In this document: piece by piece, positions 1 to 29,992 of the stretch | Layout: the number at the start of each line of letters is the position of its first letter | How positions within the stretch are numbered: position 1 is the stretch's first letter | From: a virus | DNA: 29,992 bases | Virus record (IMG/VR): IMGVR_UViG_3300009509_000167 | Coordinates: 1-29,992 of that record | Direction: 5' to 3' (one strand) | Position numbers and translations under genes: made by a program | Notes under the pieces: generated by a model | Databases searched by the model: none | What the model was told of the DNA's origin: nothing | The model's input: the letters and a program-made list of their open reading frames with translations, nothing else

Positions 1-1
1 C

Positions 2-1606
2 GGGAAGAGCTCGCTTGAAGTGGCTGGGATGCCGTCGATGGCGAAGATGGCCCAGTGCGAAGAGAGGCTCTGGGAGGAGCTCGGGATCAAGAAAATCACG
101 GCGGAGCAGGCGCGGCGGATACTGCGTTCGGCACTGACTGCTGGCGAGATGGCGTCCTGGAAGGCAGAGAGCTGGTCTGAGGTGCTTTCTCTGCTTGCCC
201 CGGGGGATGCCGCGGCGGTGATGAAGGACCTCTCAGAAGAGCTCCAATCAAGCGAGGCGAGAAATCTGTCGAAGGAGGGTGCCGACAAGCTCAGGAAAAT
301 CGTCACCGAGGTCTACAACATGATGGTCCCCTCCGTGGAATCCCAGGGTCGGGCCCGGATCGTTCGCGCGCTTGAGGACGGCTTCACGGAGGTCAGGAAG
401 CACCGCAAGAAGGAGCTGCGGGATCTCAGGGCACGGAACGCTCTCCCGGTCGACGAGAATCCCCTGCTCACCCTTCCCGAGAAGGAGTTCGCCGAGAGGC
501 TCGCCCAAGCGTACAAGGACCAGAAGGATGCCGAGAATCAGGTCCGCCAGTTCACCGGGGTCGTGGAGCGTTTAGAGGGAGCGTCGAAGGCGTACCAGGG
601 TGCCGAGGAGCGTATCAAGGAGCTCGAGGCGGAGCGGCGCACGGCTGAGGGGGAGATGATCGGCAAGTGCACGCTGGAGGAGTTTCAGGAGTCCGAGCGG
701 ATGCTCGAGGAGCTTCGGGGGAAGACGAAGCACGCTGTTCATCGAGTCGGGTACGAGCAAATCACCTGGGTTCTCGAGCACGTGAAGGAGCTATCGAAGA
801 CGTCTACCGGCAAGATGGAGTCGGCGCGCGGTCCGCTTGTGCCGGAGGGTTCGGAGGCTGAGGAGCTCGAGTTCACGCAGGCGGCCAATTCTCATGTGCA
901 GGTGACGCTTTCGTATCAGGCGCTCCAGGAGCTCGAGAAGAAGGTGCAGGAGATCAATCGGCGGATTGCGGATCTTCGCAAGGTGCGTCAGGGGGAGGAG
1001 CCGGAGGACCCGGCGGCCTACCGTGAGGCGCTGGACAAGTGGTTGAAGAATCGCGCGGTGGCGAACGAGCAGGTTTCGCTGCTTACCCAGGCGGACGCGG
1101 TCCGCAGGGAGCGGGCGCGGGCGTCGACGGAGGTCGTGCAGAAAGCGGAGCTGGACGTCCAAATCCTGGAGGTGTTGGTTGCGGCTTCGCGTTCCGAGCG
1201 GGTTCGTGCAGGGGAGAATCTCTCGGTGGAGGATCGGCTCGTCGAGCTCATCACGACTGGTGTTGAGGCTACGCTCGGGGTCGAGTTCGACGTCGACGCG
1301 GAGCGGCGGCTGTTCGTCGACGGGCGCTCTTGGGATCTCCTCAGTGAGAGTGAAAGAGTACGGTTTGGCGTAGCTCTCCAGGCTTCTATCAGTCAGATCC
1401 TTGGCTTTCCTTGGCTGATCGTGGACAGAGTCGAAGTTCTGGTAGGGCCCTCCAGACCCAAGTTCTTTGCTTGGATTCACTCTCTGACCAAGTCTTTCGA
1501 CAGGATCATCTTGATTGGGGCTTTCTCTGAGAAACCTCAGGCTCTCCCCAGGGGGTGGGGTGGCTACTGGTTCGGGGGTGGGGAATGTCGCGTGAGTTCT
1601 TTGTGA
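2..1606 (+). CDS. Rad50/SMC-like coiled-coil ATPase, 5' end cut by the window edge
   Basis: The reading frame is open from base 2 and reads GKSSLE at once, which is the end of a Walker A loop. The true start therefore lies upstream, and the GTG at 20 is an internal valine. A long Glu/Lys/Arg-rich coiled coil follows from about 430 to 1210. An ABC-type signature LSESE lies at 1340-1354, and a Walker B-like strand ending in IVD is near 1426. This order (P-loop, coiled coil, signature, Walker B) is that of Rad50/SbcC/RecF-type DNA-repair ATPases, which phages often use in recombination or with a nuclease partner. In Walker B the residue after Asp is Arg, with Glu two further on, so the usual catalytic Glu position is changed. 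No nuclease partner is visible downstream; it may lie upstream. Family call firm, exact role inferred. Confidence 0.8.
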   Translation, partial: GKSSLEVAGMPSMAKMAQCEERLWEELGIKKITAEQARRILRSALTAGEMASWKAESWSEVLSLLAPGDAAAVMKDLSEELQSSEARNLSKEGADKLRKIVTEVYNMMVPSVESQGRARIVRALEDGFTEVRKHRKKELRDLRARNALPVDENPLLTLPEKEFAERLAQAYKDQKDAENQVRQFTGVVERLEGASKAYQGAEERIKELEAERRTAEGEMIGKCTLEEFQESERMLEELRGKTKHAVHRVGYEQITWVLEHVKELSKTSTGKMESARGPLVPEGSEAEELEFTQAANSHVQVTLSYQALQELEKKVQEINRRIADLRKVRQGEEPEDPAAYREALDKWLKNRAVANEQVSLLTQADAVRRERARASTEVVQKAELDVQILEVLVAASRSERVRAGENLSVEDRLVELITTGVEATLGVEFDVDAERRLFVDGRSWDLLSESERVRFGVALQASISQILGFPWLIVDRVEVLVGPSRPKFFAWIHSLTKSFDRIILIGAFSEKPQALPRGWGGYWFGGGECRVSSL

Positions 1607-1674
1607 TCGTGCTCCCGTCGTTCGCGCTCTGCTGGCTTCTGGTTCTGCTGGCGAACAGGGGGCGGCGGCGGTGA
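1585..1674 (+). CDS. 29-residue single-span membrane peptide
   Basis: ATG at 1585 is preceded by a G-rich ribosome site (GGGGGTGGGGA). The product has a short polar start (MSREFF), one hydrophobic span of about 18 residues and a basic end (NRGRRR), as in a small inner-membrane protein with a positive cytoplasmic tail. It overlaps the end of the ATPase gene by 22 bases in another frame, and its stop overlaps the next GTG start as GTGA, so translation is probably coupled. Phage peptides of this shape include holin-like and spanin-like proteins, but no specific family is recognised. The short length limits confidence. Confidence 0.5.
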   Translation: MSREFFVIVLPSFALCWLLVLLANRGRRR

Positions 1675-2060
1675 TACGCCATCGTTTCGGCGCGGATCAG
1701 CGCGCTGCGTGTCGCGAGCTTGCGCGTGTTCTCTTGGCCGCTGGATTCCCGGCCTCGGCTGCCCGGGAGCCTGAGGATCTCGGCTCGGAGTGGCAGCTTG
1801 TCGTACCGTGGGGCAGCGTTCTCTGGCCGATCCTGAGGGTCAATCCGAAGTTCCCCTGGCCCTCCCTGATGGCTGACTGCTTGCTCGAGGCTCGTCGGCG
1901 GGCTCGCATCTCGGGGCAGACCTCGCACGTGATCCCTGTTGGCGTCACGCTCGAGTTCCGCGATACTGGGCCGTACCGCTACGTTGCTTGTCTGGAGGTG
2001 GCAGACCTTCTTTGGCTCGGGCAGCGGGCGGGGCTGGCGAGAGAGGCGCCCCGGGGTTGA
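1671..2060 (+). CDS. Hypothetical protein, 129 residues
   Basis: The GTG start overlaps the stop of the upstream membrane peptide (GTGA), and the TGA stop sits in the loop of the terminator hairpin at 2047-2071. The product has a basic, Ala/Arg-rich helical N-terminus, a mixed middle with several Trp and Pro (residues about 42-65), and a short strand-rich C-terminal half. I do not recognise the family. It is the last gene of the rightward cluster that starts with the Rad50-like ATPase, so a role in DNA metabolism is possible by context only. Confidence 0.65.
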   Translation: MIRHRFGADQRAACRELARVLLAAGFPASAAREPEDLGSEWQLVVPWGSVLWPILRVNPKFPWPSLMADCLLEARRRARISGQTSHVIPVGVTLEFRDTGPYRYVACLEVADLLWLGQRAGLAREAPRG

Positions 2061-2071
2061 TCCCCGGGGCG
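2047..2071. terminator. Bidirectional hairpin between convergent genes
   Basis: CGCCCCGGGG at 2047-2056 and CCCCGGGGCG at 2062-2071 are perfect reverse complements (10 bp) around a 5-base loop. The hairpin lies between two convergent genes (stops at 2060 and 2081). The TGA of the left gene is in the loop. Only a short T-poor tail follows on either strand, so it is not a textbook U-tract terminator. Its position still suggests it ends transcription from both sides. Confidence 0.65.
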
Positions 2072-2080
2072 TTCTCGCTG

Positions 2081-2596
2081 CTATCGGCGCACCGTAGCTC
2101 CCTGCACAGTTCTGTAGGTGATGAGCTCTCGCAGATCGTTGACTGCGTCGATCCAAGCGCCGTACTCGGGAGTATCCATCCTGGGGCCTGCTCCCGAGCT
2201 CCAGATTGTGTGGCCGGCGGTCTTGGTATCCTCGTCCACTGAGATGTTCTGGAGTATGAGTCCTTCCACCTCGGAGAGCATGAACACGCGGATGTGGTCG
2301 GAGTCGTAGCGTGGCACGGTGAATCGGATCACGGCTCCGGGGATCTTCAGCCGTGAATCCCACCAGCGGCCGGGCAGTCTCTTTGGTCGGCGGAAGCGAG
2401 CTTGCCATCCGGGTCCCTTCGTTCGGAGCCAGACCGTGCAGTTCTGCTCGCGTGGGCTACTTGTGTGGTGGTCGGCCCTGAGCTCCGTTGCGAACATCAG
2501 CATTGGGTCGGCGGCGATCGTTGCGATTGACTGGCGGAGGATGAAGGTAGGCGTTTCATCCTCGGTCCCGAGCTTCTCGAGCGGATTTGTATCCAT
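2081..2596 (-). CDS. Hypothetical protein, 171 residues
   Basis: Last gene of the leftward operon. The ATG at 2596 has an ATGGAG site upstream. The product is soluble-looking and mixed alpha/beta, with an early low-complexity stretch, a basic Trp-containing patch near residues 63-84 and an acidic middle (about 105-125). It has no signal or membrane span. I do not recognise it. The start lies 41 bases inside the upstream gene, and no better internal start was evident, so coupling is likely. Its 3' end faces the 2047-2071 hairpin. Confidence 0.65.
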   Translation of the reverse strand: MDTNPLEKLGTEDETPTFILRQSIATIAADPMLMFATELRADHHTSSPREQNCTVWLRTKGPGWQARFRRPKRLPGRWWDSRLKIPGAVIRFTVPRYDSDHIRVFMLSEVEGLILQNISVDEDTKTAGHTIWSSGAGPRMDTPEYGAWIDAVNDLRELITYRTVQGATVRR

Positions 2597-2825
2597 TGAT
2601 CCAGAACTCCATCAGTAGAACGAGGTCCTTGGGCCGGCAATGTGGGCTGACCTCGAGGGCTCGGCCCTCGCTGATCTCGAGGAGGGTGACGAATCGGTTG
2701 TCGCCCCGGACCCTGAAGACTCTGCCCGAGAGTCTGCACATTTCGTTGGCGAGGGTGAGACAGTGGGAGCGCTTGAGGCGCTCCCCTGTCCGTGTTGAGG
2801 GTCCGAGGGGTTTCACGGTCACCAC
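2556..2825 (-). CDS. Hypothetical protein, 89 residues
   Basis: GTG start four bases after the previous gene's stop. The product has a basic N-terminus, a short beta-rich centre with RGDNRFVTLLEI near residues 40-51, and a C-terminal helix. One His-Cys pair (HC) occurs in each half, which is not enough to call a metal site. Family not recognised. It sits in a tightly spaced leftward operon of similar small genes. Confidence 0.6.
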   Translation of the reverse strand: MVTVKPLGPSTRTGERLKRSHCLTLANEMCRLSGRVFRVRGDNRFVTLLEISEGRALEVSPHCRPKDLVLLMEFWINGYKSAREARDRG

Positions 2826-2829
2826 GGGG

Positions 2830-3057
2830 CTACCGTCGCCGGCCGAGCATCAGATTGAATCTGACACCATCGGTTCCGGGGATGTCCTTCCAGCCTCCGG
2901 AGGATGCGGTCAGCGTCATCTTGCCAGTGCTGGAGACCTTGCCTCCGTCGAGGGTGACGTGGATGAAGAGGTTGTTTCCGTCGGGGTCCTCGTACACGTT
3001 GAATCCTTCCCCTTGCAGTAGGTGCTTGACCAGGGTGATGGTTTCTGCCTTTTCCAT
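2830..3057 (-). CDS. Hypothetical protein, 75 residues
   Basis: The ATG has a strong GAGGAGG site. The product begins with an amphipathic helix (about 3-17), then beta strands with the patterns FNVYEDPDG and NLFIHVTLDGGK, and a basic end. The helix-plus-sheet pattern suggests a compact alpha/beta domain. I do not recognise the family. Short spacing to both neighbours places it in the leftward operon. Confidence 0.65.
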   Translation of the reverse strand: MEKAETITLVKHLLQGEGFNVYEDPDGNNLFIHVTLDGGKVSSTGKMTLTASSGGWKDIPGTDGVRFNLMLGRRR

Positions 3058-3070
3058 CGGGATTGCCTCC

Positions 3071-3325
3071 TCAGGCGTGGGGGTCCATTCCGAGCTCGCG
3101 TGCGAGTTTTCGGGCGAGCTTGCTTGTCTGGGGCCAGTAGTCTCTTGTAGTCAGTGCCGAGCGTGAGAATCCGTCGCGGAGTCTCGTGACGATGACTTTC
3201 CAGCACTCCACGACTTCATCGTCCGAGGGTCTCGAGGGTCTGAGTCTCTTGATGCTCGGGATGATCGCGAAGTGGAAGTCTCGCATTGTCATGGGCTTCG
3301 GCGTGTCCGCCCTGGGTGCGGCCAT
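3071..3325 (-). CDS. Hypothetical protein, 84 residues
   Basis: ATG preceded by an AAAGGTAGGG-type site. The product is basic and mainly helical; residues 34-60 form an amphipathic helix pair (DDEVVECWKVIVTRL and following), and the C-terminal helix is Lys/Arg/Ala-rich. No catalytic motif is visible. Unrecognised member of the leftward operon; nucleic-acid binding is possible from the charge only. Confidence 0.6.
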   Translation of the reverse strand: MAAPRADTPKPMTMRDFHFAIIPSIKRLRPSRPSDDEVVECWKVIVTRLRDGFSRSALTTRDYWPQTSKLARKLARELGMDPHA

Positions 3326-3331
3326 TGTTCC

Positions 3332-3625
3332 CTACCTTTCTGCCTCATACTCCTTACAGGGGGCTTGGCACTCGAACAGCTTCAGGGTCTTGAGTCCGTC
3401 GTCTTGGATCTCGCCGATCATCTGCTGGATGCCCTCGAGGGATTCGGCGATCTTGCCGGCCTGGTAGGTGAGCTCACACAGTGCGGCGGTTTGGATGGTG
3501 TCGCGGCTCCATCCTGACCGGCCGTCCATCTCTTCCCAGTGAAATGCTTCGTTGAGTAGATCGCGCACTAGCCGGCGGAGCTCTGTCGGGATGTGGCCCG
3601 GTGGGCCCTTGATGTCACGGGGCAT
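3332..3625 (-). CDS. Hypothetical protein, about 97 residues
   Basis: Mostly helical, with two Cys in the C-terminal third and an acidic end. I prefer ATG at 3625 because AGTGAGGA lies five bases upstream. A GTG at 3637 is also possible: it overlaps the previous stop as GTGA and would add four residues. Family not recognised. Spacing to the next gene is six bases, consistent with one transcript. Confidence 0.6.
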   Translation of the reverse strand: MPRDIKGPPGHIPTELRRLVRDLLNEAFHWEEMDGRSGWSRDTIQTAALCELTYQAGKIAESLEGIQQMIGEIQDDGLKTLKLFECQAPCKEYEAER

Positions 3626-3633
3626 GGGGGTCC

Positions 3634-3882
3634 TCACTTTCTCGCGATCGTGAAGCGGATCGAGTTCCCACAGTGCAGCCCCACCGCCAGAATGCGGTAT
3701 CGTCTCTTCAGCCAGGGGAGGGCCTCGACGAGCTCTGACGGGTCGATGACTGCGGACCCGCGGTCCAGGTCGTGGGTGTTGTGGTAGGGGTCGGTTCCGT
3801 ACCAGAAGCCTGGGCAGTTCCCGAGGTCGGTACGGCGTTTGCGCTTGGGCGTTTTCGCCTCGTCTCCCCAGTCGTTACGCAT
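3634..3882 (-). CDS. Hypothetical protein, 82 residues
   Basis: ATG at 3882 has GAGGGAGG upstream and overlaps the previous gene's end by eight bases. The frame is open further upstream, but that part reads as low-complexity Ser/Pro/Gly antisense to a better gene, so I reject the longer start. The product has a basic start (KTPKRKRR), a CPGFWYGTDPYHNTH segment near 28-42, an acidic middle and a strand-rich end. Family not recognised; the Cys/His-containing segment could be structural. Confidence 0.6.
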   Translation of the reverse strand: MRNDWGDEAKTPKRKRRTDLGNCPGFWYGTDPYHNTHDLDRGSAVIDPSELVEALPWLKRRYRILAVGLHCGNSIRFTIARK

Positions 3883-4183
3883 TGGGGCCTCCCTCGGGCA
3901 GAATCGGGCTGACCCACAGAGTGTCATAGACCCAGGCGCCGAGGTTCCTGGGGCTCGAGCCGTCCCACCGCCCGAGGATCCGCACTTCGCTCCCGGGTTC
4001 GGGCTTGAATGGTGTTGTGCCGGCGATGGCGCAGACCATCGACCAGCCGTCAGGGTCCTTCCCGTACTCCACGAGGTAGATAGGTGCGCCACTCGTGCGC
4101 ACTAGCTCCTGGGCGTCGGTTTGGACTGCCTGGATAATTTCGGATACTTTCGTCCTCCACGGACTTGCTGAGTTCGTGCTCAT
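3875..4183 (-). CDS. Hypothetical protein, 102 residues
   Basis: The ATG has one of the strongest ribosome sites in the window, GGAGGTGATC six bases upstream, matching the 16S tail almost fully. The product has an N-terminal helix (about 10-30) and then a beta-rich body with several Trp and Pro, suggesting a small folded beta domain. No family recognised. It follows a 78-base gap with a hairpin after the DUF3560 gene, so it may be translated well even if upstream transcription is weakened. Confidence 0.65.
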   Translation of the reverse strand: MSTNSASPWRTKVSEIIQAVQTDAQELVRTSGAPIYLVEYGKDPDGWSMVCAIAGTTPFKPEPGSEVRILGRWDGSSPRNLGAWVYDTLWVSPILPEGGPNA

Positions 4184-4235
4184 GGATCACCTCCGGATTG
4201 GCTGCTCATCAGGCGAACCCCGCCACGGGCTCGCG

Positions 4236-4257
4236 ACCGGGGGAGAGCCCCCCCGGT
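4236..4257 (-). terminator. GC-rich hairpin inside the leftward operon
   Basis: ACCGGGGG (4236-4243) pairs with CCCCCGGT (4250-4257) around a 6-base loop. It lies just after the stop of the DUF3560 gene and before the next leftward gene. There is no T-run on the leftward transcript, so it may be an attenuator or an RNA-stability element rather than a full terminator. Confidence 0.4.
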
Positions 4258-4261
4258 TTCG

Positions 4262-5098
4262 CTAGGCTGCGCGCACTTGTTCGAGCGCTGCCTCGAGGCA
4301 TCGCCTGACGTGGTCGATCCCGCCCATTGCGTTCGGGGTGATCTTTCGCTGCCAGCACGTGTTGCGTCGGCTCCAGACGTAGCCGCAGCGTCGCATGGTC
4401 TTGGAGACTGTCGGGTCCTTGGGCGTGTCGTAGACTTGAATGCGGCCCTCGGGTTCGTTTACGGAGATCACGAACCCGTCGCCCTGGATGTCGTCCTTGG
4501 GCGCTTCGGCCATCTTCTCGAGGTCGGCGAGTCTGGCCTTCAGCCGGCGGATATTGCCCGAGGAGTTCGTGAGTTCGTAGGCGGCGAACGGCTGGCGCTC
4601 CCAGGAGTACGGGAATGCGGCCTTGCGCGCGGCCAGGACGCGGCGTTCCTTCTCGCTCAAGTCCGTGCTCTTCGCCCAGTCGAGCCACTTCTCGGGTTCG
4701 TTCTGGAAGTCCGGTTTCCCGGCCCGGCGCCAGGAGCGGTTGAGCGCGACCATGCGCGCGTGCCTCGCCTCGAGTTTCGCGATCCTCTCGGCGAGCTTCT
4801 CGGGGGCGTCGGGATCGTCGGAGGCGATGCCTGCGCGCCCCACGCTCTCGGCGCGCTCCCGCAGCCTCTTCGCCTTCTCGCTGCACTCCCGGGCCTTGCC
4901 CCACCATGAGTCCAGCCGCCTCAAGTCCCGGCGATGTCGACCCTCGCTGTGGTGGCCCACCAGAACGGGCGTCCCGTTCATGCACTCCGAGAGCCCTCGC
5001 GCCCGGTCGTTCAGTGCATCGGCCGCAGCCTCGAGCCTAGCGGCCTTCTCGAGCATCCGCTCGCGCCGCTCCTCCTGCCTCTCCTGATACGTGTTCAT
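4262..5098 (-). CDS. DUF3560 domain protein
   Basis: Residues 1-130 match the pattern I know from DUF3560 proteins: a charged coiled coil opening with YQERQEERRERM, then PVLVGHHSEGRHRRDL (about 45-60), then a second coiled coil. The family is common on plasmids and phages of GC-rich bacteria and has no established reaction that I can state. The C-terminal half (about 200-270) is a separate small domain with VISVNEPEGRIQVY and a Cys/Trp-rich strand segment. The ATG overlaps the upstream peptide stop as ATGA, and a GGGGGAG site precedes it. It is the largest gene of the leftward operon. Domain call firm, function unknown. Confidence 0.85.
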   Translation of the reverse strand: MNTYQERQEERRERMLEKAARLEAAADALNDRARGLSECMNGTPVLVGHHSEGRHRRDLRRLDSWWGKARECSEKAKRLRERAESVGRAGIASDDPDAPEKLAERIAKLEARHARMVALNRSWRRAGKPDFQNEPEKWLDWAKSTDLSEKERRVLAARKAAFPYSWERQPFAAYELTNSSGNIRRLKARLADLEKMAEAPKDDIQGDGFVISVNEPEGRIQVYDTPKDPTVSKTMRRCGYVWSRRNTCWQRKITPNAMGGIDHVRRCLEAALEQVRAA

Positions 5099-5205
5099 CT
5101 CTCCCCCCTCGTCTCGGCGATGACCGCCACCGCCAGCGCCGGCCCGATCAGAGCCGGGAACAGCAGGAAGGCGCCCGCGAGTGCGAGCGCCCCCCAGATC
5201 CTCAC
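5095..5205 (-). CDS. 36-residue membrane peptide
   Basis: GTG at 5205 overlaps the stop of the zinc-ribbon gene (GTGA), and its own stop overlaps the DUF3560 start (ATGA). The peptide is almost one hydrophobic span (WGALALAGAFLLFPALIG and on) with a charged end ETRGER. The same frame is open further upstream, but that part is Arg/Gly/Ser-rich and antisense-like in composition, so I chose the coupled start. No family recognised. Confidence 0.5.
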   Translation of the reverse strand: MRIWGALALAGAFLLFPALIGPALAVAVIAETRGER

Positions 5206-5462
5206 AACTCCCAGTCCTGATACCGATCCCGAGCCCCGATCGGATACCCGCATAGCGGGCAGTAGTCGGGAACGTCCTCCTCGGGAACCGCGAGCCGGCC
5301 GTTGCCGCAGGAGCACAACCAGTCCACCCTGCGCGTCGGGCCCTCGAGGTCTTCGAGGATCGCGCGCGTGATTAGCTCATCCGTGCTCGGGCCCGCCACG
5401 GCCCCATGCCTCACGATCGCCCGGTCGGCTTCCGGGTAAAGGTCCATCACCTCGAGCCGCAT
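5202..5462 (-). CDS. Small zinc-ribbon protein, 86 residues
   Basis: Residues near 50-73 hold CSCGN and CPLCG, a two-knuckle CxC/CxxC zinc ribbon, after an acidic helical N-terminal half. Such ribbons in small phage proteins usually mediate protein or nucleic-acid contacts. The ATG overlaps the previous stop by one base (TGATG), and a GGGGGTAGG site precedes it. Family beyond the ribbon not recognised. Confidence 0.7.
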   Translation of the reverse strand: MRLEVMDLYPEADRAIVRHGAVAGPSTDELITRAILEDLEGPTRRVDWLCSCGNGRLAVPEEDVPDYCPLCGYPIGARDRYQDWEL

Positions 5463-5701
5463 CAGCCTACCCCCGTTTCGTCGCCAGCGTACGCCGGCCC
5501 ATACGTCGCGCGAACGGCGCGCAGAGCCCGCGCCCGTTCCGCTTCCAGCTCCCAGCAGTCAATCGCCTCGCCCCACACCTTGGGCGCCCACTTCTCGAGC
5601 TCGCCACGTAGCGCCGAGCGAATCGTGCCCACGTCCCCGTACCGGTTCGCATACGCCCGCCACACGTCCCCCGGAACCTCCACCAACACTTGAAGTCTCA
5701 C
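5462..5701 (-). CDS. Hypothetical protein, 79 residues
   Basis: GTG at 5701 overlaps the previous gene's stop (GTGA). The frame is open further upstream but overlaps a better gene there. The product starts with a strand (RLQVLVEVP), then is helical and rich in Trp, Arg and Ala. The pattern with VPGDVWRAYANRYGD near 9-23 suggests a small DNA-associated or antitoxin-like fold, but this is only a resemblance. Not recognised. Confidence 0.6.
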   Translation of the reverse strand: MRLQVLVEVPGDVWRAYANRYGDVGTIRSALRGELEKWAPKVWGEAIDCWELEAERARALRAVRATYGPAYAGDETGVG

Positions 5702-6093
5702 CCCACCCCCCCCTCTCTCTCCGCTGCACGTACGATCTTGTCCCGCGCAATCCGCCGAGTCCACACAAGCTCGTCCATGTAGGACTGCGCCATACGATAC
5801 GCCGCCGAGGCATCCTCAACCTTGCACGCCAACAACATCAGCTTGTGCGCCTGTGCGTTCAACGCCAGCGCCAACGACCCACGGTCCGAACCAATCGCCT
5901 CGAGGTCAGCACGCTCCTCTTGTACCGACCGCAACATGCCCTCAGCTTCCACCACCAGCGCGTCACCAGCCTGGACGTGCCGCTCAACCCCGTACAGCAA
6001 CCGATCCCACAACAACTGACGCTCCGGACCACGGTCAGCCGGCGGAGCACACGCATCACGCCGAAGCGCACCCTCCAACATCTCCCGATCCAT
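5698..6093 (-). CDS. Hypothetical helical protein, 131 residues; first gene of the leftward operon
   Basis: ATG preceded by AAGGAGGGGGAG. The product is almost wholly helical and charged, with no signal, span or metal site. It is the promoter-proximal gene of a twelve-gene leftward operon, about 70 bases from the predicted transcription start. Proximal early phage genes often act on host functions, but nothing in the sequence identifies a target. Family not recognised. Confidence 0.65.
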   Translation of the reverse strand: MDREMLEGALRRDACAPPADRGPERQLLWDRLLYGVERHVQAGDALVVEAEGMLRSVQEERADLEAIGSDRGSLALALNAQAHKLMLLACKVEDASAAYRMAQSYMDELVWTRRIARDKIVRAAEREGGVG

Positions 6094-6167
6094 CTCCCCC
6101 TCCTTACCTCAAGTGAGCCAGATCACCCCTACCACTCCCACCCACATCGACAACCCGCACCCCAAAC

Positions 6168-6195
6168 CTTAGACCCACCCAGTCCAGTCTGTCAA
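6168..6195 (-). promoter_or_regulatory. Leftward sigma-70-type promoter
   Basis: On the - strand, a perfect TTGACA (6195-6190) is followed by a 16-base spacer and TCTAAG (6173-6168, four of six matches to TATAAT). Transcription would start near 6161 and reach the first leftward gene (start 6093) after about 70 bases. Its position ahead of the operon supports it. Confidence 0.6.
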
Positions 6196-7247
6196 TAGAA
6201 AGATAGAGCCCAGCATACCGGAATCCGCCACCCCTCGCGAATCCCCTCAACCAGGAATCCCTTGTGTGACTTTTCACCACACCCACAACCTAAGATGACC
6301 AGATTCTGGCCAGTGCGGGTGGTCGTCCTCTTCGCCTCCTCTCCTGAGCGGCCCGTAGGGCCCAGCCGGCAGCGGGGGACTTGTCTGTGGGGTCAGCGCG
6401 GGGCTGGTGTCGGCGGGTGAGCTCCCGATCGGGGGGAAACCCGGAGAGGGATGCCCGGGGAGCACGCACCTACAGGAGAGAGCCCGGGTGGGGAGCTCGA
6501 GGTCCGCGGTTGGCGGCCGCGGCCGGCCGGGTCACCGGCCAGCCGGGCACGCCCGAGCTCGACGCGGGAGGAATAAGGAGGGCGAGGTGGACCGCTCCAT
6601 CGGCCCAAGGTACGCGGGATGCCTCATCTACGTGAGTGGGTAACTTCTGGGGTTGGGGCCCCTGGGGGTACGGAGGTAGTAGGAGGTATGGGGATGTTGT
6701 GGGGTCGTGGGGTTTGGCTGGGGGTTTGTGGTTGCTGGTGTGCGTCGACTCGACGGAACGACTGGCGTCGTTCGCGTCTCGTTTCCGCTTTGGTGTGATG
6801 TGGGGATGGCGTGTTTGCGTGTGAGGTAAGCTGTTGGGTTCTGGGGGGTTGTGGGGGGCTCGTGGGTGCTCCTGTGGAGGGGGTATCCTGTCGTTTATAC
6901 GGGACAGTTCAATGGGGAGTCAAGCACTTTCTGCTGGTGGTGGAAGTGGTTGAGTTGGTGAGAGGTGCAGCATTCGGTTTGGCGGATATTCATCTGTCCT
7001 TGTGAGTCTGGAATTGATAGTGGACGTGCGGGTGGGGATTGTGGTCATGGTTTTGGTGTTGGGTTGACAGTGTGGGAAAGTCTGGATGTTGTTTGTTTGT
7101 GGGTGGTTGCGGGATTTGGTTCGAGTGTGGTGTTGTTGAAATGGCGTAAGTGATTTGGGAATGGTTTGGCGAGATCGCGTGTAGGGGGTTCTTGGGGCCC
7201 CTGGAGTGTGGAAAAGGGGGAGTGTCCACTTTTGAGGACAGTTTCAC
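6196..7247. other. Gene-poor region with strand skew and G-tracts
   Basis: No frame here looks like protein: open frames are short, low-complexity and lack good ribosome sites. From about 6640 to 7240 the + strand is G/T-rich and C-poor; in 7021-7140 I count 7 C and 54 G. GGGG-or-longer tracts start at 6649, 6655, 6664, 6690, 6701, 6709 and 6720, enough for quadruplex folding. Left of about 6300 the + strand is C-rich, so the skew flips inside this region. The RNA read leftward from the 7248-7887 genes would be C-rich and G-poor, as in Rho-dependent terminators. A replication origin is another possibility. Confidence 0.5.
6521..6544. repeat. Very GC-rich inverted repeat
   Basis: GGCCGGCCGG (6521-6530) pairs with CCGGCCAGCC (6535-6544), 9 of 10 bases, around loop GTCA. 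It is isolated in the gene-poor region near the point where base skew changes sign. It could be a terminator stem or part of an origin. Confidence 0.45.
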
Positions 7248-7559
7248 TTACGGGTGGTCTTCTTTCGCTTCTCGAGGGGTGGGGGGGCCGAGCGTTTCGC
7301 GCATACGTCGCTCGTATTCCTTCATCGAGACTTCTGTGGTGATGCCGTTCAGGGCTTCTTCGGGGACGGCGAAGGCGCCGAGGGACATGAACCCGAAGTC
7401 TGCGAGGATTGCGGAGGAGAAGCGGGTGAGGGGAACGGTACGCTCCCAGATGAGGTTCCAGAGCTCTTTCGGGACGGGGATGATGGGAGGGGATCCGTCG
7501 GCGAAGAGGATGAGGCGGACGGTGAACTCTTCGTGGGGATTGGGCTCGTAGTCAGGCAT
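7248..7559 (-). CDS. Hypothetical protein, 103 residues, partner of the HTH gene
   Basis: The ATG at 7559 overlaps the end of the helix-turn-helix gene by eight bases, so the two are co-translated. The product has an early strand segment (FTVRLILFADG, about 11-21), a Pro-rich turn, then helices and a charged, Pro-containing C-terminus. It is not recognised as a known toxin or repressor. The tight pairing with a regulator resembles toxin-antitoxin or repressor-cofactor pairs, but that is inference. Confidence 0.6.
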   Translation of the reverse strand: MPDYEPNPHEEFTVRLILFADGSPPIIPVPKELWNLIWERTVPLTRFSSAILADFGFMSLGAFAVPEEALNGITTEVSMKEYERRMRETLGPPTPREAKEDHP

Positions 7560-7887
7560 CGGGGATCTCCTGGGTCTGTGCCGAAGTGACACGCTCCTGC
7601 TGGAATCCTACCGGCCTCGGGAAGCAGCGGATTTGCAGCACGAGACCCTGGGCATGGATCAGGCGAAGGATGGCGGTGAGGGAATCGAGCTCGAGCATCT
7701 GGTGGACACGCTGGCGGGAGATGTCGAGAGTTTCGGACATCCGGGTCTGAGATCCCCAGTCGTTCTCATCGTACTTCCAGTGAGGCTTCGCCTCGACGTA
7801 GGCCGCAGCAAGCGCCTTCGTGAGCTTCTTGCGAAGCAACATCCCCAGAATCTCCCCACGAGTCTTGCGATCCTTGCTACGCGGCAT
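7552..7887 (-). CDS. Helix-turn-helix DNA-binding protein, 111 residues
   Basis: Residues about 48-65 read QTRMSETLDISRQRVHQM, a helix-turn-helix with the turn at DIS and a recognition helix of the SRQRVHQML type, as in Xre-like or sigma-4-like domains. A basic helical N-terminus precedes it. ATG follows AAGGAGGG. The gene points away from the rightward accessory operon and sits at the divergent promoter region, the usual place for a phage switch regulator that also controls its own synthesis. Repressor versus antitoxin cannot be decided. Confidence 0.7.
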   Translation of the reverse strand: MPRSKDRKTRGEILGMLLRKKLTKALAAAYVEAKPHWKYDENDWGSQTRMSETLDISRQRVHQMLELDSLTAILRLIHAQGLVLQIRCFPRPVGFQQERVTSAQTQEIPDA

Positions 7888-7913
7888 CTCGCACCCTCCT
7901 TCTCCACCTTCAG

Positions 7914-7943
7914 AGCCTACGACCCCCGGGGCCCCGCCGTCAA
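7914..7943 (-). promoter_or_regulatory. Weak leftward promoter candidate for the HTH pair
   Basis: On the - strand, TTGACG (7943-7938), an 18-base spacer and TAGGCT (7919-7914). The spacer contains the palindrome CGGGGCCCCG (7927-7936), a possible operator. The match is modest; the position upstream of the start at 7887 supports it. Confidence 0.4.
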
Positions 7944-7951
7944 GAAAATCG

Positions 7952-7981
7952 TTGACAGGGCCACCAGACCCGACGTACCGT
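7952..7981 (+). promoter_or_regulatory. Rightward promoter candidate for the accessory operon
   Basis: Perfect TTGACA (7952-7957) with TACCGT (7976-7981) after 18 bases. The -10 is weak, so activation or another factor may be needed. It lies back-to-back with the leftward candidate, eight bases apart, and about 90 bases ahead of the first gene at 8073. Confidence 0.4.
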
Positions 7982-8072
7982 CACAAACGCTCGCGAGCGC
8001 CAAGGGCTGTCGCCAAGGAACCCCCCTCGTCGCACCCAAGGCGCTCGCCGAGCCCAAACCGAGGGGGAACAC

Positions 8073-8282
8073 ATGCTGATCTCCCAAGTGCTCGCACACT
8101 TCTACGGCGGACCCCTCGACGGCGAACGACGACTCCTCTCACCAGCCGATACCAAAACCGGATGGTTCATCCACCGCGCCGGCCCCAGACGACACATCTA
8201 CGAACTCGTCAAAGACTCCTACCGAGAACTGCCCAACGGAAGCGCTAACATCGACGCCATCTACGAAGGACACAACCCATGA
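8073..8282 (+). CDS. Small FYGGPLDG-motif protein, copy 1
   Basis: 69 residues with FYGGPLDGE near 10-18, a HIYEL strand (about 41-45), KDSYRE, and the end DAIYEG. A second gene at 8500-8709 has the same length and the same motif order, so the two are paralogues. Small beta proteins opening with FYGGPxDG are frequent in phage and actinobacterial genomes, with no known role that I can cite. GAGGGGG ribosome site. First gene of the rightward accessory operon. Confidence 0.7.
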   Translation: MLISQVLAHFYGGPLDGERRLLSPADTKTGWFIHRAGPRRHIYELVKDSYRELPNGSANIDAIYEGHNP

Positions 8283-8503
8283 CCTTCCGCGAATGGCTCG
8301 TGAGCGATGAGGCAGCACCGAAGATCCAGGCGATCTCCGACAAGCACAAGGGCATGGCGATCTGCGGAGAATCAGCCGTACCTTTCCTCCAGAGGGTGTG
8401 CTCAGAGGTCTACCACGCCTACCTGGCCGAGGCGCCATACCTGGCCGGGAGATACTGCGCCACCTGCGGCGCGGCCATCGAACCAGGAGTGATCCGAGGA
8501 TGA
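8279..8503 (+). CDS. Hypothetical protein with C-terminal CxxC, 74 residues
   Basis: ATGA overlaps at both ends. The first two thirds are helical; the C-terminus has RYCATCGAAIEPG, one zinc knuckle without a clear second. It may bind metal as a dimer or through its other Cys residues (29 and 41). It separates the two FYGGPLDG paralogues. Family not recognised. Confidence 0.6.
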   Translation: MTFREWLVSDEAAPKIQAISDKHKGMAICGESAVPFLQRVCSEVYHAYLAEAPYLAGRYCATCGAAIEPGVIRG

Positions 8504-8709
8504 GCAAGATTCTCGTGACGTTCTACGGCGGACCACTGGACGGTGGAACAGAAGCCGTCGAGAGCGGGAAGTGCATCGTCCATGAAGTCCGAATGGCAAT
8601 CCACGCTCGACCAAGATGCCACGTCTACGAGTACGACAAGGACTCCTTCACCGAAGACGACTGCGGATGGATCCACGCCAAGGCCATCTACGCCGGAGTC
8701 AAAGAATGA
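8500..8709 (+). CDS. Small FYGGPLDG-motif protein, copy 2
   Basis: 69 residues: ILVTFYGGPLDGG near 4-16, HVYEYDKDSFTE in the middle and KAIYAG at the end, matching the order in the 8073-8282 product. The ATG overlaps the previous stop (ATGA). The upstream open frame is Arg-rich and read from another gene, so the long start is rejected. The pair points to an old duplication with a gene between the copies. Confidence 0.7.
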   Translation: MSKILVTFYGGPLDGGTEAVESGKCIVHEVRMAIHARPRCHVYEYDKDSFTEDDCGWIHAKAIYAGVKE

Positions 8710-8993
8710 TCTACAAGAAAAACGTCGATGACATGCTCGCGGAATTGCTCCAAGTGGACAGAGAGGGAGACATCCGACAGAAGATCCGCATCGAGATGAT
8801 TCCCAGCATGGCCGAGAAGCCCGTGATGGAACTCGAGCAGATCAAGATGTTCTTCGAGATTTTCTCGAAATCACTGATCCAGGACGCCTACACCAGAGCG
8901 TCCATCCGCGCCATCTTCGACATCATCTGCGAGGAAGTCGATGCGCTCATCGCCAAGAAGTTCGCAGCCATAGAGGCGGAGACCAGGGAATGA
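8706..8993 (+). CDS. Hypothetical helical protein, 95 residues
   Basis: The ATG overlaps the previous stop (ATGA). The product is almost entirely helical, with alternating charged and hydrophobic residues through the length (for example QIKMFFEIFSKSLI near 41-54). No metal site or signal is present. The pattern fits a helical bundle or an oligomerising small protein. Not recognised. Confidence 0.6.
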   Translation: MIYKKNVDDMLAELLQVDREGDIRQKIRIEMIPSMAEKPVMELEQIKMFFEIFSKSLIQDAYTRASIRAIFDIICEEVDALIAKKFAAIEAETRE

Positions 8994-9214
8994 ACCGCCG
9001 AGGATTCCTTGGACTCCTGGCCAGAGCAATCGCGACAACGCTCGCCGCCCCAGCTATGCCAAGAATTGTGTTCAGCGACGGCGCAACCAGAACAGCCCTA
9101 CCCTGGGACGAAATCTGCCTCGCCACCGAGAAATGGTTCGCCCCAGCCGTGATCGACCAGATCTTCTCGCAAAACCCACTTGCCGGCCGCCTGAAGGAGA
9201 TGTCCAATGCCTGA
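8990..9214 (+). CDS. Tat-signal-like peptide fused to a copy of the major capsid protein N-terminal arm
   Basis: 74 residues. The start MNRRGFLGLLARAIATTLAA has the twin-arginine pattern RRGFLG, a moderate hydrophobic stretch and Ala/Pro sites for cleavage. Residues 39-68 align without gaps to residues 7-36 of this phage's own major capsid protein (22426-23394): I count 17 identities in 30, including TE, FAP, V.D.IF, NP and RL. The protein stops just after this arm. The ATG overlaps the previous stop (ATGA), so it is translated in the accessory operon. It could modulate capsid assembly or act as a decoy against capsid sensing; both are inference. Whether it is really exported is unknown. Confidence 0.7.
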   Translation: MNRRGFLGLLARAIATTLAAPAMPRIVFSDGATRTALPWDEICLATEKWFAPAVIDQIFSQNPLAGRLKEMSNA

Positions 9215-9425
9215 AACCGACAACCGCGCCAACTGGCCCGACTGGCTCGAATCCCTCGACGAACGAGTCGTCGCCTGCCGATACTGCGGCGCAAAAGTGC
9301 GCTGGGGAACCACCTACAAGGGCAAGAAGACTCCCATGAGCACCACCAAGACCAACCCCGAGACCGGCGAGATGCTCTCACACTGGGTCGACTGCCCCCA
9401 CGCGAACAAGGCGAGGAAGAAATGA
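9207..9425 (+). CDS. Small zinc-binding protein, 72 residues
   Basis: CRYCG near 24-28 and DCPH near 62-65 give Cys/Cys plus Cys/His ligands, a likely zinc site around a Lys/Thr-rich loop. Eight-base overlap with the previous gene, and the ATGA overlap with the next keeps it in the operon. The region between the ligands is basic, which could suit nucleic acid. Not recognised beyond this. Confidence 0.65.
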   Translation: MPETDNRANWPDWLESLDERVVACRYCGAKVRWGTTYKGKKTPMSTTKTNPETGEMLSHWVDCPHANKARKK

Positions 9426-9709
9426 CCCCCACCCCACGCGAAGAAGAACGCCAACGAGCCTGCGAACGCTCACGACAATACCTGAACGCAATCGGCATCA
9501 CCGACCCTCGAGTCCTCGAGCTGATCCACGACCCCACCACGGGCCGCAACCTCGACGGCTCGGAAGGACACCCCGGCTGGCAATACTTCTCCGAACAAGT
9601 CATACTGCTCGCCAAAATGCTCCAGGTGTTCCTGCACATGAACGACACACTGGAAGAAGAGGTGAAAAGATGGCGGAGACGTACATCTTCCTCTGCGGCA
9701 TCCTCGTAG
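9422..9709 (+). CDS. Hypothetical protein, 95 residues
   Basis: ATGA overlap with the previous stop. The product has an Arg/Glu-rich N-terminal helix, a middle with ITDPRVLELIHDP and GHPGWQYFSEQ, and a second helix. The last 13 or so residues (Arg then Ser/Ala) overlap the start of the next small gene in another frame and may be under weak constraint. Not recognised. Confidence 0.6.
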   Translation: MTPTPREEERQRACERSRQYLNAIGITDPRVLELIHDPTTGRNLDGSEGHPGWQYFSEQVILLAKMLQVFLHMNDTLEEEVKRWRRRTSSSAASS

Positions 9710-9792
9710 GAGGCTTCATCGTCTACGCGCGGTTCAAACTGAAGGGCGTCGTCGACGACATCGAGCGGCAAGACGAGAAAGACACACGATGA
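9670..9792 (+). CDS. 40-residue membrane peptide
   Basis: The ATG at 9670 is preceded by GAGGTGAAAAG, a good ribosome site. The product is MAETYIFLCGILVGGFIVYA, one hydrophobic span, followed by a basic-then-acidic cytoplasmic tail rich in Asp, Lys and Arg. It overlaps the end of the previous gene by 40 bases. No family recognised; a holin-like or host-membrane role is possible. Confidence 0.55.
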   Translation: MAETYIFLCGILVGGFIVYARFKLKGVVDDIERQDEKDTR

Positions 9793-9805
9793 CACTAGAG
9801 AAAGG

Positions 9806-10183
9806 ATGGGAATCCTGATGGCCCTGTACCGGGAAACCTCCCGAGAGGCGTGGGAGTCGTTCCTGCCCGTGTCGGCCCTACTGGATCGGGCGATCATGGC
9901 CGCGCTGGACGCCGCGGGCCACCGAGGGCTGACGTGCCAGGAGGTGGAGCGCGCCATCGGGCGCTCGCACCAAGCCGTCTCGGGCAACCTCCGGCACCTG
10001 GTCGAGAAGGGCCTCGTCCTGCACTCGGGCGAGTACGGCCAGACGGACTCCGGGCGCCGGGCCATCCTGTGGATTGCCCTGAAGCACCGAGCCACGAAGC
10101 CGGCCCGCGTGTTCGAGGGCGAAGCATGGAGACACCCAACTCTCACCGAGCGGCTGGAACAGAGGAGCCGACGCCATGACTAA
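9806..10183 (+). CDS. Winged-helix DNA-binding protein, 125 residues
   Basis: Residues about 26-85 form a MarR/ArsR-type winged helix: a first helix LLDRAIMAALDA, then LTCQEVERAIGRSHQAVSGN as helix-turn-helix, HLVEKGLVLHSG as the wing entry, and GRRAILWIAL as the closing strand. The C-terminal 35 residues are basic and extended. The start may be 9806 or ATG 9818; a GAGAAAGG site abuts the first, so the second has better spacing. A second candidate regulator in the window, placed mid-operon. Targets unknown. Confidence 0.75.
   Translation: MGILMALYRETSREAWESFLPVSALLDRAIMAALDAAGHRGLTCQEVERAIGRSHQAVSGNLRHLVEKGLVLHSGEYGQTDSGRRAILWIALKHRATKPARVFEGEAWRHPTLTERLEQRSRRHD
10163..10180 (+). repeat. 18-bp translation-start repeat, copy 1
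   Basis: AGGAGCCGACGCCATGAC, containing ribosome site and ATG of the gene at 10176, recurs exactly at 10641-10658. Confidence 0.8.
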
Positions 10184-10487
10184 ACTGAATCTCATGCCTG
10201 CCGAGCTGGTGGCGAAGATCGCGGAAGATTACTGGATGGGCGGCGATGAAGATATGTGGTTCACAGAGACAGCTCCAGGAGGAGATATAGAATCTGGTGT
10301 CCGCCACGCCTGGATTGAGGCGGCACAAGCGTTGGAGGAAGAGGCATCAAACTACGACGCGGATCGTGGTGCAGCCGCGACGGTACATGACATCTATCAC
10401 TATGAGTTTGCCAAGATCGCGGCGCACGTTTGCCGCGCTGCCGCTCGTGCTCTTCGGCAAGCCGCGAGAGAGGATGTGGAGCCATGA
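10176..10487 (+). CDS. Hypothetical protein, 103 residues
   Basis: ATG in the 18-bp repeat with AGGAG upstream. The product has an N-terminal helix (PAELVAKIAEDYW), an acidic loop, and a long Ala/Arg/Glu helical C-terminal half with HDIYHYEFAKIAAHVCRAAA. No motif identifies a function. Eight-base overlap with the winged-helix gene. Not recognised. Confidence 0.6.
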   Translation: MTKLNLMPAELVAKIAEDYWMGGDEDMWFTETAPGGDIESGVRHAWIEAAQALEEEASNYDADRGAAATVHDIYHYEFAKIAAHVCRAAARALRQAAREDVEP

Positions 10488-10657
10488 AAGTACAAGTGCA
10501 GCTTTGCACCAGTTCATATCGTGGTGACCATTCATCTGATGTGCGAATCGCCCACGAAATACAACCCGGAGAAACAGTCGAACAACTCTGTGATCGTCTA
10601 ATCCATGAGGTATCGGATTGGATAGAGCTTCGCATCATTCAGGAGCCGACGCCATGA
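10484..10657 (+). CDS. Hypothetical protein, 57 residues
   Basis: ATGA overlap with the previous stop. The product begins with a strand (MKVQVQLCTSS), has an IQPGETVEQL turn near 26-35, then a helix to the end. The pattern of strand, PGET turn and helix is that of a small ubiquitin-like or MoaD-like fold, but the length is short and this is only a resemblance. Its last codons lie in copy 2 of the 18-bp repeat. Confidence 0.5.
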   Translation: MKVQVQLCTSSYRGDHSSDVRIAHEIQPGETVEQLCDRLIHEVSDWIELRIIQEPTP

Positions 10658-10658
10658 C
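10641..10658 (+). repeat. 18-bp translation-start repeat, copy 2
   Basis: Exact copy of 10163-10180, again placing AGGAG and the ATG of the next gene (10654). The two downstream products share only the opening MTK, so the repeat is limited to the initiation region. Confidence 0.8.
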
Positions 10659-11034
10659 CAAGCCGACGCCGGAGTGGCTGGAGAAGTGGCTCCCGAAGGT
10701 GCGCGACGAGATGGCGATTGCCTATTGGCGAGAGGTGCTCACCGCCATCCACGCCGAGGTCTACGAAGAGGCCAGCACGGTTGAATGCCACGGGTGCAAG
10801 GGCGAGCGACTCATTCTGCGTCACTATACCACTGACGGAGAACTTGGAACCGAGGCGTGTCATGTATGCGATGCCACAGGCCGCATCACCCGTGAAGCCA
10901 AGGCGCGGAGAGAGACACTGGAGGAGGTGCGAGGCAAGATTCGCCTGTGTGAAGAGACATCGCCACACGATGACGTTCGCTTCATCAATGGCGTGAAGAC
11001 GTGGCTCGCCGAGCAGCTCAAGGAGATGAAGTGA
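10654..11034 (+). CDS. DnaJ-type zinc-finger protein, 126 residues
   Basis: Two knuckles, CHGCKG (about 47-52) and CHVCDATG (about 71-78), have the CxxCxG spacing of DnaJ-like zinc centres. Helices on each side (WLEKWLPKVRDEM and the Glu/Arg-rich C-terminal helix) flank them. Phage proteins of this form are common and small; the role is probably protein or nucleic-acid contact. ATG in the 18-bp repeat, overlapping the previous stop. Confidence 0.7.
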   Translation: MTKPTPEWLEKWLPKVRDEMAIAYWREVLTAIHAEVYEEASTVECHGCKGERLILRHYTTDGELGTEACHVCDATGRITREAKARRETLEEVRGKIRLCEETSPHDDVRFINGVKTWLAEQLKEMK

Positions 11035-11240
11035 TGGCGACGATCATTGAGGTGTTGCGCTGTGCGGAAGTGAATCTAGTGAAGGGAAACGCACTGGCCG
11101 CCGCATTTGGTAGGGAGCAGCTCCACAGCGCCATTGTATTGCTAGAAAAAGGCTACACACCTTTTGGCGCTGACGTAGAGGAACTGCTCGCCAAACATGG
11201 CAGCATTGAGCAAGTGCCGGAGGCCGACGGTGAAACCTGA
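11034..11240 (+). CDS. Hypothetical protein, 68 residues
   Basis: TGATG overlap with the previous stop and AAGGAGATGAA upstream. The product is helical: IIEVLRCAEVNLVKGN then HSAIVLLEKGYTPFGADVEELL, ending acidic. Not recognised; a similar layout occurs in many small phage early proteins. Last gene of the tightly coupled series, since the next has no clear ATG. Confidence 0.6.
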   Translation: MATIIEVLRCAEVNLVKGNALAAAFGREQLHSAIVLLEKGYTPFGADVEELLAKHGSIEQVPEADGET

Positions 11241-11314
11241 CAAGGACCTGACGGTGTGGCCGGACGCTCCGACTGGAATATCGTGGGGACTGTCCAGAGT
11301 GCGGCAAGTCAATC

Positions 11315-11530
11315 GTGCTCGCTGATTCCGTCATCCGCCGCATCCAGCGTGCGGCATTCGAGAAAGGCGCGAGGGCGCAGCGGCGAGATGATCTCACGTA
11401 CTTGAAGCTCGCAAGTCTGAACGAGGAGTGTGGCGAGAAAACTAGAGGCGAATTGTCGGTGGTCTATGTGGCTCTACTGGACGCGCCGCTCGTCGAGTTC
11501 GAGGAGAAAGGAGACTCACACAATGCGTAA
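11315..11530 (+). CDS. Possible protein with an unclear 5' end
   Basis: GTG at 11315 opens a 71-residue frame with a helix of Arg/Ala, then NEECGEKTRGELSVVYVALLDAP, and a charged end. The ribosome site for this GTG is poor. The frame is open upstream to 11252 and there reads CGRT and CPECGKSI, a clear zinc-ribbon pair, yet it has no ATG, GTG or TTG (CTG at 11273). Either a rare start is used, or one base was gained or lost near 11250 and the true N-terminus lies in the frame that starts with ATG at 11197. Treat the start as uncertain. Confidence 0.45.
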   Translation: MLADSVIRRIQRAAFEKGARAQRRDDLTYLKLASLNEECGEKTRGELSVVYVALLDAPLVEFEEKGDSHNA

Positions 11531-11669
11531 GAACATGCTTTGCGCTCTGATTGCGTGCGCGATCGTCATGACCGTCGACGTCATCACTGCCGGCGCGTTC
11601 GAGCCCCCCGACTGGATGCGCAACGGATGGCTCTACCAGCCCGGCGGATTCTTCTGGTGGCTCTTCTAA
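11523..11669 (+). CDS. 48-residue exported or membrane peptide
   Basis: GAGAAAGGAG precedes ATG 11523. The product has a Lys/Arg start, one hydrophobic segment MLCALIACAIVMTVDVITAG and an aromatic, Trp/Phe/Pro-rich outer part ending GGFFWWLF. It looks like a signal peptide with a very short mature part, or a membrane peptide. It overlaps the previous frame by eight bases. No family recognised. Confidence 0.55.
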   Translation: MRKNMLCALIACAIVMTVDVITAGAFEPPDWMRNGWLYQPGGFFWWLF

Positions 11670-11677
11670 CAAGGAGA

Positions 11678-11693
11678 TGTTTCACGTGAAACG
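11678..11693. promoter_or_regulatory. parS-like 16-mer at a translation start
   Basis: TGTTTCACGTGAAACG matches the ParB-binding consensus TGTTTCACGTGAAACA at 15 of 16 bases, with a perfect 14-bp palindrome (GTTTCACGTGAAAC, 11679-11692). It spans the interval between the AAGGAG ribosome site (11671-11676) and the GTG start (11686). I see no second copy in the window. ParB of the host or of the phage could bind here. Confidence 0.75.
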
Positions 11694-12483
11694 CGCGTTC
11701 TTCATCCTCCAGGATACCGACATCCGCGATCGCTCCGACGCTGACATCATCAACGACTTCGGCGTCTACGGCCTCTTCGTCTGCAACCCCAGCATGGATG
11801 GAGCCAAAATCAACCGCATGAGGGGCCTCATCCCCGACTCGCTCTACTACGCCTACGACAACGTCTTCGACGCCCCCAACAAGGCGTGGAATGACCCCTA
11901 TTGGGTCAAGAAACGCCAAGTCATGGGACTCATGTCCTTCTCCTACTGGGGCGACGATGCAGGCGTCAGGCCAGCCTACACGCTCACCGAAGCCCAAGCC
12001 GAGAACCTTGCCCACTTCCACATCGCGAACACCAAGCTCGGTCCCTTCGGCTTCGACGGGATCTACTTCGATTGCTTCACCAACGGGATCCCAGACTGGA
12101 GGAGAGGGGTACTCACCAAGCAAGGCTTCTCCGGCGACGTCATCCAGGACCTCGAGTACCAGTACCGGCTAGGGCGCAGATTCTACACAAGCCTGCTGAG
12201 GCACAAGACCGCCTTCCAGCTCGTCGCCAACACCGATGGGATGGTCGAAGACCCGTGCTTGCATGGCATCACCCTGGAAACCGCCGAAGGCGACAAGCGA
12301 GACCTCTTCTGGATGCTCGGACGCATCGGCGCCCAGCGCCAGCTCTGGAACGAGGAGTATGAGTTCGTCCCCGAGAAGTTCGTCATCTGGGTCAAGCACG
12401 AGGAACACCGCCGCGCCGCCGAGCTCATCTCGGACGCCGTGGACAACGCCTACGTCGGCACCGTCCGGAAGGCCGGAAACTGA
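11686..12483 (+). CDS. Glycoside-hydrolase-like protein, TIM-barrel type
   Basis: The motif FGFDGIYFDCF (about 122-132) is the barrel strand with the DGIYxD acidic pair seen in GH114-like and related families that act on polygalactosamine-type polymers. Upstream, ADIINDFGVYGLFVCNP and YYAYDNVF fit the earlier strands; later, FQLVANTDGM and HGITLETAE (with a candidate second acid) fit strands 6-7. Length suits one barrel, with no signal peptide. I prefer GTG 11686: AAGGAG lies nine bases upstream, while ATG 11677 directly abuts it. The longer start adds MFH, encoded by the parS-like site. Placed just before the packaging module; it could be a host-wall or capsule-degrading virion enzyme. Substrate unproven. 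Confidence 0.6.
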   Translation: MKRAFFILQDTDIRDRSDADIINDFGVYGLFVCNPSMDGAKINRMRGLIPDSLYYAYDNVFDAPNKAWNDPYWVKKRQVMGLMSFSYWGDDAGVRPAYTLTEAQAENLAHFHIANTKLGPFGFDGIYFDCFTNGIPDWRRGVLTKQGFSGDVIQDLEYQYRLGRRFYTSLLRHKTAFQLVANTDGMVEDPCLHGITLETAEGDKRDLFWMLGRIGAQRQLWNEEYEFVPEKFVIWVKHEEHRRAAELISDAVDNAYVGTVRKAGN

Positions 12484-12536
12484 TTTCGCGGTTGCAGACA
12501 AGCGGGCAGCTTTGTAGTCTAAAGCAGGACCCGGAA

Positions 12537-12548
12537 AGGAGCGCTCCT
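12537..12548. promoter_or_regulatory. Perfect 12-bp palindrome containing a ribosome site
   Basis: AGGAGCGCTCCT holds the AGGAG of the gene starting at 12552 in its left arm. It could hide the ribosome site in RNA or act as a protein site. The stem has no loop, so the RNA structure would need to open its centre. Confidence 0.4.
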
Positions 12549-12551
12549 ACC

Positions 12552-12752
12552 ATGCCCGAGATTCATCTCCCCGACGGCCCCTGCCAGGGAAGCACGAAGG
12601 CTACCGGACCAATGGGGCCCGTCGATTCCTTCACCGACGACATGACCGGACCGAAAGACCAGGGACCGAAGGTCTCTCATCCAGGCCCCGGCAACGGATC
12701 CGGCGCCGTGAACGTCGGCGAGAGCCTCAAGTTGCCCGAGGGAGGCGTGTGA
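12552..12752 (+). CDS. Gly/Pro-rich small protein, 66 residues
   Basis: ATG after AGGAG within a palindrome. The product is rich in Gly, Pro, Asp and Lys with no strong hydrophobic segment, so it is likely disordered. The frame extends upstream, but no better start with a site exists. Small disordered proteins at this place, just before the terminase, are common in podoviruses. Function unknown. Confidence 0.6.
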   Translation: MPEIHLPDGPCQGSTKATGPMGPVDSFTDDMTGPKDQGPKVSHPGPGNGSGAVNVGESLKLPEGGV

Positions 12753-12910
12753 TGCCAGCCGTGACCAAGAAGGTCAAGGGCGGCTACAAGTGCTACTCCC
12801 ACCGCGGTAAGGGAGGCCGCGCACTCTCCAAGGAGCCCAAATCCGAGGAGGACGCAAACCGCCAGTGCCGCGCAGTCAACCGCTCTCTCAAGAAAGCGGG
12901 GAAAATCTAG
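12752..12910 (+). CDS. Small basic protein with GGYKCYSH segment, 52 residues
   Basis: TGATG overlap with the previous stop, and GAGGGAGG upstream. The product is Lys/Arg/Gly-rich with KVKGGYKCYSHRGKGG near 7-22, then a helix with EEDANRQCRAVNRSL. I know this pattern (basic KGGYxVYS strand, then a Lys/Gln helix) from many short proteins encoded near phage terminases; it has no assigned role that I can cite. Likely DNA-binding by charge. Confidence 0.65.
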   Translation: MPAVTKKVKGGYKCYSHRGKGGRALSKEPKSEEDANRQCRAVNRSLKKAGKI

Positions 12911-13269
12911 TGGAATGGGGATCTCTTCTCTGCGGCTTCGGACTCGGAATCGGTCTCGGGGTTGTGGCTGGGTTCTTCACGGGAAGTTGGGCGCAGAGAA
13001 AGATCCCCTTCCGCACTATCCCCACACGCCGACTCGTTGAGGGACTCCTAGAGACGCCAGCCACCGCACCAAGGCAAGCGCCTGAGGGTTGGGGAACGAT
13101 GCCCCAAGGCCCTCCCCCATCACCCGAAGAGCGTACCGAGCACCCAGCCGGACGACGGCCACCGACCACCCAGGAAGCCCGAGCCGCCCGCCAGAACAAG
13201 AAGATGAGCGAGGGCGCCAAACTCCTGACGCAGCTCGAGGCCATAGAACTCGGCCAGCACAAAATCTGA
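12910..13269 (+). CDS. Single-span membrane protein with long charged tail, 119 residues
   Basis: GTG at 12910 overlaps the previous TAG and has GGGGA upstream. Residues about 4-25 (SLLCGFGLGIGLGVVAGFF) form one Gly-rich span; the rest is Pro/Arg/Glu-rich and disordered, ending in a helix with KKMSEGAKLLTQLEAIE. The in-frame ATG upstream lies in the preceding gene and is less likely. A signal-anchor topology with the tail in the cytoplasm is plausible. It lies just before the terminase where small-terminase genes often sit, but it does not resemble one. Confidence 0.6.
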   Translation: MEWGSLLCGFGLGIGLGVVAGFFTGSWAQRKIPFRTIPTRRLVEGLLETPATAPRQAPEGWGTMPQGPPPSPEERTEHPAGRRPPTTQEARAARQNKKMSEGAKLLTQLEAIELGQHKI

Positions 13270-13278
13270 GGCCCCCCG

Positions 13279-15597
13279 ATGCTCACGTTCAACGAGCGCG
13301 TCGAGTGGATGGCCGACAACCTCAAGATCATCGACAAGCACGCCCGCAAAGCCCCTCTCGTCCTCAACGAAGTCCAGCTCATCCTCGAGGCGTACAAGTG
13401 CCAGTGCGCCGCCGAAGAGCAAATGTGCCGCATCCTCGTCCTCAAGGCCCGCCGGGAGGGTGTTTCGACGTGGGCTGAGGCGACACTGTTCCTGGACGCC
13501 TTCGAGAACGACAATCAGTCGATCCTGATCTGCGCCCACAAGCAGAAGGCCACCGAGTACCTCCTCAGCATGTCCACCCGCTACCACGCCAACCTTCCCG
13601 AGGACATCCGGCCGAAGCTGAGAGCCGCCTCGGCCGGCAAGATCCACTTTGACGCCAACGACTCCTTCCTGCTCGTCGAGACCGCCGGATCTGGCGCCTC
13701 CGCCGGTCGGGCCTTCGGCTTCAACCGCGCGCACTTCTCAGAGCTCGACTCCTGGCCCAACGCCAGCGGAACCTACGGCGCCATCATGCAGACCATCCCG
13801 GACCTGCCTCAGACCGTCGTTATCATCGAATCGACGGCCAACGGCCCGATGCTCATCATGGACGAGCTCTGGACCCAGGCCAGCGCCGGGCGCAGCGAAT
13901 ACAGGCCGTTCTTCTTTGCTTGGCACGAGTTCCACGAGTACGTTCGCAGCATCTCCTGGCGGGACCTTCGCAAGTACGCACCCCGCCAGTGGCTCATGAT
14001 GCACAAGAACTCACTCAGACACTGGGAGAAGCACGATGACACCCTGGGGAGTCGATTCATCGAATCCGGCGGAGTCGATCCAGGAAGAACGTCAGGCGGC
14101 ACTCGAACAGCACATGCTGAAGAGGAGGGACAAAAAGCTCCGAGAATCACTGTCTCAGGGACTTTCGGACTTCCAGGCGTACGCAGCCAGCCAGGGGTAC
14201 GTACACGGACACTTGGTGCCCGTCTTCCTCCCGGATTCGACTTCGATCCCGGAGGCGGAACTCGAGAAGCTGGGAATCATGAGGATCGGGGCGGGGATGA
14301 TGATGCTCAATGCGAGAGTGGACCTCTCGACGGTGAGGGGTCAGCCGTTCATCAGGTTCGTGGCAGCGGTCAGCCTCCCGCAGGAATTGGACTCTCAGGG
14401 CAACCAACTCAAGAAGGCTCGGATAGAACCCCTACTGAACTCGACGGACTTCGAGAGATTGCTCGACCTAACACAGAGCGCTCCGGGCTCCTGAACCTAG
14501 AGCAGGCATATGTGTCGAGCCTGACAGATTACGAACGGGATCTCGCCAAGGAGTTCCCCCACATCACGCTGGACCACGTCAACTGGCTCCGCTACACGCT
14601 CGAATCCAAGTGCAAGGGCGACGAGACCTCCCGACGCCGCGAGTACCCCTCGCGACCAGATGAAGCCTTCGAGGCAACTCAAGCCTACGTGCTGGATCCA
14701 ATGATGCTCTCCTCGTGGAGGAAGTTCGCCGAGGAGAATCCAGGGCACCGGGTGACCATGCTCATCAAGGAGATCCAGGAGGACTACTACGTCGTCGGCT
14801 ACGACTACGACGAGCGCGGAGGGATGATCGAGCTCTATCCCTGGCCGGACGAAGACGGCAAGCTGCGCTTTGTGGACCCGCAGGACCAGTATTGTATGGC
14901 GATCGACTGCGCCCAGGGCATTCCCGGCCAGGAGCACGATGCGACGGTCGGAATCGTGGTCTCGGTCAAGGAGGGCTATCAGGTAGCTGAGTTCCGCGCC
15001 CAGATCCCGGCCGATGATGCCGTCGACCAGCTTGAGCGACTAGCGATATTCTTCAACAGGGCGATAGTGGCGATCGAGATCACGGGAGGCTTCGGCATTC
15101 CTTATATCCGTCACTTCACCGACCGCAAGACTGTGCAGCTCTACGAACGCCAGCAGTTCGACAAAGGCACGAAGCGCTATCTCAAGGTTCCTGGCTGGTC
15201 GACGGACTCCAAGACGCGCCCAGGCATGGTTTCCGAGACCCAGTACGCCACGCGACACGATTCCTGCCAGCTACGATCTATCGCAACTATCGACGAGTGC
15301 CGTACTCTCTGGCGCAACCCGAAGACCGGAAAGGTCGAAGCGCGGCCAGAGTGCCATGACGACGGATGGGCGGCATGGGGCATCGCCCTGAACATGCGCA
15401 ACGAGCTCGCCAAACGCACCCGGGAGAAGCGAAACGCAGAGCTCGAGGAAAATAGCATCCTCGCGAGACTGAATCGACTTGACAAGGAGCAGCGGATTCA
15501 AGCTAGATTTGAGAATATACGAGTGCCGAAGATCCAGGCCCGATTCGTACATGGCAAGGCGGGCCGAAGAGTCGACGGCCGGCGGAGTGTCTTCTGA
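13279..15597 (+). CDS. terL: Terminase large subunit with a ~150-residue overprinted insert
   Basis: This is the ATP-driven motor that packages and cuts phage DNA. N-terminal ATPase: LKARREGVST (55-64) as the Walker A variant of terminases, HFSELDSWP (152-160) as Walker B region, IIESTANG (182-189) as coupling motif. C-terminal RNase H-like nuclease: MAIDCAQG (Asp543), VAIEITGG (Glu600) and HDDGWAAW (Asp694/695). The linker part LTDYERDLAKEF and REYPSRPDEAFEA also fit the family. At 772 residues it is far longer than the usual 450-550. Residues about 253-405 are Gly/Arg/Pro-rich and unlike a folded domain, and another gene is open in the +1 frame there (14036-14494). Both flanks are in the same frame. 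Confidence 0.9.
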   Translation: MLTFNERVEWMADNLKIIDKHARKAPLVLNEVQLILEAYKCQCAAEEQMCRILVLKARREGVSTWAEATLFLDAFENDNQSILICAHKQKATEYLLSMSTRYHANLPEDIRPKLRAASAGKIHFDANDSFLLVETAGSGASAGRAFGFNRAHFSELDSWPNASGTYGAIMQTIPDLPQTVVIIESTANGPMLIMDELWTQASAGRSEYRPFFFAWHEFHEYVRSISWRDLRKYAPRQWLMMHKNSLRHWEKHDDTLGSRFIESGGVDPGRTSGGTRTAHAEEEGQKAPRITVSGTFGLPGVRSQPGVRTRTLGARLPPGFDFDPGGGTREAGNHEDRGGDDDAQCESGPLDGEGSAVHQVRGSGQPPAGIGLSGQPTQEGSDRTPTELDGLREIARPNTERSGLLNLEQAYVSSLTDYERDLAKEFPHITLDHVNWLRYTLESKCKGDETSRRREYPSRPDEAFEATQAYVLDPMMLSSWRKFAEENPGHRVTMLIKEIQEDYYVVGYDYDERGGMIELYPWPDEDGKLRFVDPQDQYCMAIDCAQGIPGQEHDATVGIVVSVKEGYQVAEFRAQIPADDAVDQLERLAIFFNRAIVAIEITGGFGIPYIRHFTDRKTVQLYERQQFDKGTKRYLKVPGWSTDSKTRPGMVSETQYATRHDSCQLRSIATIDECRTLWRNPKTGKVEARPECHDDGWAAWGIALNMRNELAKRTREKRNAELEENSILARLNRLDKEQRIQARFENIRVPKIQARFVHGKAGRRVDGRRSVF
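14036..14494 (+). CDS. Nested 152-residue protein inside the terminase gene, +1 frame
   Basis: The frame looks more like protein than the terminase frame over the same bases: a helical Gln/Glu/Arg/Leu-rich N-terminal third (EERQAALEQHMLKRRDKKL near 17-35), VHGHLVPVFLPD, a mixed centre with GIMRIGAGMMMLNARVDL, the strand FIRFVAAVSLP (about 104-114), and a helical acidic end. GGGAG precedes the ATG with suitable spacing. It has no known homing-nuclease motif and I do not recognise it. It may be an acquired gene whose insertion kept the terminase frame open, or a true overprinted gene. Confidence 0.6.
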   Translation: MTPWGVDSSNPAESIQEERQAALEQHMLKRRDKKLRESLSQGLSDFQAYAASQGYVHGHLVPVFLPDSTSIPEAELEKLGIMRIGAGMMMLNARVDLSTVRGQPFIRFVAAVSLPQELDSQGNQLKKARIEPLLNSTDFERLLDLTQSAPGS

Positions 15598-16154
15598 TGA
15601 TCTACAACTACCGCTGCCGCATGTGCGGCCAGACCTTCCAGGACGCAAAGAGCGTGGAATCCCGATACACCTCTGCCATGTGCCCCTACTGCTACACCGA
15701 GGGCGCTGAGACCATGCGGGACCCGGAAACGCACGAAATGGTCTCCAAGCTCGAGATTCTACCCGCCAAGCGCGTCCATATCATGAAGCGCGCCGTCGAG
15801 GCCGAGAGCGAACGACGGCACTCAGACGAAGGCGTCCCCCAGCCCGGTCTCGGGCCAGAGGTAAGGACCAGAACGAGCAAGGAGCTGCGCGAGGAGTGCG
15901 AGAAAGCCCGAGAAAAGCTCTACGAGCGTACCTCGAGGCCACACAGCGTCATACGGCCCTTCCCCAAGGATCCAGCAGACCCCAGGGCCGGCGTAGTCTT
16001 CGAGAAGGTCACCAACCAGGGACAGGGATTCGACCCAGGAGTGATCGCACCCGTGGACGAGCTCGGCGAACCTGCCGAGAACGAACTAGATCGAGAGATC
16101 AGGGAACTCCAGGAAGCTCTAGGCGAAGACGCCGAGCTTCTGAAGGGTGAGTAG
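15597..16154 (+). CDS. FmdB-like zinc-ribbon protein with C-terminal extension
   Basis: Starts YNYRCRMCGQTF, the first knuckle of FmdB-type ribbons, with CPYC near 29-32 as the second. The remaining 150 residues are charged, coiled-coil-like, with Glu/Arg-rich helices and a Pro-rich middle. TGATG overlap with the terminase stop. FmdB-like ribbons between terminase and portal are frequent in podovirus genomes; their role there is unknown, perhaps in the packaging complex. Confidence 0.7.
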   Translation: MIYNYRCRMCGQTFQDAKSVESRYTSAMCPYCYTEGAETMRDPETHEMVSKLEILPAKRVHIMKRAVEAESERRHSDEGVPQPGLGPEVRTRTSKELREECEKAREKLYERTSRPHSVIRPFPKDPADPRAGVVFEKVTNQGQGFDPGVIAPVDELGEPAENELDREIRELQEALGEDAELLKGE

Positions 16155-16174
16155 CAGGACCCCACGGAGCGATG

Positions 16175-18028
16175 ATGGCACTCGCGGTCGAACACGAGTT
16201 CGTACCCGGCTTCCAGCGCAGCACCCGACCACTTTTCGTCCTTCCTGGCAAGCACAGCAAGGCACGGATAAACCGTCCTGAGTCGGAAATTGTCGCATTC
16301 GGCGAAGCTCTCTACCAGATGGCCCGCCAGTACCGAGATACCACCCTCGGAATGCGCGACCGTTGGGAGACTCATCGTAGCTGGTATCTTGAGTCCTACA
16401 ACTCACATCTTCAGGGAACCTACCTCACCGGGCAGACGACTGAAAACCTGATCGCTGAGAAGATCGACCACCTCGCAGCGCAGCTCACCGACGGGGAACC
16501 CCGCATCCTCTACTTGCCAGAGTCCCAGGCCGACATCGCCTTCACCAAGATAGCCAACGACGCGATTCAGCACGTCTGGGGCGCCCAAGACATGGATACG
16601 CTCGTCTATGAGACGATCCATCCGACCCTGCGCTACGGGACGTGGTACTGGAAGCTAGTGCACGACCCACGCTACGGCCACACAGGTGGAATCGTCCGCT
16701 TCCTGCCGATTCCCGTCTGGAGGATCTACCCAGCCCCGTACGCCACAGACCCAGCGACGGCGCCCTGGATGATCGAAGTGCAGATCCGAACCGTCGGTGA
16801 GATCCTCAACGATTACGGGGTGCATGTCGATCCCGAGATCGCGAGCTCGCAGGAGTTCTCGCCGATTGAAGACCACCTGAAGAGCTATCCCATCTCGAAC
16901 GTCGTGAAAACCGTACCAGAGCCTGGCGGCCCGTACGCTGGCGGCGAGACCGTTCCGTCAGTGCCCGATTCCTACCTCTCCCCCTACGGAGAGGGCGGTG
17001 GCCTCGTCTGCCAGAAAGAGCTCTGGATCCGGGATGGCGCGACGACCCCGCAGTTCTGGATGGAGCACCGAAAGCACGACTCCGTTCTGAGACGGACGCA
17101 CACATTGAAGTACCCAGGTGGCCGCGTGATGTCTTGGGCGAACGGACGGTTGCTCTACGATCGGCCGAATCCGTACGCCGACGGCGAGTTTCCCTACGTG
17201 AAGTTCTACGACGGCTTCATCGACGACTTCTGGTACGGCCTCGGGGAAACCGAGGGACTCATCAATCTCCAGATGCTCCACAACGACACTCACGACATGC
17301 TCAAGCTCATGCACCTCTACACGGCGATGGGACGACTCATCGTCGACCAGTCTACGGGCCTAGACGAGGGGTCCATGAGCAACACGCCGGGCGAGGTCTG
17401 GGTCACGGATCCAGGGACCTTCGACCGCGTTCGTTGGCTCGAAGGAGGGCGCGTGCCCGCGGAGGTATACAACTATCTCCACACTCTGGAGCAGGCGGCT
17501 GATAACCGAACTGGCTCACCTGATGTCACTCGTGGCATCAACCCTACGGGGGTAACTGCTGGTAAGGCTTTGATGTCCCTGCGAGCGGCCGCAAATGTCC
17601 GCATCCGTTCACGACACAAAGGGACAAAGCGTGCCTTCTCGCGGGCTGCTCGCCTGTTCGCGTCGCGCATCCAGCAGTTCTGGCCGGATGAGCTCTTGCT
17701 CTCCATCCTCGGGCCAGAGCGCCGCGCCCTCCTTGAGAATGACCAAGTCCAGTTCCGCCAGTACCAGCTCACACCAGAAGCGCGCATGGCGAACTATCAC
17801 GTGCGCGTCGACCCTGGAATCAACCTCGAGGAGCTCCGCGAAGCAGAGTTCCAGACCCTGATGATGTTCTACTCCATGGGAATCCTGCCGCCAGAGATGC
17901 TCATCGAGGGCTCGAATCTTCACAACCGGGAAGAGATTCTCTCTTGGCTCCCGGTCATGATGGCCCGCCAGAGAATGATGGCGAGCCAAGGGGGTGCAGC
18001 AGCACCCCAGGGAGGACAGGCAAAATGA
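16175..18028 (+). CDS. Portal protein
   Basis: Forms the twelve-subunit ring through which DNA enters and leaves the head. The length (about 617) and layout fit podovirus portals: a helical start (YQMARQYRDTTLGMRDRWETHRSWYLESY), a core with AEKIDHLAAQLTDGEPRILY, conserved WYWKLVHDPRYG and PIPVWRIYPAPYATDP, a long crown-side segment around ETEGLINLQMLHNDTHDMLK, and late helices with GTKRAFSRAARLFASRIQQFW. GGAG precedes ATG 16175 by five bases; ATG 16172 is too close. The stop overlaps the next gene (ATGA). Family firm. Confidence 0.88.
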   Translation: MALAVEHEFVPGFQRSTRPLFVLPGKHSKARINRPESEIVAFGEALYQMARQYRDTTLGMRDRWETHRSWYLESYNSHLQGTYLTGQTTENLIAEKIDHLAAQLTDGEPRILYLPESQADIAFTKIANDAIQHVWGAQDMDTLVYETIHPTLRYGTWYWKLVHDPRYGHTGGIVRFLPIPVWRIYPAPYATDPATAPWMIEVQIRTVGEILNDYGVHVDPEIASSQEFSPIEDHLKSYPISNVVKTVPEPGGPYAGGETVPSVPDSYLSPYGEGGGLVCQKELWIRDGATTPQFWMEHRKHDSVLRRTHTLKYPGGRVMSWANGRLLYDRPNPYADGEFPYVKFYDGFIDDFWYGLGETEGLINLQMLHNDTHDMLKLMHLYTAMGRLIVDQSTGLDEGSMSNTPGEVWVTDPGTFDRVRWLEGGRVPAEVYNYLHTLEQAADNRTGSPDVTRGINPTGVTAGKALMSLRAAANVRIRSRHKGTKRAFSRAARLFASRIQQFWPDELLLSILGPERRALLENDQVQFRQYQLTPEARMANYHVRVDPGINLEELREAEFQTLMMFYSMGILPPEMLIEGSNLHNREEILSWLPVMMARQRMMASQGGAAAPQGGQAK

Positions 18029-19716
18029 GAATCCTACTCTCGGCAATCTGCTTCCTTGTGCTCGTCACGATCTTCCTGGCGAGCAACTACTGGTCAGCAA
18101 CGGCCGATCAGCTTCCGACCTCCGTGGCAGTCGGATCCTTCTCTGGATCAGCTCCGGACAGCTCAGAAACGGGATGCGTCCCGACAGCTCGAGTCCTGGC
18201 CTTGACAGACAAGTCGGCCGAGATCCAGGCGAACATAAATCAGATGTTCGTTCGGGGTGGCGGAACTTACATCATCCTTGAGGGCGACCATGCAATCGAC
18301 ACCCCCTGTACCCTGAAGTTCGGAGTCAGTGTTCTGGGTGTGGGCAGAGACGCGACTACCATCTACATGAGGAAGAACAATCCGGCATTCGTCGTGGATC
18401 CGGACAGCATGGAGTGGTTTACCTCAGGCGGAGGCTGGTCTGGAACGATGCGAAGGTCCATCACTAGAGAATGGATGCTCGGCAATATGCAGATCAGCGG
18501 CAACCTCGCCTACTGCGAAGATTCCACGTCACAGCACGGGCTCTCCATCGTTCTTAGGAGAACCGCTACTGACGAGTGGCACGCAGTCACGGACTTCATC
18601 GTCAACAACGTCGCCTTCAAAAATCTTGGTGGTTCCGGAGTCCACATCGAGTGTGCTGGCGATACCTGCGCGAGCGGGCTTGCCAACTGTATGTATGCCA
18701 ACTACGGAGTCTTCCGGGACTGCGACTTCCGCCAGCTCAACGCGAACTCGCTCTACATGAAGGGAAGGAACATCTTCCTTCAGTTCGACAACTGCAACTT
18801 CCGCCAGCCATACAACGGAACCGGCTACTACACAGGAATCACTAATCCGGACGGCAACCCGTGGAAATACTACTGGAACGTGATGATCGTCGATCACTAC
18901 CAGTCAGACGCCGAATGGGGTCGCGCGAATGGCATCGAGTTCGACCGCTGTGACTTCGAGTCGAGCACGTACGACTCTGGTGGCACATGGGTCAGCGGCG
19001 GGGTCTACATCCAGAATCACATGGGCTACGTTCACTTCGAGGACTGCTGGTTCGAGAACCTGGCGTCTGTCGACGTGCCCTGGCGTTGCATCTACGTCGA
19101 CTCAACTCGCGCCGACGGCGGGCTGTGGACATGGTACAGATTCAAGAACAACCGATCCCTGAGCATCAAGAACTGCAACTTCCAGGGGATGCACTACAGT
19201 CCTGCGCTCGTTCAGGTTACGGGAAGCCTTGCCAGCTTCGAGATGACGGGAAGTCACTTTATCTACGCCGGCAACGAGCTCGATACCGCGCACGTGAGGC
19301 TCGATGGGCACGTAGTCGAAGCCTTGGTGACTGACCGAGAGGAGTGGCACCATCTATTCACAGGCCCAGCACCGAACTTCGCCGGCATCACGTACGTCGG
19401 GATCTCGGCCGGAGACACTTCGGCTACCTACAGAGGTCTCTATCTCGAGGAAGACACCGTGCTTGACATGGTCGACTGGAACTCGAGCGACTTCGCTAGT
19501 GCACCGAACTGCACGGTACTGGTCTACAAGAACGGGAATACTCGGGTGACGGCGATCCCCTGGGGAGGGGCCAACGGGAAGAAGGACCAACTCCGGTTGC
19601 CGCTCAAGGCTGGAGATGTCCTGAACGTCATCTGCAAGGCCAAGGCGGCTTCGCCAGAGAATCCAGATTACCCGTTCATTCAGCTCTGGTTGCGGCCTGC
19701 AAAGGGGAGCTGGTGA
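18025..19716 (+). CDS. Right-handed beta-helix protein with signal peptide
   Basis: N-terminus MRILLSAICFLVLVTIFLAS is a typical Sec signal or signal anchor. From about 75, EIQANINQMFVRGGGTYIIL and then GVSVLGVGRDATTIYM match the opening coils of pectate-lyase-like beta-helices; repeated coils with N/D/G turns (FKNLGGSGVHI, FRDCDFRQLNANSLYM, FDNCNFRQ, FEDCWFEN, IKNCNFQG) continue to about 420. A C-terminal sheet domain follows. Phage beta-helices are usually tailspikes that bind or cut surface glycans and need no signal; here the signal and the place right after the portal are odd. ATGA overlap with the portal stop. Substrate unknown. Confidence 0.75.
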   Translation: MRILLSAICFLVLVTIFLASNYWSATADQLPTSVAVGSFSGSAPDSSETGCVPTARVLALTDKSAEIQANINQMFVRGGGTYIILEGDHAIDTPCTLKFGVSVLGVGRDATTIYMRKNNPAFVVDPDSMEWFTSGGGWSGTMRRSITREWMLGNMQISGNLAYCEDSTSQHGLSIVLRRTATDEWHAVTDFIVNNVAFKNLGGSGVHIECAGDTCASGLANCMYANYGVFRDCDFRQLNANSLYMKGRNIFLQFDNCNFRQPYNGTGYYTGITNPDGNPWKYYWNVMIVDHYQSDAEWGRANGIEFDRCDFESSTYDSGGTWVSGGVYIQNHMGYVHFEDCWFENLASVDVPWRCIYVDSTRADGGLWTWYRFKNNRSLSIKNCNFQGMHYSPALVQVTGSLASFEMTGSHFIYAGNELDTAHVRLDGHVVEALVTDREEWHHLFTGPAPNFAGITYVGISAGDTSATYRGLYLEEDTVLDMVDWNSSDFASAPNCTVLVYKNGNTRVTAIPWGGANGKKDQLRLPLKAGDVLNVICKAKAASPENPDYPFIQLWLRPAKGSW

Positions 19717-19717
19717 G

Positions 19718-20086
19718 ATGAAACGAATCGCAGTATTTCTCGTCTCCGTTTTCGTCGTCTGTATGCTCGCGACAGGAGCATCGCCGAAGCCGCACGCGAT
19801 CTTCGTGATAAACACCTTCGGCATGAAGTATTTCCCCAAGCCCTCGCTGAACATCAGCTCTGCGTTGTATTCCTTCCAATCGACGGCTGCCCCCTACGTG
19901 AGCTTTAGTCGCATATCCGGTCTCAACAACATGGTTCTCGCACTCTACTCGAGTGATTTCGCGGCTGGCGTCGACACTATTCGCGTGGGCACAGTTATCG
20001 TGGAGTACGAATACGGGACGATTGATTCTGTCGCCGTCGTCGCCCTGAACGGTGCCACTGTCCAGGTCGAGGCGATCTGGAAATAG
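19718..20086 (+). CDS. Exported small beta protein, paralogue A
   Basis: Signal peptide MKRIAVFLVSVFVVCMLATG. The mature part is beta-rich and ends with LALYSSDFAAGVDTIRVG and GATVQVEAIWK, a pattern repeated in the next two products (20096 and 20502). One base separates it from the beta-helix stop; the start follows GGGGAGCTGGTGAG. Three such paralogues in a row, each with its own signal, indicate local duplication. Family not recognised. Likely location is the host periplasm, outer face or membrane. Confidence 0.7.
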   Translation: MKRIAVFLVSVFVVCMLATGASPKPHAIFVINTFGMKYFPKPSLNISSALYSFQSTAAPYVSFSRISGLNNMVLALYSSDFAAGVDTIRVGTVIVEYEYGTIDSVAVVALNGATVQVEAIWK

Positions 20087-20095
20087 GAGGTCGCC

Positions 20096-20494
20096 ATGAG
20101 ACTCAGATCGGTCCTCGCCCTTGCGTTCCTGATTCTTCTGGCTGTTCAGGTGCTGGGCAAGCCACACTGGTATCATGCCTACGGAAGCACGGCCACCGGC
20201 TCGATGATCTACTTCCCTAGCCATGCGTCCGGGCTCTCGCTCTGCACCTCGGCAGACACGTTCCCCAACGGGGTGCTAAAAAACGCCTCTCCAACCTATG
20301 TCACGATCGCGATTGTGAGCGGCGGCGGGCCCGTCCTGATGACTCTCTATAGCAGCGATTTCCCCGCCGACTCGGCTAGGGTGACGCTTCGCTCGAATGT
20401 ATATCGCTTCGAGAATGGCGCCCTTGACTCGCTTCTCTTCATCTCCTTCAACAGCGGTCTCGACACTGTTCAGATTGAGGCCGCTTGGAAGTAG
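20096..20494 (+). CDS. Exported small beta protein, paralogue B
   Basis: Signal peptide RSVLALAFLILLAVQVLG. The mature part has ADTFPNGVLKNASPTYV, then LMTLYSSDFPADSARVTLR and the end VQIEAAWK. It shares the LYSSDF segment with paralogue A and ADTFP.G.LK..SPT with paralogue C. GGAGG precedes the ATG. Not recognised beyond the local family. Confidence 0.7.
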   Translation: MRLRSVLALAFLILLAVQVLGKPHWYHAYGSTATGSMIYFPSHASGLSLCTSADTFPNGVLKNASPTYVTIAIVSGGGPVLMTLYSSDFPADSARVTLRSNVYRFENGALDSLLFISFNSGLDTVQIEAAWK

Positions 20495-20501
20495 GTCCGT
20501 G

Positions 20502-20903
20502 ATGAAGAAGACACTCTCCAGCCTACTGCTGCTCACGCTGATTCTGGCAACAAGTCTGTATGCGAGGGGCAAGGACATTCAGACCTTCGAGGGCGGAACC
20601 TCAAGTTTCATGTTCCGTTGGCCATACCCTGGCTTGAACATCGGTCACGCGCTGACGCCGGCTGACACATTTCCGGACGGCAGGCTGAAGTGCGGCTCCC
20701 CGACCAGGATCCTCTTTACCCAAGAGGTGGACTACACCATCCCCATCTCGGTGATTCTCTACTCAAGACACGTCCCGACCGGAAAGGACACTGTTCAGCT
20801 CGGCCCGATCATCTATCTCTGGAATCACGGAGAACTTGACTCAGCTTTCGCCTACAATGTCTTTCTGGGGGCTACGATTCGTGCGGAGGCTGCGTATGAC
20901 TGA
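20502..20903 (+). CDS. Exported small beta protein, paralogue C
   Basis: ATG 20502 opens MKKTLSSLLLLTLILATSLYA, a strong signal peptide. The mature part has ADTFPDGRLKCGSPTRI and ILYSRHVPTGKDTVQLG, and ends IRAEAAYD, aligning with A and B but the most diverged. The frame extends upstream without a good start. The weak ribosome site (TAGGTCCGTG) may be offset by coupling to gene B. The capsid promoter at 20908 follows its stop. Confidence 0.7.
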   Translation: MKKTLSSLLLLTLILATSLYARGKDIQTFEGGTSSFMFRWPYPGLNIGHALTPADTFPDGRLKCGSPTRILFTQEVDYTIPISVILYSRHVPTGKDTVQLGPIIYLWNHGELDSAFAYNVFLGATIRAEAAYD

Positions 20904-20907
20904 GACC

Positions 20908-20935
20908 TTGACTGCTCGATTCTAGCCGCTATAGA
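20908..20935 (+). promoter_or_regulatory. Promoter ahead of the scaffold-capsid genes
   Basis: TTGACT (20908-20913, five of six), a 16-base spacer and TATAGA (20930-20935, four of six). The start point near 20942 leaves a very short leader before AGGAGG (20944-20949) and ATG 20956. It separates the exported cassette from the capsid genes and would let the capsid be made at a higher level. Confidence 0.65.
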
Positions 20936-20955
20936 CTACAGCCAGGAGGTGGCCC

Positions 20956-21393
20956 ATGACTGTTATGCAGGTCCCGGGGATGGGACAGTCACCCCAGGTC
21001 TCCCCGAGGGCCGACGCTAGGCCGACACCCGGGCAGCTTCCGGGCGTGAACCAGACGATGACGCCCCGGGGCGAGGCCCTGGATAAGCTCCATCGTCTGT
21101 ACGGCGAGAACCTGATGCTCATCGCCAAGGAGTTCAGCTCCAAGGGAGTCAACTTCGATCCGGCCGTCATGGCCCGGGCGCGCGATGGGCTCAACCAAGT
21201 GCTGGAAGCCTTCAAGGGCTTCCAGGCGACCGTCGGGCAAGGCCCGCCGGCACAGATGCCCCAGAGGGCGAGGCCCCCGCAGGTGCGACCGCTTGATTCC
21301 TCGGTCGATGCGATCACGCGCGCACCCATGGGTCCCGTCTCGGGGCAGGGTGACCAGAGTTTCGGGAACCCGAGGAACTTCACCCAAGGGTAA
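20956..21393 (+). CDS. Hypothetical structural protein, 145 residues
   Basis: Strong AGGAGG site. The N-terminal 35 residues and C-terminal 45 are Pro/Gln/Gly-rich and likely disordered; the middle (about 38-92) is helical with EALDKLHRLYGENLMLIAKEF and RARDGLNQVLEAFKGFQ. First gene after the capsid promoter and just before the scaffold candidate, so a head-assembly role is likely by position. Not recognised. Confidence 0.6.
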   Translation: MTVMQVPGMGQSPQVSPRADARPTPGQLPGVNQTMTPRGEALDKLHRLYGENLMLIAKEFSSKGVNFDPAVMARARDGLNQVLEAFKGFQATVGQGPPAQMPQRARPPQVRPLDSSVDAITRAPMGPVSGQGDQSFGNPRNFTQG

Positions 21394-21405
21394 GGAGCAG
21401 CCTCA

Positions 21406-22359
21406 ATGCCAGAGGACTCCATTCTAAGCGAAGGAAGCCCGATCCATCCGCTGATCCAAGCCCAGCAGGCGTCGGACGCTGCCGCGGCGGCACACGCGCC
21501 AGCAGGGCTCGCGGCAATCACGCAGATGGGCAATCCGGGCCAAGCCGAAGCCCCAGCAGCCCAGGCACAACGATCTGTGACTCCCCAAGGCACGCAGACG
21601 CCCGCGCAGCCCAATCTCCCCGAGACCCCACCGAATATGGTGGAGATCGGTGGAAAGGCGTATCCGGTCGACGAGGTGCTCAAGTGGAGAGACCGCGGCC
21701 TCATGCACCAGGACTACACCCGGAAGACCCAGGCGCTGGCCGAGGGCCGCCGAGAGGTAGCCGACGTGCTCGATGAAGTCCGTAACCTGCGACACGAGCT
21801 CCAGACCGAGAAGGAAGAGCTCCAGAGGTTACGTGAGATCCCCGAGCCGGACGACGAACTCTCAGGCTACGAAGAGCTCGAGGGCCAGTATCCGGGGCTT
21901 GCGTCGGTGATGAAGCGCCAGGAGCTGAGGACCGCAAGACTGGAACAGGCGCTTGCGAGAGAAGCTCAGGAGCGCAAGGACGCGCTCGAGAGGAGTCAGC
22001 GCGAATCAGCCCAACGTCTGGAAAACGAAAGGCTGAGTGCTGAACTTCAGGAGCTTCGCGACATGCCAGGATTCGACGAGGCAGAGGTGCTGAACGTCAT
22101 GCGTCAGCGCGGAATCGCCCATCCCCGGGACGCCTTCATGGCAATCCACGGGATGTCGATCGGGCGTGTCATCGGTCAGCGAGAGCTTGTGGAGCGCGGA
22201 GGGTCCGCCGCACCCGTGATGGGCGCCGGCCAGACCCAAGTGTCCCCGTCGTTCCAGCAGACGGGCAGGGTGCAAGCTGGACAGTTTGACCCCGCCCAGA
22301 CCGACTGGAACTCAATCCGAGACGAGGCACAGCGCCAGGCGGGATACCCGCCAGGCTAG
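21406..22359 (+). CDS. Scaffolding protein candidate
   Basis: Disordered Ala/Gln/Pro-rich N-terminus (1-75), a small folded segment with VEIGGKAYPVDEVLKWRDRG (79-98), then a long Glu/Arg/Gln coiled coil (about 110-225), and a Gly/Gln tail. A charged coiled-coil protein directly before the major capsid gene is the normal place and shape of a podovirus scaffold, which shapes the procapsid and then leaves. The N-terminal residues YTRKTQALAEGRREV also resemble phage head scaffolds. GGAGC site before ATG. Call rests on shape and order. Confidence 0.7.
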   Translation: MPEDSILSEGSPIHPLIQAQQASDAAAAAHAPAGLAAITQMGNPGQAEAPAAQAQRSVTPQGTQTPAQPNLPETPPNMVEIGGKAYPVDEVLKWRDRGLMHQDYTRKTQALAEGRREVADVLDEVRNLRHELQTEKEELQRLREIPEPDDELSGYEELEGQYPGLASVMKRQELRTARLEQALAREAQERKDALERSQRESAQRLENERLSAELQELRDMPGFDEAEVLNVMRQRGIAHPRDAFMAIHGMSIGRVIGQRELVERGGSAAPVMGAGQTQVSPSFQQTGRVQAGQFDPAQTDWNSIRDEAQRQAGYPPG

Positions 22360-22425
22360 ACCCCACGCGCCCCTCTAGCTCCATCGACGCCGTGAGTGCC
22401 CTCACAAGCACGATGAGGGAAACTC

Positions 22426-23394
22426 ATGTCGCTAAACTCCCTGTACGACGAGCTGGCGACCGCGACCGAGGACTACTTCGCGCCAAAGGTGGTCGACAAC
22501 ATCTTCAAGTCGAACCCCTTCGCGTTGAGACTTCGCGCGAACGCCCAGACTCTGGGAGGCGGCCTCACGATCAACATGCCCATGATCTACAAGACGGGAT
22601 CGGGCGAGTGGATCGGTGAGTGGCAGACGTTTGACGCTGAGTACGAAGAGGAAGTCGGCGCGGCTCAACTGGACTGGAAAATCTACACGACCGGAGTGGT
22701 CTTGTCGGCTCTCCAGCTCCTGAAGAACGCCGATGCGCCGACGCGGCGTTTCGACCTGGCGAAGATCAAGAACATCGTCGCCGCGAAGCGCTGTGCGCAC
22801 AATCTGGGGCAGGCCGTGTTCGACCTGAACGATGGCGCCCTGGATGCCAAAGCCGTCGATTCGCTTGACCTGGCCGTTTCGGACTCCACCGAGACCGGAA
22901 CGACTTACGCGGGGATCACCCGCACGGGCTCGGGCGATGTCGCGGTCTGGGATGCCAACATCTCTTCGGCCTCCGCGCTCACCCTCGAGGCGCTCCAGGA
23001 TCTCTGGGGCGACTGCGAAGAAGGTGATGAGTCCCCGGACTTCAACGTCACTTGCCAAGCCAACTTCAACAGGTACTGGAACCTTCTGACGCCGATGCAG
23101 CGTCTCGGCTCCGATCTGATGGGCAAGGCTGGCTTCCGGAGTCTTCAGTTCAACGGTACGCCGGTCGTGGTCGACAGCCACGTCTCGAGCGTCGCCGGCG
23201 GCGGCTCCTACGATTACTGGTACATGCTGAACATGGCGCACGTGATTCTGCGGCCGCACCGGCTGGCGTTCTACAAGTTCATGCGCAGCGTGATGCCCTG
23301 GAATCAGTGGGTCGCCCTCGGTCGGTACTTCTTCGTTGGCAACCTCTGTGTGGACGCTCCGCGCTACCAGGGGAAAGCCAAGTTCACGAGTTAG
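22426..23394 (+). CDS. Major capsid protein
   Basis: The shell-forming protein of HK97-like fold. N-terminal arm (1-40) with DYFAPKVVDNIFKSNP; then LTINMPMIYKTGSGEWIGEW as first core strands, a helical spine around LALLKN-type segments (about 95-130), and late strands PVVVDSHVSSV and YWYMLNMAHVILRPH leading to a conserved end RYFFVGNLCVDAPRYQG. Length 322 suits podovirus capsid proteins. It lies after the scaffold candidate. Its leader has two short hairpins, one pairing the start region. The N-terminal arm is copied in the small gene at 8990-9214. Confidence 0.82.
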   Translation: MSLNSLYDELATATEDYFAPKVVDNIFKSNPFALRLRANAQTLGGGLTINMPMIYKTGSGEWIGEWQTFDAEYEEEVGAAQLDWKIYTTGVVLSALQLLKNADAPTRRFDLAKIKNIVAAKRCAHNLGQAVFDLNDGALDAKAVDSLDLAVSDSTETGTTYAGITRTGSGDVAVWDANISSASALTLEALQDLWGDCEEGDESPDFNVTCQANFNRYWNLLTPMQRLGSDLMGKAGFRSLQFNGTPVVVDSHVSSVAGGGSYDYWYMLNMAHVILRPHRLAFYKFMRSVMPWNQWVALGRYFFVGNLCVDAPRYQGKAKFTS

Positions 23395-23403
23395 GAGGCT
23401 AAA

Positions 23404-23910
23404 ATGAGTCGCTACCCGGCAGCAGCGGGTCAGGGGCTTTACCAAGCCTCTGCAACTCAGAAGCACCGTCTCGGCGAGGAGTACGCTTTCGACACCGCCA
23501 ACGGCGTCGTTCATGCGGTCTACGTGAAGAACGTCCACACGACCACGATCAACGGTGGCGTGTGGGTCGGCCACGAGGGTGCGGCCGACAGCGTCTTCTG
23601 CGAAGTCAACATGAACTACGTCAACAACGCGAGTTGGTCTGGCGGCATCGTCGGGATGCTCTGCGCAACGTTGACGAGCAACTACTACGGATGGGCTGCT
23701 TACCGCGGTCCGGTTACCGTCGCCCGCTTCGGGCACGCTCCGGCACTCAGTACGGCCCTGCGGAGATGCTCCATCAACACGGACGGTGTTCTCTCCACCT
23801 GTGTGACCAACTCCTCCTACATTCGTGTGGGAGGTTCTCTGCGCGTGACGACGACGACCGTTGCCTCCACAGGCGGCGACGGCGCGATCGTCGATCTGTA
23901 TTGGAGGTAG
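23404..23910 (+). CDS. Head decoration or fibre-like protein, 168 residues
   Basis: Ten bases after the capsid stop, with TAGGAGG upstream. The product is beta-rich with short hydrophobic strands (VVHAVYVKNV, VWVGHEG, YIRVGGSLRVTTTTV) and a Gly/Thr/Ser end. Position and composition fit a capsid decoration or small fibre protein. No specific family recognised. The following gene may modify such surface proteins with sugars. Confidence 0.6.
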   Translation: MSRYPAAAGQGLYQASATQKHRLGEEYAFDTANGVVHAVYVKNVHTTTINGGVWVGHEGAADSVFCEVNMNYVNNASWSGGIVGMLCATLTSNYYGWAAYRGPVTVARFGHAPALSTALRRCSINTDGVLSTCVTNSSYIRVGGSLRVTTTTVASTGGDGAIVDLYWR

Positions 23911-23915
23911 AAGAC

Positions 23916-25430
23916 GTGGACCCCAACGTCGAAGTGATGGATCAAGTGGAAGCTCCCGTCTATAAGACGGAGAGCCAGAGACTGCTGTGCCCTTCGGCTA
24001 CGGCCGAGAGGCTCAAGGAGTTCGCGTTTGGCGTCGCTGTCTTGACCCCGACCAGAGTCATGGTCAGGGAAACGGCGCTTGCACTGAAGCGTCTCATCAT
24101 TCCGATGTTTGGGAATCCTATCTACTACTCTCCAGATGGAATGCCTGTCGACCAGGCGAGGAATACCGTGGTCGCTCAGGCGCTGCATGATGGGGTGGAG
24201 TGGTTGTTCTTCATCGACTACGATGTCGCTCCACCCCCTCACGCTCTCGTGAAGCTGCTGAAGCTGAACACCCCGATCTCCGCTGGCGTTTATCACCTGA
24301 AATCCATCCCGAGCTGGCCGCTGATCTACATCAAGGGCTGGCCGTGGGCGTTCGAGGACTATGACCTTGGAGACCTCATCGACGCCGATGGCTGCGGAAT
24401 GGGCTGCACGCTCATTCACATGGACGTCTTCAGAAAGATCAAGCCGCCGTGGTTCAAGACCTCCGAGGGTTACGATCCCGAGACGTCTTGGCCCGCCGGC
24501 TTTCACACAGAGGACATCTACTTCTGCAACAAGGCGAAGGACGCTGGGTACAAGGTCATCGTAGACACCACCATTCAGGCGGATCACGTCGATTGGCGCT
24601 CAGGGATGATCTACCGCTACATCCCAGATCCGAACGGCGGGAAACGTGGAACTCCCGGATGGCTCTATCGACGCAACGGGCTCTACGCGGTCGAAACGAT
24701 GGGGGATCTCCGTCATCCTGGGTACAGCCGTGCGAAAACTGCACCGCCCAAGCGCTCCAAGCAGATGATTGACCTCGGTTGCGGGCCTGTCCCGGCGCCA
24801 GGCTTCACCGGGATTGATCTTCACCCCCAATCACCCGACATCATCGAGGGAGACATCTCGGATCTTCGGTGGTATCGAGAGCGTTTCGGCCTCGCTGAAG
24901 CGATCCGCAGTTCTCATTCCCTTGAGCACATGAGTCATCAGGACGTCGTCAGGATCTTCCGCGACTGGGTGAACACGTTGCAGCCCGGGGGGCGGATCGA
25001 GGTCAGGGTTCCTGACGGAGAGTATCACATGCGCGAGTTCATCAAGAGGATCGACGAGAAGGAGGATGTCGATCCCATGTGCGACTGGCTGAACGCTACG
25101 TTGTTCGGCTATCAGATCGGGAAGGGTCAGGAGCACAAGACGCTGTTTACGGCAAGGAGGCTTGAGGCTCTAGCGAACACCGTCGGACTGGTCGACGTGA
25201 AGGTCGAAAAGAAGATGATCGAGGGCGACAAGTCCATGATGCCCGATACGGCAGAACTCGTGCTGACGGCACGCAGACCGGAGGTCGAGAATTGTCAACC
25301 CAAACCATCACAGAACGAACCCGAGACAGCCACGGGGTCTACATCAGGGAAACGGGGAAGTTCACGGCGTCGGGTACGTCAGACCTGCAAATCCAAACGA
25401 AGCTCAAGCACGTCATCTGGGCGAAAGTGA
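23916..25430 (+). CDS. Glycosyltransferase fused to a SAM methyltransferase
   Basis: GTG 23916 follows GGAGG by eight bases. Residues about 35-270 form a GT-A glycosyltransferase: LFFIDYDVAPPP (97-108) with the DxD metal motif at 101-103, VYHLKSIPSWPLI, and TEDIYFCNKAKDAGY (199 onward) with the ED pair. Residues about 280-455 form a class I methyltransferase: IDLGCG (285-290), Asp301 after strand 2, and SSHSLEHMS (332-340). It would move a sugar and methylate the product, perhaps on a virion or host glycan. The C-terminal 46 residues overlap the next gene in another frame and are Ser/Arg-rich. Placement in the head module is unusual. Confidence 0.8.
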   Translation: MDPNVEVMDQVEAPVYKTESQRLLCPSATAERLKEFAFGVAVLTPTRVMVRETALALKRLIIPMFGNPIYYSPDGMPVDQARNTVVAQALHDGVEWLFFIDYDVAPPPHALVKLLKLNTPISAGVYHLKSIPSWPLIYIKGWPWAFEDYDLGDLIDADGCGMGCTLIHMDVFRKIKPPWFKTSEGYDPETSWPAGFHTEDIYFCNKAKDAGYKVIVDTTIQADHVDWRSGMIYRYIPDPNGGKRGTPGWLYRRNGLYAVETMGDLRHPGYSRAKTAPPKRSKQMIDLGCGPVPAPGFTGIDLHPQSPDIIEGDISDLRWYRERFGLAEAIRSSHSLEHMSHQDVVRIFRDWVNTLQPGGRIEVRVPDGEYHMREFIKRIDEKEDVDPMCDWLNATLFGYQIGKGQEHKTLFTARRLEALANTVGLVDVKVEKKMIEGDKSMMPDTAELVLTARRPEVENCQPKPSQNEPETATGSTSGKRGSSRRRVRQTCKSKRSSSTSSGRK

Positions 25431-25585
25431 CGAGCGCAGGGGCAAGCGCGACGAACAACATTGAGTTCTACGTCAACTCTGACGACAACGCCGGGAACGA
25501 CCAGGCGGGAGACGGCGGAATCATCCACATTGAGTCTGGAATTGCCGCCGAGTTGCATCTCTACGAAGCGATCGGAGTCGGCTGA
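25292..25585 (+). CDS. Small beta protein, tandem paralogue 1
   Basis: TTG start with GGAGG seven bases upstream. 97 residues, beta-rich: YIRETGKFTASG, LQIQTKLKHVIWAKVTS, NNIEFYVNSD, IHIESG. It starts 139 bases inside the glycosyltransferase end. The next two products repeat the same order of strands, so these are tandem duplicates. Possible fibre, spike or head-fibre subunits by position; not recognised. Confidence 0.65.
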   Translation: MSTQTITERTRDSHGVYIRETGKFTASGTSDLQIQTKLKHVIWAKVTSAGASATNNIEFYVNSDDNAGNDQAGDGGIIHIESGIAAELHLYEAIGVG

Positions 25586-25878
25586 TGGCAACCGCAACGA
25601 AGACGGTGCGGGGACGAAACGTCGTCGGCACGCACCGAGAGGAGTACGGAACCTTTACCGGCGCTGCGGGAGGAACCGTCGAGCTCCAGACCGCGATCGG
25701 GCACCTCGAGCAGGTGGAGGTCGTGGTCTTGGGTTCTACGGCCACCGCAGACGTCGACATCTACTTGAACACGAACACGACGACGAACAATGTGGCCGGC
25801 TACGAAGGGATGTTCCATCTCGAGAAGGGCCGTGACGTATCTCTACAAGGCCACGGGAAGGGGCTAGGCAATGGCTGA
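25585..25878 (+). CDS. Small beta protein, tandem paralogue 2
   Basis: TGATG overlap with paralogue 1. Strands EYGTFTGAAGGTVELQTAIG, VEVVVLGSTAT, VDIYLNTNT and MFHLEKG match those of paralogue 1 in order and spacing. The same length of 97 residues supports duplication. It ends GLGNG. Function unknown, virion surface likely by context. Confidence 0.65.
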   Translation: MATATKTVRGRNVVGTHREEYGTFTGAAGGTVELQTAIGHLEQVEVVVLGSTATADVDIYLNTNTTTNNVAGYEGMFHLEKGRDVSLQGHGKGLGNG

Positions 25879-26173
25879 CGTCACGATCACCCGGCGCATT
25901 CACCGGATGACGGGAAGCAAGCACGAGTTCGAGTTGATCTTCACGACTACCGCTGCGACGGGCACGGTGCAGACCGGCCTCGGTTGGGTCGAGTACGCAT
26001 CAATGCAGGGCATGGACGCGAACGACAACAACGTCAGGATCTGCAAGAACTCGTTGACCGCTTCCGCAACGGAGGATGATCCGGGTGTCGTCTACTTCGC
26101 TGGGGCGGCGACGTCGAACACTTACCGGATGATCGCCAAGGGACGGGGCCGTCGATCCGACGATCACCGATGA
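25871..26173 (+). CDS. Small beta protein, tandem paralogue 3, C-terminus possibly frame-broken
   Basis: Eight-base overlap with paralogue 2. Strands ELIFTTTAATGTVQTGLG, VEYASMQG, VRICKNS and VVYFAG repeat the pattern. The last nine or so residues (RGRRSDDHR) differ in composition, and the other frame at the same place starts a lectin-like protein without a start codon. The protein may therefore continue into that frame after a one-base shift near the G-run at 26141-26148. Confidence 0.6.
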   Translation: MADVTITRRIHRMTGSKHEFELIFTTTAATGTVQTGLGWVEYASMQGMDANDNNVRICKNSLTASATEDDPGVVYFAGAATSNTYRMIAKGRGRRSDDHR

Positions 26174-27305
26174 GCTGATTGCCTGGAACTTCGATGAGCA
26201 GACCGGATACCCGGGCTCGCTCTCGATCTGGGCGGGGTACGCCTCGGCCGCGGAGAACACCCCGGCGATGCAGGCGAACGGTCTTACCATGTCTGATCCG
26301 ACATGGGACACGAACGATTCGAGCGGCATGGGCGTCTGCTACGGAGAGAGCTACGAGCCCAACGCCCCAGACCTCGGATCCTACAAGGTCGCCATCGCCA
26401 CGCTGAGTCCATTGACAGCCAATTACGTCTGGGCTGGTGGCGGCGCGGGCGGTGACTGGACGGTGCACAGCTTCTGGTGGAACGACCAGGGCAAGCAGAC
26501 CGGCGATGATCGTATGGGCTTCATCTGCGACTTCGAGGCGAAATACACCCCCTCTCTCGGGATCTACTGGGACCCGAACCACGCCAATCCTGCCTATCAG
26601 AATAAGTATCTCCTGCGGCACGGTGGCATGGGAAGCCCGACGGATGTCGACACGGGAGTCACCCGTTCCGCTGGTTGGCATCACGCTCTCATCGCCGGGA
26701 TAACCGTGGACCTCGGCGGTGCCCCGTTCAACGTCTACTTCCAGGTGCTCGCTGTGTTCATTGACGGCGTTCGGGTTGTGCTCCTTCAGGAAAGTGACGG
26801 GACGCTCGATACCCCGGATTCTGGTCGCTGGGGTTTCTACTACGACGAGACCGTTGGTGGCACAGGCGTTGGATACAACGATTTCCCGTGCTACTTCGAC
26901 TCGATGAAGCACTGGGCGGGACTGAGGTATCCCAATCACGTCGAGGCTGAGTTCCCGGTCGCGAGGCCCAAGTCGATCCAGGCGATTACAAGCCTAAGCA
27001 TAAGTGTGGACACCGCCGGCCAGGACATCGGCGGACAGTGTTTTCTCTATTTCGCGGTCTCGAATGACAGCGGGCAAACCTACGGAACACGGCAAGTGCT
27101 CAACCTTGCGAATCTGCAAGCCGTTGTCTGGGCTGGGCGGGGCAGAGACGTCATCAAATTGAGCGCCATCATGCTGTGCAACGTAGGCGGTATCAATGGG
27201 ATCTTCTCGCCACGGATCAACAAGATTGAGATCGGCTACTACGGAGACTGGACCGAACTCGATACACCCGTCGGCGTGTTCACCGAGATGGTCAGTCCTT
27301 CTTAG
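26133..27305 (+). CDS. Lectin-like (concanavalin/LamG-type) fibre protein without its own start
   Basis: The frame is open from 26133 and reads as real protein from about 26154 (ITDELIAWNFDEQTGYPG), yet has no ATG, GTG or TTG before ATG 26268. The body has WTVHSFWWND, MGFICDFEAKYTPSLGIYWD, GWHHALIAGITV with VFIDGVRV, the classic jelly-roll pattern of LamG/concanavalin domains that bind sugars. A C-terminal sheet domain (about 27000-27305) follows. Most likely it is fused to paralogue 3 by a +1 shift; a fixed start at 26268 would cut the first strand. Fibre or receptor-binding role inferred. Confidence 0.65.
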   Translation, partial: SPRDGAVDPTITDELIAWNFDEQTGYPGSLSIWAGYASAAENTPAMQANGLTMSDPTWDTNDSSGMGVCYGESYEPNAPDLGSYKVAIATLSPLTANYVWAGGGAGGDWTVHSFWWNDQGKQTGDDRMGFICDFEAKYTPSLGIYWDPNHANPAYQNKYLLRHGGMGSPTDVDTGVTRSAGWHHALIAGITVDLGGAPFNVYFQVLAVFIDGVRVVLLQESDGTLDTPDSGRWGFYYDETVGGTGVGYNDFPCYFDSMKHWAGLRYPNHVEAEFPVARPKSIQAITSLSISVDTAGQDIGGQCFLYFAVSNDSGQTYGTRQVLNLANLQAVVWAGRGRDVIKLSAIMLCNVGGINGIFSPRINKIEIGYYGDWTELDTPVGVFTEMVSPS

Positions 27306-27313
27306 GAGGAATC

Positions 27314-28066
27314 ATGGGCGATCCCTTCATGTGGACCGGGACGGAGCTCATCAACAGCGTGCGCGGCTCCATCGGGGACCCCACGAACCGAGCCACACAG
27401 AGATTCGAGGACGCAGACATCGTCTTGGCGCTGAATCGTGCGATCCCGAAGCTCGCCAAGGACGTTCAGGGGGTTCTGTCCCAGACAGTTTGGGAGTGCG
27501 CGTTGACCCAGGGGACGAGGGAATACACCGCGCCAGCAGGATTTCTCTACGATCGTCATGTCGAGCTCGAGTACGACACTGACGACGTCCGCACGCTGAC
27601 GTACATGACCATCGACGAATACCGCGAGCTCGCGGTCAGAAATCCAGAGTACGAGGGGGTGCCATATCGGTACGGGATTTGGCGCAAGCTCGGTCAGGAT
27701 GACTTCTCCTACAACCCGCCGCTGTTCATCCTCTGGCCGAACCCGAGTGCCGAGGTCGACACCAAGAAACTCAGGGTCTGGGGATTCAAGCTGCCGGACA
27801 AGATCGAGACCACGAACCTCGGGAAGACCGTTGAGGTTGATCCTCGGCATTGCGAAGCACTGGTGGCTTGGGCGGCCAAGATCCTGCTCGCCGATGACAA
27901 CGAGCTCGCACTCTCGAGGGACGCCAAGGAGGACTACTACCGCGAGGTCACCCAGATCAAGGGCGAGCAGACGCGCCGCAGCAGGAGTCGGCACATTCAA
28001 CTGAAGCCGCGACCGTCGATTCTGGCAGGAACGGGGCAACCCATCATCTTCCGCAACAGGAGCTAG
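27314..28066 (+). CDS. Head-tail adaptor protein
   Basis: Residues about 8-60 form helices typical of podovirus gp4/gp11-type adaptors (TELINSVRGSIGD, FEDADIVLALNRAIPKLAKD), then REYTAPAGFLYDRHVELEYD, a PPLFILWPNPSAE strand pair, and late helices with HCEALVAWAAKILLAD. The basic, Arg-rich C-terminus suits contact with the portal. GGAGG precedes the ATG. It would cap the portal and join the nozzle. Neighbour of the nozzle gene, as expected. Confidence 0.75.
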   Translation: MGDPFMWTGTELINSVRGSIGDPTNRATQRFEDADIVLALNRAIPKLAKDVQGVLSQTVWECALTQGTREYTAPAGFLYDRHVELEYDTDDVRTLTYMTIDEYRELAVRNPEYEGVPYRYGIWRKLGQDDFSYNPPLFILWPNPSAEVDTKKLRVWGFKLPDKIETTNLGKTVEVDPRHCEALVAWAAKILLADDNELALSRDAKEDYYREVTQIKGEQTRRSRSRHIQLKPRPSILAGTGQPIIFRNRS

Positions 28067-28067
28067 G

Positions 28068-29992
28068 ATGCGGGAAGTCGCCATCGCCTTCGATCGCGGG
28101 CTGAACTTCGTCCGCAACAAGGCCCGGATCCCGAAGGGCCAGTGCTACATGCTGAAGAACTATATGTTCGGCAAGGGCACTCTGCGGCGGCGAGCTGGCA
28201 AGTGGGCGGCTTACGTGGCCTCAACGGTCGAAGCGAACGTCAGACCAGTCTCGATGCTCAAGCGCTGGTACAAGCTCGCGCTGACCGGGGCAATCGAGGC
28301 GTACTTCTTCAAGGCGGCCTACACCGGGCTTTGGAAGGCCGATAACGACTGGGACGATCTTTCTCCCTGGACGGCTACCATTGCGACCGACGGAGTCTGG
28401 ACCGCCATGACGCTTCCGGCGACCGCGAATCAGTCTTTGCGGACATTACTGACCGGGACATCAGCTTCCTTCACCGACGGATACCTACAGCGCTCGCTCG
28501 GCTACAACAACTGGTGCTATCTCTTCCCAGAGTACGCCAGCACGGATGACGCGGATTATCTTCTCAACTGCGGGATGAGAACAAACGGTTCCAAGGTCTA
28601 TCTGCACGGTTGTACGCCTCCGGCGGCGGTGCTGGCTTTCAGCTCCGTCAGTGGATCGCACGCGAGCGGTCTCGAGAGTGCCAAGTGGTATCACTACCGG
28701 GCCGTCTATCGGTACATGGATGGAGCTGTAGGATATTCCACCCTGGGAACCGTCTACACGTACAAGGACGCAGCGGCGACGCCGGACTTCCTTTACGTCA
28801 CGCTCACTGTGGCCGCCGGCCATAGCGATGACGTGACACACATCGAAATCTATCGAACGAAGGGGCAGACCGCGGCCGGAGGAGCAACCGATCCGAACGT
28901 GGTCGACTACTACTACGTAGGCGTCGTCACCGCGTCCACCGCTCCAACGACGTTCCAGGATACGAATGCAGACTCTTCTCTCACGCAGCTTGCCGACCCC
29001 AATGTCTTCATGCCACCGAAGTGCAAGACGGCCGTCGTTTGGCGAAACTCCCTCGTGATGGGAAATCTCAAGAGTCGAAACACCAGCGTGGCGAGCTATC
29101 TCGAGAGTGAAGAAGGGGGAATCCACAAGAATCGGCTCCGATGGTCCGAGCCTGGACAGCCCGACATGTTCCGCTCCGAGGGATACCAGGACGTTTTCCC
29201 GGATGGCGACAGCGGGAGCATCCGCCGACTCGTCGTCTCGCCGCTGATTGACCACCTGATGGTTTTCATGGAAGAGGACGTTGTTGCGTTCTCGGACCTT
29301 CCTGGTATTCCGAAGAACATCGCGAACTCGCGTGGTACTCCGGCGCGGGATTCCGTCATTGAATATCAGGGCCTGATCTTCTACATGACCAAGCAGGGGA
29401 TCGAGGTCATCAACGGCTATGAGGCACGAGACATTACCTCAGAGACGATCGCTCCGCTTTGGCGAGAGCTCAATTCCTCGGCCAGCCATTACGCAGAGAG
29501 AGTCAATCTTGCGGCGATTGACAAGGTCCGGGTGACCGTTATCCCGGAGGAGGATCTGATCGTCTGGGCCTACCCAGCGGCGACGGCGACCTACAATAAC
29601 CGTCTTCTTGTCCTCGATTTGCGTCAGTGGAAGAAGTACGGGGCGCAGAACGGCGTCTTCACCATTCTCGAGGGGTGGAATATCTCCTGCTTCTCCCGTT
29701 GGGATGGGGAGGGAGACCGAGGCGAGATTTTCGGCGGCGAGGCTATCACCTCGGTTGGTGTCCGCGATTGGACCTACCGACTGTTCTTCGGCGACGAGGA
29801 CCAGAACGGCAACGGGGCGACGGCCATTTCTTATGCTGGGATCAACGGGAAAATATACCTGGGGCTGTCGGACCTTGACCGTCCCGATATGAGGAAGGCG
29901 TTTCAGTACGCCAACTTCAGGGCGCTGGGCGGTGGACAGACGAGCGTGTTGATTGACCTGGACATCGACGACGGAGCCTATGTGAAGCGCCT
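28068..29992 (+). CDS. Tail nozzle or hub-like protein, 3' end cut by the window edge
   Basis: AGGAG lies seven bases before ATG 28068. The frame has no stop to the window end (641 codons). N-terminus FDRGLNFVRNKARIPKGQCYMLKNYMFGKGTLRRRAGKW is the form of podovirus nozzle or stabilisation proteins (P22 gp10- and T7 gp12-like). Beta-propeller-like repeats follow: YHYRAVYRYMDGAVGYS, VTHIEIYRTKG, VVWRNSLVMGN, FRSEGYQDVFPDG, LMVFMEEDVVAFSD, LIFYMTKQGIEVINGYE, IVWAYPA..YNNRLLVLDL and WNISCFSRWDGEG. It would extend the tail below the adaptor and plug DNA. The final domain lies outside the window. Confidence 0.8.
   Translation, partial: MREVAIAFDRGLNFVRNKARIPKGQCYMLKNYMFGKGTLRRRAGKWAAYVASTVEANVRPVSMLKRWYKLALTGAIEAYFFKAAYTGLWKADNDWDDLSPWTATIATDGVWTAMTLPATANQSLRTLLTGTSASFTDGYLQRSLGYNNWCYLFPEYASTDDADYLLNCGMRTNGSKVYLHGCTPPAAVLAFSSVSGSHASGLESAKWYHYRAVYRYMDGAVGYSTLGTVYTYKDAAATPDFLYVTLTVAAGHSDDVTHIEIYRTKGQTAAGGATDPNVVDYYYVGVVTASTAPTTFQDTNADSSLTQLADPNVFMPPKCKTAVVWRNSLVMGNLKSRNTSVASYLESEEGGIHKNRLRWSEPGQPDMFRSEGYQDVFPDGDSGSIRRLVVSPLIDHLMVFMEEDVVAFSDLPGIPKNIANSRGTPARDSVIEYQGLIFYMTKQGIEVINGYEARDITSETIAPLWRELNSSASHYAERVNLAAIDKVRVTVIPEEDLIVWAYPAATATYNNRLLVLDLRQWKKYGAQNGVFTILEGWNISCFSRWDGEGDRGEIFGGEAITSVGVRDWTYRLFFGDEDQNGNGATAISYAGINGKIYLGLSDLDRPDMRKAFQYANFRALGGGQTSVLIDLDIDDGAYVKR

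Follow-up and report, generated by a model that had tools for sequence, protein, structure and literature searches.

The window, the whole 29,992-nucleotide stretch of viral DNA analysed here, contains at positions 8990 to 9214 an ORF for a 74-amino acid protein, MNRRGFLGLLARAIATTLAAPAMPRIVFSDGATRTALPWDEICLATEKWFAPAVIDQIFSQNPLAGRLKEMSNA. Other small genes cluster around it, and the packaging and head genes follow 3' of this cluster; the ORF shares an ATGA overlap with the upstream ORF and an 8-base overlap with the downstream ORF, all co-directional. In the product of this gene, a Tat-like or membrane-type leader and a short linker are followed by a stretch that mimics, after long divergence, the arm at the N-terminus of the major capsid protein (MCP) of this phage. 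The relevant features are as follows.

8990–9214, plus strand: 74-aa leader-plus-capsid-arm protein (ORF translation and MCP alignment)
8990–9064, plus strand: RRGFLG Tat-like leader, residues 1–25 (TIGR01409, 15.1 bits, cutoff 16.7; predicted helix at residues 3–18, low confidence)
9065–9100, plus strand: linker, residues 26–37, predicted beta hairpin (AF2, single sequence, mean pLDDT 52, a hint only)
9104–9196, plus strand: copy of the MCP N-terminal arm, residues 39–69 (alignment to MCP residues 7–37)
13279–15597, plus strand: terminase large subunit, start of the structural module (context; phrog_2, E 9e-10)
16172–18028, plus strand: portal protein (context; phrog_156, E 1e-31)
21406–22359, plus strand: head scaffolding protein (context; phrog_3927, E 8e-7)
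22426–23394, plus strand: MCP, HK97 fold (phrog_9953 'major head protein', E 3e-42; Foldseek of the family model, Mic1 capsid 6j3q, E 7e-11)
22444–22536, plus strand: parent segment, MCP residues 7–37, three N-terminal helices before the first strand (alignment and family model)

Two sets of paralogues were also observed in the window. Neighbouring small ORFs at 8073–8282 and 8398–8709 have a YGGPLDG motif in common and are paralogue-like (score 102), and adjacent ORFs at 19718–20086 and 20096–20494, directly upstream of the scaffold and capsid genes, are tandem paralogues (score 131), each beginning with a hydrophobic signal-like stretch; a PHROG search with the first of these (19718–20086) returned no match.

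A preliminary description of this DNA, made from the sequence alone, had proposed that the small protein copies the capsid arm and that the copy ends with the arm, and had named a lack of significance against shuffled sequences as a refutation. Both proposals are borne out, and the resemblance is significant. Residues 39 to 69 align without gaps to MCP residues 7 to 37 with 17 of 31 positions identical and a BLOSUM62 score of 92, as compared to a mean of 27 (sd 4.3) and a maximum of 58 in 20,000 shuffles (Gumbel p 2.7e-9). The family model of the MCP has an HK97 fold, nearest to the Mic1 capsid, in which three N-terminal helices precede the first strand, and the copied stretch covers just these three predicted helices, a whole structural unit, and stops before the strand. 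The only PHROG match of the small protein is again phrog_9953, a weak hit (E 0.22) placing residues 36 to 70 on profile positions 6 to 40, and in a low-confidence AF2 model a leader helix is followed by a hairpin linker and then by three helices, ordered as in the MCP. The protein is not a full-length HK97-fold shell protein of the phrog_9953 type, being 74 aa long with the arm alone in common. Chance or composition as the source of the match is ruled out by the shuffles and by the control ORFs described below. Over the copied stretch the two genes have 57% nucleotide identity, with 13 of 31 third positions identical, indicating that the copy is old; the third codon positions rule out a recent duplication of the MCP arm.

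Closer relatives of this phage were searched for the same pair of genes, as the preliminary description had suggested. No convincing arm copy was found in the 12 MCP-related records tested, nor was one present near further capsid loci (80 loci, 1.07 Mb). The small protein had no tblastn match in cultured phages and plasmids, and the P0001 search of viral contigs returned leader-level relatives only. The arm motif occurs at 15 loci in viral contigs, every one a capsid N-terminus, and at seven loci in bacterial genomes, two with the motif inside an ORF, neither of them capsid-like nor leader-like. A literature search found no paper on leader-fused capsid segments. Among the MCP relatives covered the pair is absent, which is one of the observations that the preliminary description had named as refuting its reading. 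Many other phages nevertheless have, independently, the combination of a leader with a segment of the own capsid, and this recurrence speaks for a functional link between the two genes.

The first such case, on the 43-kb contig G001, came from a scan for MNRRGFLG: a small ORF there has residues 38 to 75 matching residues 8 to 45 of the capsid of the same phage (score 138), a distant member of phrog_9953. The window and G001 tails each fit the capsid of their own phage, whereas swapping the capsids gives scores of 27 and 28. A wider RRxFL scan together with fetched records gave, under simple detection rules, 118 leader ORFs, including a few near-duplicates (109 unique tails) and drawn from viral contigs that are often fragments. 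Set against every ORF of the record it came from, the tail matched an ORF of at least 200 aa at E<1e-4 for 16 of the 118, as against 2 of 656 control small ORFs taken from the same records (Fisher p 4e-12). An MCP was identified in 28 records; of the 33 leader ORFs in these, 18 matched their own MCP at p<0.001, as did 0 of 224 controls. The test is partly biased, as about half of the MCPs had been found via such matches; where they had not, four leader ORFs reach the threshold even so. Of the 15 leader ORFs that match their own MCP, 12 score no lower with it than with any other of about 100 MCPs. Three tails (L274, L281 and L285) had been read as capsid pieces beforehand, and a search of their own records then gave a large matching ORF for each; four others (L282, L252, L218 and L409) had no partner in theirs. 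A second leader type, MTRRxFL, yielded 19 candidate ORFs, many with unconvincing leaders and few from whole records, none of which matched its own locus; L409, from this set, has only a weak match in the capsid pool.

The window protein has an RRxFL leader and a tail whose similarity to a virion protein from its own record is significant, and so belongs to a recurrent class of small phage proteins carrying virion-protein segments, most often of the MCP, that selection maintains at protein level. At least a dozen other phages, with unrelated shells, have this architecture, a sign of an undescribed class of proteins acting on assembly or sensing. In the 12 same-strand cases the capsid gene lies about 1 to 18 kb 3' of the leader gene; G060 and G061 have the leader gene on the other side of the capsid gene in their contigs, possibly owing to circular permutation.

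The description of the N-terminus as a Tat-like signal holds only in part. The window leader has the RRxFL motif (RRGFLG), but its 15.1 bits fall below the curated TIGR01409 cutoff of 16.7, R12 interrupts the hydrophobic run and the longest uncharged stretch is 12 residues, as compared to at least 13 in 105 of the 118 leaders. Four of nine other leader proteins scanned with TIGR01409 reach 16.7. The leaders of the class resemble a Tat signal, that of the window protein marginally so, and its Tat export is putative. Linkers that recur independently of cargo follow the hydrophobic part at many loci (for example L062, L227, L243 and L274), namely LDPERLLWVPGxKxISIP, RVWSFP and RTIFLPPxGGW.

The identification of the cargo as an N-terminal arm is correct for the window and too narrow for the class, in which the copied part may also be internal to the capsid protein, at its C-terminus or from a different virion protein. 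Partners of leader ORFs are mostly MCPs of several families, classified by PHROGs as phrog_9953, 283, 14242, 267 and 334 plus a head/protease type, and non-MCP partners comprise portal, tape measure, tail fibre, tail spike and another virion structural protein. Two overlapping leader genes in L290 (G028; 17839–18312 and 18309–18743) match residues 3 to 63 and 80 to 121 of the same coat protein. The L264 small protein itself matches the NCBIfam major capsid model (E 7e-5), the L210 tail matches annotated coat proteins of cultured phages, and the partner ORFs of G060 and G062 align as capsids. Further resemblances were noted between leader tails and the C-terminal motif of the own-record tape measure (L349/L350, G035), a piece of an own-record 782-aa unclassified protein (L370/L372, G036) and the tail-spike region of an own-record protein (L384, G009). 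In L364 (G007; 18557–18808 and 19157–19327) the tail of the leader ORF is 87% identical to the start of the neighbouring HTH gene, a non-virion cargo and the only clearly recent copy seen.

Of 18 aligned leader ORFs, 17 have an identity to the parent of about 0.24 to 0.52 at third positions and of 0.26 to 0.72 in amino acids. Among close pairs that carry capsid segments, G042/L281 alone was usable; the capsids of the two are 98% identical, and dN/dS is 0.07 overall and 0.085 in the tail. Near-random third positions in nearly all copies, together with the low dN/dS of this one pair, point to old copies maintained by selection. The same data make it very improbable that the tails are functionless by-products of gene birth, in which leader ORFs trap fragments of other phage genes: heterogeneous cargo and the recent-looking G007 copy are in keeping with this already disfavoured explanation, but neutral fragments should lose protein similarity after synonymous saturation, which these 17 have kept, the testable tail is constrained, and the cargo is strongly biased to virion proteins, chiefly capsid.

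The function of the small protein is probably competition with its parent segment during head assembly. Encoded 5' of the packaging and head genes, it is probably expressed earlier than the MCP. Its leader would then send it to the inner membrane or export it, and the arm mimic would occupy the partner of the real arm, which may be the scaffold, a neighbouring capsid subunit or a chaperone. Such occupancy would tune or delay head assembly, or keep related phages in a shared cell from assembling. Cargo is not always an N-terminal arm and sometimes comes from tail proteins, and therefore no single assembly step explains all members of the class; a membrane-directed mimic competing in virion assembly appears to be the most economical reading of the sequences. 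Taken as a whole, the best explanation, to which we assign a probability of about 0.4, is a leader-bearing arm mimic, one of a recurrent and selected class, in competition with its parent segment during assembly. Counting against it are the marginal Tat recognition of this member and the absence of the gene from the close MCP relatives searched.

An unlikely alternative is that the segments serve superinfection exclusion as dominant-negative inhibitors of head or tail assembly by competitors, the phage's own protein having diverged enough to escape. This would be consistent with capsid copies that are never recent (26 to 72% identical), with a window tail that fits the capsid of a relative (L008) slightly better than its own (97 vs 92), and with cargo that includes tape measure, portal and fibre pieces; in addition, a prophage protein, Tab, is known to block tail assembly by way of the tape measure protein (PMC10884400). 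Selection for a foreign target, however, predicts that the own MCP should not be the best match, and mostly it is.

The agreement with the own MCP in most cases, and its joining to a leader, would also fit an anchored segment that plugs into the growing shell and so places or nucleates proheads at the inner membrane. Capsids dock at membranes in some phages, which counts in favour of this possibility, but tail-protein cargo and copies of widely separated capsid segments are unexplained by it, and we regard it as decidedly doubtful. Quite improbable, too, is a decoy role in which the segment titrates, or pulls to the membrane, host receptors recognising MCP, portal or tail proteins. Bacterial systems do sense the MCP, among them CapRel (PMC9712102) and a TIR-based system (PMC11312562), and the gene is 5' of the capsid gene in the window and in most same-strand cases. 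A capsid peptide can, however, itself activate a sensor, as for the Gol peptide and Lit (cited in PMC9712102), and a free fragment therefore risks triggering the sensor rather than hiding from it.

Competition of the mimic with its parent segment remains our preferred function for the window protein. It is rather likely that a class of small genes, widespread among tailed phages, modular and so far undescribed, uses a Tat-like leader to present a mimic, kept by selection, of an own virion segment, chiefly of the MCP, as a means of controlling assembly, competitors or host sensing. Phages would then have a new way of steering assembly, competing with relatives or coping with capsid sensing by host immunity. 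Small genes with a leader and no known function abound in phage genomes, and if many of these are mimics of own virion proteins, each sequence names its likely target and the functions of such orphan genes become directly testable.

Several known systems resemble the small protein in part. The phrog_9953 major head proteins (Mx8-like, with a capsid fold as in Mic1) have an N-terminal arm homologous to its tail, but the small protein has 31 residues only and lacks the shell domain. Twin-arginine signal proteins of TIGR01409 are similar in that the window leader matches the model near its cutoff; the window member falls below it, its export is putative and its passenger is a capsid segment. P4 Sid and the capsid-redirecting proteins of satellites are small proteins that alter capsid assembly, as is putative here, but they are not known to be copies of MCP segments behind a leader. 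Tab is likewise a phage-encoded protein acting on virion assembly, as inferred for the 74-aa protein, but is not described in outline as a leader fused to a copy of its target (PMC10884400). The Gol peptide of T4 gp23, which acts with Lit, is a short capsid segment active alone, as the 74-aa protein may be; it is part of a full MCP (cited in PMC9712102), whereas the segment studied here is encoded by a separate gene.

Follow-up and report, generated by a model that had tools for sequence, protein, structure and literature searches.

Tailed-phage head genes normally encode cytoplasmic proteins. Why, then, does the head module of a virus recorded in IMG/VR (IMGVR_UViG_3300009509_000167) place four consecutive genes with signal-like N-termini between its portal and scaffold genes? 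We analysed the first 29,992 nucleotides of this record (hereafter, the window) together with related contigs.

The four genes of this cassette, g1 to g4, lie directly 3' of the portal gene (16172-18028), which forms the left border and encodes a P22-like portal (PF16510, E=5.6e-14; phrog_156, E=1.2e-31). The first and largest, g1 (18025-19716), overlaps the end of the portal gene through an ATGA and encodes a predicted exported protein of 563 aa with a signal-like N-terminus and right-handed beta-helix repeats. It is followed by three genes for small predicted exported beta proteins, g2 (19718-20086; 122 aa), g3 (20096-20494; 132 aa) and g4 (20502-20903; 133 aa); the start of g4 was corrected to 20502, with a GTG at 20499 as a possible alternative. 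The right border is a small gene without a signal (20956-21393), which occupies the place of p46 in Mx8, and the genes of the head scaffold (21406-22359; phrog_3927, E=7.9e-7) and the major capsid protein (22426-23394; phrog_9953, E=3e-42) come next. All these genes are on the plus strand, and g1 to g4 are real, compact genes. The terminase gene contains a nested gene in the +1 frame, which is conserved. Since the cassette genes follow the portal gene and one another with overlaps or almost no gap, and are thus packed with the head genes, they are most likely expressed and translated with them, late in infection.

We found that the N-terminus of each of the four proteins passes from a charged to a hydrophobic segment and then to a possible signal-peptidase site, which agrees with an earlier note that had read a signal peptide at the start of each of these genes. 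On the Kyte-Doolittle scale, the h-region averages 3.24, 3.21, 3.41 and 2.77 for g1, g2, g3 and g4, respectively. These calls come from a home-made heuristic for Sec signals, which looks for a charged n-region, a hydrophobic h-region and small residues around the cleavage site. Among 201 ORFs of the window (at least 60 aa, six frames, first start codon) only two passed the heuristic, namely g2 and g3, while g1 and g4 were missed because an upstream start lengthens each ORF. When any start was allowed, 8 out of 90 ORFs of at least 100 aa passed; g1 to g4 scored 2.77-3.41, and the remaining four 2.01-2.12. Among 19 window genes checked, g1 to g4 passed and 15 failed, one of the latter (23917-25296) being uninformative as it was entered in the wrong frame. 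By comparison, six other phages contributed 100 listed head-region genes, and none of these passed. In the unannotated L009, one first-start ORF (7107-7907) passed, probably owing to a wrong start. The lipobox pattern was absent from g1 to g4. From this signal pattern, the four products appear to be Sec-exported proteins.

The three small proteins form one family. With the 22 N-terminal residues removed, their pairwise comparisons gave z = 19.5, 14.4 and 10.9 (0 out of 200 shuffles each), so the kinship that the earlier note had read in them holds without the signal segment. Two other origins were considered and rejected: no comparison with part of g1 gave a z above 2.5, and the hhalign probability against the small, non-exported proteins encoded downstream (25292-26173) was 0.1%, although one pair, the small protein of the related contig L017 and the product of 25871-26173, scored z=3.9. 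AlphaFold2 gave a poor model of g3 with alignment A2 (mean pLDDT 49.8).

For g1, a long beta-helix had been proposed. The protein contains six turns of the pattern [FIMV].[DNGRS][CS].F, whereas shuffled sequences average 0.14 (0 out of 2000 shuffles), the pattern having been devised after inspection of the sequence. The central part matched PF13229 weakly (E=0.0022), below the Pfam cut-off. A match to HalA in NCBIfam (E=0.0023) was dismissed, as its 17 bits fell short of the cut-off of 250, and the AlphaFold2 model of mature g1 alone was poor (mean pLDDT 37.2). Searches of Pfam, PHROGs and NCBIfam returned nothing above cut-off for g1 to g4 or for the scanned cassette proteins of two related contigs, no enzyme family exceeded the threshold for any cassette protein, and g1 showed no known wall-hydrolase domain. 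The PDB, searched by sequence, gave no meaningful match for the cassette proteins and no solved relative of g1.

Two related IMG/VR contigs, L002 and L017, carry a predicted exported cassette in the same slot between portal and scaffold. Their portals are 51% and 54% identical to that of the window, respectively. In both, the cassette consists of one protein of the g2-g4 family and, instead of the putative beta-helix, a large predicted exported protein of about 690 aa to which g1 is unrelated by sequence comparison. The single small proteins are closest to g2 among the three window copies. The family extends across all three contigs, with three copies in the window and one each in L002 and L017. 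All 8 cassette proteins of these three contigs showed the signal pattern; the signals of the two 690-aa proteins diverge in sequence and keep their hydrophobicity. Another contig, L011, is a copy of the L002 contig (100% over the 690-aa protein) and was not counted apart from it. The slot is thus kept in 3 out of 3 contigs that span the portal-to-scaffold interval, and the cassette is known from these three sequences only. Together they show that this podovirus lineage keeps a signal-bearing cassette at one fixed place, with the small protein as its constant part and the large protein as the part that is swapped. This agrees with the earlier idea of an exported accessory set in which a small family stands beside a larger protein, as both kinds are placed together in L002 and L017. 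The dN/dS between L002 and L017 was about 0.1 for both cassette genes, with dS near saturation; for the portal, the gene at the p46 position and the scaffold no value was obtained because dS was saturated. The 690-aa protein has the look of a deacetylase by motifs that we take to be those of NodB/CE4, one of them incomplete: its EIALHG lacks what is presumably the second His of the metal motif. No Pfam or PDB match supports this assignment.

Searches for further relatives confirmed 0 out of 1 stretches with the portal alone as query, 2 out of 11 with the capsid, 0 out of 11 with g3, 2 out of 25 with the portal pair (the contig of L002 once more, with L011), 4 out of 77 with the capsid pair and 8 out of 66 with the terminase pair (including the contig of L017). 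With the 690-aa protein 3 out of 3 were confirmed, including itself and its copy, while g1 matched no stretch. L020 stops within the portal and is uninformative on the cassette, and L022 to L027 are more distant relatives. Allowing any start, signal-like starts were found at 620 in L020 (which lies within the terminase), at 16264 in L024 and at 553 in L027, none of which represents a post-portal cassette. A co-occurrence of the genes in bacterial genomes, which the earlier note had proposed to look for, did not emerge, as two genome scans confirmed 0 out of 115 and 0 out of 21 stretches. There was no tblastn match against phages for g1, g2, the small protein of L017 or the large protein of L002, nor against plasmids for g1 or the large protein of L017. 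Mx8-like podoviruses (Mx8, BUCT555, ppBjS10J-1, ct52p938 and ctMlz233) share a similar order of terminase, portal, scaffold and capsid, and their capsid proteins are 25-27% identical to that of the window. Unlike in the window, no signal-bearing gene was called in any of these five regions; in ctMlz233 the terminase and portal genes are separated by a different cargo, which is not exported. The titles and abstract openings of the literature searched do not describe any exported genes placed between portal and scaffold.

What the cassette does can be proposed with reference to known proteins. The beta-helix fold of phage tailspike depolymerases may be shared by g1, as judged from its repeats; tailspikes belong to the virion and are not known to carry a signal, whereas g1 follows the portal and has a signal-like N-terminus. 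A parallel is WceF of Pantoea stewartii, a right-handed beta-helix of tailspike-like fold that is exported and hydrolyses exopolysaccharide (PMC7949094), which suggests a mechanism on extracellular glycan for the putative beta-helix of g1. WceF is a bacterial gene product with a Tat signal and a solved trimer, while g1 is phage-coded, with a Sec-like signal and no solved relative. We tentatively favour, at somewhat less than even confidence, the reading that the cassette proteins are exported late and trim or modify the outer glycans of the host, so that progeny escape. Export would take place before the cell loses its integrity, and the proteins would target the envelope or extracellular polysaccharide; the large protein would bind, cut or modify glycan, as tailspike-type beta-helices do, and the small proteins may bind the same surface or assist the large one. 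New particles would then not be trapped on the capsule, slime or debris of their own host, which would ease spread, and exchange of the large part could follow changes in host glycans.

The main rival to this glycan-directed role is receptor masking or superinfection exclusion, in which the receptor is covered or blocked by the exported proteins, and competing phages, or the phage's own progeny, fail to adsorb to the infected cell or its debris. The predicted exported position and the tandem copies of the small beta protein fit such a role. However, a role of this kind would normally call for action early in infection or from a prophage, yet the genes lie in the head operon, and to our knowledge an exchanged partner of 560-690 aa is not typical of it. 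The T5 protein Llp is a lipoprotein, unlike g1 to g4, which have no lipobox. Llp is nevertheless an example of a phage-coded, exported receptor-blocking protein (PMC9586334), and the cassette products resemble it in their predicted export. We consider receptor masking rather unlikely.

It is less probable still that the proteins are virion parts, g1 being a spike and g2 to g4 head or tail decorations with an N-terminal segment that merely resembles a signal. Beta-helices are common in tailspikes, the cassette sits among head genes and other small, non-exported proteins are encoded downstream. Against this stand the charged-hydrophobic-small pattern in all eight cassette proteins and the negligible hhalign probability between the two sets of small proteins, the single higher-scoring pair notwithstanding.

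Lysogenic conversion, by which genes expressed from the prophage would alter the adhesion or surface of the lysogen, had been put forward by the earlier note, and we regard it as improbable. Exported accessory genes are a known kind of prophage cargo, and morons of P22-like and lambdoid phages are inserted among structural genes, typically with their own promoter and prophage expression. The cassette also has the lowest G+C among 272 equal-length stretches of the window (0.567 vs 0.611 outside). Its third-position G+C, however, overlaps that of the head genes, and a recent import was rejected on this ground. Unlike morons, the cassette is packed into the head operon, with no promoter-like or terminator-like site inside it (promoters scanned with a sigma-70-type consensus only). 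The promoter once claimed for the next gene, a 9-of-12 match at 20908-20937, does not exceed chance, being one of 2 such sites in 10.5 kb against 2.7 in shuffles. No integrase or repressor was recognised among the 10 window proteins scanned from this incomplete fragment, where an excisionase match was insignificant (E=0.073), and the genome scans gave no prophage relative; conversion from a separate promoter therefore finds no footing here. Equally improbable is a lysis role, with the large protein as a Sec-exported wall-active enzyme like the signal-bearing endolysins of some phages (e.g. UFJF_PfDIW6; PMC8951688): the scan of window proteins revealed no lysis gene and BUCT555 carries lysis genes among its head genes, but g1, a putative beta-helix, has no known wall-hydrolase domain, is unrelated to its counterpart in L002 and L017, and leaves three small paralogues unaccounted for.

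A further, unlikely possibility is that the head operon of this lineage has a secretion slot with exchangeable contents, in which the small exported protein stays constant while the large effector beside it is replaced. Infected, living cells would then secrete factors encoded by the virus while particles are being assembled, and the burst would enter surroundings that the phage has already remodelled. Three sequenced cassettes are now at hand for tests. A conserved head-operon place for exported proteins would couple particle assembly to remodelling of the cell exterior, and the cassette hints at candidate means by which phages might release progeny or protect an infected cell.

The window spans a complete IMG/VR virus record (29,992 bases) that represents an incomplete virus genome, and its right half carries a podovirus head module of the P22/Mx8 type. 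In order, this includes terminase (13279-15597), a gene for a zinc-ribbon-like protein (15597-16154) and portal (16172-18028), then a cassette of four genes, g1 to g4 (18025-19716, 19718-20086, 20096-20494 and 20502-20903), and after it a small gene at 20956-21393, the scaffold gene (21406-22359) and the major capsid gene (22426-23394). The nearest annotated proteins to the capsid, at 25-28% identity (10 records), came from Myxococcus phages Mx8 and Mx9, Stenotrophomonas BUCT555, Bradyrhizobium ppBjS10J-1, Ruegeria 45A6 and uncultured phages. The start of g1 overlapped the portal stop (ATGA), and the following spacings were 1 base (g1-g2), 9 bases (g2-g3) and 7 bases (g3-g4; 4 with a GTG start), with a 52-base gap after g4 and no terminator-like site found inside the cassette. 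This tight packing argues that the cassette is translated late in infection, together with the head genes. The cassette had the lowest G+C of the window (0.567 vs 0.611 outside), but its third-position G+C (0.69-0.74) overlapped with the values for packaging and head genes (0.73-0.83), and thus gave no sign of recent import.

All four cassette genes were positive in a home-made Sec-signal test, in agreement with the earlier note, which had read signal-like starts on four consecutive genes after the portal. Another 15 window entries were negative, of which one was uninformative (wrong frame), and none of the 100 listed genes in six more distant phage head regions was positive. An unannotated region gave one positive first-start ORF, probably due to a wrong start. 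We strongly infer that the cassette products are exported; because the signal call rests on a home-made test, this is not a measurement.

The same slot was occupied in two related contigs. In L002 (IMGVR_UViG_2162886006_000015; capsid 59%, portal 51% identity), the portal is followed by a small (1778-2182) and then a large (2179-4251) exported protein, and these by a small gene, scaffold and capsid; its two cassette genes were the only positives among 15 genes. In L017 (IMGVR_UViG_3300012140_000037; portal 54%), terminase, a zinc-ribbon gene and portal (5611-7482) precede a small (7495-7899) and then a large (7896-9977) exported protein, with a small gene and scaffold after them. The cassette, known from three sequences only, was therefore present with signal-like proteins in 3/3 distinct contigs of the lineage spanning the portal-to-scaffold interval. 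The searched literature, within the limits of those searches, gave no description of exported genes in this place. In ctMlz233, a distant relative, three cargo genes without signals, one of them PhoD-like, lie between terminase and portal (1320-4283), so the portal surroundings may be an insertion hot spot.

Across the three cassettes the small protein was constant, the large one was exchanged and their order differed. After removal of the first 22 residues, g2, g3 and g4 were mutually related (z 10.9 to 19.5), as the earlier note had proposed, and each was related to the single small proteins of L002 and L017 (z 6.2 to 17.0), with 0/200 shuffles as high in either comparison. Since g2 was the nearest to the relatives' proteins, tandem duplication within the window's lineage probably gave rise to the other copies. 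The large proteins of L002 and L017 shared 71% identity, with signal segments that diverged in sequence and kept their hydrophobicity, and g1 was unrelated to both (z 0.8 when the bodies were compared and -1.2 with the C-terminal parts). We read g1 as a predicted right-handed beta-helix, from a sub-threshold Pfam match and six repeat turns (0/2000 shuffles, with a pattern picked after inspecting the sequence). Both cassette genes are under purifying selection between L002 and L017 (dN/dS ~0.1, dS near saturation).

A +1-frame ORF was found inside the terminase large-subunit gene of the window (14036-14494), L017 (3347-3799) and L020 (1266 to about 1619), a relative whose sequence ends inside the portal. 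In all three phages the products of this ORF were related (L017-L020 z 15.8, window-L020 z 7.3, window-L017 z 5.4), whereas the terminase-frame peptides of the same stretch were not (z 1.5, -0.4 and 1.2). The codon-position G+C signature in the window fell in the nested frame (0.605/0.414/0.743 vs 0.740/0.601/0.418 in the terminase frame), and this is probably a real, unannotated overlapping gene. Directly upstream of terminase, a small protein containing a single hydrophobic segment (window 12865-13269, L017 2112-2399, L020 136-483) looked alike by eye in the three phages. Further upstream, a 48-aa peptide whose start is hydrophobic and signal-like (11523-11669) precedes a gene (11677-12483) whose product resembles a TIM-barrel glycosidase by eye and matched nothing in Pfam or PHROGs; a role in lysis or on glycans is possible. 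After a decoration-like gene, the head module also carries a glycosyltransferase-methyltransferase fusion gene (window about 23916-25430, L002 6980-8383; domain matches from the L002 copy), which perhaps glycosylates virion proteins. It is followed in both by three small non-exported proteins in a row (window 25292-25585, 25585-25878 and 25871-26173; L002 8358-9235), which align loosely among themselves, at 23-29% to the first.

The 690-aa large protein of L002 and L017 looks by eye like a NodB-type deacetylase, with what we take to be its motifs (IDDG and EIALHG); the second is incomplete, and no family or structure library match supported the assignment. Receptor masking by the exported proteins is the main rival to an action on glycans. 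Lysogenic conversion, one of the readings offered by the earlier note, is less likely: 10.5 kb of sequence held two sigma-70-like sites, among them the promoter proposed there for the next gene (20908-20937), against 2.7 in shuffled sequence. No integrase or repressor was found among 10 window proteins scanned, a weak argument given an incomplete record and a scan limited to those 10. A lysis role, or a place as unprocessed virion parts, is also less likely. Exported products acting on glycans are the most likely mechanism, and the best mechanistic parallel is WceF, a tailspike-like beta-helix that cuts exopolysaccharide and differs in being bacterial and Tat-exported (PMC7949094). The cassette products would leave the cytoplasm ahead of lysis and target glycans, either those of the envelope or extracellular ones, and the progeny would thereby not be held by the slime, capsule or debris of their own host.
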